Source: Marinilabilia salmonicolor JCM 21150
Lineage (GTDB): Bacteria > Bacteroidota > Bacteroidia > Bacteroidales > Marinilabiliaceae
Assembly (NCBI RefSeq): GCF_000259075.1
Contig: NZ_AJKI01000004.1
Coordinates: forward strand, 1-64,000
DNA: 64,000 nt
Direction: 5' to 3'
The notes beneath the pieces were generated by a model. It ran no database searches, was not told the DNA's origin, and saw nothing but the letters and a program-made list of their open reading frames with translations. Position numbers and translations under genes: made by a program. Positions 1-64,000 of the stretch are shown here, piece by piece. Position 1 is the first letter of the stretch, and every line of letters starts with the position of its first letter.

Positions 1-64
1 AACCCTTCTCCTTATGCCACACTACGTTTACATTCTGTACAGCACTTTTCGTGACCGCTATTAT
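1..64 (+). repeat. 64-bp direct repeat, copy 1 (GIY-YIG leader and 5' end)
   Basis: Bases 1-64 recur identically at 362-425. The repeat covers a short leader and the first 17 codons of a GIY-YIG nuclease gene, so the unit is the start of a roughly 361-bp cassette (gene, tRNA-like tail, hairpin) that is present once complete and once truncated. Confidence 0.9.
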
Positions 65-268
65 ATCGGAAGCGCCTCGGATATTGAAGAGCGCTTAAAT
101 CGTCACAATGCCGGAGCCACTCCATCAACCAAGTCTGGTCGCCCATGGAAAGTCGTTTACACAGAGGAATATTCAACAAAAAGTGAAGCATTAAAGCGTG
201 AAAACCAAATAAAACGTCAAAAGAGTCGTATCTACATCGAAACGTTAATTGATAGCTCAACTGGTTAG
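14..268 (+). CDS. GIY-YIG family nuclease, small single-domain protein
   Basis: An 84-aa protein beginning MPHYVYIL, with the GIY-YIG signature split as YVYIL near residue 4 and YYIGSA near residue 17, then R in EERLNRHN, and E in the segment following KVVYTEEY. This is the stand-alone URI/UPF0213-like class common in Bacteroidota. Known members of the superfamily cleave DNA, but the role of these short forms is not established. The start is the first ATG and is conserved in the duplicate. The last codons and the stop at 266-268 lie inside a tRNA-like sequence (D-arm), so the reading frame runs into tRNA-derived DNA. An intact but diverged relative lies at 61477-61713. Confidence 0.85.
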   Translation: MPHYVYILYSTFRDRYYIGSASDIEERLNRHNAGATPSTKSGRPWKVVYTEEYSTKSEALKRENQIKRQKSRIYIETLIDSSTG

Positions 269-321
269 AGCGTCCCGATCTAAATCGGGAAGGTCGGCGG
301 TTCAAGCCCGCCTCTCGCTAC
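250..321 (+). pseudogene. tRNA-like remnant overlapping the GIY-YIG 3' end
   Basis: The sequence reads as a tRNA from position 8 onward: D-arm TAGCTC-AACTGGTTA-GAGC, an anticodon-arm region, variable AGGTC, and a perfect T-arm GGCGG-TTCAAGC-CCGCC followed by TCTCGCTA. The 5' acceptor strand does not pair with the 3' strand (it would need AGCGAGA), and the anticodon arm has become a 7-bp palindrome TCCCGAT/ATCGGGA with a 4-nt loop. The 3' end reads CGA, not CCA. It therefore cannot be a working tRNA. It looks like a captured or target tRNA fragment attached to the nuclease cassette. Confidence 0.65.
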
Positions 322-322
322 G

Positions 323-356
323 AAGGGTTAGAACTTAACAGTTTTAACCCTTTTTT
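323..356 (+). terminator. Intrinsic-terminator-like hairpin
   Basis: Arms AAGGGTTA (323-330) and TAACCCTT (345-352) are followed directly by a T run. It closes the GIY-YIG/tRNA-like cassette just before the second copy begins at 362. Confidence 0.6.
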
Positions 357-361
357 CATTA

Positions 362-535
362 AACCCTTCTCCTTATGCCACACTACGTTTACATTCTGTA
401 CAGCACTTTTCGTGACCGCTATTATCTTGGTACTACTTCCGATATCACTGGGCGTTTGTTGTGATACAATTCTGGCTCCATGCAATTCACTAAACGTTTT
501 TCTGCTTTCAATCAATTGATGGGTGCAAGTTAAGT
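362..535 (+). pseudogene. Truncated second copy of the GIY-YIG nuclease gene
   Basis: The leader and first codons match copy 1 exactly for 64 bp, with the ATG at 375. The frame then diverges and meets a TGA stop at about 462-464 after GRLL. Beyond the stop the frame still reads YNSGSMQFTKRF, recognisable as the nuclease segment HNAGATPSTKSG, and then homology ends. No full-length product is possible. Tandem duplication of a nuclease cassette followed by decay is the simplest explanation. Confidence 0.75.
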
Positions 536-1375
536 TGACTTTTTATCAGATAAAATGAAAAGAACATTCTTGTAATGAGTTGTAATGAAACGAGCCTGGT
601 GCATAGTTCAGAGGGGATGGGGATATTGACTCATGCCTTGAATCTTTCAAACCCGGCAATTGGTTTGACCCCTGCCCCCGGGAGGGGGGGGCACAGTTTG
701 GCATTATGATACAAAAACCCCGGCAGAGGTAACGCCTTTTTCAAAAATTTTGTAAATAAAAAAACTCCAATAAGCTGTAGGTCAATGCATTGGCTAATGA
801 TTCTTTTGTCCTTCTTCGTACCTTGTTCGAGTCTTGTTCGGGCTTTGTTCGACTGTTCTTCGACTCTTATAAGGTCGCAAATTAGTCGAAGAAGAGTCGA
901 AGGAGCCCCGAAGCAGCTACGAATCAGCTACGAAGAAGGATCGAAGCTGTATCGAATGAATGTAAGGAGATATAAGCTATTAATATTTGGTTTTTGGGAA
1001 AAAGGCTCGATTTTTGGCTGCCGATAAAAGTTGCTTGTGGATGCTGGATATTCTGAGCGGAATTCCAGAATTGATTTTCCAGATCTGATGAGTTTACACA
1101 AAAAATGATAGAAAATGGCAAGGCCAGCATCTGGAAATGAATATAGAGTTTTTGTAAAAATATCAGAAGACAAAAGGTACTTATCTCAGCTTTATTTGCT
1201 TGCAATCAATTTTTTATTTCTTCCAATCAGGGGAAATTGTTTAGTTTTCTTAATTGGTTTGTTGAACAAGTCATTTATTCCTATTGTTAGATATTACTTT
1301 CTAACAGATGAGAGATGTTGATGAAAGTTGTTTGTGTCGTTAGGAATGGTGTTGTTATTAAAAAAAATAGAAACT
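536..1375. other. Gene-free stretch containing one large palindromic repeat
   Basis: No open frame here has convincing coding character. Apart from the hairpin at 809-940 it holds a G-run at about 681-690 and ordinary AT-rich sequence. The open frames overlapping 785-1321 on both strands are side effects of the palindrome or low-complexity hydrophobic readings. Confidence 0.5.
809..940. repeat. 132-bp imperfect inverted repeat rich in TTCG/CGAA
   Basis: Two arms of about 60 nt face each other: 809-868, starting TCCTTCTTCGTA, and 881-940, ending TACGAAGAAGGA. Within the arms, blocks of TTCGACT/AGTCGAA, TTCGGGCT/AGCCCCGAA and similar pair with compensating spacing, leaving a short AT-rich loop near 869-880. 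It would form a long hairpin in single-stranded DNA or RNA. It resembles an intergenic palindromic repeat family rather than a terminator, since no T tract follows. Confidence 0.7.
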
Positions 1376-1849
1376 ATGAACCTTAGGGGGGAAACTTTTG
1401 AGAAAGCGGATAGAAAAATTACTTTCTGGATGGCTAAGCACGGCCTTGATATTTTGCGAATCAGTATCGGAATAATATTTTTTTGGTTTGGCATATTGAA
1501 ATTTTTTAGTGGATTAAGTCCAGCGGAAGGAATTGCGGTGCAGACTATTGAAATTCTGACATTTGGGCTGATACCTGAAACTGTTATTCTCTATGGCCTT
1601 GGACTATGGGAGGTTGCGATTGGTATTGGTTTGTTGTTTAAGCTATTCATGCGGGAAACATTGTTACTTTTGTTTCTTCAGATGATTGGTACTTTCAGCC
1701 CATTATTTTTGTTTCCCTTGGAGGTTTTTCATGTTTTTCCTTATTCTCTTACAATAGAAGGGCAATATATCGTCAAGAACATAGTGATTGTAAGTGCCGC
1801 TATCGTATTGGGGGCAACGGTAAGAGGAGGAAGACTTGCCGTGAACTAA
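1376..1849 (+). CDS. DoxX/YkgB-like integral membrane protein
   Basis: About 157 aa from the ATG at 1376. Four hydrophobic segments are visible: LRISIGIIFFWFGILKF, VILYGLGLWEVAIGIGLLF, ETLLLLFLQMIGTFSPLF and YIVKNIVIVSAAIVLGA, with the conserved-looking GQYIVKN and a final ATVRGG. This pattern matches the DoxX-like/YkgB (DUF417) membrane family, whose biochemical role is poorly defined. An in-frame upstream start at 1328 would add 16 residues, but the N-terminus from 1376 fits the family better. It stands alone between the palindrome and a convergent gene. Confidence 0.75.
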   Translation: MNLRGETFEKADRKITFWMAKHGLDILRISIGIIFFWFGILKFFSGLSPAEGIAVQTIEILTFGLIPETVILYGLGLWEVAIGIGLLFKLFMRETLLLLFLQMIGTFSPLFLFPLEVFHVFPYSLTIEGQYIVKNIVIVSAAIVLGATVRGGRLAVN

Positions 1850-1873
1850 AATAAAATATGGTTTTTGAAAAGA

Positions 1874-3307
1874 TTACTCCACAAATATTATCTCCACTCT
1901 TCTGTTTTCTGCAGCTTTGGCGGGCTCAGAATCGTCGGGCCATAAGGGATGTTTTTGTCCCATACCCAGGATGAACAGACGATCGGACTGGATGCCTGCA
2001 TCAATAAGCTTTTGAGCTGCGGCTTCTGCTCTTTTGCGGCTCAAAGTGATGCAATATTCCGGGTCACCTGTCATATCGGTATGCCCCATAATGATGGCTT
2101 TGGTTTCGGGTTCTTCCTGCAACACCTGCAAGTATTGTGTGATGTCGTGCGTGTATTTCTCGCGGATGTGGTGTTTGTCGAACCGGAAATTTATCATGTT
2201 CTGGGGGCCGGTAAGAGGTACCAGGTTTTCTTTCTGAAGTAGTAGTTCCACATCAGGAGGAAGGGGAGGGAGGTCCTGTTGCGCAATTTTTCTCAGATTG
2301 GGCTTTTTTGCAGCATTTTTCGTGGAGTAGTTGATTCCGGTAGCTTTGCCGTCATACTCCAGTATTATGGTTTTCTCCCTTTCATAATTGTTGGAGGTTT
2401 CATAATTAATGGTGTAATAATGGAGGTTGGTTTTAAAAATTTCTCTAAGAGCTTCAGATACCGATTCCACATCATTCATTTGATAGTAGTGGGCACCTGT
2501 GTAATCGGCCACATATTTCAGTACCTGTTCGTTCACATATCCTCCGAGAGAGACAACGTGTATGGGGAGTGACATTTCGTTTGCCCTGCGGATAATCTCT
2601 ACAGCCGAGGTGTTTAGATGATTCTTGTAGATGAAGGAAGCATTTTCGTATCCGTCGGTAAAGAGAATAATTTTTTGATCGGGGGTGTTCGTATCCATTG
2701 CATTTATGGCTGAGTCGGTGGCGGCATACAATGCCGTGTATCCCGATAACTCTTCCATACCTGTTTGATTGAAATAACTGAGCAGGGAATCCGGATTTGC
2801 GCTTGGTGGTGATACAGCGGTAATGGTTTCATCAAATTTTACAAACCGGATAGTGTCCATCGGGTGTTTTTCTTTGATGAGTTTGTGAATCAGTGGCTCC
2901 AGATTTGGCATGGAATAATCCATGGAACCCTAATAATCCAGCACCATCATCAGTTGTTGGGGACGATACTCTGTTTCTCCCAATTCGTACTCTTTTACCG
3001 AAAAATTTCGAACGGGGTAAGTTTTGTCTTCATATTTTTCAATAACCGTGTGGAATGGATTGTCTTCTTTTATTTGCTTATCGTCAGCCAGTCCTTTAAC
3101 AAAATTGCCCTGACCATCGATGGTAATAACTTTCAGTTGCTTGCGGTTGATAGTGACATTCCAGGTAAGGGTGACGGTGTCGCCCTGAAATATTTTCCAG
3201 TCCGAGAGTTCCATGTTAAGATTTGACCGTTTGGGACCAAATAGTTGGGCATTTGTGCCAATGGAAAACAGCAGAAATGTGAGGATACAGATGTTTTTTA
3301 GTTGCAT
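1874..3307 (-). pseudogene. von Willebrand A + OmpA domain protein interrupted by an in-frame amber codon
   Basis: One reading frame runs from the ATG at 3307 (signal peptide ending GTNAQ) to 1874, but is broken by TAG at 2930-2932. Upstream of the stop lie a signal peptide, a beta-rich N-terminal domain and the first vWA strand MMVLDY. Downstream the frame continues GSMDYS, the vWA core (ILFTDGYENA) and a C-terminal OmpA peptidoglycan-binding domain (MGHTDMTGD, LSRKRAEAAA, GMGQKHP, NRRVEIIF). The stop replaces the first serine of the MIDAS metal-binding motif D-x-S-x-S. A single C-to-A change from TCG (Ser) would create it. A downstream ATG at 2923 could restart only without the MIDAS aspartate. 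It may be a recent pseudogene, a sequencing error or readthrough. The intact protein would be an exported, peptidoglycan-anchored vWA protein. Confidence 0.8.
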
Positions 3308-3404
3308 AGCAGCGTGTTTGTTACTGGCCAAAGAAAATCAGTGTGTGTGCATTCAATGTGCATTAATGAGCGATATTTGGGTCCCATGTAGCCTTGGAAA
3401 TTAC

Positions 3405-3441
3405 AAATAAAAAGGGGGACAGCTGCGAGCAACCATCCCCC
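3405..3441 (-). terminator. Rho-independent terminator downstream of the YqaE-like gene
   Basis: Arms GGGGGA (3414-3419) and TCCCCC (3436-3441) form a strong GC stem. On the minus strand the stem is followed by TTTTTATTT. It sits directly after the stop of the small membrane protein gene at 3477-3635. Confidence 0.75.
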
Positions 3442-3476
3442 TGATGAAAAAGAAAACTAATTGGAAATGCGATTTC

Positions 3477-3635
3477 TTATTTTTTGAAAATGAGCCATAA
3501 TGCATGTATCAAACCCGGTAAGAATCCCAGGATGGTTAAAAGAACATTAATCCAAAAATGCTTTGTAATTCCCACATGCAAAGCAGCAGCCACAGGTGGC
3601 AAAATGATGGCAAAAATAATTTTGATAATATCCAT
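3477..3635 (-). CDS. YqaE/Pmp3 family small membrane protein
   Basis: A 52-aa ORF that is easily missed by length cut-offs. It starts MDIIKIIFAIILPPVAAAL and continues through a second hydrophobic span INVLLTILGFLPGLIHALWL, ending with FKK. Two transmembrane helices with the ILPP motif and the G-x-L-P-G-x-I-H-A segment are diagnostic of the YqaE/Pmp3 (UPF0057) family, associated in other organisms with stress and membrane potential. It has its own terminator at 3405-3441. Upstream, 3636-3809 contains only AT-rich non-coding sequence. Confidence 0.9.
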   Translation of the reverse strand: MDIIKIIFAIILPPVAAALHVGITKHFWINVLLTILGFLPGLIHALWLIFKK

Positions 3636-3809
3636 AATATCAGGATTTTGATGGTTTTAATCAAAGGTAATAAAAAGTATTAAAAATCTTTGCTCCGTTT
3701 ATTATTGAATCTGTTGAACCGTAGCCGGAAAAGAAATATGCTTTTTTGTGAAAAAAATTATAGTTCACCGTGAGGAAGTCATTAACTAATGATTAATGCG
3801 TGAACGATT

Positions 3810-4373
3810 TTAGTAATTCCAGATAACGATTAAAATAGCCATATAGTCTTTCAGATGTTTTCTCATCGTTAAAAGAGCTCTTGAAATATGGTATTCAACT
3901 GATTTGACAGAAATGCCTAATTCTTTTGCAATTTCCTTATATGATTTGAATTCTTCACGGTTCATTACAAAAATTTTTGCTGTTTGTTCAGATAATTCTT
4001 CTAATGCCCTGGAATATTGTTGTTTGATATATAGTAACTCTTCCTCAGAGAAATCAGGAGGGGTTTCATTTGAAATAAGCTCTAAGATATCAATTCGCAG
4101 TTTATTGGTGTTTTTATTTGACCTTAAAAAATCGATACACTCATTTTTGACAGTCTTATATAGCCATGCTTTACTTGCCTTTTCACTATTGAAATTTTCA
4201 TGAATGTTCCAATATTTGACAAAGACCTCCTGGACAATATCTTCACACTGGTTAAAGTCTTGAATAAAAGAAAAGGAGAAGTGACATAATTCTGCAAATA
4301 GCCATGTGAAAATGTCATCAAAGCTATTGTTTTTATTTTTTTTAATAATATCTCTCATTTTGCTTTTACTCAT
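3810..4373 (-). CDS. ECF-type RNA polymerase sigma factor (FecI-like)
   Basis: 187 aa. Sigma region 2 is seen in the segment QCEDIVQEVFVKYW with KASKAWLYKTVKNECIDFLRS, and region 4 in LSEQTAKIFVMNREEFKSYKEIAKELGISVKSVEYHISRALLTMRKHL, a helix-turn-helix for -35 recognition. Length and layout are typical of Bacteroidota ECF sigmas that partner a FecR anti-sigma. The anti-sigma gene lies divergently at 4690, separated by 316 bp, rather than downstream in the same operon. The likely regulon is the SusC/SusD locus beginning at 6015, whose SusC carries the matching STN domain. Confidence 0.92.
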   Translation of the reverse strand: MSKSKMRDIIKKNKNNSFDDIFTWLFAELCHFSFSFIQDFNQCEDIVQEVFVKYWNIHENFNSEKASKAWLYKTVKNECIDFLRSNKNTNKLRIDILELISNETPPDFSEEELLYIKQQYSRALEELSEQTAKIFVMNREEFKSYKEIAKELGISVKSVEYHISRALLTMRKHLKDYMAILIVIWNY

Positions 4374-4689
4374 TTACCGGAAACGAAAGTAAGTAAAATA
4401 TGGTTTAAGATGTAAAGGAACGTTTAAGAAAAGTTTGTTCTGCCTCACTTGATCTTATGTTGTTTTTTAGTTTGGTGGTGTTTGAAATAATCATTTTAGG
4501 TGTTTAAAAATGCCTTTTATCATGTCTGACATAAGGACAAAGATAAAAAATATTTAATGGGAATTCATTGTAAACAGGCACGGAAAATATGGTTTTTAAG
4601 GTTTATATGTAAAAAAAAGCAAAAAAAACTCTCTTTTTGTTTAGGGTGGGAGGATGTTTTTTCGTTTAAGAGATATCAAATATAGAAAC
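4374..4689. other. Divergent intergenic region between sigma and anti-sigma genes
   Basis: 316 bp of AT-rich DNA that must contain both divergent promoters. No clear TTG/TAnnTTTG Bacteroidota promoter, operator or hairpin could be assigned by eye. Confidence 0.5.
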
Positions 4690-5682
4690 ATGAGCAAGAA
4701 AGCTAATTTTAAAAGGTTACTAAGAAAATTCCTTGTCGGTTCCATTGATAATGCTGAATTGGAGGTTCTACATAAAGAATTAAAAGATTCACCTGAGAAT
4801 TTGGAATCGGCCAGGAAAAGTTATTTTGGAATTATAAAACTGGCCGGATTAGAAAGAAGTGCTGTCTGGTTGGATCAGAACAGAAAAGAAGTTCAACGGA
4901 AAATAGTCAGAAGAAGAAGATTTATTCAAGGATTCAAAGTTGCTGCATCATTGTTGGCAATAATTGGTCTTTCCGGAGTGCTCCATTTGAGTGGTATTTT
5001 TAATACTACTCCGGAGTGGAAGACTATTACTGCTGCCAATGGTGAAATTAGGGAGTTTTATCTCTCTGACAGTTCACGGATTTATCTTGCTCCTTCCAGT
5101 ACTTTAAAATTTCCGGTCAAATTCTCTAAGAATTCCAGGGTTGTTCATCTTAATGGTGAAGCGTACTTCGAGGTGAAAAAAGATACTAAAAGAAAATTTA
5201 TTGTTAAAACTTCATTTTCAGAAGTGAGTGTATTGGGTACATCTTTTAATGTTAGAGCATATCCTAATGAGAGATATGAAGAAACTTTATTGGTTGATGG
5301 TATTGTTTCCCTATCACACCTGGACGAAAAGAAAAATAAGGTTCATCAACCATACATCCTCGAACCTTTGGAAAAAGTTAAATACAATAAAGATGATAAT
5401 ACAACCGAACGAAGAATTATTGATTCAAAGGATAAGCCGGTATGGATGAATCATCGGATTGCCTTTTATAATCAGTCACTAAGCTTTGTCACCAAAGAGT
5501 TGGAACGATTTCATAATGTCACGATAGTTATTGTAGATGAGGAGGTGGGTGAGATAAAAATTAACGGGGAGTTCAACAATGAATCGCTGGAGGAAATATT
5601 GAATTCTTTAAAAATCCTATTGCCTATACGATATTCATACGATATCCAAAATCAGTTAATTCATATTTATTCTTTAAAATAA
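4690..5682 (+). CDS. FecR family anti-sigma factor
   Basis: About 330 aa from the ATG at 4690 (MSKKANFKRLL). An in-frame ATG at 4654 exists but adds an atypical leader. The N-terminal ~85 residues form the cytoplasmic sigma-binding region, followed by one transmembrane helix (FKVAASLLAIIGLSGVLHL). A periplasmic FecR domain follows (EWKTITAANGEIREFYLSDSSRIYLAPSS, LNGEAYFEVKKD, VSVLGTSFNVRAY), then a C-terminal DUF4974-like domain with an FYNQSLSFVTKELERFHNV segment. In this class the periplasmic part senses the loaded TonB receptor through its STN domain and releases the ECF sigma. The neighbouring SusC has that domain. Confidence 0.92.
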   Translation: MSKKANFKRLLRKFLVGSIDNAELEVLHKELKDSPENLESARKSYFGIIKLAGLERSAVWLDQNRKEVQRKIVRRRRFIQGFKVAASLLAIIGLSGVLHLSGIFNTTPEWKTITAANGEIREFYLSDSSRIYLAPSSTLKFPVKFSKNSRVVHLNGEAYFEVKKDTKRKFIVKTSFSEVSVLGTSFNVRAYPNERYEETLLVDGIVSLSHLDEKKNKVHQPYILEPLEKVKYNKDDNTTERRIIDSKDKPVWMNHRIAFYNQSLSFVTKELERFHNVTIVIVDEEVGEIKINGEFNNESLEEILNSLKILLPIRYSYDIQNQLIHIYSLK

Positions 5683-5733
5683 ACATATGACGGCCTGAAA
5701 TAACTGTGAAAGGGGCTTGGGCTTCCCCACTAA

Positions 5734-5924
5734 TTAGTGTCTGTCCATAAACTAAGCGTTTTTCACGTTTTTGAGATAGAAAGTTCAAATTCAAGGCGTG
5801 TGAAAAACCTAAACTGCAGTCCCGAAGTAGCTTTTGTAAGGTTTTTTTAAACAAAAAACCAACAAAAAGCACAATCGGGATGAGGATTTAGATTTTGAGC
5901 AACAACTTTATAGACAAACACTAA
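5734..5924 (+). repeat. MITE-like element, copy 1
   Basis: A 191-bp non-coding element bounded by imperfect terminal inverted repeats, TTAGTGTCTGTCCATAAA at the left and TTTATAGACAAACACTAA at the right. The interior is AT-rich. Its reverse complement is nearly identical to 59648-59850, differing by a 12-bp insertion and a handful of substitutions. A shorter relative with the same ends lies at 18845-18951. It has no coding capacity, which suggests mobilisation in trans. It lies between the anti-sigma gene and susC. Confidence 0.8.
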
Positions 5925-5932
5925 ATAAAAAA

Positions 5933-5982
5933 CGGTGTATGTGCCTGCATACACCGGAAAAAATAAAATCTCCTTTAGGAGA
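5933..5982 (+). promoter_or_regulatory. Two hairpins in the leader of the susC-like gene
   Basis: The first stem CGGTGTATG/CATACACCG (5933-5941 with 5948-5956, loop of 6) is followed by an A-rich stretch. The second is the small palindrome TCTCCTTTAGGAGA (5969-5982). Both lie within 85 bp of the susC start at 6015. They could be a 5'-UTR structural or attenuation element, or simply the right-hand flank of the repeat. The structures are plain, but their function is a guess. Confidence 0.4.
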
Positions 5983-6014
5983 CAATTTTTAATTTGCTAA
6001 TTAACAACAAAGTT

Positions 6015-9000
6015 ATGGAGAAAAATCAATTTAATCCCTTATTTCTAACAAAAAAAAGGCGACTTAAGTCGTCGAAGGTTATGAGATTAATGTTTCTGTT
6101 TTTAGTGGCTAACTTATTTGTGGTCAATGCATCACAGGGTTTTTCGCAGCCTGCAAAGTTGACTGTTAATGAAAAAAACGTCACCCTGGAGGACGTGTTT
6201 AAAATAATTAAAGACGTTTCCGAGTATAATATCTTATATAAGTCTGGTGATTTGAATGTTGACAAGGTGGTTAATGTTGACGTAAAGGAAGTATCTGTTG
6301 AAGAGTTGCTTGCTGTGGTCCTTGCCGGGGAGGATGTAGAGTATATTATTCAAAATAATCAGATTATCATAAAAAAAGCCTTACCGTCAATAAGATCGGA
6401 TATTCAGGATGATATGTTTACCGTTACAGGAAAGGTGATTGATAAAGAGGGATTACCCATACCCGGAGTCAGTATTTCAGTGAAGGGAACTACCATAGGA
6501 ACAATTACCAACGGTAACGGTAATTATTCGTTAAACGTGCCGGAGGCAGATGTGGTTCTCGTTTTTTCATTCATTGGCATGCAGAGCCAGGAAATTGAAA
6601 TTAATGGAAGTTCCGAGATTAATGTAACATTGGAAGAAGATGCTGTTGGTTTGGAAGAGGTCGTAGTTGTGGGGTATGGGGCGCAGAAAAGAGAAAGCGT
6701 TGTTGGAGCTATCTCAACCATAGATCCGCAGGGACTGTCTGTTTCCAATGCTTCTGTTTCAACAGCTCTGGTAGGAAATCTTTCAGGTATTGTAGGGGTA
6801 ACACGTTCAGGTGAGCCCGGAAAAAATAGTGCTGCAGAATTCTATATTCGCGGGATATCCAGTTTTACCGGTAACAATAATCCTTTGGTCCTGGTTGATG
6901 GTATTGAGCGTGATTTGGATTTGGTGGATACCGAAGATATCAAGTCTTTCTCAATTCTGAAAGATGCATCAGCTTCAGCTGTTTATGGAGTCAGAGGTGC
7001 CAACGGGGTTATTCTTATTACCACCAAACGGGGAACAGAAGGAAAACCTAAAATAGATCTTCGTGCGGAGTCTGGTATTACTTCGCCTACTGTAATGCCT
7101 GATCTGGTTAATTCAGCTCAATTTGCTTCAATGTATAATGAGGCAAGTGGTACAAATTATTATTCGGAGGAGGATATTGAGAAGTATCGGAATGGAAGTG
7201 ATCCTGATCTTTTTCCAAGTGTGGACTGGATAGATGAGTTGTATCGTGATTTTGCCAGTAACCAGCGTGTAAATGTAAATGTTAGCGGAGGAAGTAATAT
7301 TGCTAAATATTATGTCTCAGGATCTTTTTATAATGAAAGTTCCATTTTTAAGGATGCCGGCGACAGGTATGATTATAATTCATCAATTAATTATAAGCGG
7401 TACAACTTCCGGGCTAATATGGATTTTTCATTGACAAAGACCACCAATCTTAATGTCAATCTTTCCAATCTTTATGAACAATCTTTTGGTCCGGGGCAAT
7501 CTACAGGAAATATATGGGGATATACGTTCGCGACATCTCCGAATGCTTTTCCTAAAGAATATTCTGACGGAACCATTTCTGCTCCCTCAACATCTTCTGG
7601 ATATAACCCATGGAACCTGCTTGTGCATTCCGGATACAGGGAACAATTCTGGAATTCTGCCCAATCTCTGATTGGATTAAAACAAGATTTAGAAGGTATT
7701 ACCCCGGGACTTAGTGCAGAAATTAAGTTTTCCTGGGACGCTTATACCTCTTCTCTTCAAGTAAGAAACAAAGAACCAAAACAATTTCATGCGAGTGGAA
7801 GAGATGAGGAAGGTAACCTGATTTTTGGTAACCCAATCTATGAAGGAAGTGAAACTCTTGGATATGATAGATCCAGTACAGGTACCCGAACCACATATCT
7901 TGAGGGATCACTCAATTACAGCCGCTTGTTTAATGATGTACACCGGATTGGTGGATTGTTTCTTTACAATCATAAGATCCATAATAATACGCATGCAGGT
8001 AATCAGGAAACTTCTCTTCCCTATAAACATCAGGGGATTGCAGCTCGCGTAACCTACGGATATAATGACACCTATTTCGCTGAATTTAATATGGGATACA
8101 ACGGTTCCGAGAACTTTGCCCCCGGACATCGTTTTGGGTTTTTCCCTGCAGGAGCAGCCGGTTGGTTAATCTCTAATGAAAACTGGTTTGCCGGTATTAA
8201 AAACACTATAAATAAATTAAAAGTTAAAGCTTCATACGGAAAAGTAGGTAATGATAATATTGGTGCCGATCGACGTTGGATCTATGAACCTACGATAGTT
8301 GGTGGTAATAACTGGAATTATGGAGAAACCGGAAATATCGGTGGAGGAAGTATCCGTATTGGTGATGTTGCCAACCCCAATGTCAGCTGGGAAGAAGTCG
8401 ATAAAACGAATGTCGGTATTGAACTTGGATTATTTAGTATTTTAGATCTTCAGGTAGATTATTTTTATGAGAAGCGCTCGGGTATTTTTATTCGAAGAGA
8501 CGGTTTGCCAGCAATTGTTGGTGTATCCAATGTTCCTTTTGTCAATATTGGTAAAGCAGAAAATAATGGTATTGATGCTTCTCTGGAGTATCGCCAGGAG
8601 GTAGGTGAGGTTATTCTTACAGGAAAAGGAACATTTACTTATACCAATAATAAATTGTTGGATAATGATCAACCCGACTGGGAGTATAAATATCAAAACC
8701 AAATCGGGAAAAATATTGGACAACCGTTTGGTCTGGTAGCACTTGGCTTGTTTGAAAGCGAGGAGCAAATTGAAAACAGCCCGAAACAAATGTTTGGACA
8801 GTATAGGGTTGGAGATGTTCAATATCAGGATATTAACGGTGATGGTGTCGTGGATTCTTATGACAGAATTGCCATCGGTTATCCCTCCATGCCCAAATTT
8901 GTATATGGTATTGGGGGTAATCTTCAATGGAAATCAATAGATGTCAATGTATTCTTCCAGGGGGTTGGGCAAACCTCATTCTTTGTAGGAGGTACAGCAA

Positions 9001-9401
9001 TGCATCCTTTCTCCAGTAACAATCTTGAGAGATCGTCCTTCCATGAGGAGCTTTATTATGAATCATGGAAAACATCCAATACATCTGAAGAAAATGATAA
9101 TGCCAAATACCCACGTCTAAGTTTAGGTGGAGGTCCCGGTAGTTCCAATAACTCCCAAAACTCTACATTTAATCAGCGGGATGGCAGTTTTATCAGACTC
9201 AAAAATGTTGAAATTGGTTATACATTTCCCAAACGGATCCTGGATAAAACCTTTTTGTCTTCAGGGAGAATCTATTTGAAAGGACATAATCTTTATACGT
9301 TTAGTTCTTTTGATTTATGGGATCCGGAAAAAGGTGGTGGTGACGGTTCAGGCTATCCGCCAAACCGGGTTATCTCACTAGGGTTTAGTACTAATTTTTA
9401 A
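6015..9401 (+). CDS. SusC/RagA-type TonB-linked outer-membrane transporter with STN domain
   Basis: About 1128 aa from the ATG at 6015; the frame also allows 5994. In order: a basic N-terminus with a hydrophobic signal (LMFLFLVANLFVVNASQGFSQ), an STN domain at about residues 45-125 (LTVNEKNVTLEDVFKIIKDV and following), a carboxypeptidase-regulatory-like domain at about 135-210 (VTGKVIDKEGLPIPGVSISVKGT), a TonB-box-like EEVVVVGYG, a plug domain (YIRGISSFTGNNNPLVLVDGIERDL, LKDASASAVYGVRGANGVILITTKRG), and a long beta-barrel ending in FSTNF. It imports oligosaccharides with the SusD partner encoded directly downstream. The STN domain signals to the FecR anti-sigma, so transport and induction are coupled. 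Confidence 0.95.
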   Translation: MEKNQFNPLFLTKKRRLKSSKVMRLMFLFLVANLFVVNASQGFSQPAKLTVNEKNVTLEDVFKIIKDVSEYNILYKSGDLNVDKVVNVDVKEVSVEELLAVVLAGEDVEYIIQNNQIIIKKALPSIRSDIQDDMFTVTGKVIDKEGLPIPGVSISVKGTTIGTITNGNGNYSLNVPEADVVLVFSFIGMQSQEIEINGSSEINVTLEEDAVGLEEVVVVGYGAQKRESVVGAISTIDPQGLSVSNASVSTALVGNLSGIVGVTRSGEPGKNSAAEFYIRGISSFTGNNNPLVLVDGIERDLDLVDTEDIKSFSILKDASASAVYGVRGANGVILITTKRGTEGKPKIDLRAESGITSPTVMPDLVNSAQFASMYNEASGTNYYSEEDIEKYRNGSDPDLFPSVDWIDELYRDFASNQRVNVNVSGGSNIAKYYVSGSFYNESSIFKDAGDRYDYNSSINYKRYNFRANMDFSLTKTTNLNVNLSNLYEQSFGPGQSTGNIWGYTFATSPNAFPKEYSDGTISAPSTSSGYNPWNLLVHSGYREQFWNSAQSLIGLKQDLEGITPGLSAEIKFSWDAYTSSLQVRNKEPKQFHASGRDEEGNLIFGNPIYEGSETLGYDRSSTGTRTTYLEGSLNYSRLFNDVHRIGGLFLYNHKIHNNTHAGNQETSLPYKHQGIAARVTYGYNDTYFAEFNMGYNGSENFAPGHRFGFFPAGAAGWLISNENWFAGIKNTINKLKVKASYGKVGNDNIGADRRWIYEPTIVGGNNWNYGETGNIGGGSIRIGDVANPNVSWEEVDKTNVGIELGLFSILDLQVDYFYEKRSGIFIRRDGLPAIVGVSNVPFVNIGKAENNGIDASLEYRQEVGEVILTGKGTFTYTNNKLLDNDQPDWEYKYQNQIGKNIGQPFGLVALGLFESEEQIENSPKQMFGQYRVGDVQYQDINGDGVVDSYDRIAIGYPSMPKFVYGIGGNLQWKSIDVNVFFQGVGQTSFFVGGTAMHPFSSNNLERSSFHEELYYESWKTSNTSEENDNAKYPRLSLGGGPGSSNNSQNSTFNQRDGSFIRLKNVEIGYTFPKRILDKTFLSSGRIYLKGHNLYTFSSFDLWDPEKGGGDGSGYPPNRVISLGFSTNF

Positions 9402-9421
9402 CACCTAAAACAGACTAGAAT

Positions 9422-11296
9422 ATGAAACTATTGATAAATAAAACGATAAGTATTTTTTTAGGAGTTTTACTCTTAGGGTTACTTCCTGCATGTGAGGATT
9501 TTTTAGATCGTCAGGAAGATGAGGCCATGACTTTTGAAAAGATATGGAAAAACCGTTCCACAGTCAGAGAATATTGGAGAAACACCATGAGTTTTCTTCC
9601 TGACGATGCCAATGATTTTAATTTTTCTCCCTGGTTAGGAGCCTCGGATGAAGGGACAGTAACATACAATCGCGATTTCAGGTGGATTAACTTTGGCTCC
9701 TGGAATCCAACTTCTGTTCCTTACGAGAGAATGACTCACTATTACAAAGGGATTCGTGAATGTAATGTGTTTTTAGCAAATGTTGATCGCACCAGCGATC
9801 CACTTGTTTCAGAGGAGGAGATTCAGGAATGGAAGGTTCAAACCCGCTTTGCAAGAGCTTATTACTACTTTTTGATGATGCGTAATTATGGACCTGTCTT
9901 CCTGATAGGAGATGAGGAGCTTGATTTTACTGCCACGACCGAGCAGCTTGAAAGACCTCGTAATACCTGGGACGAATGTGTCAATTACGTTGTTAGCGAA
10001 ATGGATGATCTGGCCGGAAAATTACCTGAAGAATGGCAGTCAAGCAGTGACTATGGGCTGGCAACCAGGGGCGCAGCTTTGGCGGTTATTTCTCGTCTGA
10101 AGTTGTATAGTGCAAGAACCCTTTTTAACGGCAATGAATTGTATTCCGGAATAACAAATCCTGATGGTACAAGACTTTTTCCTGCATTTAATGGAGAAAA
10201 ATGGGCCGATGCGGCTCATGCTGCTAAAGCTGTGATAGATTTGGGGATCTATGAATTGAACAGAGAAGGTAATGGAAATCCTTATGAAGACTGGATGGGA
10301 ATAACTAATGAACATTGGAATAGCGAAATAATCTGGTCAACCGGGTACAAGAGTCGTTATTCAATGGGGGTTCATACTGTTCCCACCGGGGTCCCAGGAA
10401 CTGCTTATGGAGGTGTCGGACCTACTCAGCAACAAGTAGATGCTTATGCTATGCAAAATGGCAGATATCCGATTACGGGTTATGACGAGGATGGTACTCC
10501 CATTGTAGATAATACCTCCGGTTATCCTGCAGATGAGTTTGCAAAAGAACAATTTACGAATCCGGCATTCGACGCCGGTTACAATACTGCCTCGGATGAC
10601 AATGAGAATATGTGGCCTGTGCTTTTTAAAGACCGTGAGCCCCGTTTCTACATGACCGTATTCTGGAGTGACAGCTATTGGAAACATGGGGACAGACATA
10701 CTCTGATCTCTTTTGCTAAAGGTGGTAACGGTAATAAGAGTCATGATTATCCTAAGTCAGGATATATTATGCACCGGTTCTATGATCATTCCCTGCCATC
10801 TCATTCCGGTCAATGGGGAAATATTGTTTTTCCAACTTTCCGACTTGGTGAGATATATCTGAACTTTATTGAAGCGGTTCTTGAATGTAAGAAGAATGGA
10901 ATTTCAATTCCGGTGGCTTATGAGACAGAAGCTATGAGCCTTTGGGCTGATTTGCGGGATAGAGCAGGAATGTCTTCCATAACAGACGCCTATCCCGGAG
11001 CATCAACTGAGCAACTTATAGACCTGATTCGCAAAGAACGTCGTGTGGAACTGGCTTTCGAAAATCACAGGTACTTTGATACACGCACCTGGATGATTGC
11101 AGAAGAAACAGATGGAGGACCTATGTATGGTATGAATATCAATGCGGAAGCAGAATCAGGAACTGATACTCCTGATTTGTTTTGGCAGCGAAGTATTTTT
11201 GAAACACGTGTGTTTCAACCCAATCATTACTTGTATCCGTTTTCACAGCGTGAAATAGATAGAAATTCTGAACTGATACAAAATTACGGCTGGTAA
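9422..11296 (+). CDS. SusD/RagB family nutrient-binding outer-membrane lipoprotein
   Basis: 624 aa. The lipoprotein signal MKLLINKTISIFLGVLLLG ends in the lipobox LLPAC. The N-terminal TPR-like helices include TRFARAYYYFLMMRNYGPVFLIG, and the C-terminal SusD signature LIDLIRKERRVELAFENHRYFDTRTW precedes the closing segment FSQREIDRNSELIQNYGW, typical of the family. It starts 20 bp after the susC stop, so the two are co-transcribed. The protein caps the SusC barrel and binds glycan. Confidence 0.95.
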   Translation: MKLLINKTISIFLGVLLLGLLPACEDFLDRQEDEAMTFEKIWKNRSTVREYWRNTMSFLPDDANDFNFSPWLGASDEGTVTYNRDFRWINFGSWNPTSVPYERMTHYYKGIRECNVFLANVDRTSDPLVSEEEIQEWKVQTRFARAYYYFLMMRNYGPVFLIGDEELDFTATTEQLERPRNTWDECVNYVVSEMDDLAGKLPEEWQSSSDYGLATRGAALAVISRLKLYSARTLFNGNELYSGITNPDGTRLFPAFNGEKWADAAHAAKAVIDLGIYELNREGNGNPYEDWMGITNEHWNSEIIWSTGYKSRYSMGVHTVPTGVPGTAYGGVGPTQQQVDAYAMQNGRYPITGYDEDGTPIVDNTSGYPADEFAKEQFTNPAFDAGYNTASDDNENMWPVLFKDREPRFYMTVFWSDSYWKHGDRHTLISFAKGGNGNKSHDYPKSGYIMHRFYDHSLPSHSGQWGNIVFPTFRLGEIYLNFIEAVLECKKNGISIPVAYETEAMSLWADLRDRAGMSSITDAYPGASTEQLIDLIRKERRVELAFENHRYFDTRTWMIAEETDGGPMYGMNINAEAESGTDTPDLFWQRSIFETRVFQPNHYLYPFSQREIDRNSELIQNYGW

Positions 11297-11453
11297 TTAT
11301 GTTTTCAGATGGAGGATTGAGTGGAAATATTAGTCCCTCTATGGTTCGTTTTTGAGATGAATTGTTTCCTTCATCAAAGAGAAAAATGATGGAAGTTTCA
11401 AATGGAAGTTTTTTGAGCTTCCATCAGGCCAATAACCATAAAAAAATATACCA

Positions 11454-12836
11454 ATGAAAAATAAAATAAAGTTGTTCACTCTTTTTCTCGTGGCAGGAGT
11501 AGCTTTTAGTGCCTGTGAAGATTACAGAGATCAATTTCTGAATGAATTTGACACGATAAACTACTTTAAAGACAGTGGAGAAGTCTCAATTGTTGCCTAT
11601 AATGTAGGTGAAGACACTAATTATCAGTTGACTGTAAATAAAGGCGGTTCTGAAATAGAGTCAGAAAGTTCGGTTCAGGTCACTACAATGACTGAACCGG
11701 TATTACAAATATATAACGAAGAGAATTATACTGATTATGTTCTTTTGCCCGACAATGCTTATCAATTTGATACGCAGACGGTGACATTGACTGAAGAATA
11801 TCCATGGCAGGAAATTGAAGTTGTCCTGAAACCGGATGTCATCATAGGACTTGATGAGATATCCGGAACATATGTATTGCCGTTGGAATTGATTAATTCT
11901 GAAGATTCTATTAATTCTGAGAAAAGGTATTCTTTTTTGGCACCCAAAATTATGACACCCACTGTATTTTTTCCTGAATCATTGGGAGAGGATGTTATTT
12001 TTACAGCAGAGGATGAACAGCAAATTTCATTTATATTTCCGGTTGCAATCCCCGCGGATCTGGATAATAAATGGGACTTGAATTGCTCTTTGGAGATTGA
12101 TGCAACTCTTGTTGAGCAATATAATCAGACTTATGGTGCGAACTATGCCCTGCTTCCATCGGATGCTTACACGATGGAAAATGTGGCAACCATTCTGTCG
12201 GGAGAACAACAGACAGAAGTTGAAGTTGTCATTGACAGAACTTCTTTGCTTTTTGGCAATTATGTTTTGCCGTTGAAACTTGCAGATTGTTCTAAACCTG
12301 AATTTGAGGTTGACGAAGAACGGGGTTCTTTTATAGTGCCTGTGTCATACACACCGCCTGTTCCTGCTGAGATTCCTCTTACTGCTGATATGGTTTCATC
12401 AAACGCAGACGAGCCCTATGAGGGACCTATTGAAGACTTGGTGGATGGAGATATTCAGACTTTCTTCCATTCGGTATGGAGTATCGATGTGTTCTCTCCC
12501 TACGGCCATTATATCGACATTGAACTTGAGGAAGACATAAATATAATGCAGTTTGCATACGTTACGCGGCATAATAATGCCAATGGAGCTCCCAAACATA
12601 TTATCGTTTACACCAGTAGCGACGGACAAAACTGGAATCAACTGACTGAAATTACCAGGGGACTTCCTCAAGGTGTGGAGGAGACATATACTTCTCTTGT
12701 TTATTCCACTGAAGAGAACTTCAGGTACGTTCGAATCTCCGTAATGGAAAGTGCAGGAGGTATGATGAATGAACAGGAAAGTGCATTCTTTTCTTTATCT
12801 GAATTGCAATTCTTTGGTGAATTGTTTGTAGAATAA
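11454..12836 (+). CDS. DUF1735 / F5/8 type C (discoidin) surface lipoprotein
   Basis: 460 aa with lipobox VAFSAC. Two tandem BT_3987-like DUF1735 domains occupy the first ~300 residues, visible as repeated motifs: YTDYVLLPDNAYQFD...VTLTEEYPWQEIEVVLKPD, and YGANYALLPSDAYTMENVATILSGEQQTEVEVVID. A galactose-binding F5/8C/CBM32-like domain covers about 310-455 (EPYEGPIEDLVDGDIQTFFHSVW, NFRYVRISV). Such proteins follow susCD in many loci and act as surface glycan-binding proteins. It is co-directional with susCD, and a terminator follows at 12852. Confidence 0.85.
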   Translation: MKNKIKLFTLFLVAGVAFSACEDYRDQFLNEFDTINYFKDSGEVSIVAYNVGEDTNYQLTVNKGGSEIESESSVQVTTMTEPVLQIYNEENYTDYVLLPDNAYQFDTQTVTLTEEYPWQEIEVVLKPDVIIGLDEISGTYVLPLELINSEDSINSEKRYSFLAPKIMTPTVFFPESLGEDVIFTAEDEQQISFIFPVAIPADLDNKWDLNCSLEIDATLVEQYNQTYGANYALLPSDAYTMENVATILSGEQQTEVEVVIDRTSLLFGNYVLPLKLADCSKPEFEVDEERGSFIVPVSYTPPVPAEIPLTADMVSSNADEPYEGPIEDLVDGDIQTFFHSVWSIDVFSPYGHYIDIELEEDINIMQFAYVTRHNNANGAPKHIIVYTSSDGQNWNQLTEITRGLPQGVEETYTSLVYSTEENFRYVRISVMESAGGMMNEQESAFFSLSELQFFGELFVE

Positions 12837-12851
12837 GAGTTCTCAGCTATT

Positions 12852-12897
12852 CCGGCACAGGAATGTTTTTCTGATTTCCTGTGTCGGATTATTTTTC
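12852..12897 (+). terminator. Strong intrinsic terminator between the surface lipoprotein and M60 genes
   Basis: The stem CCGGCACAGGAA / TTTCCTGTGTCGG (12852-12863 with about 12875-12887) is followed by ATTATTTTTCTC. The in-frame GTG at 12881 lies inside the descending arm, which argues that the downstream gene really starts at 12935. It may allow the upstream transporter/binding genes to be expressed at a higher level than the enzymes. Confidence 0.75.
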
Positions 12898-12934
12898 TCA
12901 CCCAAAGAACGCCTCTAACTACATACTTACCGAT

Positions 12935-15820
12935 ATGTTAAAAATTTCTTGTTATTTTGTTTTTTCCTTTGTTGCATTAATATTGGGATTAAACTCCTGC
13001 ACAGATGAAAGTCAGGCTGCAGATATTGATGTGTTGGAAATTGATATTGAAAATGCTCAGGTGGCATTTCCGGCTGAATCATCCTCCAGACTGATAAGTG
13101 TAACTACTGAAGCGAATGATCTATCATTTGAGAATACCGTGGATTGGTTAAATGTTAGCTATGATAATGTTCGCAAAGCTATTGCTGTTTCTGTTCTGGA
13201 CAATGTATCGCTGCAATCCAGAACTGCAAGTTTAATTGTTGCCCATAAAAATTTAAAAGATACCATTGAGGTGGTTCAGTTTGGTGTAGAGCCGGAAATC
13301 ATCCTCAGTAATAAGCAGGTAAATGTCGATTTTAAGGCACAACGCATTGAGGTGCAGTTGCTGTCAAATGTGGATGTGGCATCCGCTCCAAAGGCAGCAT
13401 GGATAAATACAGCAGACGACCTTAAAAGTGTGAGTCTTGAACCTCTTGAATATTCTTTTTCTTTCGATGTGGATGCACTTGATAGTAAGTCAGATCGCAA
13501 AGGATATATTTATTTTGATCATCTTGAAGGTGAAATGCAGGACAGTATTGCTGTAGTTCAATCGCTGGTCACCGACGAAGGCTATAATCCTGTCGGAACC
13601 AACTCTTTTGAAAAAGATGAAAAACTAAACATTATTTCCGCTACACTTACTCCATCAGATAAATATCAGCCAGGTGCAAATATTCAAAATTCTATAGATG
13701 GAGATTTAAGTTCTATTTATCATTCTCCCTGGGTGGGATTGCAGGATGGCACCAGTATCTCTTTTGAATTTACACTGAATCCTGAAGATGCTGACATAAT
13801 CAATTACATAGTGCTTCATCCGCGAGTAACCGGGATAAATGGGGTGATAAAAACCGCATCAATATGGGTTTCAACAAAGTCCAATGCTGATTATGTGAAG
13901 ATGGCTGATATTGAAGCTCCCAGAAATAATAACCCGGTAACCGTGTTCTTTGATTCCCCGGTGATTGAGCCTCAAAGAATTAAGATTGTTGTGACTGATG
14001 CTTATTCACAGGATGACAATTATTATGTTTCTCTGGCTGAATTTGAATGTTATGAAAGTAAGTCCATGAGTTCGTTGGAAAATGATCAGGTATTCTTTAC
14101 CGATGAGACTTTTTCGGAACTGGAACCGGGTTTTTCAATGCAGGACCTTTCAGCGATCTCTAATCCTTTTCTTCAGAATATTGCAGCCTATCTGCTCAGT
14201 GAGAGGTATGATGATGAGTATCGGGTTCAAAGATATGAACCTTTTCAGGATGTTTGGGATCTGGCAGAAGAGTTAAAAATCAGCCAATACAGCCAATATG
14301 AAAATCCCACAGGTATGTATTTTGAAGAAGGAGAGGAAGCTATTGTTTTTGTGGGAGATCCTATGGGACGTAAAGTGAATTTGAAAGTAAGAGACTTTGG
14401 ACCCGCGGGGGATGATTATACTTATGCTTTGCGAAAAGGTTTAAATATTCTTTCTATGAAGGGACAGGGAAATGCCTATGTCAGTTACTATACCCCCGAC
14501 TATCAAACGGCCGAGTCTGTAAAAATCCATATTGCTTCAGGACAGGTCAATGGCTATTTCGATATTTCCCGCCATACCAATGAGGATGGTAAGAAATTGC
14601 TGGATAATGCAGTAAGTGAAATAATGGATATTAAAGGTAAAAGAGTTCAGTTGGCTTACAGCGTTAACTCTCTCAGTAATTATAGTTATAGTCAACTACA
14701 TGATTTGACAATTGTTTATGACAGTATTGTCGGTTCCCAACAAACGATGATGGGGCTGAGAAAATATGACAGATTACCTAAGAATCATATTTTAGGCCGT
14801 GTCATATGGGATGGTTATATGCATAAAGACAGCTGGGGAGCTGCTTTTCATGACAATACAATGGAGACTGTGGCCAATCCGCAAAAATTAAAAAACAATA
14901 ATTGGGGTGTAGCTCATGAATTCGGACATGTTAATCAAACTCATCCTGGCTTTATGTGGGTCGGAACCACGGAAGTAACGAATAATATTTTCTCCTTGTG
15001 GAGTCAATTTTGCTTCACCCCCCATAATATGCGTCTTGAGCACGAAGTGGTGGGAGGAGAAATTGGTGGCCGGTTTAATGCTTATTTTCAAAACGCATTC
15101 ATAAAAAATCAGGAGTGGGGCTTACAAGCCGGCCCTGATGCCACTTATGGGGCAAATGGTGATGGCGTTTGGAGCGGAGACGTGTTTGTGGCTCTTGCGC
15201 CCATGTGGCAGCTGCAGCTGTTTTTCCATGTGGCTGGTGAAGGGAACGAATGGCATCGGCCTTATTTTTATGCAGACGTTTTTGAAGCAGTAAGGAATAC
15301 GGACGAAAGCAGTCTTTCACATGGACAAGTGCAAATGAATTTTGTAAAGAATGTTTGCGATGCCGTTCAATACGATCTCACTGACTTCTTTACCAGTATT
15401 GGGATGTTGAAGGAGGTAGATAAAGTTTTTAATGATTATACCAGTGCAAGAAAGGCCATTACCAGTTCAATGATTGATGAAACGATAAATTACATTAGTC
15501 GTTATCCAAAACCGGAACTTAATAATGTGTTGAAATATATTTCGGTCAACAGCTATAAAACTTATCAAAACAAGTTGCCTGTTTCGGGTAGTTATAAAAC
15601 CGGTGTTCAGGTTTTAGAAGACCAACTAAAAATTGAAGGTTCTGATTGGAAAAATGTGATTGTTTATGAAACCTATTCTGAAGAAAGGTTGATTAACATT
15701 ACGATGGTCGGCACAGGGGATTCCTCAAATTCCTTTACAGTAGTGCCTTATCCGGGAGAAGCAACAAGGGTGGAAGCAGTTGCGTTTGACGGTGCCCGCA
15801 CTCTTGTTTTTGGAGATTAA
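12935..15820 (+). CDS. M60 (enhancin-like) zinc metallopeptidase with BACON and discoidin domains
   Basis: 961 aa from the ATG at 12935, with lipobox LGLNSC. Two BACON-like beta-sandwich domains lie at about residues 25-120 and 120-215, an F5/8C-like carbohydrate-binding domain at about 230-370, and then the M60 catalytic domain. Its zinc motif HEFGH is at residues 661-665, within AHEFGHVNQTH, with a downstream glutamate at 680 (TTEVTNN), as in the gluzincin pattern HExxH(8-28)E. Characterised M60 proteins cleave O-glycosylated mucin-type glycoproteins, often recognising GalNAc. The neighbouring GH109 enzymes and hexosamine-kinase-like protein fit that substrate. The lipoprotein signal places it in the outer membrane, probably at the cell surface. 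Confidence 0.92.
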   Translation: MLKISCYFVFSFVALILGLNSCTDESQAADIDVLEIDIENAQVAFPAESSSRLISVTTEANDLSFENTVDWLNVSYDNVRKAIAVSVLDNVSLQSRTASLIVAHKNLKDTIEVVQFGVEPEIILSNKQVNVDFKAQRIEVQLLSNVDVASAPKAAWINTADDLKSVSLEPLEYSFSFDVDALDSKSDRKGYIYFDHLEGEMQDSIAVVQSLVTDEGYNPVGTNSFEKDEKLNIISATLTPSDKYQPGANIQNSIDGDLSSIYHSPWVGLQDGTSISFEFTLNPEDADIINYIVLHPRVTGINGVIKTASIWVSTKSNADYVKMADIEAPRNNNPVTVFFDSPVIEPQRIKIVVTDAYSQDDNYYVSLAEFECYESKSMSSLENDQVFFTDETFSELEPGFSMQDLSAISNPFLQNIAAYLLSERYDDEYRVQRYEPFQDVWDLAEELKISQYSQYENPTGMYFEEGEEAIVFVGDPMGRKVNLKVRDFGPAGDDYTYALRKGLNILSMKGQGNAYVSYYTPDYQTAESVKIHIASGQVNGYFDISRHTNEDGKKLLDNAVSEIMDIKGKRVQLAYSVNSLSNYSYSQLHDLTIVYDSIVGSQQTMMGLRKYDRLPKNHILGRVIWDGYMHKDSWGAAFHDNTMETVANPQKLKNNNWGVAHEFGHVNQTHPGFMWVGTTEVTNNIFSLWSQFCFTPHNMRLEHEVVGGEIGGRFNAYFQNAFIKNQEWGLQAGPDATYGANGDGVWSGDVFVALAPMWQLQLFFHVAGEGNEWHRPYFYADVFEAVRNTDESSLSHGQVQMNFVKNVCDAVQYDLTDFFTSIGMLKEVDKVFNDYTSARKAITSSMIDETINYISRYPKPELNNVLKYISVNSYKTYQNKLPVSGSYKTGVQVLEDQLKIEGSDWKNVIVYETYSEERLINITMVGTGDSSNSFTVVPYPGEATRVEAVAFDGARTLVFGD

Positions 15821-16060
15821 ATTCCAGCAATTATTATCTGGTTTTTTCAGTGTTTTTCAGAAGGTCTTTTAACCTGCCTTATTTATGAATTATCGGAATA
15901 GATTATTAGTGAATAATGCAGGATAGGTTCCGGCTTCATATGATTTTTTAAAAACATGGTTCAACAGCTCCTTTGCATGTGGTTATCCAATGGGAAGACA
16001 TGTAATATGGTTGGTAGATGGGTTGTATTATTCAGGAAATAATTAAAAATAAAAAAATAG

Positions 16061-17389
16061 ATGGATATGCATAAAAGATATTTGATGCGATTGATAGGGA
16101 TGAGTATCCTTACATTGTTGGTTTCGTCCAGTCAATGTACAAATGAGAAATCTTTTTCCGGGAATACGGATGTAAACCTGGAAGGAGGCGTTGCCATACC
16201 AACAGCCGGCAACAGTTGGTTTATTAATCAGCCATTTAAAAGCCATCAGTATATAACAGACAATGGGATTGAACACTGGGCCGGTCATGGTGATACGATT
16301 CGAACTTACTTTCATGCCGGGTCGGCAAATTCATTGTCATTGGGAATACGTGCCAGAGCCAGGGGAGAGGCTTCGTCTGTTGTGGTTGAAGTAGGCGGTC
16401 AGGCTACCGAAATAAAGGTGACCAGTGCAGAGCTTACTGATCTTCCTGTTGGGGAATTTAAACTTAACGAGGCTGGTTATCAGGAGGTGGATATTATTTC
16501 ATCTCCGGAAAACCAAAATGCTGAACTGGATATTAGTCATATTATAGTTGCGGGCGATTTTAAGGAATTAGACTATGTTAAAGATGATTTTTACTGGGGA
16601 CGTCGTGGCCCGTCAGTCCATCTGAGATACAATATTCCGGAGGAAGCTGCGCCGGTTCGCTATTTCTATAATGAGATTACTGTACCCGAAGGAGAGGATG
16701 TTCAAGGTTCCTATTTTATGGCCAACGGATTTGGACAGGGCTATATGGGAATACAGGTAAATTCGGAAGTCGAACGTCGTATCCTGTTTTCCGTATGGAG
16801 TCCTTACCATTCCGACAATCCGGATGAGATACCGGAGCATATGCGCATAAAACTTTTGAAAAAAGGAGATGATGTGCATGCCGGGAAATTTGGCAATGAA
16901 GGTTCAGGAGGCCAGAGTTATAAAAAATTCATGTGGAAAGCCGGTGTTACATATGGTTTTTTGCTTAAAGGAGAGCCCACAGAAAGCAATTCAACTCAAT
17001 TCACAGCCTGGTTCTTTGATCCTGAAACAGACCAGTGGTCATTGATTGCCAGCTTTGAAAGGCCTGAGACCAGTACTTATCTTACCGGATTACACTCTTT
17101 TCTTGAAAACTTTAGAACAGAAACCGGTTTCCTAAGTCGAAAGGCTTATTATACAAATCAATGGGTGTTTGATACCGGAGAAAAGTGGCATCAACTTACC
17201 GGAGCGGTCTTTACTGCTGATGCCACAGCCCGGAAGAAAGCCCGTCTGGATTATGCCGGTGGTGCTGAAGGAGGAAAGTTCTTTATGAAGAATTGTGGTT
17301 TCTTTAATTCCGGAGTGGAAATAGATGCAGAATTTTTTCGTGAACCAGTCGGGAAAAGGCCCCGGATAAACTTTGAGGAATTACCATAA
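16061..17389 (+). CDS. DUF5077/DUF3472 domain lipoprotein
   Basis: 442 aa. The N-terminal signal reaches an atypical lipobox (SSSQC at about residue 26, with Gln rather than Gly/Ala before Cys). Residues ~45-170 match the DUF5077 jelly-roll region (WFINQPFKSHQYITDNGIEHW). Residues ~190-430 form the DUF3472 domain (VRYFYNEITVPEGEDVQGSYFMANGFGQGYMGIQVNSE, RRILFSVWSPY). These proteins are frequent accessory members of Bacteroidota carbohydrate loci and probably bind or act on glycans, but no activity can be assigned from sequence. It lies 240 bp after M60 in the same direction. Confidence 0.75.
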   Translation: MDMHKRYLMRLIGMSILTLLVSSSQCTNEKSFSGNTDVNLEGGVAIPTAGNSWFINQPFKSHQYITDNGIEHWAGHGDTIRTYFHAGSANSLSLGIRARARGEASSVVVEVGGQATEIKVTSAELTDLPVGEFKLNEAGYQEVDIISSPENQNAELDISHIIVAGDFKELDYVKDDFYWGRRGPSVHLRYNIPEEAAPVRYFYNEITVPEGEDVQGSYFMANGFGQGYMGIQVNSEVERRILFSVWSPYHSDNPDEIPEHMRIKLLKKGDDVHAGKFGNEGSGGQSYKKFMWKAGVTYGFLLKGEPTESNSTQFTAWFFDPETDQWSLIASFERPETSTYLTGLHSFLENFRTETGFLSRKAYYTNQWVFDTGEKWHQLTGAVFTADATARKKARLDYAGGAEGGKFFMKNCGFFNSGVEIDAEFFREPVGKRPRINFEELP

Positions 17390-17445
17390 ATCCAGCAGGT
17401 TAGAATAAGTATTTAATGTTTAATTTTTATCATAAAACACAAAGA

Positions 17446-18843
17446 ATGAGAGCGTACAGAATGATCCGTTTATTGGTATTTGCTGTTGTTGTATCTACCG
17501 CAGCAGCCTGCCAAATGACAGGTGGAGAACAACAATCCACCACATTTACTCCAAAGGAAGTTTTTACTACACCTGAGCGACCCGCAGGTCAGGCAGATGT
17601 ACTGGAACTTCGTGCCGAACCTATTGATACCGTTCGCATGGCCATTATTGGGCTGGGAATGCGGGGCTCTGGGGCTGTTTACCGCTACACCAATATTGAA
17701 GGCGCTAAAGTGGTGGCTATTGCTGATGTGGTGCCCGAAAAAGTTAAGAGAGCCAACGAGACGCTTGTTAAAAACGGCCGGCCCGCAGCTGATGAATACA
17801 TTACGGAAGAAGGTTGGAAAGAGATTTGTGAGCGCGATGACATAGATCTGGTTTATGTTACCACTCACTGGAGTCTGCATACTCCAATTGCCGTTTATGC
17901 GATGGAGCATGGAAAACACGTTGCTACCGAAGTTCCGGCCGCTCTCACCATTGATGAATGTTGGCAACTTGTGAATACGGCTGAACGCACCCGTCGTCAT
18001 TGTATGATGCTGGAAAATTGCAACTACGACTTCTTTGAAATGGCGACCCTCAACATGGCTCAGCAGGGGCTTCTTGGTGAAATTGTTCATGCCGAAGGAG
18101 CTTATATTCATGACTTGCGCTCCCTTAACTTCAACGAAAACGGCTATTGGAATATGTGGCGTCTGGAACATTTTAAGGAAAGAGATGCCAATCTTTATCC
18201 TACACATGGTTTTGGCCCCATCGCACATGCATTGAATCTGCATCGCGGTGACAAGATGAACTATCTGGTATCGGTATCGAGCAATCAGTTTGGGATGACA
18301 AAATATGCAAAAGATAAGTTTGGTGAAGATTCGGAATATGCTCAGCAAGAGTACATAAAAGGGGACATGAATACCTCAATTATTAAAACAGCCAAAGGCA
18401 AAACCATCATGTTGCAGCACGATGTGACAAGCCCGCGGCCATACAGTCGCATTCACATGCTCAGTGGAACAAAAGGTTTTGTCCTGAAATATCCACAACG
18501 TGGCATTGCACTGGACCCTAATGCTCACAGTTTCCTTTCGGACGAGGAAATGGAGGAGATGTTGGCTCAATATGAGCATCCTATTACTAAAGAAGTGGGT
18601 GAGAAAGCACGCGAGGTTGGCGGTCACGGTGGCATGGATTTTATTATGGATTACCGGCTGATTTATTGCCTCCGCAACGGCTTACCACTCGATCAGGACG
18701 TGTATGATGCTGCTGAATGGTCCAGCATTGTTCATCTTTCCGAAGAATCTGTGAAAAACAACGGAATGCCCGTTCAGGTTCCTGATTTTACCAGAGGCGC
18801 GTGGGATAAGCTGGATGAGGTAACTTATTATTCCGTTGATTAG
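17446..18843 (+). CDS. GH109-type Gfo/Idh/MocA glycosidase (predicted alpha-N-acetylgalactosaminidase), lipoprotein
   Basis: About 465 aa from the ATG at 17446, with lipobox STAAAC. The Rossmann motif GLGMRG follows the strand MAIIG, then VVAIADVVPEKV and the family segment YPTHGFGPIAHALNLHRGDKMNYLVSVSS, which marks the GH109 branch of Gfo/Idh/MocA proteins. Known GH109 enzymes use a tightly bound NAD+ to hydrolyse alpha-GalNAc by an oxidation-elimination mechanism. The signal peptide puts this copy in the periplasm or on the surface. A paralogue without a signal peptide follows. Activity on GalNAc is inferred from family and neighbours. Confidence 0.85.
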   Translation: MRAYRMIRLLVFAVVVSTAAACQMTGGEQQSTTFTPKEVFTTPERPAGQADVLELRAEPIDTVRMAIIGLGMRGSGAVYRYTNIEGAKVVAIADVVPEKVKRANETLVKNGRPAADEYITEEGWKEICERDDIDLVYVTTHWSLHTPIAVYAMEHGKHVATEVPAALTIDECWQLVNTAERTRRHCMMLENCNYDFFEMATLNMAQQGLLGEIVHAEGAYIHDLRSLNFNENGYWNMWRLEHFKERDANLYPTHGFGPIAHALNLHRGDKMNYLVSVSSNQFGMTKYAKDKFGEDSEYAQQEYIKGDMNTSIIKTAKGKTIMLQHDVTSPRPYSRIHMLSGTKGFVLKYPQRGIALDPNAHSFLSDEEMEEMLAQYEHPITKEVGEKAREVGGHGGMDFIMDYRLIYCLRNGLPLDQDVYDAAEWSSIVHLSEESVKNNGMPVQVPDFTRGAWDKLDEVTYYSVD

Positions 18844-18844
18844 C

Positions 18845-18951
18845 TAGTATCTGTCCATAAAGTCCCGTTTACTGCGTTACGCCATTAGCGGAACCTTCTG
18901 AACAGACACAGCGAACTTGAACAACTTTGCTTAGTTTATAGACAGATACTA
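18845..18951 (+). repeat. MITE-like element, copy 2 (short form)
   Basis: 107 bp with near-perfect terminal inverted repeats, TAGTATCTGTCCATAAA and TTTATAGACAGATACTA. The ends match the elements at 5734 and 59648, but the interior is different and shorter. It begins 2 bp after the GH109 stop codon. Confidence 0.75.
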
Positions 18952-18997
18952 AATAAAAAGAACAAGAATACCAATCACTATTTTTGTTATTATCTCG

Positions 18998-19034
18998 GGC
19001 CGGAAAATTTGTATTAAATTTTCCGGCCTGTTTC
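18998..19034 (+). terminator. Intrinsic terminator between the two GH109-like genes
   Basis: A perfect 13-bp stem GGCCGGAAAATTT / AAATTTTCCGGCC (18998-19010 and 19016-19028) with a 5-nt loop, followed by TGTTTC. The weak U-tract makes termination efficiency uncertain. Confidence 0.6.
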
Positions 19035-19110
19035 AAAACAAATTAACTTCTACACATCCCTCAGCCCTAAAAGTAGAACTACAAAACCAGTAAAATAGCC
19101 CAACATTTAT

Positions 19111-20499
19111 TTGAAGACTGGTTTTTCGGAAAGTAAAATAGCACAAAGTTGCGGAAAAGCGTATAGACAGAGAATGGCCCACATAAGGATGAATGTTGAG
19201 AGAACAGCAGAAAATACAAGACATGTATTGGAGTTGAGGTGTGAACCACTGAAGAAGGTAAGAATTGGCTTTATCGGACTGGGGATGCGGGTCCCCAGAG
19301 CTATTCGGCGTTTTTTATTCATTGATGGAGCCGAAATTGGGGCTCTTTGTGATGTGGTGCCTGAGAATCTGGAGAACATCCGGACAATTTTAAAAAACAA
19401 TAATCAGCCCCCAGTGCCGGAATATTCCGGCGAAGAAGACTGGAGGAAAGTTTGTGAAAGAGATGATCTGGACCTCATATATATATCAACTCATTACAAT
19501 CTGCATACACCAATAGCAGTTTATGCGATGCAGTGTGGTAAGCATGTTGCGGTAGAAGTGCCGGCTGCCACCACTATCGATGAATCGTGGTTACTGGTGG
19601 AAACAGCGGAACAAACCCGCCGACATTGCCTTCAGCTTGAGAATTGCATCTATGGACGATTTGAATTGGCTACATTCAACATGTCTCAGAAAGGATTGCT
19701 GGGAGAACTGGTACATGGTGAAGGCGCATATATTCATGATTTGCGCCATTTGCTCTTCGCTACAGAAAATGGCTACTGGAAAATGTGGCGGCTCAACTAC
19801 CATGAGAAATACAATGGAAATTTATATCCAACCCATGGTTTGGGGCCTGTGTGTCACAGCATGAATATACATCGGGGCGATCGTCTGGATTATATGGTTT
19901 CCATGTCGTCGGGCCAATTTGGCCTTACCGATTATGCGCAGAGAAATTTTGGTTCAGACTCTGATTTTGCCAATCGAAAATACGCCAATGGTGACATCAA
20001 TACCTCCCTTATTCATACAGCTAATGGCAAAACTATTATGCTTCAGCATAATATAGTAAGTCCCAGACCATACAGTCGAATTCATATGCTAAGCGGAACA
20101 AGGGGAATGGTACAGCAATGGCCCGAACCCGGAATCACCCTGGATAAAAACGGTTCCGACTTTCTGTCTAAGGAAGCAATGGCTTTATTGCTCAAAGAAT
20201 ATGAACACCCCCTGATAAAGAAGTGGGCCCCCGTGATTGAGAAAAATGCGGAAAACGATGCTATTACCAAAAACAACGGAATGGACTACCTGATGGATCA
20301 GAGACTTATTTATTGCCTTCAAAACGGGCTGCCACCCGATACGGATGTCTATGATGCTGCCGAATGGTCGGCCATCATGGAGTTGTCGGCACGTTCAGCC
20401 AACAACAGAAGTTCGACCGTGAATATCCCCGATTTTACCCGTGGTGCCTGGCAAATTTTGAATCGGGTTCGTTATTATCAGAATAAGGAGGATCAATGA
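19111..20499 (+). CDS. Second GH109-like Gfo/Idh/MocA oxidoreductase, no signal peptide
   Basis: 462 aa, clearly paralogous to the 17446 gene along its length (LYPTHGLGPVCHSMNIHRGDRLDYMVSMSSGQFG; SRIHMLSGTRGM). There is no hydrophobic signal, so a cytoplasmic location is likely. The start could also be 19174 (MAHIRMN). The dinucleotide-binding loop reads GLGMRVP, so the third glycine of GxGxxG is valine here while the paralogue keeps it. That may alter NAD binding. Together with the kinase 89 bp downstream it could handle imported GalNAc-containing glycans, or it may have diverged to another sugar. Confidence 0.8.
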   Translation: MKTGFSESKIAQSCGKAYRQRMAHIRMNVERTAENTRHVLELRCEPLKKVRIGFIGLGMRVPRAIRRFLFIDGAEIGALCDVVPENLENIRTILKNNNQPPVPEYSGEEDWRKVCERDDLDLIYISTHYNLHTPIAVYAMQCGKHVAVEVPAATTIDESWLLVETAEQTRRHCLQLENCIYGRFELATFNMSQKGLLGELVHGEGAYIHDLRHLLFATENGYWKMWRLNYHEKYNGNLYPTHGLGPVCHSMNIHRGDRLDYMVSMSSGQFGLTDYAQRNFGSDSDFANRKYANGDINTSLIHTANGKTIMLQHNIVSPRPYSRIHMLSGTRGMVQQWPEPGITLDKNGSDFLSKEAMALLLKEYEHPLIKKWAPVIEKNAENDAITKNNGMDYLMDQRLIYCLQNGLPPDTDVYDAAEWSAIMELSARSANNRSSTVNIPDFTRGAWQILNRVRYYQNKEDQ

Positions 20500-20588
20500 T
20501 TAGATTTTTTATATAACAGAAGTGGAGAGGAGTAATAAACAAATCATACTACCCCGCATATTTTTTAATTTTACCAAACAATAATTTT

Positions 20589-21677
20589 ATGACACCAGAA
20601 CTAATAACCAACCAGTTTTCCATTAATGGTACGGTTGCAACCATCAAGCCATTTGGTAATGGACTTATTAATACTACCTATAAAGTTCGGACAAGCGAGA
20701 GTGATGCACCCAACTACCTGTTGCAAATTGTTAATCATCATATTTTCAAGAATGTCTCTGAACTGACTCGTAATATAGAGCGGGTTACCAGTCACATTCG
20801 TGGAAAATTGGAAGAGCAGGAAGCCCATGATATTGATCGACGCGTTTTAACCCCTGTTAAGACCAATGATGGCAAGGGGTTTTTCAAAGACGAGGAGGAC
20901 AATTACTGGCGTATGTTCCTTTTTATTGAAGAGGCTCATTCTTACGACCAACTGGCCAGTGTTAAACAGGCTGAGGCGGGAGGGAGAGCCTTTGGGCAAT
21001 TTCAAAAGCTGGTTTCCGATTTGCCCGGAGAACCACTTTACCCAGTGATTCCCGGATTTCATGACACCGAGATGCGCATAAAAAATTTTAAAGAACGTGT
21101 AAAAGAAAATCCGGTTGGACGATTGGAGGACGTTCAACAAGATGTGGATTTCTTACTTGAACGGTCAGATGAATACAAAAAAATAATACAGATGGGACGA
21201 GAAGGGAAGATTCCACAACGGATTGTTCATCAGGATACAAAGTTTAATAATGTGCTGCTGGATGAAAATGATGACGTTCTTTGTGTGATTGACCTGGATA
21301 CAGTAATGCCCGGTTATGTCTGCTATGACATAGGTGATGCCATTCGTAATGGTGCGAATACCGGTAAAGAGGATGATCCCAATTTGGACAATGTGGGGAT
21401 TAATATGGAGCTATTTGAAGGCTTTATGAAAGGTTTTCTTCAGGAGACCAACGGTATATTGACCAGAGAAGAAAAAGAAACTCTCGCTTTTGGTGCAAAA
21501 CTGCTTACTTATGAGCAGGCGGTCCGGTTTATGGATGATTTCCTGGATGGTGATAAATATTACAAAACCGAAAGCGTTGAGCACAATCTTATCAGAGCAA
21601 GAGCTCAAATTAAACTGCTCAAGAGTATGGAAGAGAAGTTTGATCGTATGGAGGAAATCGTGAGTCGTTATATATAA
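20589..21677 (+). CDS. APH-fold kinase, N-acetylhexosamine 1-kinase-like
   Basis: 362 aa. The aminoglycoside-phosphotransferase fold shows an N-lobe glycine segment IKPFGNGLINTTYKV, a Brenner-type catalytic loop HQDTKFNN (H-x-D-x-x-x-x-N) and the metal-binding DLDTV equivalent of DFG. The family includes N-acetylhexosamine 1-kinase (NahK), which phosphorylates GlcNAc/GalNAc at C1. Antibiotic kinases share the fold but are shorter and differ around the substrate loop. Placement after two GH109 genes supports GalNAc/GlcNAc phosphorylation. The substrate is inferred. Confidence 0.75.
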   Translation: MTPELITNQFSINGTVATIKPFGNGLINTTYKVRTSESDAPNYLLQIVNHHIFKNVSELTRNIERVTSHIRGKLEEQEAHDIDRRVLTPVKTNDGKGFFKDEEDNYWRMFLFIEEAHSYDQLASVKQAEAGGRAFGQFQKLVSDLPGEPLYPVIPGFHDTEMRIKNFKERVKENPVGRLEDVQQDVDFLLERSDEYKKIIQMGREGKIPQRIVHQDTKFNNVLLDENDDVLCVIDLDTVMPGYVCYDIGDAIRNGANTGKEDDPNLDNVGINMELFEGFMKGFLQETNGILTREEKETLAFGAKLLTYEQAVRFMDDFLDGDKYYKTESVEHNLIRARAQIKLLKSMEEKFDRMEEIVSRYI

Positions 21678-21921
21678 GCAATATTGAAGAAAAATGTATT
21701 AATTGTTGGGAGTATGACGTAAAGGATCACTGAGTGAGATGCTGCGGCATATAGTGAGTACAATTATTGGTATTTCAACGGACCAATGTATTAAAACTTT
21801 TTATGCTGAGTAAATGCACATTAGTCGTTTCATTGGGGTTTTGAATTTTTCGATGACCAAATGGAATTTTGAAAGGTGAATATGATAATCGATATCTAAA
21901 AAAACATCAAATAACCGGAGA

Positions 21922-21986
21922 AGCCGGCTAAAAGCCGGCTCTTTGTCCGTTTTACGTTATTGCTGACACCCCGTAAAATCGGGGTG
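21922..21986 (+). terminator. Two hairpins after the kinase gene
   Basis: AGCCGGCT-AAA-AGCCGGCT (21922-21940) is followed by CTTTGTCCGTTTT, and CACCCCG/CGGGGTG (21967-21986, loop of 6) comes 26 bp later. Either could end the first sugar locus; the first has the better downstream T content. The rest of the 21678-22067 gap shows nothing recognisable. Confidence 0.5.
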
Positions 21987-22067
21987 CTATACTCGTCATC
22001 CCGCACCTTCATTGGCGTATTCAATCCAAAGAGGAGGAAATTATGTATGGCTATCCGGAACGGGAAC

Positions 22068-22100
22068 TATAAAAGGATAAAGTATAGTTCCACTTTATCC
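22068..22100 (-). terminator. Intrinsic terminator of the BCCT transporter gene
   Basis: The stem GGATAAAGT/ACTTTATCC (22075-22083 with 22092-22100) starts 6 bp beyond the transporter stop and is followed on the minus strand by TTTTATAG. Confidence 0.7.
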
Positions 22101-22105
22101 GTGTT

Positions 22106-23617
22106 TTAGCTCTTTAACTGCTCATCTTGTTTTAAACTTTTAATTAAAGAATAACTAACAAGCACCAAAATAATTGCAAAGGGAAAGCCTGTTGAAATAG
22201 AAGCTGATTGAAGTGCAGTTAAACCACCTCCTACTAATAATGCGATGGCAATAGCTCCTTCCATAAAAGCCCAAAATACTTTTTGTCCCTTTGGGGCATT
22301 TAATTTTCCTCCCGCGGTCATCATATCTACAACCAAAGAACCACTGTCAGATGAAGTAATGAAAAAAGTACCTACTAAAAGAATGCATATAAATGCGGTG
22401 ATCTCATAAAAAGGCAGGGTCTCCAGCATTTTGAAGAGTCCAATAGAACTGTCTTGTGCTACTATGGATGCAATATCCAAGCTGCCATCTAATTGAAGAT
22501 TTAAAGCGGTTCCCCCCAGAACAGACATCCATAAAAAAGAAAAAACAGAAGGTATTACCAATCCAAATATCCCAATCTCCCTAATGGTTCTACCTTTGGA
22601 AATTCTGGCAACAAATGTTCCCACAAATGGGGACCAGGAAATCCACCATACCCAGTAAAACATCGACCAGCCTTTAAACCAATCTCCCGAAGCACCATTA
22701 TGATTTCGGAATAAGCTTAATTCTGCCAAATCTGAAAGGTAAGTCCCTAAACTTTCCACAAAACCATCTATTAAGCGTACCGTACTCCCTAAGATTAGCA
22801 CAAATACAAAAACAATTAGTGCTATGATAATATTGGCATTACTCAAATATTTTAATCCTTTATTCAAACCTGAGACTACAGAAATAGTAGCAATTAAAGT
22901 TATTCCTATGATGGAACTCACTTGTAAGCCGGTGGCGTTTTCCAAACCAAAATATTCAGATAAGCCGGTACTGAATTGCAATGCTCCAAAGCCTAGTGAG
23001 GTCGCTAGTCCAAATAGGGTGGCCAAAACCGCCACAACATCAATTAGATGGCCAGGCCATCCTTTCAGGCGATTGCCAAATAACGGAATCAAAGTCGATT
23101 TTAATGATAACGGAGTGTTTTTATTAAAGGTAAAATAGGCAAGCGCAATTCCGAGTAACATGTAAATCCCCCAAACATGAAAACCGTAATGAAAGTAGGT
23201 GTTGCGAATGGCTAAGCGAGATTTTTCAATATCAGAGGCTCCTTCAATAATGGGATTATTAAAATGCAGCATAGGCTCTGCCACACTAAAATAAACTAAG
23301 CCGATTCCCATGCCCGCTGAAAATAACATCGCTACCCAGGAAAATTTGCTGAAGCTGGGTTTCGCATCCTTCCCTCCAATTCTGATGTTGCCAAATTTGC
23401 TAAATGCCAGATATAATACAAATATTAAAAAGTAATTAATACTTAGTGAAATAAACCAGCCAAAATTACTTGACATATAAGCTTGAAAACCTGAAAATCC
23501 AGCTTTGGCACTTTCGTTAAATATGATGGTTAAACTGACAAATAAAAAGGTGATTATCGCCGCCGGTATGAACACAGGCTTTGAGATGTCAAAATACTTG
23601 TTTTTGAAGTTATTCAT
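22106..23617 (-). CDS. BCCT family (betaine/carnitine/choline) transporter
   Basis: 503 aa with about twelve hydrophobic spans. The BCCT hallmarks are present: GMGIGLVYFSVAEPMLHF near residue 100, and the tryptophan-rich core SMFYWVWWISWSPFVGTFVARISKGRTIREI near residue 320. Members take up quaternary ammonium compounds with Na+ or H+ for osmoprotection. The exact substrate cannot be read from sequence. It is a single-gene unit with its own terminator, convergent with the first sugar locus. A small GTCCCGA/TCGGGAC hairpin (23655-23672) lies just upstream of its start. Confidence 0.93.
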   Translation of the reverse strand: MNNFKNKYFDISKPVFIPAAIITFLFVSLTIIFNESAKAGFSGFQAYMSSNFGWFISLSINYFLIFVLYLAFSKFGNIRIGGKDAKPSFSKFSWVAMLFSAGMGIGLVYFSVAEPMLHFNNPIIEGASDIEKSRLAIRNTYFHYGFHVWGIYMLLGIALAYFTFNKNTPLSLKSTLIPLFGNRLKGWPGHLIDVVAVLATLFGLATSLGFGALQFSTGLSEYFGLENATGLQVSSIIGITLIATISVVSGLNKGLKYLSNANIIIALIVFVFVLILGSTVRLIDGFVESLGTYLSDLAELSLFRNHNGASGDWFKGWSMFYWVWWISWSPFVGTFVARISKGRTIREIGIFGLVIPSVFSFLWMSVLGGTALNLQLDGSLDIASIVAQDSSIGLFKMLETLPFYEITAFICILLVGTFFITSSDSGSLVVDMMTAGGKLNAPKGQKVFWAFMEGAIAIALLVGGGLTALQSASISTGFPFAIILVLVSYSLIKSLKQDEQLKS

Positions 23618-23672
23618 CCGTATAAAATTTGTTTATTAAGGTCGGATGGAACTCGTCCCGAGCAATCGGGAC

Positions 23673-24161
23673 TCGTTTCATTACTACTGCTTAAGAAATT
23701 TGGAGCTACTTCTAATGATTTTGAGAATTTTTTCTGTATCTGAAACCTTCTTCAGATGGACTACCCTATAATGTGAGTAGTGCCTGAACAGTTTTCTTCC
23801 TCAATAGGCACTAAAAATTTGGAATAAGAATTATTGGCAATTGCATTGAAATGGATTTTGTTATGGCGGAACCCCCAATTCACAGCTTTCTACATCGTTT
23901 TCTGTAATGTCTTTTACTATGCTGGAGTAAAAATTGGGCCATGCGGCAGTTTGATTCATAAATAAATCTGTCGTAAAAACTAATACTTAAAAATTTGAAG
24001 GTTGCGAAATAACCAAATACATTCTGATTTTTATAACAATACTTCGTTAAATTTTTTTAAATAACTAATAAATAATTATTTATACATTAGTAGGTGTTGG
24101 CTTTAACTCCCTGTTAATGAATGCTTCGCGTTCTTGCATCTTTCTCTGCGTTTAGGCTTTT
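23673..24161. other. Gene-free stretch
   Basis: About 490 bp of AT-rich sequence upstream of the BCCT gene. No ORF, RNA gene or clear repeat is seen. Confidence 0.5.
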
Positions 24162-24647
24162 TCAACGTTTCCCTGTAAGTTGTTGAGTATTGATATACTT
24201 TAGGTTGGCATCATCTCTGAACCTGCTAATCAGATGCATCTCTGATTGAATAATCTGGTCAGCAAAAGTTCTTTTAGAAAACCAGGCATCGGCAACCAAA
24301 TATTTAGAAATGGAGGTTAGGGTATCTTTCCTATCGGAAATAATTTTGCCATACCAACCTGACAGCGATTGTTCTTTGGAGTTAAGGGATTGTATAGCTT
24401 CAAGATGAAAAGCTGTGTGGTTGTCAATATCAATAGCTGCCAAGCCACCAATTCCTCGAATGGACATAAACAGGATAAGTGTTTCAATAACAAACACTTT
24501 CCTCCATTGATTTATATTTGGCAGGTTTTCTAACATGCTGTAAAATAACTCTTTGTAAGCTTTCTTATCCCTGATAGTCATAACTTTTTCATAGATTGGG
24601 GAATCTATTAAGTCGCTGATTATCGGGGCGCTAATCAAGTGTTTCAA
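24162..24647 (-). pseudogene. Relic of an IS4-like DDE transposase with internal deletion
   Basis: A 161-aa frame resembling two separated parts of a Bacteroidota IS4-type transposase. The N-terminal part (KAYKELFYSMLENLPNIN, ending LFMSIRG) joins abruptly to a central part (AAIDIDNHTAFHLEAIQ) and a catalytic segment (YLVADAWFSKRTFADQIIQS, HLISRFRDDANLKY), then stops at TGKR. The stretch normally between MSIRG and AIDIDN and the whole C-terminus with the catalytic glutamate are missing. It is non-functional. No inverted repeats could be assigned around it. Confidence 0.7.
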
Positions 24648-24975
24648 TCACTTATTTGCATGAAATCAATGTTTTATGTCATTGTTTAACGGGCTATTGT
24701 TCATTGCATTAAATTTTAAATTACAATGCTAATTTAGAGTGTTATTATTCGAAATAATTGGAAAAAACGACCATGACAAAAAGAAGAAAGAGAGAATATA
24801 TGATGGTGAAAAAATACCTCCGCCCCTGTTCATAAGAGATTCTCCGGTTGTCGAAAATTATGGTTTTTGATAAGTATAATGAGCTTTGAACTCCTGGCAC
24901 AAAAGAAAAATGGACTTTTTTTAGCATTTTTTTTAAATTTAGAAATATTGAGATCCAAACCAATCACTTGCAACC
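24648..24975. other. Intergenic region upstream of the sensor kinase
   Basis: 328 bp between the transposase relic and the divergent kinase gene. It is AT-rich and presumably holds the kinase promoter. Nothing specific is recognised. Confidence 0.4.
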
Positions 24976-27126
24976 ATGACAGGAGTGTCGGTAATTGCAT
25001 CTATTCTTTTAGTGGTCTTGTGCCAAGGGGTTATATCAGCCTCTCCGGTTCAGGAACCTCCCGATACGGCCGTGATCAATCAATTAACCAAAGAAGCTTA
25101 CCTTATTGCCCGCCAAACCCCCGGCAAAGCCATTGCCAAGGGGCATAGAGCGCTTCAATTATTAAAGAATACTGATTATAAAAAAGGGGTAGCTGATGCC
25201 TTTCTGGCTCTGGGAATGGCTCATCTGGCAAAGTTTAATCATGCCGACAGTGCCTTGATTTATAATATTAGAGCCCTGGAGCTTTTTGAGAGTTTGGATG
25301 ATATAAAAGGAAAAGCGTTGGCCTGTTACGCTTTGTCGTATGTCTATAGTTTCAGGGGTGAATTGCGGAAGTCGGAATACTACAGTGCTCTGAGTCTCGG
25401 GTATTTTAAGGAATTTGGGGATAAGCGGGGGATGATAAACGCTTACCATGCACTCTCCTATCTGGCCAAACAAAAAAATGATCTGGAGCAGGCCCTTTCG
25501 CATATAAATCATGCACTAGAAATCGCCCGGACAGTTAACGATACTACCTCTCTTGCCGATGTACTCAACAGTATGGGTAATCTCTATAAGGATATGGGAC
25601 TCTTTAAAAATGCCATAGACAGTTATTTTGAGGCACTTGCCTTATGGGAAGAGATAGGAGATTCCACCGGTCTTTCCATTGCTTATGGTTCCATAGGGCT
25701 CATGTACTATTTCCAGAATGATTATGAAGAAGCACTTGAATTTAATTTTAAAAAGCTCTCTATTGTGCAGTCTAAAGGAGAGTTATGGGAGGAAAGCAAA
25801 ACATACAATACGCTGGCAAACATTTTCAATGCACGGGCACAGTACGATAGTGCACTCTGTTTTATCAGGAAAAGTTTGAACCTAAGCCGGAGGATGAATT
25901 ATAAAGCAGGGCTGGTGGCCGCTTATCACAACATGGCCTTTACCTTACTGATGAAATCCGAAGTGGATTCAGCATACTTCTATGGGAAAAAGGCTGTTGA
26001 TCTGGCCCGCAGTATTAATGACCCGCTCCTGGATAATGCTTTGATTACTATAGGGAAGATTTACAGAGCTCAGGAAGATTACAGGGCTGCTCTGCAAAAT
26101 GTTTTTGAGGCTTACCGGATGGGAAAGCAACAAAAACGACCTCTGGTGATATCTGAAGCCGCAGCTTTGATGAGCGATCTTTACAGTCTGACCGGTCGAA
26201 AAGATCTTGCCTACAATTATTTGAAAGAATTTCATCAGATCAACGATAGCATCAACAACGATGCGTTTCATAAAAAGATCACCCGCCTCGATCTTCAGTA
26301 CGAATATAATAAAAAAGAGGAGGTGGCTGAGTTTTTACGGATGCAGGAACGACTTTTGCAGGAGGCCAGAATCAGCAGACAGAGGCTTTACCTGAAGGGG
26401 TTGGGGATATTGGCTTTACTGCTTGTGGTCATTTCTGCATTCTATATCCGGCACAGCAGGTTTCGTGCCCGGTATGCCCTTATGGATCTTGAACAGCGCC
26501 TGTTGAGGGCCCAGATGAATCCCCACTTTATTTTTAATGCGCTCTGCGCCGTACAAGAGTTCATTTTGGCCGGAAAACCCCGTCAGGCCAATGCATTCCT
26601 GACTAAGATTGCCCGGTTGATGCGTAACATTCTTGAACATACACGCCAGGAATATGTGCCCCTCGACCAGGAGATTGAGACACTAAAACTCTATCTGGAT
26701 GTGCAACAGATGAGGTTTGAGACAACATTTGAGTACTACGTATCAGTAGATGAAGCCATCGACCCGGAGAATTTTTCGGTACCCCCTATGCTGGCACAGC
26801 CATGCGTCGAAAATTCCATTGAGCACGGTCTCCTTTCATGCAATAAAAAGGGGTATCTGAGCATTTCCTATCTGCTGAAAAATGACCTGCTGATGCTTGA
26901 GGTAACTGACAACGGGGTGGGCCGTGAACAGGCTTTACAAAAACCGGGAGGAAATATTAAAAAGGGGTCTCTTTCTACAAGCCTTACAGAAAGGCGGTTG
27001 GAACATTTCAGAAAGGCTCTGAAAGAAAAAAACATCAGCTACGAAATCATTGATCTTTACGACGGTGAAAGACCTAAAGGAACGAAGGTTGTGATGCTGC
27101 TGCCATATAAGAAGATATTTGCATGA
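24976..27126 (+). CDS. TPR-containing LytS-type sensor histidine kinase
   Basis: 716 aa. The signal peptide is followed by about eight tetratricopeptide repeats in the periplasm (residues ~35-430; for example ADVLNSMGNLYKDMGLFKNAIDSYFEAL), a coiled-coil stretch, and one membrane helix at about 474-492 (GILALLLVVISAFYI). The His_kinase (PF06580) domain has phospho-acceptor H517 in QMNPHFIFNAL, and a C-terminal HATPase has DNGVGREQAL. It overlaps the response-regulator gene by 4 bp (ATGA), so translation is coupled. The stimulus is unknown; TPR sensors of this type are common in Bacteroidota. Confidence 0.92.
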   Translation: MTGVSVIASILLVVLCQGVISASPVQEPPDTAVINQLTKEAYLIARQTPGKAIAKGHRALQLLKNTDYKKGVADAFLALGMAHLAKFNHADSALIYNIRALELFESLDDIKGKALACYALSYVYSFRGELRKSEYYSALSLGYFKEFGDKRGMINAYHALSYLAKQKNDLEQALSHINHALEIARTVNDTTSLADVLNSMGNLYKDMGLFKNAIDSYFEALALWEEIGDSTGLSIAYGSIGLMYYFQNDYEEALEFNFKKLSIVQSKGELWEESKTYNTLANIFNARAQYDSALCFIRKSLNLSRRMNYKAGLVAAYHNMAFTLLMKSEVDSAYFYGKKAVDLARSINDPLLDNALITIGKIYRAQEDYRAALQNVFEAYRMGKQQKRPLVISEAAALMSDLYSLTGRKDLAYNYLKEFHQINDSINNDAFHKKITRLDLQYEYNKKEEVAEFLRMQERLLQEARISRQRLYLKGLGILALLLVVISAFYIRHSRFRARYALMDLEQRLLRAQMNPHFIFNALCAVQEFILAGKPRQANAFLTKIARLMRNILEHTRQEYVPLDQEIETLKLYLDVQQMRFETTFEYYVSVDEAIDPENFSVPPMLAQPCVENSIEHGLLSCNKKGYLSISYLLKNDLLMLEVTDNGVGREQALQKPGGNIKKGSLSTSLTERRLEHFRKALKEKNISYEIIDLYDGERPKGTKVVMLLPYKKIFA

Positions 27127-27875
27127 AAGTAATAATTATTGACGACGAAATCTCAGTTCGAAACTCAATTACCGAACTCCTGAAAGAGAGCTATCCGGAA
27201 ATTCGCATTATTGCTTCGGTGAGCTCTGTTTCTGAAGGCTTCAGCGCTATGCACCGGGAGCATCCCGATCTGCTCTTTCTTGATGTGGAGCTTCCTGATG
27301 GTCTTGGTTTTGAACTGCTCAAAAAAATTGATCCTATAGATTTTAAAGTGATATTTATTACAGGGCACCAGGAATATGCTCTGAATGCTATTAAAGTGAG
27401 TGCGCTCGATTATATTTTAAAACCTTTTGATTCGGATGAATTTTGCCGGGCCATGGATAAAGCGTGCCAGGTGATCGATCATGAAGAGGAGCAGTTAAAA
27501 ATACTGGCTCTTCATGAAAACATGCAAAATAAAAAAGTGCTCAGGCGCATCATCCTGCCAACTGCCGATAACCTTCATGTGGTTTCCATAAGCGAGATAA
27601 TACGGGCCCGGGCAGACAGTAATTATACCGTTTTTGTGCTTTCGCGAGGGGGGCAGATTATGGTGTCGCGCACCATTAAAGAGTTTGATTCATTGCTTTC
27701 GGGTTCCGGAATGATACGTGTTCACCAGTCTCATCTGGTCAACGTCAGGTACATCGATAAGTTTGTTAAACGAGACGGTGGTTACCTGCATCTTAAAGAC
27801 GGCTCTGACATACCTGTATCGCAGAATCTCAAAAAGCAGGTTATTCAGGCCATCAAAGATTCCCTCTACGAGTAA
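27123..27875 (+). CDS. LytTR-family response regulator
   Basis: 250 aa. The receiver domain covers residues 1-120, with the acidic pocket DDE at 7-9, phospho-acceptor D54 (LLFLDVELPDG) and K100 (DYILKPF). A LytTR DNA-binding domain covers about 145-245 (IILPTADNLHVVSISEIIRARADSNYTVF, MIRVHQSHLVNVRYIDKF). It is the partner of the kinase encoded immediately upstream. The target genes are not evident, although the envelope cluster downstream is a candidate by proximity only. Confidence 0.93.
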   Translation: MKVIIIDDEISVRNSITELLKESYPEIRIIASVSSVSEGFSAMHREHPDLLFLDVELPDGLGFELLKKIDPIDFKVIFITGHQEYALNAIKVSALDYILKPFDSDEFCRAMDKACQVIDHEEEQLKILALHENMQNKKVLRRIILPTADNLHVVSISEIIRARADSNYTVFVLSRGGQIMVSRTIKEFDSLLSGSGMIRVHQSHLVNVRYIDKFVKRDGGYLHLKDGSDIPVSQNLKKQVIQAIKDSLYE

Positions 27876-28058
27876 CCTTAAGATACCGGCTACCTGCTTT
27901 TTAATACACCCGGTGATTGATGTGTGTTAAATTGAATAGTTCCCCATTACCAGTTTTCTGTTTCAAGATCTTCCTGTGTAGTATAATCTCCTGATTTTAT
28001 TTGTTTGGTCCATCACAATGATGAATACCTAATGCATAATAAACAAAAGGCTGATCTG

Positions 28059-28322
28059 TCAGATCCCTGGAAGGGGCGAATTCGAATACCTCTGGCCACG
28101 CAGGCACAGCCTGACGTGAGCCAGGGGGGATGATTCACCGGGCGTCATCGTGCTTTGCACTGATTGCCCGGGGTTACTCATATTTGCCCCTTTCAGGGAC
28201 ATACCAATTATCATTTCCTCATCAAGAATATTGCCGATTTTTTCCAGTAATGACGATTTGGATACATTCATTATCTTTTGCATCACGTTTGTTTTGGCCG
28301 TTTGTAAATCCATAATTGCCAT
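28059..28322 (-). pseudogene. Remnant of a small antitoxin-like protein
   Basis: The first ~45 residues of this 87-aa frame (DLQTAKTNVMQKIMNVSKSS, then LLEKIGNILDEEMIIGMSLKG) look like the helical N-terminus of small addiction-module antitoxin proteins common in Bacteroidota. After codon 45 (below about 28188) the sequence changes character to a GC-richer, low-quality reading, consistent with loss of the real C-terminus. No partner toxin is present. The family assignment is tentative. The rest of 27876-28658 has no gene. Confidence 0.4.
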
Positions 28323-28658
28323 CTTTTTATCTTCTGAAAATTAAACGATTCAAACGTTATTTTGTAATGTTTCCAACTCAAATAACTCCCCAATATCTGC
28401 ATCACTCTTAACAAGGCATATTTGTCATAAATCTTACTGTTAAAATGTTGTTTATCATTTTGACAATCCCTGCCGGGCCTTTATTATCTAATCCTAAACC
28501 CCATAATTCTATTTTATATACTGCCAATACTCATTCCGGCAGGTCGCATACTCATTTACTATTTCTCTTCGTGGTTTTAGGTCGTAATTTTAAATGAAGG
28601 CTTGTTAAATAAGGCATTTTCATTTAAAACTCATTATTGTTTAGAAAAACCAAGAACC

Positions 28659-29915
28659 ATGAAGAAGATACTGTTATTCGCAATGCTCTGCTTTCTCATT
28701 GGTGGTTTTGTAAATGTGCAATCCCAAATCAAGGATCCTGAGGAAGTGGTAAAGAAAAAAGGAACCAGCCGGACCAATAAGAAGGTTGATGATGGCATTG
28801 ATAAAGGTCTGGATAAGATTGAAGAGGGTCTGGGCGGCTTGTTTGGGAAAAAGAAGAAAAAAAAGCAACCCGAAACACCCGCCGACAGTCGGTCCAATGC
28901 GCCTTCCCGAGATGTCCAAGGGGAAAGTGGCGAGCCCGTTTCTTCCCCGCAGAATCAGTCCCCTACTATGGCTTGGTCGAAATTTGATTTTGTGCCAGGC
29001 GATGTAATTATCTTTGAAGATAACCAGGAAAATGAAGAAAATGGAGAATTTCCCTCTAAATGGGACTTGAAAGAAGGCAATGTTGAAATTGCCAAATACG
29101 GGGATGATTATGTCATTAACTTTGCCACCACAAACCAATGCCTGATTACTCCTTTAATGGATGAACAGGGTGATTACCTGCCGGAGAAATTCACGCTTGA
29201 GTTTGACGCTTATTTCAGTGAGTTTTGCACTACTTACAATATATTCCTATATGATATCATCACCCAAAAACGTCCTTCATCCATGCCGTTTGTAGTTGTA
29301 AGAGCGAATCATGTTTCGGTGGAGGGGTTCGGTGGAACGGATACCGGATTAGAAAGCTCTGATTATCCCTTGTGGAAGCATATATCCATATCTTTCAATG
29401 TGCGGGCTTTGAAGGTCTATTTTGGCGAAAACAGGTTGTGCAATATCCCTAACCTTCGTGCTCAGCCTACAGGAATTACCGTTCGAAGTAGACAATGCCA
29501 TGCGGGTAAACAGGCCCTGATAAAAAATATCAGAATTGCCAGGGGAAGTAAAAAGTTATATGACCGGGTAGTTACCGATGGGAAGATTGTGACTACCGGA
29601 ATTCGCTTTGATTCGGGCAAAGCTACTATTAAGCCGGAATCAGAAGGGATCCTTAAGAAAATCTATAACCTGATGGCGGATCATACCGATCTTAACTTTA
29701 GTGTGGAAGGACATACCGATAACGTGGGAGAAGAGGAATTCAATATGGAACTTTCCGAAAAAAGGGCACAGTCGGTTAAAAACGAATTGGTGAAAAGGGG
29801 TATTTCTGCCGATAGGTTAACAATTAAAGGATTGGGTGAAAGTAAACCTCTTCATGCCAACAACACCCCTGAAGGCAAAGCCAATAACCGGAGGGTTGAA
29901 TTCGTGAAGAAGTGA
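28659..29915 (+). CDS. OmpA family outer-membrane/peptidoglycan-binding protein
   Basis: About 418 aa from the ATG at 28659 (signal peptide MKKILLFAMLCFLIGG... ending VQSQ). A lysine-rich, low-complexity region follows (GKKKKKKQ), then a jelly-roll-like domain (LEFDAYFSEFCTTYNIFLYD, KHISISFNVRALKVYFGE) and a C-terminal OmpA domain (IRFDSGKATIKPESEGILKKI, FSVEGHTDNVGEEEFNMELSEKRAQSVKNELVKRG, RLTIKGLGES, NNRRVEFVKK). Its stop codon lies inside the first unit of a 71-bp tandem repeat. The OmpA part should bind peptidoglycan. The middle domain may bind a ligand. Confidence 0.88.
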   Translation: MKKILLFAMLCFLIGGFVNVQSQIKDPEEVVKKKGTSRTNKKVDDGIDKGLDKIEEGLGGLFGKKKKKKQPETPADSRSNAPSRDVQGESGEPVSSPQNQSPTMAWSKFDFVPGDVIIFEDNQENEENGEFPSKWDLKEGNVEIAKYGDDYVINFATTNQCLITPLMDEQGDYLPEKFTLEFDAYFSEFCTTYNIFLYDIITQKRPSSMPFVVVRANHVSVEGFGGTDTGLESSDYPLWKHISISFNVRALKVYFGENRLCNIPNLRAQPTGITVRSRQCHAGKQALIKNIRIARGSKKLYDRVVTDGKIVTTGIRFDSGKATIKPESEGILKKIYNLMADHTDLNFSVEGHTDNVGEEEFNMELSEKRAQSVKNELVKRGISADRLTIKGLGESKPLHANNTPEGKANNRRVEFVKK

Positions 29916-30052
29916 GAGCAGAGCCAAGCTTGCTTGAGCTTTGCCGAGCGCCGAACGAATGCGCGAAGCGAATCGTGAAGAAGTGAGAGCAGAGCCAAGC
30001 TTGCTTGAGCTTTGCCGAGCGCCGAACGAATGCGCGAAGCGAATCGTGAAGA
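29902..30052 (+). repeat. 71-bp tandem duplication at the 3' end of the OmpA gene
   Basis: The unit starting TCGTGAAGAAGTGAGAGCAG repeats at 29902 and 29973, with a partial third copy at 30044. The first unit includes the last codons and stop (VKK-TGA) of the OmpA gene, so the coding tail has been duplicated together with the following GC-rich, dyad-containing sequence (AAGCTTGCTTGAGC, GAGCGCCGAACG). Confidence 0.9.
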
Positions 30053-30060
30053 AATAGGGG

Positions 30061-30096
30061 AGCCCCTCCAAACCTCCCCAAAGGGGAGGCTATAAA
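30061..30096 (+). terminator. Intrinsic-terminator-like hairpin after the OmpA gene
   Basis: The perfect stem CCTCCCC-AAA-GGGGAGG (30073-30089) can be extended with the flanking AGCCCCTCC. The T-run is weak (CTATAAAAG). Confidence 0.5.
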
Positions 30097-30313
30097 AGTA
30101 GCCGATAGTATATAACTTAACTATGCAGGAAACTTCGGTCTTCTAATAAATACCCAAATATCATGCAATAGTCCCATTGGTATTTTATTTCATTGAATGT
30201 CAGTAATATGTAGCATTAGATCATTAGGCTGTATGGCTCTGAAAATCAATAAGTTGATTTTGTTCTAAAATCTTATCCCGATGCTTCGGGAAAAATCTAG
30301 CAATCTCTTGACC

Positions 30314-31231
30314 ATGAAAACTGCAATAACAACGTTTCTCATCCTGATCTTAGGTTTTGGCCCAGCTCAGATGCCGGGTCAGGCCCAGTTTACTGCCAAC
30401 ATGGTTGATGTCAGGCAAGGTACTGAAAGAAACTATTTTGTACAGTCGGATGGCACCCGGTATCGTTATGATTTTGAAGAGGGAGGCTCGAAAGGCATCG
30501 TGATAGTAGATCCCTTAGCTGAACGCACCGCCATTTTATTTCCTGAGGAAGAAAAGGTCCACTTTACCGGTCTGATGTCTTCAACGAGTTTGATGAACGA
30601 TCCTTTTCAGTCATTCCGCAATATGCAGAAGAATTATACCGAAAAGAAAGTGGGAACAGAAAAATTATTGGGGTTTGATGCGGAGAAGCTGGAATTGTAT
30701 GCCGATGATCAGAAAATATTCACGGCCTGGTACTCTGACAAGCTTGGGTTTTTACTCAAAATGATCAACCATATGGCTGAGAATACCTATATGGAGTTGA
30801 GAAATATTAAGGAACGGGATGTCGATGCCACTCTGTATGATATTCCGGAGGATTACGTGGAAGTTGATAAACGAATGCGACCCATAATACCGGAACCTCC
30901 ACCTCCTGAATCCTGGGAAACCATAGAGGCTACCATTCCGTTAAAGGGTGATTTCAGTAGAGGTGATCAACTCACTTTCAAAGTCCCAGAGAGCAAGAAC
31001 TATAAGATCATCTTGAAAAATCAGACAACCGAACCTGCTAAAATTGTAAGAATTGCCATGCGGGATGGAAAGGAGCTGTCCTTTAATGAGCAGGGGCCTC
31101 TTAGCTATAGAACCCATCGTCTGTTTAAAGATGAGTCTGTTACCAAAACCTATTCGTGGCAGTCGGGCGACGATAAAATCATTCAGGTTCATGAAGGAAA
31201 ACTTCACATTGAAATTGTGCCTGAAGAGTGA
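30314..31231 (+). CDS. DUF4412-like secreted protein with C-terminal beta domain
   Basis: About 305 aa from the ATG at 30314 (MKTAITTFLILILGFG...GQAQ signal). Residues ~20-190 resemble the DUF4412 protein at 35735 (GTRYRYDFEEGG, YSDKLGFLLKMINHM). A proline stretch leads to a C-terminal domain (~205-305) beginning ESWETIEATIPLKGDFSRGD. The gene ends with two consecutive stops, TGA TGA, after which the same frame remains open for 100 codons and encodes a second, diverged copy of the C-terminal domain. The function is unknown; it is exported. Confidence 0.7.
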   Translation: MKTAITTFLILILGFGPAQMPGQAQFTANMVDVRQGTERNYFVQSDGTRYRYDFEEGGSKGIVIVDPLAERTAILFPEEEKVHFTGLMSSTSLMNDPFQSFRNMQKNYTEKKVGTEKLLGFDAEKLELYADDQKIFTAWYSDKLGFLLKMINHMAENTYMELRNIKERDVDATLYDIPEDYVEVDKRMRPIIPEPPPPESWETIEATIPLKGDFSRGDQLTFKVPESKNYKIILKNQTTEPAKIVRIAMRDGKELSFNEQGPLSYRTHRLFKDESVTKTYSWQSGDDKIIQVHEGKLHIEIVPEE

Positions 31232-31234
31232 TGA

Positions 31235-31534
31235 TTTATTTATGGCAGCCAGATTGTTTTTAAAGTACCTCCGGGCGGCCGGTGTCATATACGACTAAGA
31301 AATGCAACCACTCAACCGGCAAAGGTTATTTTATCCTCTGTGATGGAAGGAGAAGGACTTGCTGAGAACGAGCAAAGCCTTGTTTGTCAACGGTCTGAAA
31401 GGGTGCCTGGGGGGAGGTCCGCCTCTATGTTGTATTCCGGAGATGCCGGCGATATGGTGGTTTTAGAGGTTCATGATGGGAAAATACATATTGAAGTATG
31501 TAAGGACAAACCATGCCTGGTCAATAACCTTTAA
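31235..31534 (+). pseudogene. In-frame second copy of the C-terminal domain beyond a double stop
   Basis: Starting directly after TGA TGA (31229-31234), the frame reads YGSQIVFKVPPGGRCHIRLR, followed by NATTQPAKV and ending in EVHDGKIHIEVCKDKPC. This parallels FKVPESKNYKIILKNQTTEPAKIV...QVHEGKLHIEIVPEE of the preceding gene. No start codon precedes most of the homology; an ATG at 31340 would give only 64 aa. It is either the tail of a once two-domain gene or the remnant of a duplicated gene lacking its N-terminus. Confidence 0.65.
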
Positions 31535-31545
31535 TATTTACGGAT

Positions 31546-32102
31546 ATGATATACATAATTGTAGTCGCAGTCCTTTTACTATTGTTAATTGTCGGACTTT
31601 ATAATTCGCTGGTCCGCAGGAAAAACGATGTAGAAAATGCCTTTGCTTCGGTTGATGTGATGCTAAAAAAAAGGTACGATCTAATCCCTAATCTGGTTGG
31701 AACGGTAAAAAGTTACATGAAACATGAAAAAAGCCTGCTTAATGAACTTACCGAACTACGTGCCCGTGCCATTTCCGGCGAACTCCCCAATGACGAACGC
31801 ATTACCCTCGAAAACAAAATAACTAAAGAATTTCAGGGGTAATGGTTGCTGTTGAAAATTATCCGGATTTAAACGCTAGCCAGAATTTCTTGCAGCTTCA
31901 GGCAGCATGGAACGAAGCCGAAGAACAAATATCTGCTGCACGCCGGAGTTTCAATGCGGCAGTTACCACTTTTAATAATAAAGTTGAAACTTTTCTTTCG
32001 AATATTATGGCGGGTATCATGGGCTATAAACGGCGAACCCTCTTCGAAATACCCGACGTGGAAAGACTAAATGTGAATGCTAAAAAATTATTTGATTCAT
32101 GA
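31546..32102 (+). pseudogene. lemA: LemA family protein gene split by a 1-base frameshift
   Basis: The first frame (31546-31842) encodes the N-terminal membrane helix and the first LemA helices (LYNSLVRRKNDVENAFASVD, KKRYDLIPNLVGTVKSYMKHE) and stops at TAA. The second (31842-32102) starts at an overlapping TAATG and encodes the rest (MVAVENYPDLNASQNFLQLQ, AARRSFNAAV, ETFLSNIMAGIMGY). Restoring one T in GGGGTAATGG gives G-L-M-V-A-V and a continuous ~185-aa protein, the normal LemA length. It may be a true frameshift, a sequencing error, or stop-start coupling that makes two chains. LemA proteins are membrane proteins with a long extracytoplasmic coiled coil and unclear function. Confidence 0.85.
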
Positions 32103-32560
32103 ATGCAACTACAAACTTTAAAGCATTTTACGATACAAAACTGCTACCCGACCTTAAAAAAGAGTTTTGCGCTTACAGAGACGACCAGGTGGAGGCACGG
32201 TACATCCTTTCGCCATCGTTAATGGAACGTATTGTTGATTTTAAACAAAAATGGGACACCAAAGTATATCTCTCGTTCCGCGACTCAAAAGTGTATATCG
32301 CCATAAAAATGAAAAAAAACCTGTTTGAAACAAGGCTTTTTAAATCTATTGTCGATTACAATTTTATTGAAGAAAATATCCGGTTTCTGATTCTGCTTAC
32401 CGGCATTGTACGCGATCTGACAGCCCTCAAAGGAACAATCCGTATTGAAGACGACATGGGACTGAGAAGCATGGATATCCCTGAGGACACCACCGTGAAC
32501 CAGTGGAATGACGGCACTCCGATAACCGAAATAGTGATTTTGACCAAACAATCCTTATGA
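32099..32560 (+). CDS. DUF3137 family protein, internally deleted
   Basis: 153 aa, starting in an ATGA overlap with the lemA stop. The first residues (FKAFYDTKLLPDLKK) match the N-terminus of DUF3137 proteins. Residues from about 27 onward (DDQVEARYILSPSLMERIVD, FRDSKVYIAI, LFETRLFKSIVDYNFIEENI) match their C-terminal third. The central membrane and cytoplasmic region usually found between these parts (well over 100 aa) is absent, with the frame kept. LemA-DUF3137 gene pairs are a recurrent arrangement. Here both members are damaged. Confidence 0.7.
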   Translation: MNATTNFKAFYDTKLLPDLKKEFCAYRDDQVEARYILSPSLMERIVDFKQKWDTKVYLSFRDSKVYIAIKMKKNLFETRLFKSIVDYNFIEENIRFLILLTGIVRDLTALKGTIRIEDDMGLRSMDIPEDTTVNQWNDGTPITEIVILTKQSL

Positions 32561-32609
32561 TGTTCAATATATTCATAATTAAGTAATTACAGACTAAAAA
32601 AATGAAATA

Positions 32610-33395
32610 ATGAAGAAAACTAATATTATTACAAGATCTGCAATGTTATCCATGGTGTTGATCGGGCTTTTTGCCACAACAAACCTGCTCGCTCAGGAAA
32701 CAGAACTTTTTGCCAAAGTCGGGGCAAATGATATTGATGCCGTGAAAGCTCTTATTGCTGCAGGTGCTGACGTTAACTATCAGCAGGATGATATGATGGG
32801 CTATACTGCCTTGGGCCTGGCTAAGGACACTGTGATGATGAAAGTCCTTATCTCCGCTGGTGCCGATATCAACCACCAGGATACTAGAACCGGGTACACC
32901 CCCCTGATGAATGCACTTAACGGTCAGAATATAAGTGTTGCCGGCTTTCTGATCAGGCAGGGGGCAGATGTTAAAATTAAGTCTAATGATGGCACTACCG
33001 CTCTTATTCTTGCCTGTGGCAGTTCTGAAAAAATAGCAAGGCAACTCATCGATAAAGGGGCAGATATTCATGCTCTGACTGACAAAGGGAATGGTGTCTT
33101 TACCCAGTGTACCAGTGTAGGCCTGAGCAGGGAAACGGTCAGCTATGAATTTGCTGAGTTCCTTCTTGCCCAGGGCGCTGATATCGATGAAGCAAATACC
33201 ACAGACTATTATGGAGGATATACCCCTCTTTTCTGGGCCGTGGAACGCGGAAATGATAAAGTGGTAAGCTTTCTGGTCAAAAACGGCGCAAACGTTAATG
33301 CTGTTTCAAACAAGGGGAAAACACCCCTTTCATTAGCCACAGAAGCCGGGGCCTCAAACATTGTTGAAATATTGAAAGCTGCCGGGGCAAAGTAA
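32610..33395 (+). CDS. Exported ankyrin-repeat protein
   Basis: 261 aa with a signal peptide ending TNLLAQ. About seven ankyrin repeats follow, with the usual G-A-D-V/I-N turns (AAGADVNYQQ, SAGADINHQD, RQGADVKIKS, DKGADIHALT, AQGADIDEAN, KNGANVNAVS). One longer insertion near residues 165-180 interrupts repeat spacing. It is probably periplasmic and protein-binding. Partners are unknown. Confidence 0.85.
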   Translation: MKKTNIITRSAMLSMVLIGLFATTNLLAQETELFAKVGANDIDAVKALIAAGADVNYQQDDMMGYTALGLAKDTVMMKVLISAGADINHQDTRTGYTPLMNALNGQNISVAGFLIRQGADVKIKSNDGTTALILACGSSEKIARQLIDKGADIHALTDKGNGVFTQCTSVGLSRETVSYEFAEFLLAQGADIDEANTTDYYGGYTPLFWAVERGNDKVVSFLVKNGANVNAVSNKGKTPLSLATEAGASNIVEILKAAGAK

Positions 33396-33519
33396 TATTT
33401 GCCGGCAGTTTTAATGCGTGCTTTTAAAAGCTAAATATCAAAACGATAATAAATAAGCCATGAAAAAAACCTTACTCTTTAAAGCTAAATTATCAATCGC
33501 TCTTCTTATGCGTAATTTT

Positions 33520-35724
33520 ATGAAAAAAGCGATCTTGATTTTTCTGATCCTTATAGGCTCTTACCCCTTATTAGCCCAACCGGGCGGGGTGTGGGTCAAG
33601 AAACAATTGCCAGCTGCACTACCAGCAGATAAATATTACGCGGTAGGTGAAAACTGTCTTATTTATGTGAATAAAAATGACACGACTATATATGCTTTTG
33701 ACCTTATTTCCGGTGCATGGCATGAACACGATCAACCCACGTCGTCGCCATGGGACCATCCGGCCCGGGCGTCGAAAGATATGGCCATGGTGTGTTCGGA
33801 ATCCCTCGCGGTTGTTTATAGCGCCACTTCACAAACCTTCAACACTCTGGACTTTGAGGGTGAACTGATTAACAGCACCAGCAGCAGCGCAGGCACATTA
33901 ACCGGGTGTTGGGAAAAATCGGCTTATTTGGTAACCGACCAATATTTTTATGTGTTTAACGCGGAGACCGGACAGTGGCAAAGTAACCCAATCAGCGGAC
34001 TTGGCACCTTGGATAAAAAATATGCTTATGAGGAACCTGGTTATGTTTTAATCACACTCAACGATGAATCCGGTAATAATAAAATTATTGCCTACTGTAC
34101 CGGTACAAAACAATTCTTTGAACAAAATTATTCTTTTGGCATCGGTATTGAGCGGCTGGATTATGGATTTATCGTATGGTCTCAATCCGGACTACCTGAC
34201 GGGGAAAGGTTTTTCGGCTGTTACAGTGCTATTCACAACACATGGGCCGAGCATTATGAAAGTGAGTATTCTATAGTTGGCGCCAGCACCACTGTTAAGA
34301 ATCTATCTCCGCGCACCGTTTTTATGTTTCGTGTTACAACAACAATTAATTATCCGGACGCTGAACACTCCTTCTACATTTACAACACTTTGTACCCGGA
34401 ACCAATCGTTTTCAGTCGCACCTCAAACGATGATTATAATCTTAACACATTCTGCGTTGGAGCGCAAACTGCTGTTATTTCATTCAGGAACCGGAGCAGT
34501 AATAATCTGGAAATTCATTCATACCAATCGGATACCCATACAATGAACCCATGCATAGTGTCCCAACTGCATGTTGAACAAGATTTTGGCTGGCAGAGTT
34601 GCGGTGGGAAAATTTACCTGGGCCATGATTTTGACTATTCAATGGGTGGCTATCCCAATGAACAGTTCACGGGTTATGCTGCTATGCCGGCGGATTATGA
34701 GAATACTTACAAATGGAACCGAAATATCGAGCCCCGTGACGATTGGGGAATTATGTTGTTCGAAAACAACGACGCTGATACGGCATACGTTTACAGCTAT
34801 AATATGGCCAGCGCAGAGACCCTCACTCATTTTAACACCGAATGGGGAAATTATTCATTTCTAAAAATGGGGTATAACAATAATGTGGCTGCTCTTTTAG
34901 CGAATACTGACACCGGGTATAAGATGTATTTTTATTCGCCTGTTTTTGATGCCTGGACAGAAAAAGCCTCCGGGCCCCAAAGTCCGTATCTTAAGCTTAG
35001 TGGCGATTTTATTTACTATCTCGAACCAAACAGTAAGCTGATATCCATTTTTAATGGCGCAACCAATCAGGAACTGGATTTACCGTATGGACGCACCACA
35101 ACAGACCTTTACACCAGCTCGGGAGAAAATTTCCTTATTGCTTACACTACTGATAATAAATATGTAGCATATAGCGCGATTACCGGAACCAGCAGTGAGT
35201 TTGTAACCGATCGTCGTATGCTTTATGGCGATCATAGTATTTGCTTTGCTAAGAATGTCACGGGTATTTGGGCTTATAATGCCATATCCGATGCCTTTGT
35301 TCAACAAGCCCTCACGGAGGATCATGGTGCGGCGGCTTTATTTAGTCCCGGAGATAAAACGGCATTGGTGATGACAACAAAGGGGTACCTGTTTGCTTTT
35401 GATCCATACAGGGACATTGGTACTTCTGTAGAAGATAATATCCGGGAAACGGATTCACCTGCTGGTTTTAAGCTGGATCAGAACTATCCCAATCCATTCC
35501 ATACAGTAACCTCTATTAGTTTTTTTCTTCCTGTACCCGAACAGGTAAAGTTAGATATATTTAATTCACAAGGGCGTCAGATACGCACTTTAATAAATAA
35601 AGAATTAGTAGCAGGTCAACATGTAATTGAGGTTGATAGTGAAGGGATGGCCGGGGGTATATATTTCTACAAATTAACTGCCGGAAATTTTCAGCAGAGT
35701 AAAAAAATGTTGTTACTCAAATAA
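33520..35724 (+). CDS. T9SS-sorted secreted protein with beta-propeller-like repeats
   Basis: About 734 aa from the ATG at 33520, which gives a clean signal peptide (MKKAILIFLILIGSYPLLAQ). The upstream in-frame ATG at 33460 adds a basic 20-residue extension and is less likely. The body is rich in Tyr/Trp/Gly with kelch/propeller-like segments (IYAFDLISGAWHEHD, FYVFNAETGQWQSN, YNTLYPEP, MYFYSPVFDAWTEKA). The last ~80 residues are a T9SS type A sorting domain (FKLDQNYPNPFHTVTSISFF, GGIYFYKLTAGNFQQSKKML). It is exported by the type IX system and probably surface attached. No catalytic motif is seen. Confidence 0.82.
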   Translation: MKKAILIFLILIGSYPLLAQPGGVWVKKQLPAALPADKYYAVGENCLIYVNKNDTTIYAFDLISGAWHEHDQPTSSPWDHPARASKDMAMVCSESLAVVYSATSQTFNTLDFEGELINSTSSSAGTLTGCWEKSAYLVTDQYFYVFNAETGQWQSNPISGLGTLDKKYAYEEPGYVLITLNDESGNNKIIAYCTGTKQFFEQNYSFGIGIERLDYGFIVWSQSGLPDGERFFGCYSAIHNTWAEHYESEYSIVGASTTVKNLSPRTVFMFRVTTTINYPDAEHSFYIYNTLYPEPIVFSRTSNDDYNLNTFCVGAQTAVISFRNRSSNNLEIHSYQSDTHTMNPCIVSQLHVEQDFGWQSCGGKIYLGHDFDYSMGGYPNEQFTGYAAMPADYENTYKWNRNIEPRDDWGIMLFENNDADTAYVYSYNMASAETLTHFNTEWGNYSFLKMGYNNNVAALLANTDTGYKMYFYSPVFDAWTEKASGPQSPYLKLSGDFIYYLEPNSKLISIFNGATNQELDLPYGRTTTDLYTSSGENFLIAYTTDNKYVAYSAITGTSSEFVTDRRMLYGDHSICFAKNVTGIWAYNAISDAFVQQALTEDHGAAALFSPGDKTALVMTTKGYLFAFDPYRDIGTSVEDNIRETDSPAGFKLDQNYPNPFHTVTSISFFLPVPEQVKLDIFNSQGRQIRTLINKELVAGQHVIEVDSEGMAGGIYFYKLTAGNFQQSKKMLLLK

Positions 35725-35734
35725 ATACAATGCC

Positions 35735-36316
35735 ATGAAAAAACTAATCCTTTTTGTTTTAGCTAGTCTGTCAGGACTATCCTTATCCGCCCAATTCACA
35801 GGTAAAATGAACTTTACCTCCATGGGTGAAACCCGGTCTTTCACAGTCCATTCGGCCGATACAGGTTACCGTTACGATTTTGATGAGGACGGGCAGAAGG
35901 GAGCCGTCATTGTAAAAAATGGCTCCGGAGAGGTCATTATACTCATGCCACAACAGAAAATGGCTATGAAAAGCCCGTCGGACAGTCCGATGAGCATGTC
36001 AAACGATCCATTGAAATCAATGGAGTATTATCAGAAAAGCGGTATTATGAAAGAAGAAGGTAAGGAAATGGTTAACGGTGTACCGTGTACCAAATCAACA
36101 CTCTACAATGCTGAGAATCCGTCCCAAAAGCTTTTCACCCTGTGGGTTTCCAATGAATACAAGTTTCCCATGAAGATGCTAAACCATATTGATGGCAATG
36201 AGAACTCAGGGATGGAGATGAGCGGGGTGGAACCCTGGACTCCCGTCTCGCAATTTTTTGAAATACCTGCTGACTACCAGGTGATGGAGATGCCTGTAAT
36301 GCCGGGGGGAGACTGA
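35735..36316 (+). CDS. DUF4412 domain secreted protein
   Basis: 193 aa with signal peptide MKKLILFVLASLSGLSLSAQ. Features match the DUF4412 family: GYRYDFDEDGQKGAVIVKNG near residue 48, a methionine-rich central part (MSMSNDPLKSMEYYQKSG) and LWVSNEYKFPMKMLNHIDG. It is the short paralogue of the N-terminal half of the protein at 30314. It starts 10 bp after the preceding T9SS gene, so it is in the same transcript. Function unknown. Confidence 0.8.
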   Translation: MKKLILFVLASLSGLSLSAQFTGKMNFTSMGETRSFTVHSADTGYRYDFDEDGQKGAVIVKNGSGEVIILMPQQKMAMKSPSDSPMSMSNDPLKSMEYYQKSGIMKEEGKEMVNGVPCTKSTLYNAENPSQKLFTLWVSNEYKFPMKMLNHIDGNENSGMEMSGVEPWTPVSQFFEIPADYQVMEMPVMPGGD

Positions 36317-36336
36317 ACCATTAAAACCAAGAAAAA

Positions 36337-36822
36337 ATGAAACACAGAAAAGTTATGTTAAGTATTTTGTTGTTAGCTATTTGCATCTCAATACAAGCAC
36401 AACAATTAGTTACCGCCACCGGCGGGAATGCTTCAGGATCAGGAGGCACGGTGAGTTATTCTATCGGACAAGTTGTTTATCATTCCCATACAGGAACAAA
36501 TGGGTCGGTGTTAGAGGGCATACAACAACCTTATGAAATTTCGGTATTAACAGTACTTGAAGAAGCTGAAGGCATAAACCTTTTGGTCTTGGTTTATCCC
36601 AACCCAACAACCGATTTTCTACAACTAAAGGTTGAAAGTGATAATTTAAACGATTTGACCTATCAGCTTTTGAATATGCAGGGAAAATTGTTAGAGAACG
36701 AGCAAATCACCGGTAATCAAACAAGCATTGCTATGAGTAATCTTGCACAGGGAACCTATTTTGTGAAGATAATTCAAGGCAGCAGAGTAATAAAAACCTT
36801 TAAAGTGGTAAAAACTGAATAA
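36337..36822 (+). CDS. Short T9SS C-terminal-domain protein
   Basis: 161 aa. A signal peptide (ISIQAQ) is followed by a small Gly/Ser-rich segment (VTATGGNASGSGGTVSYSIG, QVVY, EGIQQPYEI) found in many Bacteroidota proteins. A T9SS type A sorting domain follows (LVYPNPTTDFLQLKVES, YQLLNMQGKLL, GTYFVKIIQGSRVIKTFKVVK). Almost all of the mature protein is sorting signal, so it is probably a small surface or structural cargo. It usually sits next to DUF1566 proteins, as here. Confidence 0.85.
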   Translation: MKHRKVMLSILLLAICISIQAQQLVTATGGNASGSGGTVSYSIGQVVYHSHTGTNGSVLEGIQQPYEISVLTVLEEAEGINLLVLVYPNPTTDFLQLKVESDNLNDLTYQLLNMQGKLLENEQITGNQTSIAMSNLAQGTYFVKIIQGSRVIKTFKVVKTE

Positions 36823-36918
36823 AGCAGTATTTTATTTTAAAAACTCCTGTTCTGACAATTCCGGACACCAACATCCGAAACAAGGAAGATTGAAGTTGAA
36901 TTTAAATAATAGCGAACC

Positions 36919-38025
36919 ATGAAAAACTTATTCACAATCTTAGTAATCTTATTCTTAGCGGTTTTTGCCGGAGCTCAATCGCCCGAAAAAATGAGCTACC
37001 AGGCGGTAATTCGCGATGCAAGTAATAATTTAGTTACCAACCAATTGATTGGAATGCAAATTAGTATTTTGCAAGGCTCCGTGTTTGGCACTTATGTTTA
37101 TGTAGAAACCCAAAGCCCCTATACCAATGCCAATGGTCTTGTAACTATTGAAATTGGAGATGGAACCATTGAAAGCGGCGACTTTTCAGCCATCGACTGG
37201 ACAAATGGACCTTACTTTTTAAAAACTGAAATTGACCCGGCGGGCGGAACAAACTACGCTATAACCGGCACAAGCCAATTGCTAAGCGTTCCTTATGCTT
37301 TACACGCAAAGACGGCTGAATCCTTAAGCGGACTCATAGCCGAAAGTGATCCTTTTTATTCAGGTAGTGAGGCAGCTAACATTACAGCAACCGACATTAC
37401 CAATTTGGATAACCTTTCAGGCACAAACACCGGCGACCAGGACTTAAGTGACTTGGCCACAAAGTCAGCTTTAGGCGATTCAATAGCACGGTTGCGCAGG
37501 ACAATTCCGGAAACATATTCTATAGGTGACTATGCCCAGGGTGGTATTGTATTTTATGTTGATAAAACAGGCCGACATGGTTTGGTTGTGACTAAAGAGG
37601 ATCAGTCTGCGGGTGTAAGATGGTATGCCGGAACTTACGGCAAAACCCAAGCCAAGGGAGATGGTTTGTATTCAGGTGTAGCCAATACAACAATTATTCT
37701 TGCAGCACAAGCTGTTATTGGTGATGATGACAGTCCTTATGCAGCGCTTATTTGTAATCAATTACGAACCGTCGAAAACAATGAATCCTATGGCGATTGG
37801 TATCTGCCGTCGAGAGGGGAATTGACCATGATGTACCTGGAAAAATCAACAATTAATGCGACTGCCATAGCAAATGGAGGCAATGCACTTGCTGATGCCT
37901 ATTATTGGTGTTCTAACGAGCTGAATAATTACCTCTTCGCTTGGAGAGTGGCTTTAACTAATGGAAACATGATGGTCACTGATAAGGCTCACTCAGGCAG
38001 AGTTCGTGCGGTTCGTGCGTTTTAA
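36919..38025 (+). CDS. DUF1566 (Lcl-type) domain exported protein
   Basis: 368 aa. The signal peptide ends FAGAQ. The N-terminal segment SPEKMSYQAVIRDASNNLVT is a very widespread Bacteroidota beta-domain. A short low-complexity linker (ITNLDNLSGTNTGDQDLSD) leads to a C-terminal DUF1566/fibrobacter-like domain (GGIVFYVDKTGRHGLVVTKE, WYLPSRGELTMMYL, YYWCSNE, GRVRAVRAF). It is probably a surface-exposed adhesin or tail-tip-like domain. No T9SS signal is present. Confidence 0.8.
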   Translation: MKNLFTILVILFLAVFAGAQSPEKMSYQAVIRDASNNLVTNQLIGMQISILQGSVFGTYVYVETQSPYTNANGLVTIEIGDGTIESGDFSAIDWTNGPYFLKTEIDPAGGTNYAITGTSQLLSVPYALHAKTAESLSGLIAESDPFYSGSEAANITATDITNLDNLSGTNTGDQDLSDLATKSALGDSIARLRRTIPETYSIGDYAQGGIVFYVDKTGRHGLVVTKEDQSAGVRWYAGTYGKTQAKGDGLYSGVANTTIILAAQAVIGDDDSPYAALICNQLRTVENNESYGDWYLPSRGELTMMYLEKSTINATAIANGGNALADAYYWCSNELNNYLFAWRVALTNGNMMVTDKAHSGRVRAVRAF

Positions 38026-38135
38026 CTATTTTTCTGCTTAATAAAATAATCTCGAATCGGTCTATTTTGGAAGAATTATGCTTTTACATTACGAATCTCA
38101 GGTTTTTAAGGATGTTTATACTAAAAACCAATGCC

Positions 38136-41100
38136 ATGAAAACAATCTCTACAACAACCCAAACAAGGAAGCTCTATCAGAGGCTTCAGTTAATGATGTT
38201 GTTCTTTGTGCTTGCCACCAGTACGGTATTTAGCCAGCTCTCAGGAACCTACAACATAGGTGATGCCCAGGACTACCCTGATGTTCAATCGGCCGTAACT
38301 GACCTGAATACCAATGGTGTGAGTGGGCCGGTGACCTTTAATATCTTGCCCGGAACATACGATGTTCATGTGACCATCAACCACATTACAGGGAGCAGTG
38401 CAACCAACACGGTAACTTATCAGTCGTCCACACAGGATTCTACCGATGTTATACTCGAGTATGATGCAGTGGGGCTGGACGATAACTGGATCTTCCTGCT
38501 CGACGGTCCCGATCACCTCAGCTTTAAGCACCTTACTTTTAGAGCCAAAGGGGAAAACTTCTATAACACCATTATCCTATTCGATGGATTTTCATCCTAT
38601 GTAACCTTCAGCAATAATGCATTTTACGGACAATATTCAGGAGGAGGGGCCACGGCCCGGGAGACAATTATCCGGGCCGATGTAGAAAACTTCAACAATG
38701 AGTTCTTCGGCTACCTTAATTTCACCCACAACTATTTTCTTAAAGGGAGTTATGGCCTTTATCTTGAAGGACTTAACGACCATCATTTGCCAGGTACCCT
38801 GGTGGATAACAATACCTTTGAGGAGACCGGCTATTGTTCTACCTATTGTAATTTTAATTATGCACCAATAATCACATATAATAACATGGAAGCTGGCTCT
38901 TATGGTTTGCGGGTTAGCGGAGATTATGGAGGGGGCACTTATTCCGGGAATAAAATAAATTCAGAGAACTGGGGGATGGAAATACGACGGCTTGGTGACG
39001 AGGGGGGCCGTGCACTGATCGCCAATAATTTCGTAACCATTGGAGAGAATGGGAATCAGGGCATTTCCATTGGAAACTCTGTTTTTACCGATGTCTTGAA
39101 TAACTCTGTTTATGTGCTTAGCAAAAGCTTTCAGGCTTCTGCATTTCATGCGGCCGGAGGGGTCAATAGTTTTCCTACGGTAACTGTTAAAAACAATAAC
39201 TTTTCTTGTGAGGATAAGGCTTATGCTGTTGAGGTGCTCACCGAGAATGTAATTGGTGAGATGAGCAACAACAACCTCTATACCGCTGGAAATTACATCG
39301 CCAACTGGGCTCAAAACAAGGTGTTTGATATCAACGAACTTCAGGATCTAACCGGGTTGAATCAAAATTCTCTCTCGGTATATCCTCATTATCTTTCTGA
39401 ACGCGACTTACACACCATCGCACCCTGGTTGGATGGGAAAGGGACGATACTGTCTCTGGTCACCGACGATATCGATGGCGAAATCCGCTCAGGCACACCC
39501 GACATCGGGGCGGATGAGTTCACGCCTGCACCTGTCAGTACCATACCTTTGGACGGAGCTTCCGAATATACCATTGGTTCTGGCGGCACCTATCCCGATT
39601 TTGAAACGGCCATGGCCGATGCATTGCTCCGGGGAATATCGGCGTCTGTAACGTTCGGCTTCCTCGAAGGCACCTATGACGATCAGTTCGTTATGAAGAG
39701 TATTCCGGGATCCAGCGATTTGAACCGGGTAACTATCCAGTCGGCAACGGCCAATGAGGATACCGCGCTTTTGACTTATTCCGCTCAGGGGCTGGATGAT
39801 AATTTCGTATTCTGGCTTCACGGGGCCGATTTCGTTACCCTGAAAAACCTGAAACTTTCTGCCGAAGGAACTCAATATGGAAGAGTGGTTAATCTTTATC
39901 AGGGAGCAGACAGCATCATTGTTGAAAATTGCTGGTTAGCGTCTACACGCAATACCAATGCAACCGGGAATATCGTTGGCATTTTTTCCGGTGATTCGGA
40001 TTTCAGAAGCCGGATAATCAGAAACAATCATATCCGGGGTTCTGCTTTTGGCCTCTACATGCGGCGCGACCAGAATAATTTTCTTTATCCCACTGGCACC
40101 ATTATTCAGGATAATGATTTCATCAATGTTGGCTACTCCGCGATGTATCTTCAATTTTACGAGAGCCCGCAGATTAATGGCAATATCATTGAATCCAACA
40201 CAAAAGGAATTCAGGCTTTAAGTTGCAGCAACGATTTAAGGATACTGAAGAATAAGATCAATGTCAATGGAGATGGTGTTACATTATCGACATGCTATGG
40301 CACTGAAGAGCACAAGGGTTTGATAGCCAATAATTTTATTCATTGTGGCGGGGCTTCCGGTGTAGATGGAATATACATCAACAATTCACCCTGGCAGTTG
40401 ATTTTTAACAACAGCGTGAATGTGACCAGTCCCAATTCCAACAGCCGGCCTCTGTATATCACTTCGGGAGGATCAACCAGTGCTACCCTCTTTAATAACA
40501 TCTTTTCTAATATCGGAGGAGGTCGGGCCATCTATATCACAACGCCTTCCACTGTGTTCAATTCTGATTACAATGCCTATTACGTTACCGATGACAACCT
40601 TGCTTACTGGGGTGAAAATGTGGTTACCCTGGAAGATTTGCAGCCACTGAATTCAATGGATGCGCATTCGATTTTTGGCGATCCACACTTTTTCTCTGAT
40701 TCTGATCTGCATGCCAACGCTCAAATCCTGGACAGTGCCGCGGTCTCCCTGGCTGCTGTGCCCGATGACATTGATGGGGAGCCGCGCGACCTGACCTATC
40801 CCGATATCGGGGCCGATGAGTTTGTAAAAACGGAAGATTTTACGCTTTTAGCTACCAACCTGCCAGGTTTGTCTCATGGGGCCATCAAGTGGGGTGATTA
40901 CGACAACGACGGTGACATGGATCTGCTTCAAACTGGGTGGATTGGGGACACCGATCAGTTCAGGACAAAGATTATTACCAATACAGGGGCCGGCTTTGAA
41001 GATTCGGGAATTGCCCTGACCGGACTCTCCGGCAGTACCTCTTGCTCGGCCGACTGGATAGATATGGACAACGACAACGACCTGGACATCATCGCTACCG

Positions 41101-42527
41101 GACGCCTGGATGGGGATGAGCAAAATAAAAAGACGGTACTCTACCGGAACGATGAGGGTGGATTCTCCTTGCTTGAAGAGACCGGTATCGAAGATGTGAG
41201 TTCTTCATGTGTGAAGTGGGCCGACATGGACCGGGATGGCACATACGATCTTCTGCTTTCCGGAAGGGGCGCCACACGCGATTATAATCAAATTTACCTG
41301 AACAGCGGGGGCAGCTTCACGGCTTCACCTTTCTTCCTCGGCCCCACCCAGGGTGGCGAAACCAGCCTGGTGGATATCGACAAGGATGGGGACGTGGATA
41401 TATTTACCTGCGGTTCCAACTTTAATCCTTGTGCGTTCCACATCAATAATGGGGATGTAACCTTTACCAAAATGGATACGGAGATACCCGAAATGACCAA
41501 TGCCTCGGTCGATTGGGTCGATATGGACAACGATGGTGACCTGGATGTGGCCGTCATGGGTAAAATAGAAAACGACCCCGTGCTTCGGATTTATCGCAAC
41601 GAAGGCATGCCAACTAATGGCGGAACCTGGTTCAGTCTTGTGGACAATTTTACGGGTACCGAAAGTGGCGACCTGGCTTGGGCCGACTACGACAATGATG
41701 GGGATGTGGATTTGGTCGTGACCGGCAACCACGCTGGTTATCAGCCAAGTACTATTATCCTTGTAAACGATCAGGGCAGTTTTGCCGAAGCCGGTTACAA
41801 CCTGGTGCCACTTGGACGCAGTGCCCTGGATTGGGGTGACTTTGACAACGATGGCGACCTTGACCTGGCCTTACAGGGCTATAGTGCCGGTGAGACTGTG
41901 ACAGCTATCTATCGCAACGATCGCGAGACTATGAATACACCGCCCCTCGCACCGGGTCAATTGCAGGCCGTTATGGATGGAGATACCCTTGTTTTTAGCT
42001 GGGATATGGCTCAGGATGAGGAAACCCCTCCATATGGGTTGTATTATAACGTCTTTGTATTCACAGCAGCTAGTGGCCCTTCTGTGCTTTCGCCTATGTC
42101 GGATGATGACTTTTTGAAAAAAACTTTCACAGGCAATGCCGGAAACCGTAACACTTTGAAACTGGCCGGCCCTGTTTCGGCTACCTATTTTTGGAGTGTG
42201 CAGACCATTGATCAGGGCTTTACCGCATCGCTCTTTGCCGATTTTGAGCAGGTGGTGGTCACAGCGATCCCGGAAGAGGAGAAAGCATCAGGCTTATCGA
42301 TTTATCCCAATCCTTCCCTCGGCAGAGTATGGATACGGAGTGCTGAGGCAGGCCATTATCAAATCAGGATACTGGATGTTGCCGGGCGTGTAGTGCTTTC
42401 CGAACAGACAAACCTTAACCGGGAGGAGAATCATCTCATTAACCTAAGCGACATGAAAGCGGGTGTTTACATTCTGGAGATCGCAATGGGAGATCGATCC
42501 ATAAGGGAGAAACTGATCATTAAATGA
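38136..42527 (+). CDS. Giant T9SS cargo: duplicated parallel beta-helix plus FG-GAP/VCBS repeats
   Basis: About 1463 aa from the ATG at 38136 (signal ending TVFSQ). Two tandem ~430-aa right-handed beta-helix modules each begin with a YxIG...YPD(V/F) strand and end with DDIDGE...PDIGADEF (ends near 39516 and 40818). Next come seven calcium-loop FG-GAP/VCBS repeats with D-x-D-N-D-G-D cores between 40890 and 41880 (for example DYDNDGDMDLL, DMDNDGDLDVA, DFDNDGDLDLA). A fibronectin-like linker and a T9SS sorting domain follow (LSIYPNPSLGRVWIRSAEAG, KAGVYILEIAMGDRSIREKL). The architecture suits a surface adhesin or polysaccharide-binding/lyase-like protein. No catalytic residues are recognised. Confidence 0.85.
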   Translation: MKTISTTTQTRKLYQRLQLMMLFFVLATSTVFSQLSGTYNIGDAQDYPDVQSAVTDLNTNGVSGPVTFNILPGTYDVHVTINHITGSSATNTVTYQSSTQDSTDVILEYDAVGLDDNWIFLLDGPDHLSFKHLTFRAKGENFYNTIILFDGFSSYVTFSNNAFYGQYSGGGATARETIIRADVENFNNEFFGYLNFTHNYFLKGSYGLYLEGLNDHHLPGTLVDNNTFEETGYCSTYCNFNYAPIITYNNMEAGSYGLRVSGDYGGGTYSGNKINSENWGMEIRRLGDEGGRALIANNFVTIGENGNQGISIGNSVFTDVLNNSVYVLSKSFQASAFHAAGGVNSFPTVTVKNNNFSCEDKAYAVEVLTENVIGEMSNNNLYTAGNYIANWAQNKVFDINELQDLTGLNQNSLSVYPHYLSERDLHTIAPWLDGKGTILSLVTDDIDGEIRSGTPDIGADEFTPAPVSTIPLDGASEYTIGSGGTYPDFETAMADALLRGISASVTFGFLEGTYDDQFVMKSIPGSSDLNRVTIQSATANEDTALLTYSAQGLDDNFVFWLHGADFVTLKNLKLSAEGTQYGRVVNLYQGADSIIVENCWLASTRNTNATGNIVGIFSGDSDFRSRIIRNNHIRGSAFGLYMRRDQNNFLYPTGTIIQDNDFINVGYSAMYLQFYESPQINGNIIESNTKGIQALSCSNDLRILKNKINVNGDGVTLSTCYGTEEHKGLIANNFIHCGGASGVDGIYINNSPWQLIFNNSVNVTSPNSNSRPLYITSGGSTSATLFNNIFSNIGGGRAIYITTPSTVFNSDYNAYYVTDDNLAYWGENVVTLEDLQPLNSMDAHSIFGDPHFFSDSDLHANAQILDSAAVSLAAVPDDIDGEPRDLTYPDIGADEFVKTEDFTLLATNLPGLSHGAIKWGDYDNDGDMDLLQTGWIGDTDQFRTKIITNTGAGFEDSGIALTGLSGSTSCSADWIDMDNDNDLDIIATGRLDGDEQNKKTVLYRNDEGGFSLLEETGIEDVSSSCVKWADMDRDGTYDLLLSGRGATRDYNQIYLNSGGSFTASPFFLGPTQGGETSLVDIDKDGDVDIFTCGSNFNPCAFHINNGDVTFTKMDTEIPEMTNASVDWVDMDNDGDLDVAVMGKIENDPVLRIYRNEGMPTNGGTWFSLVDNFTGTESGDLAWADYDNDGDVDLVVTGNHAGYQPSTIILVNDQGSFAEAGYNLVPLGRSALDWGDFDNDGDLDLALQGYSAGETVTAIYRNDRETMNTPPLAPGQLQAVMDGDTLVFSWDMAQDEETPPYGLYYNVFVFTAASGPSVLSPMSDDDFLKKTFTGNAGNRNTLKLAGPVSATYFWSVQTIDQGFTASLFADFEQVVVTAIPEEEKASGLSIYPNPSLGRVWIRSAEAGHYQIRILDVAGRVVLSEQTNLNREENHLINLSDMKAGVYILEIAMGDRSIREKLIIK

Positions 42528-42663
42528 TAAAAAACTTTGCTTGCCCGGGGCGTGGCTTTATGCCGTTCCCGGGTCATCATTCAAGTTGCAACCCCTTAGT
42601 CGCTGCCATCGCATGGCTGAGATTCAACTTTTACCACTTTACCGAATACTAAAGTATACAACC

Positions 42664-45600
42664 ATGAAAAATCAATACTTATTTCTACTACTTACCGGCT
42701 TTTGGATTACCACTTTTATTCCATTACAAGAGCTAAGAGGACAATATGTCGAATTTGTCCAGATTACCGATGACGCCAACATTCAGACCCTTCCTGCCAT
42801 CGATGGGAATTACATCGTGTGGGAAGACTACCGAAACGGCCCCAATGGCGATATATATTTATACAACCGTTCAGACGGCACCGAAATCGCTTTGACTTCC
42901 GATATTGCAGTGTCAAGCACGAATCCTGCTATATCGGGCAACCGTGTCGTTTGGTCAGAGAAGGGAGAGATTTATATTTATGATATCAACACCCCCCAAA
43001 TCGATCCGCATCCATTATTGGTTTGGGCGGGGACAGAAAAGAGTCTCGCCATACATGGGGATGTACTGGTTGGTTCTCATACGGCATGGACAGAGCCCAG
43101 GACCTGGAATGTTTTTATGTATGACTTTACTACGGGCCAACTAACCCTGCTTACAGATGATGACAATGGGGACCAGGAAAACCCCGACGTGTATGGAGAT
43201 TATGTTGTCTGGCAAGATCAACGTTCCGGCGATTGGGATATTTACATGTATCACATCCCCACCGGTACGGAGACACAACTGACCGATGACCCCGCCGATC
43301 AAACAGAGCCGGCTGTTTACGGAAAGCGCGTGGTGTGGCAGGACACGCGTAACGGCGATTACGATATCTACATGCACCATATGACTTTCGGGTTGGGCAC
43401 AGTGTTCGAAAATTTTGACTGGGCATTATGGAACCTGGGGCAGTATAATAGCGATGATCAAATGCACCCCGATATTTACGGAGATCATGTGGTTTGGCAG
43501 GATGACAGGAACGGAGACTGGGATTTGTACCTGTTTACCTTTATAAACGATATCGCAGGTAACTTTACAAGAATGTTCGATGTGGAGCACGACCAGACCT
43601 ATCCGGGCATATACGATAAGTTTGTGGCTTTTAAGGATAGTCGCGACTATGATGGCGGAGCCGATATATGGCAATGGGAAATGCCTCCGGGATGCGATTT
43701 GTCTTTGGTTGTTGAAGATGAGCCAGACCCGGTTGCCACCGGCAATGAACTGGTTTATACCGTGTATGTGAAAAACATTGGCGAACAGGAAGCTGATGAT
43801 GTGTTGGTAACATGTACTTTGCCCGCAGGTGTTGATTATATATATGCTTACAATAGTACAGGTAATGGTGCATCCCGTGTCGACGACGAAGTGTTTTGCG
43901 ACCTGGGTACAATGGGATACAATGATGTTGATACGGTTAAAGTGTACGTTACACCATTGGATGAAGGCAGCCCCATGTTTACCGCTCTGGTTGAAACAAG
44001 TGATGACGACATCAACCAGGAAAACAATACCCAATCTATCAGTACCGAAGTGATCCTGGCATTTCCTGACGAGAACGAAACAGGAACTGTTCCTGATTAT
44101 TCCTATGGAGAGGTTCTTACTATGTGGGGAACCGTTACCGATGAGGGAGTTGCAAACCCCGGACCTCGCGGTGGTTATTCCGAAAGTGAAGAAGAAAGTC
44201 CTTCCGGGGTGTTTTTAGCCAACGGGGAACGCTGGTGGGGTTATCCTGAAGCTCTCCTTTTAATATGTAATGGGTTTCCGGCTTTTAATTATCCGGGTTT
44301 TCATGGAGTATGGGATATGTCTCATCTGGCTTGTTCCAGTGGCATCCTGGGGCATATGGCTGCCTGGGGAGGAGTAGTTATTGAGCCGGAAGAAAGAATG
44401 ATACGATGTTTGGGCGGGGCTATTAATCAGGATGATGGGCCTACGAATCAGTATTGTGTTCCCAATCCATTTGGCTCGGGGGAAATATGTTATGGTATTC
44501 CTTCACAATGGGGATATTTGAAGTCTTATGGTTATCTGCGTAAAGTTGTCAAGGTTCAATCAACGGGGGTATTGTTGGATGGCGATCCTGTAAATATTTC
44601 TGCGAGCCTTACATCGCAAGGTGTCTATGACGGAGATGGGACAATTATAAGTGGAGCTACGCTTTTCCTGAATAAAATATCTGAAACTCCGGGGCATCAA
44701 TGGGGATTGGGCAGGGATTACCTGACTTCAGGCAATGTGGCAGATATAGCCGGCACTCCTGAGATGCTGAATAATATGCTTGGCTACATCACTTATATGG
44801 GGTTGAACACTACCGAAAATACCAGCGGAACAGTTGCCATTGGCGATACGATTGTTGTTGAGATAGCGTTCGATAACACCGTAACTCAAGAAAACCCAGG
44901 CGACAGAGTCCCGGGTAGCGAATCAGAAGGCTGGGTGGGAGAAAGACCGGATGATTTATTTTCCGACATAGCTTATACCAGAACCGACTCGGTTAGAAAT
45001 CTAATAAAAAACAATGGGAATAGCCTTACTTACAATTTAACGAGTGAAACACCGGGTGCTGCTCTTATACCATTAGCACAAGCCGGTCCAAACCAGGATA
45101 CGGATAATGACGGGATTATTGATGCCCGCGAAAAAGGGCCTGATGTTAACGAGAACGACTATGATGGTAATGTCGATGGCTTACCTGACTATGAGCAAGC
45201 TAATGTCGCTTCATTTCATACTTTTGATGGTGAGAATTATGTAACTTTGGTAGTGCCGGAGGATACAGAACTTTCGCAAGTAGTGGTAACCGATAATCCT
45301 TCGCCTGGCGACAGCCCTGAAGATGCCGAATTTCCTTTCGGTTTCTTCGACTTTTCTATTGATGGGCTCGACCTTGGGGAGGCTGTTACGGTTACATTGT
45401 ATCTGCATGGTGGCGAAACCGTTGATAATTATTTTAAGTATGGTTATACGCCCGACAATAATGAACTGCATTGGTACGAGTTTATGTATGATGGCGAAAC
45501 CGGTGCAGAGATCAGTGGTGATGTAATTACCCTGCATTTTGTCGATGGACTTCGCGGTGATGAGGATATTACGGTAAATGGTTCGATAAAAGAGCCGGGT

Positions 45601-45939
45601 GGTCCAATGAAAGATGTGTCAACAGGAGTTGAGGAAGTCGCTGAGCCTGGTGCATTTATCCTGGAACAGAACTATCCAAATCCTTTTACCGGGCAAACAA
45701 AAATAGGTTATCAACTAAACAGTCCGGCCAGGGTTATCATAAGTGTTTTTAACCTTTCAGGGGAAAAGGTTAAAATATTGGTTAGCCAGAATATGCCACA
45801 AGGAAAACATGAAATCTTTTGGGATGGAAGGGATAATTCGGGCAAAAGCCTTAACAGCGGGATATATTTCTATCAAATGGAAGTGATTTCAGAGAACGGA
45901 GGTACTTCGAAAATGAAAAAGATGGTGCTTTTGCAGTAG
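42664..45939 (+). CDS. T9SS cargo with TolB-like propeller and DUF11 domains
   Basis: About 1091 aa from the ATG at 42664 (an upstream in-frame extension to 42541 lacks signal character). The N-terminal third has TolB/propeller-like repeats with a repeated core close to IYGDHVVWQDDRNGDWDLY (near 42820, 43190, 43320, 43480). A DUF11-like beta domain follows at about 43700-44050 (YTVYVKNIGEQEADDVLVTC). The middle region is unassigned, then comes a calcium-type stretch DTDNDGIIDAREKGP. The C-terminal T9SS domain is FILEQNYPNPFTGQTKIGYQ...GIYFYQMEVISENGGTSKM. It is a secreted surface protein of unknown role, adjacent to the 38136 gene and possibly co-transcribed with it. Confidence 0.82.
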   Translation: MKNQYLFLLLTGFWITTFIPLQELRGQYVEFVQITDDANIQTLPAIDGNYIVWEDYRNGPNGDIYLYNRSDGTEIALTSDIAVSSTNPAISGNRVVWSEKGEIYIYDINTPQIDPHPLLVWAGTEKSLAIHGDVLVGSHTAWTEPRTWNVFMYDFTTGQLTLLTDDDNGDQENPDVYGDYVVWQDQRSGDWDIYMYHIPTGTETQLTDDPADQTEPAVYGKRVVWQDTRNGDYDIYMHHMTFGLGTVFENFDWALWNLGQYNSDDQMHPDIYGDHVVWQDDRNGDWDLYLFTFINDIAGNFTRMFDVEHDQTYPGIYDKFVAFKDSRDYDGGADIWQWEMPPGCDLSLVVEDEPDPVATGNELVYTVYVKNIGEQEADDVLVTCTLPAGVDYIYAYNSTGNGASRVDDEVFCDLGTMGYNDVDTVKVYVTPLDEGSPMFTALVETSDDDINQENNTQSISTEVILAFPDENETGTVPDYSYGEVLTMWGTVTDEGVANPGPRGGYSESEEESPSGVFLANGERWWGYPEALLLICNGFPAFNYPGFHGVWDMSHLACSSGILGHMAAWGGVVIEPEERMIRCLGGAINQDDGPTNQYCVPNPFGSGEICYGIPSQWGYLKSYGYLRKVVKVQSTGVLLDGDPVNISASLTSQGVYDGDGTIISGATLFLNKISETPGHQWGLGRDYLTSGNVADIAGTPEMLNNMLGYITYMGLNTTENTSGTVAIGDTIVVEIAFDNTVTQENPGDRVPGSESEGWVGERPDDLFSDIAYTRTDSVRNLIKNNGNSLTYNLTSETPGAALIPLAQAGPNQDTDNDGIIDAREKGPDVNENDYDGNVDGLPDYEQANVASFHTFDGENYVTLVVPEDTELSQVVVTDNPSPGDSPEDAEFPFGFFDFSIDGLDLGEAVTVTLYLHGGETVDNYFKYGYTPDNNELHWYEFMYDGETGAEISGDVITLHFVDGLRGDEDITVNGSIKEPGGPMKDVSTGVEEVAEPGAFILEQNYPNPFTGQTKIGYQLNSPARVIISVFNLSGEKVKILVSQNMPQGKHEIFWDGRDNSGKSLNSGIYFYQMEVISENGGTSKMKKMVLLQ

Positions 45940-45997
45940 GTTGCAGATTATTTTAACTCTGGTGTCATGGGACGCATAAAATAACGTACGAAGTATG

Positions 45998-46015
45998 ACC
46001 GATTTTCGGTTTTTC
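45998..46015 (+). terminator. Short intrinsic terminator after the T9SS cargo gene
   Basis: ACCGA-TTT-TCGGT (45998-46010) is followed by TTTTC, 59 bp after the stop. The stem is short, so confidence is modest. Confidence 0.5.
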
Positions 46016-46229
46016 TTCATGATAAAAGGAGCGCAGGTGCAAGGCAGAAGACAGGAGTAGCTCGAAGCTCGAAGTTTGAAAACTCCATTTTGCAACACAC
46101 CCAAAGAACTAACGAAATGCTGATTTTGAATTTGTTGCCGTTTTTATTAGATAAAGCTTAGGTAGCTTTGGCTATGCTCACTTTCTCTCATTTTGAACAA
46201 TCAAAAATCAGTTACATCCTATAGGTCAT

Positions 46230-46507
46230 TTTATACATGATGTATTGTTGTTCCAGATCCTCATAAGGAAGTTTTAACTGCCGGATTATTGAAAAGATAT
46301 AATTACGCTGAGCAATTTGATAAACGATGCCATGGTGATGCCTGTACCACTGCCTTTTTCAAAACCGCTGATGGTAAATGCACTTAACCCGGATTTATGA
46401 GAAAGTTCTTTTTGTGTTAGCCTCATACGTTTTCGGTAGTCCCGAAAACGCTGGGCTAACACACGAATTTATTCTGCTCTCGATTTTGCGGATATACTGT
46501 CTAGCAT
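46230..46507 (-). pseudogene. Decayed copy of the hipBA-like toxin-antitoxin genes
   Basis: Read on the minus strand from the ATG at 46507, this is a diverged copy of the antitoxin gene at 63391-63681 (RFRDYRKRMRLTQKELSHKS, GLSAFTISGFEKGSG) carrying an early stop after SRAE. At about 46303 the sequence jumps into an internal part of the HipA-like gene (equivalent to about 62490-62550). Most of hipA and the antitoxin C-terminus have therefore been deleted. The region upstream (46508-46810) also matches 63690-63980, showing that promoter and flanking DNA were duplicated too. Confidence 0.8.
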
Positions 46508-46827
46508 TAAATTATAGTTATATCTGCAATCTTCTGGAATTTATGGGTAAAATAAAGATTTAGCTGTATTGTTTAGGACAATCCTGACATTTCTTGAGGT
46601 TTCTTCTCCTTTTTTATGATATTTCTTCTTTTTATAAGATTTCTCTCGTCTTTTCTTTACTTTTCCAATAGCTAATCTTAAATTCTCGAGCAAAAAATGG
46701 TTTTTGATGGATAATGTAATCTGTTAAAAGGGCAGGATTTTTAAAATTTCAAGTTGTTATTCATTTTTCCTGGATAAGGGATTAACTTTCTCCTTTTTAA
46801 GGTTTGGGGATTTTGGTTCAGGAAATA
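46508..46827 (-). repeat. Duplicated upstream flank of the hipBA-like module
   Basis: The sequence TATAGTTATATCTGCAAT, then TAAAATAAAGATTTAGCT, then the pyrimidine-rich stretch TTCTCCTTTT, and on to CCTGGATAAGGGATTAACTTTC corresponds, with substitutions, to 63690-63980. No ORF lies within. It probably held the promoter of the lost copy. Confidence 0.7.
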
Positions 46828-49800
46828 TTAAAAATTTCTTTCCTGGTCTATATTTGTTTGCCCCTTAGTTATTTGCGACGTCATAAATTGTTTTGGCGTT
46901 TCGTCATACACGGATTTGAAGCATTTTATAAAGTAGGATGATGAATTAAAACCAAGTTTGAATACAATTTCTTCGACATTGTATTCTCCCGATTTTAACA
47001 AATCAGCCGCTTTCTTTAATTTAATCATCCTGATATACTCATTGGGACCGCGATTGATTAGCTGTTTCATTTTTCGGTGAAGGTTCCCCCTGCTCATTCC
47101 AATTTCCTTTGATAATGACTCCACACCAAATTCACTATTTGTCAGATTCTCTTCAATGATATCTGTGATTTTTTTAAGGAAAAAATTTTCCGGGGTTTTT
47201 TCCCGGAATATCATCTCCTTATTGTTATTGAGGAACCGATATTCAAAAGAGTTTTTTAGATCCTCTCTTTGCTTTAACAAATTTCCAATTCGGGATATTA
47301 GGAGGCTGTTTTTAAAAGGTTTAGTGATGTAGTCATCTGCGCCTTTTGACAAACCATTTAAATGACTGTTTTCAGAAGATAAGGCGGTTAGCAATATTAC
47401 AGGAATATGACTGGTTTCTTCTTCTGATTTAATGTTGCTGCATAGTTCAAATCCATTGGTTTCAGGCATCATGACATCAGACAATACCAGGTCATAATTG
47501 TATTCATGAAGGAGAGATAGCGCCTGCTTTCCGTCAGAGCAAGTCTTTATCTGGTAGTGTGGAGCCAGAATTGAACCCAGGAATTGTAGCATTTCTTCAT
47601 TGTCGTCCACTATTAGAATCTTATATTCTGTTCCATCCTTTTTTTGGGGAACGATAAGTTTTATAGAGCCGAAAAAGAAATCTGATGAATTAACTTCGGA
47701 ATTTGATGACTGAGAATAGGTTGGTGCGTTCTTTATGCTTTGTTTTAAAGGTAAACGTACTGAAATACAAGTTCCGGATCCCGGCTTGCTTGAAATGAGT
47801 ATTTCACCCTGATGAAGAAGGATGAATTCTTTGCATATAGAAAGGCCTAAGCCTGATCCCCATTCCTGTCCCGTTCCTTTTTCAAAACGCTCAAAAATGT
47901 CAGAGATGTGTTTACTGCTAATACCGGTTCCTGTGTCAATAATGCTGATCTGGAGGAAATCCTTAGATAGAAGCTCTCCCAGTTTAAGGGGGTTTCCGTA
48001 TTTTGCTCCAGGGAAATAAGCACCCTCATCAATAATAACACTTATTTTTCCACTTTTTGGGGTGTATTTAAAAGAATTCGACAATAGGTTGACAAATACT
48101 TTATCTAATTTTTCTTCATCAGCCTCAATCAAAAAATCTTTTTCTAACTTCATTTGATAAAGAACATTCTTTTCCTTGGCTTCTTCCACAAAATAATTGA
48201 AACAATTTTGGATAAACTGGCCAAAATAAAATTGAGTTAACATTAATGATTTTGCTCCGTTTTCCAACTTTCTGAAATCAAGCAATTGATTTATTAGTGC
48301 TAATAGACGGTCGGTATTTCGTTGAATAACCTTCAGTTTATCTGCTGTTCTGGAGGTTAGGTTTTCATAATCTTCAAAAACAGAAGAGAGAGAGCCGGCA
48401 ATAAGTGTCAGAGGCGTGCGAATTTCATGGGAAATGTTTGTGAAAAACCTCAACTTGGACTCATGAAGATGTTCTTCATGTTCATGTTTAATCCTTTCAA
48501 TTAAAATAGCTTTTTTTAAATTAATCCTCTCTTTTCTGGCTTTGTATATTAGCCAGGAAATGGCAATGAAAATAGCCAAATAAATGGCAAATGCAGGAGC
48601 TGATTTCCACCATGGGGGAGGTATTTTTATTGAGATTGTGGCTGTATGATTACTCCATATTCCATCATTATTGGCTGCTTTTACCTCAAATATATATTCT
48701 CCAGGTGGAATGTTCGTAAATACCGCATTGTTGTTGGCCTCGTTGCTTATCCATTCCTCATACATCCCTGCCAATCTGTATTTATAGTGGTTCTTTTGGG
48801 GAAGGAGGTAATTATCACAAGAGAATTCCAGGTTAAAAGAGTTTTCGTTGGGGCTGAATTCCAACGGTTCATAAGAAGATATTGCCGGATTGTATAAGGG
48901 GAATATTTCGCGTTTGTTGTTTACTATTACTTTGGTAATCATGCTTTTGGGCGGTCTTGGATTGATTTTTACATTGCGGGGATCAACAACCGTAAAACCA
49001 TTGGTTCCTCCAAAAAAAAGATTTCCCTGGCTGTTCTGAAAAATGGCCTGAGGATTAAATTGATTGCCCTGGATGCCATCTACTTCATTGAACATCCTGA
49101 TGCTGTTGTTTCTTTTGTCATATAAGTAAATACCTGAGTTTGTTGTTACCCAGAGGTTCTTGTCCTGGGCCTGAATGAAACCATATACATCTTTTCCGGA
49201 AAACAGAGAAATGCTATCTAATAAAACTACAGAGTCTTTTGTCGTGCGGAAAGCGCGAATTCCAATAGCTTTTGTTCCGACATATATTTCCCCATTATTT
49301 ATTTCATTAATAAAATAAACAGTTCCCAGTTGTGAACTGAAATCTACAATTCCTTTATATTCTGAATTTAGTTTAACTCGAGATATTCCAAAATTACTTC
49401 CGATCCAAAGGTTATCATTGGAGTCATAATATAACGAGCGGACATGTTGCAGGTGGTCTAAGTTCTTTGACTCAGTCATGTCTGCTAATGCAGAGATGGT
49501 TTCAGTGGAATAATTGTAGAAAAAAACACCATTGCCAAATGTTCCAATCCAAACCCCTTTTGCGCAGGGTTCTACTGCGTATACATGTTCAACCGTCTCC
49601 GGAAACCCCGGGAAGTTACTTGTACGAATTTGTGTGAATTTGTTTTCCCCAATTTTTTTATACCATAGTTTCTCCCTGAAAGTTCCCACCCATATAGTAT
49701 TATTTTTGTCACGAGCCAGCGTTTTTATATTAACCGGTTTCAATTCCTCGTTTATTTCAATGGATTCAAAAGTTTCCTTTACGGGATCAAATTTATTTAA

Positions 49801-50907
49801 TCCGCCTACTTCTGTTCCTACCAGCAATGAACCATCATTCAATTCAATAAATGAACTGATTGTATTGTCTGAAATTGATTGTTTGGTTTTACTATAATGA
49901 TAGTTTTTGAAATCATTCCCATGTTCATTAAGGTAAAACAGACCACCTGACCACGCACCAAACCATAATTTACCCGAACGATCTTTAAAAATTGAATAAA
50001 TAGATTTGTTTAAAACCGTATGGTGGTATTTTGAATTAATTCGTATGAGATCACCGTCTTCTTCCATGAACAGACCTGAATAGGCCCCAATCCACAAGTT
50101 CTGGTTGTTATCCCGGATAATAGTTCTGACACTTGTGTTTTTCAAATCCCATTTCTTTTCTTTTTTATATTCGAACTTTTTGATTAGCTCTCCAGTATTT
50201 GAGAATACGGATGCACCATGACTTTGGTACCCCACATATATCTTATCATTTTCTATAAAAATGGTATGAGGATAAGATCCAGGCCCCTCAATTATCTTAA
50301 CCAATGTCTTCTTTTGTGGATTGAATTTATAGACCGATCCCTCAAATGTTCCAACCCAGCCCAGTCCGGTTTTGTCAAAATAAATTAAGTGGGGGCGCGA
50401 TTTCAGATGGTTGGCGCTCACATATTTTATTTTTCTGGTTAAAGTGTCCAGACAGCCCAAGCCCATATCGTCAATAATCCAGAATCTTTGATCTTTATCA
50501 AATGCAAAACTTTGAACCGAATGGTTTTGTATTTCCCGGTCTTCATTTGCGTAGTTAAAGTGAATGAAACTTTGATCTCTTTTGTTGAACAGGTCTATCC
50601 CCGAATTTGTGGCAACCCATAATTTATTGTTTTGATCAATCAACAATTGATTGACTATATCATTTCTCAGGCTTTTCGGGTTATTGGGATCATGATTAAA
50701 GCGTTGGAAACCTATGGGGTTGTATTTGTAAATCCCCTGGTTGCTCCCCATCCAGATATTTCCTTCAGCATCCTGAGTCAAACTATGGATGTGCTGGAAA
50801 TTGAGTCCTCCCGGAGGGGAAACTCTGGTGAAATTAAAATCCTGCTTTTGAGCTCCGGTGTTTATGAATAGAAATAAATAAAAATACAGCCAAAGAAGTC
50901 TTTTCAT
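46828..50907 (-). CDS. Hybrid two-component system regulator (HTCS)
   Basis: About 1359 aa from the ATG at 50907 (MKRLLWLYFYLFLFINTGAQ signal). The periplasmic sensor has two seven-bladed Reg_prop propellers (repeats such as GNIWMGSNQGIYKYN, NKLWVATNSGIDLFN) and a Y_Y_Y domain (FSCDNYLLPQKNHYKYRLAG). A membrane helix follows (PAFAIYLAIFIAISWLIY). The cytoplasmic part has HisKA (FFTNISHEIRTPLTLIAG), HATPase (NLLSNSFKYTPKSG, DTGTGISSKHI, GSGLGLSICKEF), a receiver (LIVDDNEEM, LVLSDVMMPETNGFEL, DYITKPF) and a C-terminal AraC HTH (LKKAADLLKSGEYNVEEIVF). This one-protein sensor/activator type binds oligosaccharide in the periplasm. It is divergent from the GH2-GH88-SusCD locus, its expected target. 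Confidence 0.95.
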   Translation of the reverse strand: MKRLLWLYFYLFLFINTGAQKQDFNFTRVSPPGGLNFQHIHSLTQDAEGNIWMGSNQGIYKYNPIGFQRFNHDPNNPKSLRNDIVNQLLIDQNNKLWVATNSGIDLFNKRDQSFIHFNYANEDREIQNHSVQSFAFDKDQRFWIIDDMGLGCLDTLTRKIKYVSANHLKSRPHLIYFDKTGLGWVGTFEGSVYKFNPQKKTLVKIIEGPGSYPHTIFIENDKIYVGYQSHGASVFSNTGELIKKFEYKKEKKWDLKNTSVRTIIRDNNQNLWIGAYSGLFMEEDGDLIRINSKYHHTVLNKSIYSIFKDRSGKLWFGAWSGGLFYLNEHGNDFKNYHYSKTKQSISDNTISSFIELNDGSLLVGTEVGGLNKFDPVKETFESIEINEELKPVNIKTLARDKNNTIWVGTFREKLWYKKIGENKFTQIRTSNFPGFPETVEHVYAVEPCAKGVWIGTFGNGVFFYNYSTETISALADMTESKNLDHLQHVRSLYYDSNDNLWIGSNFGISRVKLNSEYKGIVDFSSQLGTVYFINEINNGEIYVGTKAIGIRAFRTTKDSVVLLDSISLFSGKDVYGFIQAQDKNLWVTTNSGIYLYDKRNNSIRMFNEVDGIQGNQFNPQAIFQNSQGNLFFGGTNGFTVVDPRNVKINPRPPKSMITKVIVNNKREIFPLYNPAISSYEPLEFSPNENSFNLEFSCDNYLLPQKNHYKYRLAGMYEEWISNEANNNAVFTNIPPGEYIFEVKAANNDGIWSNHTATISIKIPPPWWKSAPAFAIYLAIFIAISWLIYKARKERINLKKAILIERIKHEHEEHLHESKLRFFTNISHEIRTPLTLIAGSLSSVFEDYENLTSRTADKLKVIQRNTDRLLALINQLLDFRKLENGAKSLMLTQFYFGQFIQNCFNYFVEEAKEKNVLYQMKLEKDFLIEADEEKLDKVFVNLLSNSFKYTPKSGKISVIIDEGAYFPGAKYGNPLKLGELLSKDFLQISIIDTGTGISSKHISDIFERFEKGTGQEWGSGLGLSICKEFILLHQGEILISSKPGSGTCISVRLPLKQSIKNAPTYSQSSNSEVNSSDFFFGSIKLIVPQKKDGTEYKILIVDDNEEMLQFLGSILAPHYQIKTCSDGKQALSLLHEYNYDLVLSDVMMPETNGFELCSNIKSEEETSHIPVILLTALSSENSHLNGLSKGADDYITKPFKNSLLISRIGNLLKQREDLKNSFEYRFLNNNKEMIFREKTPENFFLKKITDIIEENLTNSEFGVESLSKEIGMSRGNLHRKMKQLINRGPNEYIRMIKLKKAADLLKSGEYNVEEIVFKLGFNSSSYFIKCFKSVYDETPKQFMTSQITKGQTNIDQERNF

Positions 50908-51085
50908 TTTTAAGTGGTTTTGTACAAAAATATACAATGCTGATTACTTCGGATAGCAATCATGTATTAAAAGTGTGACAAATGTTGCATTGGATGAACA
51001 AATTTTACAAAAATGGCTACATGGGTGTTAAATATCCTGTGAGGTTTATTTTAATATTGCTTTAGACTTTTAAACAATTAAGGAT
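50908..51085. promoter_or_regulatory. Divergent control region of the second sugar locus
   Basis: 178 bp separate the HTCS start from the GH2 start, and both promoters plus the HTCS operator should lie here. TAATATTG about 30 bp before the GH2 ATG is one mismatch from the Bacteroidota TAnnTTTG -7 element. No convincing -33 element or operator repeat could be assigned by eye. Confidence 0.35.
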
Positions 51086-53530
51086 ATGAGATTTTCTGTA
51101 GTGCTATTTCTGTTTTCTATATGTGTGTTTGGTATCAAGGCGCAAAGAGTGGAAACATTAGATCAATGGGAGTTTTTAAAAAGTGATTTAGGAGGAATAT
51201 GGGAAGGCGTCAGACATGCGCCCAAAGGTTCTCAGGAAGCAGTTCCTGTTTGGGAAGAAGTAGATGTGCCTCATTGTTACAATGCAAATGATGCGGTCAA
51301 TCCCTATAAAAACTATTATCAGGGGCCGTCCTGGTATCGCACGTTCGTTGACTTTTCTCCAATTGATGCGAAAACAATCCTTCTCTACTTTGAAGGCGTT
51401 GGTCAGAAAGCAGATGTTTTTGTTTTTAACCAAAAAGTAGGGAGTCATGTCGGTGGCTACGACGAATGGTCAATAGATATTACACAGGCAGTAAGGAAAA
51501 ATATCGGGAATGACTATCTCAATGAGCATTATGACGGGAAAATTCCTATTCTTATCCGTGCCGATAATTCCAGAGATGTGGAAATGATTCCTTCAGATTT
51601 GTCTGATTTCAATTTGTATGGAGGAATTTATCGCCCGGTTTATCTCAAATACCTACCTGCCACCTATATTGACCGCATTCAATTGACTCCCCAACTCAAC
51701 GAAAATCTTGATAAAGGTTCACTTGATGTAAATATTCAGATAAATGGCACTGATGACACGGATTATCAACTTTCTGTTAATCTTTTATCCCCTGCAGGAA
51801 AAGTTATCGGCCATAAAGAGATAAGAGGTGCCCATCCAAATCCAAAAGTGCAATTTGAGGTATCTCAACCTCTTTTATGGGCTCCATCTTCACCTTCTCT
51901 TTATTCTGTCGAGGTCTCTGTTATTTCTGGAAACAAGACACATTCGGTAAAAGCGGTAAATGGTTTCAGGAAATTTGAATTTATGGAAAACGGGCCTTTT
52001 AAACTGAATAACGAACGTTTATTGATTAGAGGAACTCACAGGCACGAAGATCATGCCGGAACAGGGGCTGCAATGTCAAGGTCGGTTCTAAAAAGAGAAA
52101 TGAAACTGATGAAAGAGATGGGAGTCAACTTCATCCGTCTTGCACATTATCAACAATCTTCTGATGTACTGGAGCTCTGTGATAGTCTTGGTTTTCTCGT
52201 GTGGGAAGAAATTCCCTGGTGTCGTGGTGGTCTTGGCGGGGAGATTTATAAAGACCAAGCCAGGCGAATGTTGAAAAACATGATAACTCAGCATTACAAT
52301 CATCCTTCAGTAATCATTTGGGGACTGGGAAATGAAAATGATTGGCCCGGTGACTTCGTGCATTTCAGGGAGGACTCCATAAGGAGTTTTATGAAAGAGT
52401 TAAATGGTTTGGCGCACGGTCTCGATAACACCCGAAAAACAGGGATTCGTCGTTGTGACTTCTGCAAAGACATTGTTGATGTTTACTCTCCTTCCATATG
52501 GGCCGGATGGTACAGGGGGAAATTTACCGAATATCTTGATGTGTCAAAAGAATGGAATGATAAGGTAGATCATTTTTTACATATGGAGTGGGGTGCAAGT
52601 CATCACTCTTTGCGACATTCGGAAAATCCTGAAAAAGATCTGGAAAATATTGTTGCGGGAAAAGGTGTTGATGAGAGAGACGGCGATGCCACATTGTATG
52701 GGGGCCCTGCAAGGGTTTCAAAAGATGGTGACTGGACTACGACTTATGCTTGCAACTTAATAGACTGGCATCTTAAAGAGCAGGAAAAGATGGGATGGCT
52801 TAGCGGAACGGCTTATTGGCCCTTCAAAGATTTCTCTACGCCGGTTCGGCCGGAAAATCCAATCCCCTATGTTAACCAGAAGGGCGTTGTTGAACGCGAT
52901 CTTACTCTGAAAGAATCATACTACGTTTTTCAATCCTATTGGACTGACTCACTAATGGCTCATATTTATGGTAGTACCTGGCCTGTCAGATGGGGTGATG
53001 AGGGCGAGAAAAAACTTGTAAAGGTTTACTCTAATTGTGAAGGGGCAGAATTGTTTTTGAATGGAGAAAGTATGGGGGTGAAGAAGCGTGTTACGGAAAA
53101 TTATCCAGCGGCAGGACTTCACTGGAATGTGGTTTTTGAGACTGGTGAAAACCAATTAAGTGTTATTGCAACTAAAGGAGACAAAAGCGTGAAAGATGAA
53201 CTTACACTATATTATGAAACGCGGCAATGGGGAACTCCACAAAAAATTGATTTTTCCCAAGACCAAGTTGAGTCGGGAGTTACCGAAATTGAGGTGGTTG
53301 TGAGAGATGAAAATGGAGTGATTTGCCTGGATGCCAAGAATTGGGTTGAGTTCGATTATGTTGGCACTGGGAAAATGCTGGCTGATATGGGAACCTCAAA
53401 TGGATCCAGAAAAATCCAGCTGGCAAATGGAAGGGCATTTATCAGGGTTCAGCAGAAAGAGGGTATAGGCGTTTTGAAGGTTGCCATTGAGAACTTAGAA
53501 CCGAAATTAATTTCTATTAATAATAAATAA
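51086..53530 (+). CDS. GH2 family beta-glycosidase (galactosidase/glucuronidase class)
   Basis: 814 aa with signal peptide ending FGIKAQ. The GH2 order is jelly-roll domain (PHCYNANDA, WYRTFVDFS, HVGGYDEWSIDIT), immunoglobulin-like domain, TIM barrel, then C-terminal beta domains. The predicted acid/base is E417 in GLGNEND, and the nucleophile E501 in HMEWGAS, 84 residues apart as expected. Other family motifs are RGTHRHEDHAGTG and FIRLAHYQQSSDVLELCDSLGFLVWEEIPW. Substrate specificity within GH2 cannot be fixed from sequence. With GH88 and a lyase alongside, it probably trims a uronic-acid-containing glycan in the periplasm. Confidence 0.92.
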   Translation: MRFSVVLFLFSICVFGIKAQRVETLDQWEFLKSDLGGIWEGVRHAPKGSQEAVPVWEEVDVPHCYNANDAVNPYKNYYQGPSWYRTFVDFSPIDAKTILLYFEGVGQKADVFVFNQKVGSHVGGYDEWSIDITQAVRKNIGNDYLNEHYDGKIPILIRADNSRDVEMIPSDLSDFNLYGGIYRPVYLKYLPATYIDRIQLTPQLNENLDKGSLDVNIQINGTDDTDYQLSVNLLSPAGKVIGHKEIRGAHPNPKVQFEVSQPLLWAPSSPSLYSVEVSVISGNKTHSVKAVNGFRKFEFMENGPFKLNNERLLIRGTHRHEDHAGTGAAMSRSVLKREMKLMKEMGVNFIRLAHYQQSSDVLELCDSLGFLVWEEIPWCRGGLGGEIYKDQARRMLKNMITQHYNHPSVIIWGLGNENDWPGDFVHFREDSIRSFMKELNGLAHGLDNTRKTGIRRCDFCKDIVDVYSPSIWAGWYRGKFTEYLDVSKEWNDKVDHFLHMEWGASHHSLRHSENPEKDLENIVAGKGVDERDGDATLYGGPARVSKDGDWTTTYACNLIDWHLKEQEKMGWLSGTAYWPFKDFSTPVRPENPIPYVNQKGVVERDLTLKESYYVFQSYWTDSLMAHIYGSTWPVRWGDEGEKKLVKVYSNCEGAELFLNGESMGVKKRVTENYPAAGLHWNVVFETGENQLSVIATKGDKSVKDELTLYYETRQWGTPQKIDFSQDQVESGVTEIEVVVRDENGVICLDAKNWVEFDYVGTGKMLADMGTSNGSRKIQLANGRAFIRVQQKEGIGVLKVAIENLEPKLISINNK

Positions 53531-53536
53531 GTAAAC

Positions 53537-54733
53537 ATGAGAAATAAGTCATTTGTAATTTTGTTATTGGCCTTCCTTTTTATAGGTGCCTGTACTCAAA
53601 ATAAAGATGTCAGTCCGCAGGCAAAACTAGTCAGTCACTTAAAGAAACAACTTTCATTTGCATTAAATCAAATAGAACCATTATTGCAAAATGAAAACGA
53701 CCTGGTGGCCCCCAGAACAATAGAGGAAGGGGCATTAAGAATGGTTCCCTCCAGCGACTGGACGAGTGGTTTTTTTGCCGGGGAATTGTGGCAGATGTAT
53801 CAGATTACGAAGGATACTTTCTGGCGAAAGGAAGCAATGAAATACACTACACTTCTTGAACAAGAGAAATTTAATGCAAAAACACATGACATGGGATTTA
53901 AGATGTTTTGCAGTTATGGGCAGGGTTATGCAATCACTAAAAATCCCCACTACAGGGACGTATTATTGCAATCGGCCGAAACCTTGATAAGTAGGTTTAA
54001 CCCCAAGGTTGGATGCATTCGGTCATGGGATCATAATTCTGATAAATGGGATTTTCCCGTTATCATTGATAATATGATGAATCTGGAGTTGCTTTTCTGG
54101 GCTGCAAAAGAGACCTGTGATTCGACATATAAAGAGATTGCTGTTAGTCACGCTTTAAAAACTCTGCAAAATCATTTCAGAGAAGACTACAGCACTTTCC
54201 ATGTGGTTGATTATGATCCTGAAACAGGCGAAGTTGAGGGACGGACTACGCATCAGGGATATTCATCCGGTTCTACATGGGCAAGAGGGCAAGCCTGGGC
54301 CTTGTATGGTTTTACCATGGTGTATAGAGAAACCAATAACCCTGTTTTTCTGGAGCAAGCCGAAAATATTGCAGATTTCATTTTAGCGCATCCCCGCTTA
54401 CCCGAAGATTTGGTGCCCTTTTGGGACTTTGATGCTCCTGCAATTCCAGACGAGCCAAGAGATGCATCGGCTGCAACCATTATGGCTTCAGCACTTTATG
54501 AACTTGCTGAGTATTCGCCTAATCGGGAAGAGTATTTATCAGCTGCCAATAAGATATTTGAATCTTTAAAATCGGATAAATATCTGGCAAAACAGGGAAC
54601 AAATAAGGGTTTTTTGCTTTTGCACTCAACCGGATCAAAGCCTCATGATTCTGAGGTGGATGTGCCTCTTGTATATGCTGATTATTATTTTTTGGAATCC
54701 TTTATCAGAAGAAATAATTACTGCAACCATTAA
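53537..54733 (+). CDS. GH88 unsaturated glucuronyl hydrolase, lipoprotein
   Basis: 398 aa with lipobox FIGAC. The (alpha/alpha)6-barrel motifs SDWTSGFFAGELWQM, THDMGFKMFCSYG, DNMMNLELLFWAAK and GSTWARGQAWALYGF are typical of GH88. D118 (THDMGF) and D178 (DNMMN) match in order and spacing the two aspartates essential in characterised enzymes. The reaction is hydration and removal of the 4,5-unsaturated uronic acid left by a polysaccharide lyase; the lyase-family gene at 59891 would supply that product. It starts 6 bp after the GH2 stop. Confidence 0.93.
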   Translation: MRNKSFVILLLAFLFIGACTQNKDVSPQAKLVSHLKKQLSFALNQIEPLLQNENDLVAPRTIEEGALRMVPSSDWTSGFFAGELWQMYQITKDTFWRKEAMKYTTLLEQEKFNAKTHDMGFKMFCSYGQGYAITKNPHYRDVLLQSAETLISRFNPKVGCIRSWDHNSDKWDFPVIIDNMMNLELLFWAAKETCDSTYKEIAVSHALKTLQNHFREDYSTFHVVDYDPETGEVEGRTTHQGYSSGSTWARGQAWALYGFTMVYRETNNPVFLEQAENIADFILAHPRLPEDLVPFWDFDAPAIPDEPRDASAATIMASALYELAEYSPNREEYLSAANKIFESLKSDKYLAKQGTNKGFLLLHSTGSKPHDSEVDVPLVYADYYFLESFIRRNNYCNH

Positions 54734-54759
54734 TTACTAATTTATAAAAATTTAAATCT

Positions 54760-57700
54760 ATGAAAAATCTACAAAGATTATTTTTCTTGAATTTACTTTT
54801 CTTGGTCTTTTTTGCCTCAGGAATGAGTGCGCAAGAATCTGTTTCAGGAAAAGTAACTGACAACTATGAAGAACCTCTGCCGGGTGTTACTGTCGTGATA
54901 AAAGGGACAAGCCGGGGAACCATCACAAATAGCGATGGATTTTATTCTCTTGAACTTACTCCGGATGCAGAAGCATTGGTCTTTTCATTTATTGGTATGA
55001 AAAAACAGGAAGTTACATTAAATGGTCAAACAACCATTGATGTTGTATTGGAATCTGATGTTATAGGATTAGACGAGGTGGTGGCTGTAGGGTATGGTAC
55101 TTCAAGAAAAGTTGATCTTACCGGATCGGTTTCAACGGTATCGACTGAAGGCTTTGACAGACTTCCGGCAACCAATCCATTACAAGCTATCCAGGGAAAA
55201 GCTTCCGGCGTTCAAATAACCTCCGGATCAGGAATGCCGGGTGAACCCGGAGAGGTGCTGATCAGGGGTGTTCAATCAATTAATGGTACAAGTTCACCGG
55301 TGTATGTTGTCGATGGGATGATTACCAACAGCATCAATAATATAAATCCCAATAACATTGAGTCGGTTTCAGTCCTTAAAGATGCTTCGGCTGCAGCCAT
55401 TTATGGAGCTCGGGCTGCCAATGGAGTTGTGATTGTAACAACAAAAAGAGGAACGGCATCGAAAAAACCTGAGATAACTTTTAATACGTATTATGGTATT
55501 CAAACTGAAAGTAACCTTCAGGTAGAAATGCTTAATGCAGATCAGTTTCTGCAGCTTTGGACGGAGTCATACACCAATGATGACATAGATATTCCCTGGA
55601 GTGACGAAGAGTTAACTGCTTACTCCGGGGTAGACACCGACTGGAAAGATCTGATGATGCAGACAGGTACCATTCAGAATTATGATGTTTCAGTGGCCGG
55701 AGGGTCAGAAAAATCAAAGTTTTTTCTGTCGGCAAGTCATCTGGATCAAAAGGGGATGATTATTGAAACCGGATATACCAAAAGCACCTTTGCATTAAAT
55801 ACTGATCATCAGATCAATGATTGGCTGAAAGTGGGTAACTCACTCAATTTGTACAGATACAAACAGGAAGGAGAGGGTGGAAGTCAAAGCCCCTACAATT
55901 ATGCTCTTCTGAAAACTCCGATTACACGCGCCTATGAGGAAAATGGAGATTATGGTGAAATACGCAATACAGACCTGGAACATATGCATCAAAATCCTAT
56001 CTGGATGGCCAAAGAATCAGAGCATTCCAGAATAGGAAAAGGTTTGCAGGGTAATATTTATATGACTCTTAATTTATTTGATGGATTGACTTTTACAACC
56101 CGGGGAAGTCTGGATTATGGTAATGTATATCGCACCAGCTTTACGCCGGGGGTATCGCCAAATTATGGATGGGAAGGTTCTTCGATCAATTCAATCGAAA
56201 AGGAATACCGTGAAACGGTAAATTGGATTGGGGATTTTCTATTGAATTATGAAACGACCATTGATGAAAACCATTCAATTAATGCCCTTCTCGGGTATTC
56301 AGTTGAGGAATCGGTTTTTGAGAATTTATTTGGTTCACGCACCGGCACTCCCAATAACGATATCCGGTTTTTAGCAGCCGGAGATCCTCAGAGTCAGTTG
56401 AATGATAATACTTATAGCGACTGGTCTTTTGCATCCCTTTTTGGACGAGTAAATTATAATTTTAAAAATAAATATCTGTTAGGGGCTACCTTACGCCGGG
56501 ATGGAACTTCACGTCTGACGGAAGATAACCGTTATGGTGTTTTTCCATCTGCATCGGCAGCATGGAGACTAAGTGAAGAGGCATTTATGAGTGATAATGA
56601 TGTGATTGATGATTTGAAACTGAGGGCAAGTATAGGAACCCTCGGAAATATTTTGAGCGTAGGTAATTATGCCACCAGTGCTTCACTAAATGCACGAAAG
56701 GCTGTCTTGAATCAGGGCGGTGCATTAGGCTATACATTAACAGATGCGATTAATGAAGATTTACGATGGGAGGAGGCTCAGAAGAAGAATTTCGGAATTG
56801 ATGTAACAGCTTTTAGAAATAAGGTGTATTCCAATTTTGATTATTTCATTGAAGATACTTATGATCTTTTGTTTAGAGACCCGGTGGCAAATTCCACAGG
56901 ATTATCGGGAAGCCCGCTGATTAATGCAGGCCAGATACGAAACACTGGTTTTGAATTCCTTCTGGGCTACCGTCAACAACGTGGCGATTGGACTTATGAT
57001 GCCAGTTTTAATATTTCCCATGTGAAAAATGAAGTTATTGATCTTGAAGGACGTGATCTGAGAACCTCAGGACTCGTAGAGGGAGAACCGGTAAATTCGT
57101 TTTTCGGATATAAATCAGACGGTATTATTTATAGTGAAAATGAACTTGGAGTATATGAGGAAGGTGCCTTTACCGGTAAAAGAGTCGGCGATATTGCTCT
57201 TCTTGATATAGATGGATATGATGAAGATGGTAACCTTACAGGTATCGCCGATGGAAAAGTGGATGCTGCAGATCGTACGATTATTGGCAATCGTTATCCT
57301 GACTTTACTTATGGTGCATTTGCTACTGTTGGATTCAAAAATTGGAGTTTTCAGGTTCAATTGCAGGGAGTCCAGGGCGTTGATAAGTATTTTGGAAATA
57401 CCGGTGCTTACTCTTTAATTCAACTTATGTCCTCCTGGGCAAGAAATGAAGATGCGAGAATACTAAACCGCTATCACGCAACCAATAATCCTAACGGGAC
57501 ATGGCCAATGCTTTCAAAGAATCAATCTGGTAAAAATCTTGAAGACTCTGATTTTTGGCTGGCAGATGCCTCATATTTACGTATTAATAATGTGAATTTG
57601 AATTATGACTTCCCCGAAACTGTCCTTAATAGAGTTGGGATGAGTAAACTGGCATTATATGTTAGTGTTCAAAATGCTTACACTTTCACAAGTTATGACG

Positions 57701-57786
57701 GACCAGAAGTAGATACTACAGCTGATCCTCTTACTGGAGTTCCTCAGCCCCGTACATGGACATTTGGACTTAAAGCCACTTTTTAA
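54760..57786 (+). CDS. SusC/RagA-type TonB-linked transporter (no STN domain)
   Basis: 1008 aa. The signal peptide (FFASGMSAQ) is followed directly by a carboxypeptidase-regulatory-like domain (VSGKVTDNYEEPLPGVTVVI), the TonB-box-like EVVAVGYG, a plug (LIRGVQSINGTSSPVYVVDG, LKDASAAAIYGARAANGVVI) and a beta-barrel ending TWTFGLKATF. Unlike the transporter at 6015 it lacks the STN domain, matching control by an HTCS rather than an ECF sigma/FecR pair. It is 26 bp downstream of GH88 and followed by its SusD partner. Confidence 0.95.
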   Translation: MKNLQRLFFLNLLFLVFFASGMSAQESVSGKVTDNYEEPLPGVTVVIKGTSRGTITNSDGFYSLELTPDAEALVFSFIGMKKQEVTLNGQTTIDVVLESDVIGLDEVVAVGYGTSRKVDLTGSVSTVSTEGFDRLPATNPLQAIQGKASGVQITSGSGMPGEPGEVLIRGVQSINGTSSPVYVVDGMITNSINNINPNNIESVSVLKDASAAAIYGARAANGVVIVTTKRGTASKKPEITFNTYYGIQTESNLQVEMLNADQFLQLWTESYTNDDIDIPWSDEELTAYSGVDTDWKDLMMQTGTIQNYDVSVAGGSEKSKFFLSASHLDQKGMIIETGYTKSTFALNTDHQINDWLKVGNSLNLYRYKQEGEGGSQSPYNYALLKTPITRAYEENGDYGEIRNTDLEHMHQNPIWMAKESEHSRIGKGLQGNIYMTLNLFDGLTFTTRGSLDYGNVYRTSFTPGVSPNYGWEGSSINSIEKEYRETVNWIGDFLLNYETTIDENHSINALLGYSVEESVFENLFGSRTGTPNNDIRFLAAGDPQSQLNDNTYSDWSFASLFGRVNYNFKNKYLLGATLRRDGTSRLTEDNRYGVFPSASAAWRLSEEAFMSDNDVIDDLKLRASIGTLGNILSVGNYATSASLNARKAVLNQGGALGYTLTDAINEDLRWEEAQKKNFGIDVTAFRNKVYSNFDYFIEDTYDLLFRDPVANSTGLSGSPLINAGQIRNTGFEFLLGYRQQRGDWTYDASFNISHVKNEVIDLEGRDLRTSGLVEGEPVNSFFGYKSDGIIYSENELGVYEEGAFTGKRVGDIALLDIDGYDEDGNLTGIADGKVDAADRTIIGNRYPDFTYGAFATVGFKNWSFQVQLQGVQGVDKYFGNTGAYSLIQLMSSWARNEDARILNRYHATNNPNGTWPMLSKNQSGKNLEDSDFWLADASYLRINNVNLNYDFPETVLNRVGMSKLALYVSVQNAYTFTSYDGPEVDTTADPLTGVPQPRTWTFGLKATF

Positions 57787-57806
57787 CATCTTAAATACGA
57801 CAGATT

Positions 57807-59444
57807 ATGAAATATATAACAATAAAGATAACATTCGCCTTTATCGCAGGGTTGCTTGTTTTTACAACAGGTTGTAATGAAGATGAGTTTCTGACCCGAT
57901 ACTCAAAAGCAGAACCTAATCCGGAAAATTTCTTTGTGGACGATGCCACAGCACGTATGGCGGTTAATGCCTGTTACCATCCTTGGTTATATGGGGGAGC
58001 TAGCATGTTGAACAGGGATATGACCATTTTACTGGATGCTATGACCGACGATAGCTATTGGAGGCCAAATCGTGGGTCTTCGATCGCTCTTGAACGATGG
58101 GATATCAGTCCCACGCATGACAATGTCTCAAGTTGGTGGAATAATATTTATCAAAGTATCAATGCAGCCAACTTTGCTATTGAGAACATTCCAAATTCAT
58201 CAGATGCTAATTTCACTTCGGAAGCCCAGGCTCCTTTCATTGCAGAAGCCAAATTTTTAAGAGGATACAATTATTTGTTTCTGACCTCTCTTTATGGTGG
58301 TGTTCCTTTGTTTACAAGTACAGCGTCCGATTTTGAAAAGTTTAATACCGGTAGATCTTCTAAAGATGAGATTTTGGAACAGGTTATTGCCGATTTTCAG
58401 GATGCCAAAGAGGATCTTCCGGACGGAATTTCTCAGCAAGGTACCCCTACCAGGGCTGCCGCCGCAGCTTTTCTCGCTAAAACGTATCTTGTTCTCGAAG
58501 ATTGGCCAAATGCAGAAGCAGCAGCTCGTGAGGCCATACAAATAGCCGAAGCTGATGGGTACAGAATGTTAGATGATTACATGTCTATTTGGTCTGAAGA
58601 AGGTAATGCAGAACTTCTTTTTTATTGGAGTTTCGTAAATAACAGCGAAGATTACGGCCAGAACATGACTGTGCAGCGTTTGTGCCGAGATTTGCCTTCC
58701 GGACTTCGCATCCCTATTGGAGGTGATGGATGGGGATACTCACTCCCGCAACGTGATCTTTACGATGCCTTCGAGGTGAATGATCCACGTCGTGAATATA
58801 CACTTTATTCTCCCGGGCAGAATTATGAAATATATCCGGGGGCCGAGCCATTTGATTATACCCATGAAATTATTCCCAGCCAGGGAGATACCGTTAGATG
58901 GGATGTGACTTATGAAGCTGGTGATATGGTGGAATATGATTATCGCTGGTCTCCTACGGGATTGAATGTGAGGAAAATGACAAAGTCTGTAAAAGACATT
59001 GCCAACGTTAGATGGGATGGTCTTGATATCCCCGTTATGCGGATGGCAGAGGTTTACCTTATTCTTGCAGAGGCACTTGCAGAGCAAGATGATGCAGAGG
59101 CGCTGACTTGGTTAAACAAGGTTAGGAGTCGTCCTTCTGTCAACATGCCTGATAAGACAACCGCAGATGGTGATCTGGTTGATCTGGTAAGACATGAACG
59201 TCGTGTAGAGCTTGCAATGGAAGGGTTGAGACTTTTTGATCTGTTGCGTTGGGGAACGTTAGAAGAAGTGTTTGGAGATGGCACGAAAGTGAAAAGAAAC
59301 TTTTATTCCGATTATTTGCCTGAAAGTTCCAGCTTGAAATATGATGCTCCGGTTGGCAATCTTGCACTTGATCCTATTTTCCCAATTCCTCAGGATGAGA
59401 TCGACCAAAACTCTGAAATTAATACCAACAATCCAGGTTGGTAA
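57807..59444 (+). CDS. SusD/RagB family nutrient-binding lipoprotein
   Basis: 545 aa with lipobox FTTGC. The N-terminal SusD-like region includes FIAEAKFLRGYNYLFLTSLYGGVPLFT. The C-terminal signature MRMAEVYLILAEALAEQ, LVRHERRVELAMEGLRLFDLLRWG and PIPQDEIDQNSEINTNNPGW is canonical. It begins 20 bp after susC and pairs with that transporter. A terminator follows at 59463. Confidence 0.95.
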   Translation: MKYITIKITFAFIAGLLVFTTGCNEDEFLTRYSKAEPNPENFFVDDATARMAVNACYHPWLYGGASMLNRDMTILLDAMTDDSYWRPNRGSSIALERWDISPTHDNVSSWWNNIYQSINAANFAIENIPNSSDANFTSEAQAPFIAEAKFLRGYNYLFLTSLYGGVPLFTSTASDFEKFNTGRSSKDEILEQVIADFQDAKEDLPDGISQQGTPTRAAAAAFLAKTYLVLEDWPNAEAAAREAIQIAEADGYRMLDDYMSIWSEEGNAELLFYWSFVNNSEDYGQNMTVQRLCRDLPSGLRIPIGGDGWGYSLPQRDLYDAFEVNDPRREYTLYSPGQNYEIYPGAEPFDYTHEIIPSQGDTVRWDVTYEAGDMVEYDYRWSPTGLNVRKMTKSVKDIANVRWDGLDIPVMRMAEVYLILAEALAEQDDAEALTWLNKVRSRPSVNMPDKTTADGDLVDLVRHERRVELAMEGLRLFDLLRWGTLEEVFGDGTKVKRNFYSDYLPESSSLKYDAPVGNLALDPIFPIPQDEIDQNSEINTNNPGW

Positions 59445-59462
59445 ACTTCCTGATAAGTAAAG

Positions 59463-59508
59463 GAAGGCTGGCGATTCTGAAAACAGAAGCCGGCCTTCTT
59501 TCTCTTGT
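59463..59508 (+). terminator. Intrinsic terminator after susD
   Basis: The stem GAAGGCTGGC / GCCGGCCTTC (59463-59472 with 59489-59498) is followed by TTTCTCTTGTTTT. It ends the GH2-GH88-susC-susD transcript, so the lyase-family gene at 59891 needs its own promoter or readthrough. Confidence 0.8.
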
Positions 59509-59647
59509 TTTAATATGATTCAAAAATCTACTCAAGGACAAATAGTGTGATCACAAAATGATATTTCACATCACTTTCTCCTTCCTTCATCGTTAAAGCT
59601 TTGCCTTGAAGGAAGAAAAATTGAAAGCAAAATATTTGAAACACTAT

Positions 59648-59850
59648 TTAGTGTTTGTCTATAAAGTCCAACTTCTGCGTTGTTGCTCAAAATCTAAATC
59701 CTCATCCCGATTGTGCTTTTTGTTGGTTTTTTGTTTAAAAAACCTTACAAAAGCTACTTCGGGACTGCGGTTTAGATTTTTCACACGGCTTGAATTTGAA
59801 CGTTCTATCTCAAATACGTGAAAAACGCTTAGTTTATGGACAGACTCTAT
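59648..59850 (-). repeat. MITE-like element, copy 3
   Basis: The reverse complement of copy 1 (5734-5924) with about seven substitutions and a 12-bp insertion near the left end (about 59666-59677). Its ends are TTAGTGTTTGTCTATAAA and TTTATGGACAGACTCTA. It sits between the susD terminator and the lyase-family gene. Confidence 0.8.
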
Positions 59851-59890
59851 TTAGCGAATACACTAATAGCGAAAGCAAAAATCTTAGAAT

Positions 59891-61081
59891 ATGATTAAAA
59901 GAAGTGACGTTGCAGGGTTTGTTTTTCTTTTAGGATTTTTCCTGTTTATTGGCAGTTGCCATCAAACCGGCAGGAACAGCATTAAGAATACGGTGGTCAA
60001 AGATGTAAGAGACTCTGAAATTGAAAGAGCAAATTCTTATTTAGACTCTGTGCCTGTAACGGTTACAGATTTCTATTGTCAGCGCAGCGCAGGCAACCGG
60101 CATGACTTTTACTCGGAAGGAGATTACTGGTGGCCAGACCCGGAGAATCCTGATGGACCCTATATCAGAAAGGATGGCCGGACCAATCCGGATAATTTTT
60201 CCAAGCACAGACTTGCAATGATTCGTTTGAATGAAATTGTTGCCACGCTAACTTCCGCATGGTTGCTTACAAATGACCCAATCTATGCAGATAAAGCACT
60301 TAGGCACTTAAATGCGTGGTTTGTAGATTCCACAACTTTAATGAATCCTCATATGCTATATGCTCAAGCCATTTTTGGGAAGGTTACCGGCCGGGGAATT
60401 GGTTTGATTGATGCTTATCATTTGGTTGAAGTAGCGCAGTCGGTGAAAGTACTTGCAAATAAAGGGGGAATTTTACCGGAAGAGACAGTTCCCATTAAGC
60501 TCTGGTTTAATAAGTTTTTGACTTGGATGACAACTCATGAGTATGGTATTGCAGAAATGAACTGGAAAAATAATCATGGCACCTGTTGGGCAGTAACAGC
60601 TTCCAGTATGGCAGTCTTGACAGGCAATCAGGAGGTTATTGAATTGTGTACAGACCGATTTAAAAATGTACTGCTACCTGACCAAATGGCCTTAAATGGT
60701 AGCTTCCCTTTAGAATTAGAACGTACCAAACCTTATGGATATTCACTTTTTAATATCGATGCTTTTTGCAGTCTGGCTGAAATCCTGAGTACCCCTGAGA
60801 ATAATCTCTGGTCTTATGAAACAGAAGATGGGAAATCGTTAAAAAAGGGAATGGATTTTATTTATCCCTATATAAAAGACAAATCAAAATGGCCTTTCCC
60901 CAAGGATATTTATATTTGGGATGAATGGCCTGTCCGACATCCGTCTTTGCTTTTTTCTGCATTGGCATTTAACAAGAAAGAATATATTGATACCTACCTG
61001 AACTTACCGGTTTACCCCGATCATCCTGAGGTGATTAGAAATCTTCCGGTCAGGCACCCGGTTATTTGGCTGCTTGATTAA
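59891..61081 (+). CDS. Alginate-lyase-family (PL38-like) polysaccharide lyase, lipoprotein
   Basis: 396 aa with lipobox FIGSC. Motifs of the Alginate_lyase (PF05426) (alpha/alpha)-barrel domain are present: the N-terminal segment GNRHDFYSEGDYWWPDPENP, DPIYADKALRHLNAWFVD, and the likely catalytic loop MNWKNNHGTCWAVTA with adjacent Asn and His, then FPLELERTKPYGYSLFN. Bacteroidota relatives with this layout fall in PL38, which includes glucuronan lyases. That specificity is my best guess; alginate is the alternative. The unsaturated products would feed the GH88 at 53537. It is separated from susD by a terminator and a repeat element. Confidence 0.8.
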   Translation: MIKRSDVAGFVFLLGFFLFIGSCHQTGRNSIKNTVVKDVRDSEIERANSYLDSVPVTVTDFYCQRSAGNRHDFYSEGDYWWPDPENPDGPYIRKDGRTNPDNFSKHRLAMIRLNEIVATLTSAWLLTNDPIYADKALRHLNAWFVDSTTLMNPHMLYAQAIFGKVTGRGIGLIDAYHLVEVAQSVKVLANKGGILPEETVPIKLWFNKFLTWMTTHEYGIAEMNWKNNHGTCWAVTASSMAVLTGNQEVIELCTDRFKNVLLPDQMALNGSFPLELERTKPYGYSLFNIDAFCSLAEILSTPENNLWSYETEDGKSLKKGMDFIYPYIKDKSKWPFPKDIYIWDEWPVRHPSLLFSALAFNKKEYIDTYLNLPVYPDHPEVIRNLPVRHPVIWLLD

Positions 61082-61476
61082 GGGGATTCTATTCTTTCAT
61101 TGATATTATCAAGTAATTTGCAGTTGAGATTGAGTTCGGTTACTTTTTCAATGCTGTACTACTCTATACTCCCACTCCACAAGGATTACTGCCAGCCGGT
61201 TGAGTTAGTTCCGGAGTTTTTGCTTGCCCGGAAGGCATTGATCCATCAAAGCGCAGAAACCATGGTTTTGATGGTTTTCAATGAGGTAAACGAGTTTATG
61301 AACTAGGAAGTATTCAATGCAGAGGGTTGGTTTTTTGTTGGAATTGTATGGTCCATTTGGTTTCCTTTTTTTGCCCCCAATAAAGTTTAATCCATTGTAG
61401 GTTTGTATTAATGGGAGGATTAAATATGGGAAACAAATTGCAAAGTGTTTTGAGGTAATATTGCAAGAGGAAAGAA
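61082..61476. other. Gene-free stretch
   Basis: About 395 bp between the lyase-family gene and the convergent GIY-YIG gene. A 68-codon open frame (61100-61306) has no recognisable motif, signal or start context. No hairpin or repeat is seen. Confidence 0.5.
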
Positions 61477-61713
61477 TTAAACCAATCTCTTATTTCTAAA
61501 AGCAATTCCGGAGCCTGATTTTAAATACTTTTCAAAATTAAAAGCCTTGTATTTATCCGGAAACGCTAAATATGAGATAAGCATTACAGGAAGTCTGTTG
61601 CTTGTATAGTGGACATGACCTGCATTATGTTTTTTTAATCTTTCCTCAATGTTTTGCGTGCATCCTGTGTAATAAGAATGATCGGCACACTTTAGAATGT
61701 AAACGTAGTGCAT
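61477..61713 (-). CDS. GIY-YIG family nuclease, small single-domain protein
   Basis: 78 aa: HYVYILKCADHSYYTG carries the GIY-YIG pair (YVYIL and YYTG), then ERLKKHNAGHVHYTSNRLPV with the conserved Arg/His/Asn, and FEKYLKSGSG at the C-terminus. It is diverged from the 14-268 gene and has no tRNA-like tail. Its upstream flank (61735-61874) is a cluster of palindromic repeats. Confidence 0.85.
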   Translation of the reverse strand: MHYVYILKCADHSYYTGCTQNIEERLKKHNAGHVHYTSNRLPVMLISYLAFPDKYKAFNFEKYLKSGSGIAFRNKRLV

Positions 61714-61734
61714 TGGTTTATGGGTTTGGGTTTC

Positions 61735-61874
61735 TCCTACGCTACAGCTTCGGAGAACACGGTTCTGCTATGCTACAGCTTCGGAATTGAGATTCTCCGT
61801 GGACTGCGTCCACCGTAGCTCTCCGAAGTTTTAGTGAGAGAGCAAAGCTCTCCTACGCTAAAGCTTCGGAGAGC
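61735..61874. repeat. Cluster of palindromic CTCC...TTCGGAG repeats
   Basis: The motif CTCCTACGCTACAGCTTCGGAG near 61735-61756 recurs as CTCTCCTACGCTAAAGCTTCGG at about 61849-61870. A perfect 11-bp inverted repeat GCTCTCCGAAG / CTTCGGAGAGC spans 61818-61874. A further small stem GTGGAC-TGC-GTCCAC lies at about 61798-61812. It is non-coding and structure-prone, and resembles intergenic repeat families rather than terminators. Confidence 0.7.
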
Positions 61875-62131
61875 GAAGGTGGAGCTGCAGGGAACATGTT
61901 TTGTGTTTAGGATTCCTTTTAAACAGGGGATTTTAGGTTTAATTTTCATGTTTAGGTGAAACAAAGGTGAAACGCATTTTTGTGGAGTTGATGGAACAGA
62001 ACCCTTGTTCTAATTTATGGTTTTTTAACAATTTTGGCAATGTGAATGTTTCCTTTTGTGCGTTTTTTTTCTCTTGTGAATTTCATTTTTTCGATTGATA
62101 AACTGAAATATTTGAGTAGTTCAGATAAAAG

Positions 62132-63385
62132 TTAAATTTCAATAAACTCCTTCCTGATATCATCAATGAGCCCAGCGTTAAGCTTTTCTTCCCTGGCATA
62201 TGTGTCAAACCCGGAAATAGCATTGCCCACCTTGTCAATAAGACTTTTGTAGTTCTGTATGTCATTGTTTTGGCCAATAATTTCTAAGTCTGCCCGGGTG
62301 ATATTTTCGTATTTCCCGTTAACCGACAGAGAATGCCTGTTGACATAGGCAGGTGCTGCTAAATCTACACTAAAGGTTAAGTCATAAGCAGGGGAGAGCT
62401 TCCATGAGCCATCCTTATGCATGCAAAAGGCAAAGTTTTTTGAGTGATCGTCCACATTTCTGGAAAGCACGTTAAATACCATTCTGATGTATTGTTGTTC
62501 CAGATCCTCATAAGGGAGTTTGAGTTTGCGGATTACTGAAAAGATGTCTTCATAACTGTTGCTGTCAGGGTCCATGGCAGCCAATGTTTGAATGTGTATT
62601 CTCTCATTGTGAACCCGGTCGAAACGACGGGTAAGGAAATGGGTGATATTTCCAAATGTTTTTAATTGAGAAGGCATCATCTTAATACCGGCATCTAAAG
62701 CCATTCTATAATAGATGTATTCCAGTTTCCCGAAAGGATAGGCAGAGTTGTCATCATATTTTAAAATGAAATGCTGATAATCTTCCGGGATTTTTCCCTG
62801 GCCTGAGATTATTTTGCCTGTCTTTTCATTTAAAGCTACAATAGCCTTTGGGCGCTTACCACCCGGAGAGGAACTGATTTTAATTAAGTCTTGCCATAAA
62901 ACAGAGTTTTCCTGGTTTAAGATGGTAGTCTCTCTTTCATTTAAAACCTGCCGGGCAAATTCATAAAGCTTTTGTACATCAACAGAAAAGGCTTTTTGAT
63001 CACCTAGTTTATGGGCAGGTTCATAAGTTAAAGCGCCCATAGCCCGATTGCCGATAAATGACAAATGGTCAACAGGTGTTACTTTTTTTTGTGATAACTG
63101 ATTGTCCCTTAACCAGGCATTAAATAATGAATTTCCCCATTTGTCAGGGAGAGAGTCAGCAATCATAGGCGGCAACCCCTGATATAGTTTGTCACTATTG
63201 CCGGGCCAGGGGATCTGACGTTGGCTGCGGGGCGAGTAGATGGACATCGTTAATGGGGCAATATCCAGATTTTGGTTTAAAAACTCAGGGTCATATTCAA
63301 AATTAGCAACATGGGCACTCTGGTCCCATGATAAATAACCTGCATCCAGATTCCATAACTTTACTTTTACGACGTTCGATTCCAT
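62132..63385 (-). CDS. hipA: HipA family serine/threonine kinase toxin
   Basis: 417 aa. The N-terminal HipA_N region (LSWDQSAHVANFEYDPEFLN, SLPDKWGN) is followed by the glycine-rich ATP/autophosphorylation loop SSSPGGKRPKAIVA. The C-terminal kinase core has the catalytic segment NVLSRNVDDHSKNFAF and the metal-binding DLTFS. HipA kinases phosphorylate aminoacyl-tRNA synthetases to arrest growth and are held in check by HipB. The length is normal, with no disruption. It begins 5 bp after the antitoxin stop. Confidence 0.92.
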   Translation of the reverse strand: MESNVVKVKLWNLDAGYLSWDQSAHVANFEYDPEFLNQNLDIAPLTMSIYSPRSQRQIPWPGNSDKLYQGLPPMIADSLPDKWGNSLFNAWLRDNQLSQKKVTPVDHLSFIGNRAMGALTYEPAHKLGDQKAFSVDVQKLYEFARQVLNERETTILNQENSVLWQDLIKISSSPGGKRPKAIVALNEKTGKIISGQGKIPEDYQHFILKYDDNSAYPFGKLEYIYYRMALDAGIKMMPSQLKTFGNITHFLTRRFDRVHNERIHIQTLAAMDPDSNSYEDIFSVIRKLKLPYEDLEQQYIRMVFNVLSRNVDDHSKNFAFCMHKDGSWKLSPAYDLTFSVDLAAPAYVNRHSLSVNGKYENITRADLEIIGQNNDIQNYKSLIDKVGNAISGFDTYAREEKLNAGLIDDIRKEFIEI

Positions 63386-63390
63386 AGCGG

Positions 63391-63681
63391 TTACTTTTGT
63401 TTTTGCTTTTTGTATAGAGCACGTGGACTCTCAGGTAATGGGGGTAATATTTTTTCTATTTCATCCAGGCAATCAATTGCGCGGAGCAATTTGGTAAACG
63501 ATGCCATTGTGATACCGGTACCACTGCCTTTTTCAAAACTGCTGATGGTGAATACACTTAACCCGGATTTATGAGAAACTTCTTTTTGTGTTAATCCCAT
63601 ACGTTTTCGGTAGTCCCTATATCGTCTGCCTACCTCGCTGATTAATTCAGCCCCCGATTTTTCGTATATATTGTCCTGCAT
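63391..63681 (-). CDS. hipB: HipB-like XRE family antitoxin
   Basis: 96 aa. A Cro/C1-type helix-turn-helix covers about residues 20-75 (DYRKRMGLTQKEVSHKSGLS, VFTISSFEKGSGTGITMASF), followed by a basic tail that HipB proteins use in toxin binding. It precedes hipA in one operon and should repress it. A degenerate copy with an early stop lies at 46310-46507, and the upstream DNA 63690-63980 is also duplicated there. Confidence 0.9.
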   Translation of the reverse strand: MQDNIYEKSGAELISEVGRRYRDYRKRMGLTQKEVSHKSGLSVFTISSFEKGSGTGITMASFTKLLRAIDCLDEIEKILPPLPESPRALYKKQKQK

Positions 63682-63689
63682 TTAAATAT

Positions 63690-63980
63690 AGTTATATCTG
63701 CAATTTTAGTAAATATATGGGGTAAAATAAAGATTTAGCTTTATTTTTTCAAGGACAAACCTGACCTTTTTCAATCTTTCTTCTCCTTTTTCATGATATT
63801 TCTTCCTTTTATGATATTTCCCTTACCTTTTCTTTACCTTTTCGGCAGCTAATCGTGGGTTTTGATAGATAATGCAGCATGTGAAGAGGCCAAAAAACAT
63901 CTGAAATTTCAGGTTGTAATTCTATTTTTCCGGGATATTGTATTAATTTTCTTCTTTTTGAGATTGGAGTTGTATTAATG
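63690..63980 (-). promoter_or_regulatory. Upstream region of hipBA, shared with the decayed copy
   Basis: AT-rich, pyrimidine-biased DNA including TATAGTTATATCTGCAAT and several ATGATATTTC/TTTCTTC repeats. It is preserved at 46515-46810. It presumably contains the hipBA promoter and operator, but no operator palindrome was identified by eye. Confidence 0.4.
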
Positions 63981-64000
63981 ATCTTTTAACTATCTTGTTT

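Follow-up and report, generated by a model that had tools for sequence, protein, structure and literature searches.

A putative O-GalNAc glycoprotein locus in Marinilabilia salmonicolor with a GH109 paralogue lacking the GGHGG histidine

A ten-gene PUL-type locus in Marinilabilia salmonicolor JCM 21150 likely serves the use of O-GalNAc glycoproteins in the manner of PUL BT4240-50 of Bacteroides thetaiotaomicron, and one of its two GH109 proteins, GH109-B, appears to be a cytosolic paralogue that is most likely not a second glycosidase. The locus lies in a window of 64,000 nucleotides, the whole stretch of DNA that was analysed (contig NZ_AJKI01000004.1, positions 1 to 64,000). We infer the following scheme, including its substrates, locations, direction of flow and regulation by the ECF/anti-sigma pair. 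A surface M60 peptidase would cut the glycoprotein next to its O-glycans, and the DUF1735/F5-8C, SusD and SusC proteins would bind and import the glycopeptide. Exported GH109-A would remove alpha-GalNAc, and a cytosolic NahK-type kinase would make GalNAc-1-phosphate. GH109-B, its catalytic His lost, would most likely serve the cytosolic GalNAc-phosphate branch as a Gfo/Idh/MocA protein that binds a ligand or catalyses a different reaction. A sequence-only reading of this DNA had proposed a single GalNAc-glycoprotein pathway with two GH109 enzymes: the M60 peptidase, one exported GH109 and the NahK-type kinase behind SusCD and FecR/ECF held up, in parallel with BT4240-50, while the second GH109 enzyme did not.

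The M60, GH109 and kinase genes were confirmed in the ORF listing as plus-strand frames at 12935-15820, 17416-18843, 19111-20499 and 20589-21677. The HEFGH and HQDTKFNN motifs quoted in that reading were both found in the translations, and Pfam confirmed its upstream SusC with an STN domain and its FecR/ECF pair. It had left out two genes, those for the DUF5077+DUF3472 and BT_3987_N/DUF1735-type proteins. All ten genes, from ECF to kinase, occurred in the same order in a second species (G004) at 92-96% amino acid identity, with dN/dS of 0.05-0.21 between the two genomes. The listed start of the M60 ORF was GTG 12881, in the same frame as 12935.

Features of the locus and its intergenic elements, with window coordinates.
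Feature	Position	Strand	Evidence
ECF sigma factor (sigma70 r2, r4)	3810..4373	-	Pfam; 95% aa identity in G004
FecR-type anti-sigma factor	4654..5682	+	Pfam FecR and FecR_C
SusC/RagA TonB-linked transporter, STN + CarbopepD_reg_2	5994..9401	+	Pfam; TIGR04056 1006 bits
SusD-like lipoprotein	9422..11296	+	Pfam; top PDB match 7bll 'SusD homolog'
Predicted surface glycan-binding lipoprotein, BT_3987_N (DUF1735-type) + F5/8 type C	11454..12836	+	Pfam
M60 O-glycopeptidase candidate, BACON + F5/8C + M60-like_N	12935..15820	+	Pfam; PDB; HEFGH...E
DUF5077 + DUF3472 lipoprotein-like protein	16061..17389	+	Pfam 352 bits; PDB 4qhw 356 bits
GH109-A, alpha-N-acetylgalactosaminidase candidate	17416..18843	+	Lipobox-like N-terminus; GGHGG loop intact
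Possible MITE-like element	18840..18956		Imperfect 22-nt inverted ends (86%)
Perfect 13-bp hairpin, possible terminator	18998..19028		Between GH109-A and GH109-B
GH109-B, non-canonical GH109	19174..20499	+	TKNNG loop; Rossmann change; signal peptide absent
NahK-type N-acetylhexosamine 1-kinase, APH family	20589..21677	+	Pfam; PDB relatives; motifs

By its sequences, the locus is of a design already known from BT4240-50, here found in a Marinilabiliaceae-type genus, in two of its species. The M60, GH109 and kinase activities of BT4240-50 have been assayed, and in 2025 the combined peptidase and GalNAc-kinase layout was known only in three Bacteroides species (PMC11992087). Common to both loci are the ECF/anti-sigma pair, SusC, SusD, a DUF1735+CBM32 binder, M60, GH109 and a NahK-type GalNAc 1-kinase; gene order matched by locus-tag number, and the M60 proteins were compared via PDB scores. 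The GH2 beta-1,3-galactosidase and MFS transporter of BT4240-50 were absent from the window locus, and GH2 and MFS genes occurred at the genome's other kinase loci. In turn, the window locus holds the DUF5077+DUF3472 protein and a second GH109 without the GGHGG His or a signal peptide. Three kinase copies were found in the window's genome versus one reported in B. thetaiotaomicron (PMC11992087); our copy numbers are lower bounds because few candidates per genome were scored (2 M60, 5 kinase).

The M60 protein is an O-glycopeptidase candidate by domain (PF13402, 137 bits), by the HExxH...E motif within that domain and by its PDB relatives. Its best PDB match was BcM60K (9pl7, 302 bits), and it scored lower, at 161 and 158 bits, against 5kd2 and 5kd5, which we take to be BT4244. 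In the PDB match list 5kd8 was grouped under the same sequence as 5kd5, and 5KD8 is named as BT4244 in PMC13355702. The likeness to BcM60K of Bacteroides caccae (same source) covers the catalytic domain and HExxH...E; the window protein carries BACON and F5/8C domains beyond it, the solved BcM60K chain being a truncated construct. Where BcM60K has Phe629 and BcM60M Tyr620, the window M60 has Tyr by hand mapping of the alignment. Judged by eye, its N-terminus was lipoprotein-like.

The suggestion that the target may be simple Tn-type glycans is weak because BcM60K, the closest solved M60, accepts Tn, core 1 and core 2 glycans, and sialylated core 1 less well (PMC13355702), and because the genome holds other glycan-degrading genes: GH95, GH20, GH2 and sulfatase genes, each 10 kb or less from one of the two additional kinase copies, and a BNR/sialidase-type gene. 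Possibly, though we think it unlikely, the GalNAc or GlcNAc that the kinase and locus handle comes from glycosaminoglycans or from algal or bacterial polymers no less than from O-glycoproteins. Growth on chondroitin sulphate is also incomplete without the BT4240 kinase (PMC11992087), chondroitin was judged to be the target of a peptidase-containing B. caccae PUL whose GH109 is an active alpha/beta-N-acetylgalactosaminidase (PMC12269599), and DUF3472 and kinase copies were found with sulfatases and GH95. However, the M60 encoded in the locus belongs to the O-glycopeptidase group, and neither a lyase nor a sulfatase gene was present in it by ORFs and Pfam.

The kinase had been read as hexosamine 1-kinase-like, a reading that clustering with homoserine or choline kinases would have refuted; its NahK-type assignment holds at sequence level. 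It matched APH (PF01636, 59 bits), and its PDB relatives at E<=0.01 were three distinct sequences, all annotated as N-acetylhexosamine 1-kinase or '1-phosphate kinase' (E ~1e-76). The match to bifidobacterial NahK (4ocj, 4wh1) was full-length, with the HxDTKxNN and IDLDT motifs in common; unlike those enzymes, the window kinase sits in a SusCD/M60 locus. A homoserine or choline kinase identity was rejected on similarity, the Pfam Choline_kinase score (19.8 bits) falling below the cut-off of 29. Kinases of this type were found in 15/17 M60-positive genomes versus 174/393 overall (Fisher p 2e-4, uncorrected for relatedness). M60 and kinase rarely shared a locus: of the 17 M60-positive genomes sampled from the order, several of them fragmented assemblies, only that of the window showed this arrangement. 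The best 80 named kinase neighbourhoods included none with an M60 (0/80) and none from B. thetaiotaomicron, and PF13402 had no match in the two Bacteroides genomes reached by locus.

The two GH109 proteins both carried GH109_C (PF21252, 178 and 174 bits), and in this respect the description of both as GH109-type was accurate. GH109-A, with GFO_IDH_MocA and GH109_C domains and a GGHGG loop, looks like an ordinary exported GH109: it aligned with AmGH109A (PDB 6t2b) and the PDB 2ixa enzyme over nearly its whole mature length. Relative to these two enzymes, GH109-B has a Lys-Asn loop (TKNNG for GGHGG, with Asn at the His position), Val for the third Gly of its Rossmann motif, and no export signal. 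The GGHGG His was retained in all 44 other members of the first GH109 set, aligned with three rows shorter than 400 aa left out. GH109-B is probably not the enzyme it was assumed to be, because export signal and catalytic His are both lost; it probably has another, cytosolic role.

Lys-Asn was present in the loop of 6/6 members of a B-type clade from four families (100/100 support in a tree of 87 distinct sequences), and in none of them would a signal peptide fit. The loop survey covered the returned loci of a search that matched 147/393 genomes, plus 20 stretches picked for rank or short frames, and its set shares sequences with the first GH109 set. In one genome (G384) the B-type gene is flanked on one side by a cut-off kinase with a nucleotidyltransferase and on the other by a divergent NagB-like gene. 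In another (G372), where the kinase search gave no match, it adjoins genes of the nucleotidyltransferase and divergent NagB-like types. The neighbourhoods of two members (G243, G140) held no recognised aminosugar gene, and the NagB-like neighbour scored below NCBIfam cut-offs and had no match in a Pfam search. The UDPGP profile (PF01704) found no match in the window's own genome, where its positive control was equally silent. Tentatively, and with a little less than even confidence, we suggest that the clade represented in the window by GH109-B is a previously undescribed, cytosolic branch of Bacteroidota GH109, with Lys-Asn for Gly-His, that has moved past glycoside hydrolysis. Its members would act on or sense GalNAc, GalNAc-1-phosphate or UDP-GalNAc, and would do so within a cytosolic salvage route shared with the NahK-type kinase, a 3pnn-type nucleotidyltransferase and the divergent NagB-like protein.

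It is doubtful that both GH109 proteins are alpha-GalNAcases, acting sequentially or on different substrates, with a substitute residue in GH109-B for the GGHGG His. An altered glycosidase activity is conceivable because GH109-B keeps 64/70 near-invariant GH109 positions, including the equivalents of AmGH109A Tyr226 and His259, whose roles are given in PMC10755693; its AF2 model (pLDDT 85) also fits 6t2b with TM 0.89. However, that paper proposes AmGH109A His404 as catalytic, the title of its ref. 22 assigns the role of catalytic acid-base to the GGHGG loop, and all six clade members share Lys-Asn and lack room for a signal peptide. Decay of a redundant, functionless copy would account for the lost catalytic residue, Rossmann glycine and signal peptide and for the long branch on which GH109-B sits, but it is very unlikely given the identical swap across the clade and a dN/dS of 0.116, near the 0.115 of the kinase: GH109-B is under purifying selection. 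Its start is most likely ATG 19174, as TTG 19111 is disfavoured because an indel relative to G004 disrupts the longer frame.

The PDB match of the DUF3472 protein, 4qhw, is an uncharacterized protein. A GH109 gene lay within 10 kb of 12/15 full-length DUF3472 sites of relatives (18 matches, less one partial at G037:C86 and two weak in G082). This count includes G052:60105, with its GH109 6.4 kb off past a FecR/SusC pair, and G012:C243, where the GH109 is a 39% fragment; leaving these out gave 10/15. No GH109 was found near DUF3472 at G023:C1, G030:C7 or G012:C426 (~8-10 kb per side, one side 2.7 kb at the last). A pattern scan of viral contigs found no DUF3472 relatives, and a single-sequence model (pLDDT 42) was left unused.

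The peptidase and GalNAc-kinase design thus extends beyond three gut Bacteroides to a Marinilabiliaceae-type genus, with an M60 nearer BcM60K than the PDB entries taken as BT4244. We rank this extension of range as less useful than the exposure of a GH109 clade without the catalytic His, whose members domain annotation alone would label GH109, and than the GalNAc context gained by both GH109-B and the DUF3472 protein for testing their functions.

Bacteroidetes promoters carry a -33/-7 motif pair; no such pair was found in the ten intergenic gaps, which held only two -7-type boxes. The leader upstream of GH109-B showed no more RNA structure than shuffled sequences (z 0.08). A sequence like the MITE-like element's end was seen at 5909-5930, and no inverted partner was reported from a search around it. 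The sole Rfam match above gathering in the window was a tRNA at 251-314.

The plus-strand genes running from FecR to the kinase encode FecR, SusC with an STN domain, SusD, a BT_3987_N (DUF1735-type) protein with F5/8C, a BACON-F5/8C-M60 peptidase, a DUF5077+DUF3472 protein, two GH109-family proteins (GH109-A and GH109-B) and an APH-family kinase. ECF control of the locus is suggested solely by gene position. The second species of the genus (G004) carries ten of ten locus genes in unchanged order at 92-96% amino-acid identity, with Nei-Gojobori dN/dS between the two genomes of 0.05-0.12 in nine genes and 0.21 in DUF3472. Among five genus members, G001 has GH109-A-like genes at other sites, one adjoining DUF3472 behind a different SusC (L069), and no kinase was found in G002 or G003.

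Features of the window and their positions
Feature	Position	Remark
tRNA match	251-314	Rfam, 35 bits
ECF sigma gene	3810-4373	divergent from FecR-to-kinase genes
FecR-to-kinase genes	4654-21677	+ strand
MITE-like repeat pieces	about 5731-5931	between FecR and SusC
GH109-A	17416-18843	
MITE-like repeat	18840-18956	after GH109-A; inverted ends imperfect
GH109-B	19174-20499	
Kinase	20589-21677	
BCCT transporter gene	22106-23617	opposite strand, after kinase
Second PUL	46828-61081	
HipA-type protein	62132-63385	HipA_C and HipA N-terminal domains

The layout resembles that of the studied B. theta PUL BT4240-50. In the passages of PMC11992087 describing that PUL, BT4244 is the M60 protein, BT4243 is a GH109 active on GalNAc-Ser and pNP-alpha-GalNAc, the BT4240 kinase prefers GalNAc about 275-fold over GlcNAc, and growth on GalNAc requires this kinase. 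The two operons combined are described there as currently known only in B. theta, B. faecis and B. caccae. The window holds another case of the combined layout, differing from BT4240-50. A related locus in G015 (L172; SusC-SusD-F5/8C-M60-DUF3472-GH2-GH109) differs from that of the window in having no kinase.

The sequence-only reading proposed two GH109-type enzymes. Both proteins belong to the GH109 family, but GH109-B departs from the canonical form in its loop and predicted export. Of 49 GH109-family sequences found, we compared 46, leaving out 3 shorter than 400 aa; the loop histidine was kept in 44 of 44 others and absent only from GH109-B and its G004 orthologue. GH109-B deviates at six of 70 columns near-invariant among the others: the third Rossmann Gly is Val, the loop Gly-His is Lys-Asn, the following Gly is Asn (Gly is retained in the G004 orthologue), a Leu is Met and an Ala is Ile. 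In the part of PMC10755693 that treats AmGH109A, His404, Tyr226 and His259 are the proposed acting residues, with His404 serving the C3 redox step; the title of its reference 22 assigns the catalytic acid-base to the GGHGG loop, and the sources thus disagree on the exact role of His404. Counted along the PDB alignment, GH109-B retains the Tyr226 and His259 equivalents and not His404. Its predicted structure (pLDDT 85) has 6t2b as top fold match (TM 0.89). GH109-B is also predicted to have no signal peptide, because an indel that distinguishes the two species interrupts the frame upstream of ATG 19174, G004 has no earlier in-frame start codon, and the longer frame in the window is non-hydrophobic.

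A second set, partly overlapping the first and drawn from a search across the order plus retrieved stretches, comprised 48 GH109 sequences; nine of these lack the loop histidine, and one further sequence retains His in an altered loop. Lys-Asn is common to six of these nine (window, G004, G372, G384, G243 and G140), none of which has space for a signal peptide; a tree built from 87 distinct sequences groups the six in a single clade with support 100/100. Seven columns, one an insertion, carry a residue common to 6/6 of these KN-type proteins and a different residue or gap in no fewer than 31 of the 33 canonical proteins. The other His-less sequences (G410, G117 and G328, the last on a very long branch) fall outside the clade. 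More signal-less GH109-family proteins outside it, some with lost or changed loops, occur at L216, L217, L218, L219, L220 and L223. Among the matches listed in open literature on GH109/GGHGG, GalNAc and the kinase, we found no report of the KN clade.

Two KN-type neighbourhoods contain genes of possible GalNAc metabolism. G372 has a cut nucleotidyltransferase gene followed by a canonical GH109, the KN-type GH109 and a divergent NagB-like protein; in G384 a cut kinase gene is followed by the nucleotidyltransferase, the KN-type GH109 and the NagB-like protein. The NagB-like protein gave no Pfam match, scored under the cut-offs of NCBIfam deaminase models and matched PDB GlcN-6-P deaminases at E 3e-17. 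The nucleotidyltransferase passed PF00483, with uncharacterized 3pnn as top PDB match. The NagB-like protein (64-65%) also occurs in Labilibaculum euxinus (L151) and Plebeiobacterium marinum (L157), in a compact cluster with kinase, MFS, nucleotidyltransferase, GlmM-like and GalE-like genes, the latter two named from N-terminal sequence only. This gene set makes the cluster a candidate cytosolic GalNAc route and suggests the order GalNAc, GalNAc-1-P, UDP-GalNAc, UDP-GlcNAc, GlcNAc-1-P, GlcN-6-P. A fixed tie between KN-type GH109 and the route genes is disfavoured, since such genes were not recognised near the KN-type genes of G243 and G140 and no kinase was found in G372 (E<=1e-30). A similar nucleotidyltransferase lies on contig C31 of the window's genome; the remaining route genes were not found within about 7 kb of it.

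The proposed hexosamine 1-kinase-like identity agrees with the PDB search: all matches at E<=0.01, three distinct sequences (E 2.8e-76 to 2.1e-75), were N-acetylhexosamine 1-kinases. At least one such kinase (E<=1e-30, with no more than 5 candidates scored in each genome) was found in 174 of 393 sampled genomes of the order. The window's genome has three (contigs C4, C10 and C40), as has G004; two other genomes have two and no further genome has three. The C10 copy is in line with GH2, GH109, SusD and SusC, with GH95 and GH43 past an antiporter gene. The C40 copy shares its strand with GH20, GH95, sulfatase and GH2; the opposite strand carries genes for an MFS transporter and a GlcN-6-P deaminase-like protein. 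Given these neighbours, GalNAc use is probably spread across three loci, and a diet of Tn-type glycans alone does not follow from the lack of fucosidase and sulfatase in the window. A BNR_3/BNR_2 gene adjoining a GH20 gene on contig C53 is a sialidase candidate.

The window M60 matched BcM60K best in the PDB (302 bits), then 7sci (239), BcM60C (234), BcM60F (222), 5kd2 (161) and 5kd5 (158). BcM60K cleaves Tn, core 1 and core 2 substrates, and sialylated core 1 less well, according to passages of PMC13355702. In the PDB search alignment its Phe629 position is Tyr in the window protein, like Tyr620 of BcM60M, by hand mapping counted from E664 of that paper. M60 relatives (E<=1e-30; 2 candidates scored per genome) occurred in 17/393 genomes, 15 of them with a kinase (Fisher p 2e-4 against the overall frequency, a statistic that ignores relatedness). 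Only G000, the window's genome, and G004 had both in one locus among 19 genomes examined, some assembled as small contigs. None of the 80 best named kinase neighbourhoods, which extend at most 10 kb to either side and often less, contained a relative of the window M60; 14 of the 80 contained a GH109 match, among them a 28% partial one (L150) and two of a distant branch (L149, L161).

DUF3472 gave 18 matches in 12 of 100 relatives, concentrated in few genera. A GH109 match lay within 10 kb at 12 of 15 full-length sites (10 without two doubtful cases), far from chance by a random-placement estimate for 11 or 12 of 15 that ignores relatedness; these GH109s belong to more than one branch. The only full-length solved relative is uncharacterized 4qhw, and passages from papers listed for DUF3472, DUF5077, PF16871 or PF11958 give no function.

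A MITE-like repeat, then a perfect 13-bp hairpin, separate GH109-A from GH109-B, and GH109-B and the kinase may therefore form a separate transcription unit. The 149 bp leading to GH109-B are 96% identical to G004, and prediction on this stretch found no RNA structure beyond shuffles. Pieces of the repeat also occur in L066, L070 and L146.

Elsewhere in the window, ARAGORN made no call at the tRNA match, possibly a degenerate tRNA. The second PUL comprises a hybrid two-component regulator, GH2, GH88-like, SusC-like and SusD-like proteins (the last two assigned by sequence only) and an alginate_lyase-domain protein.
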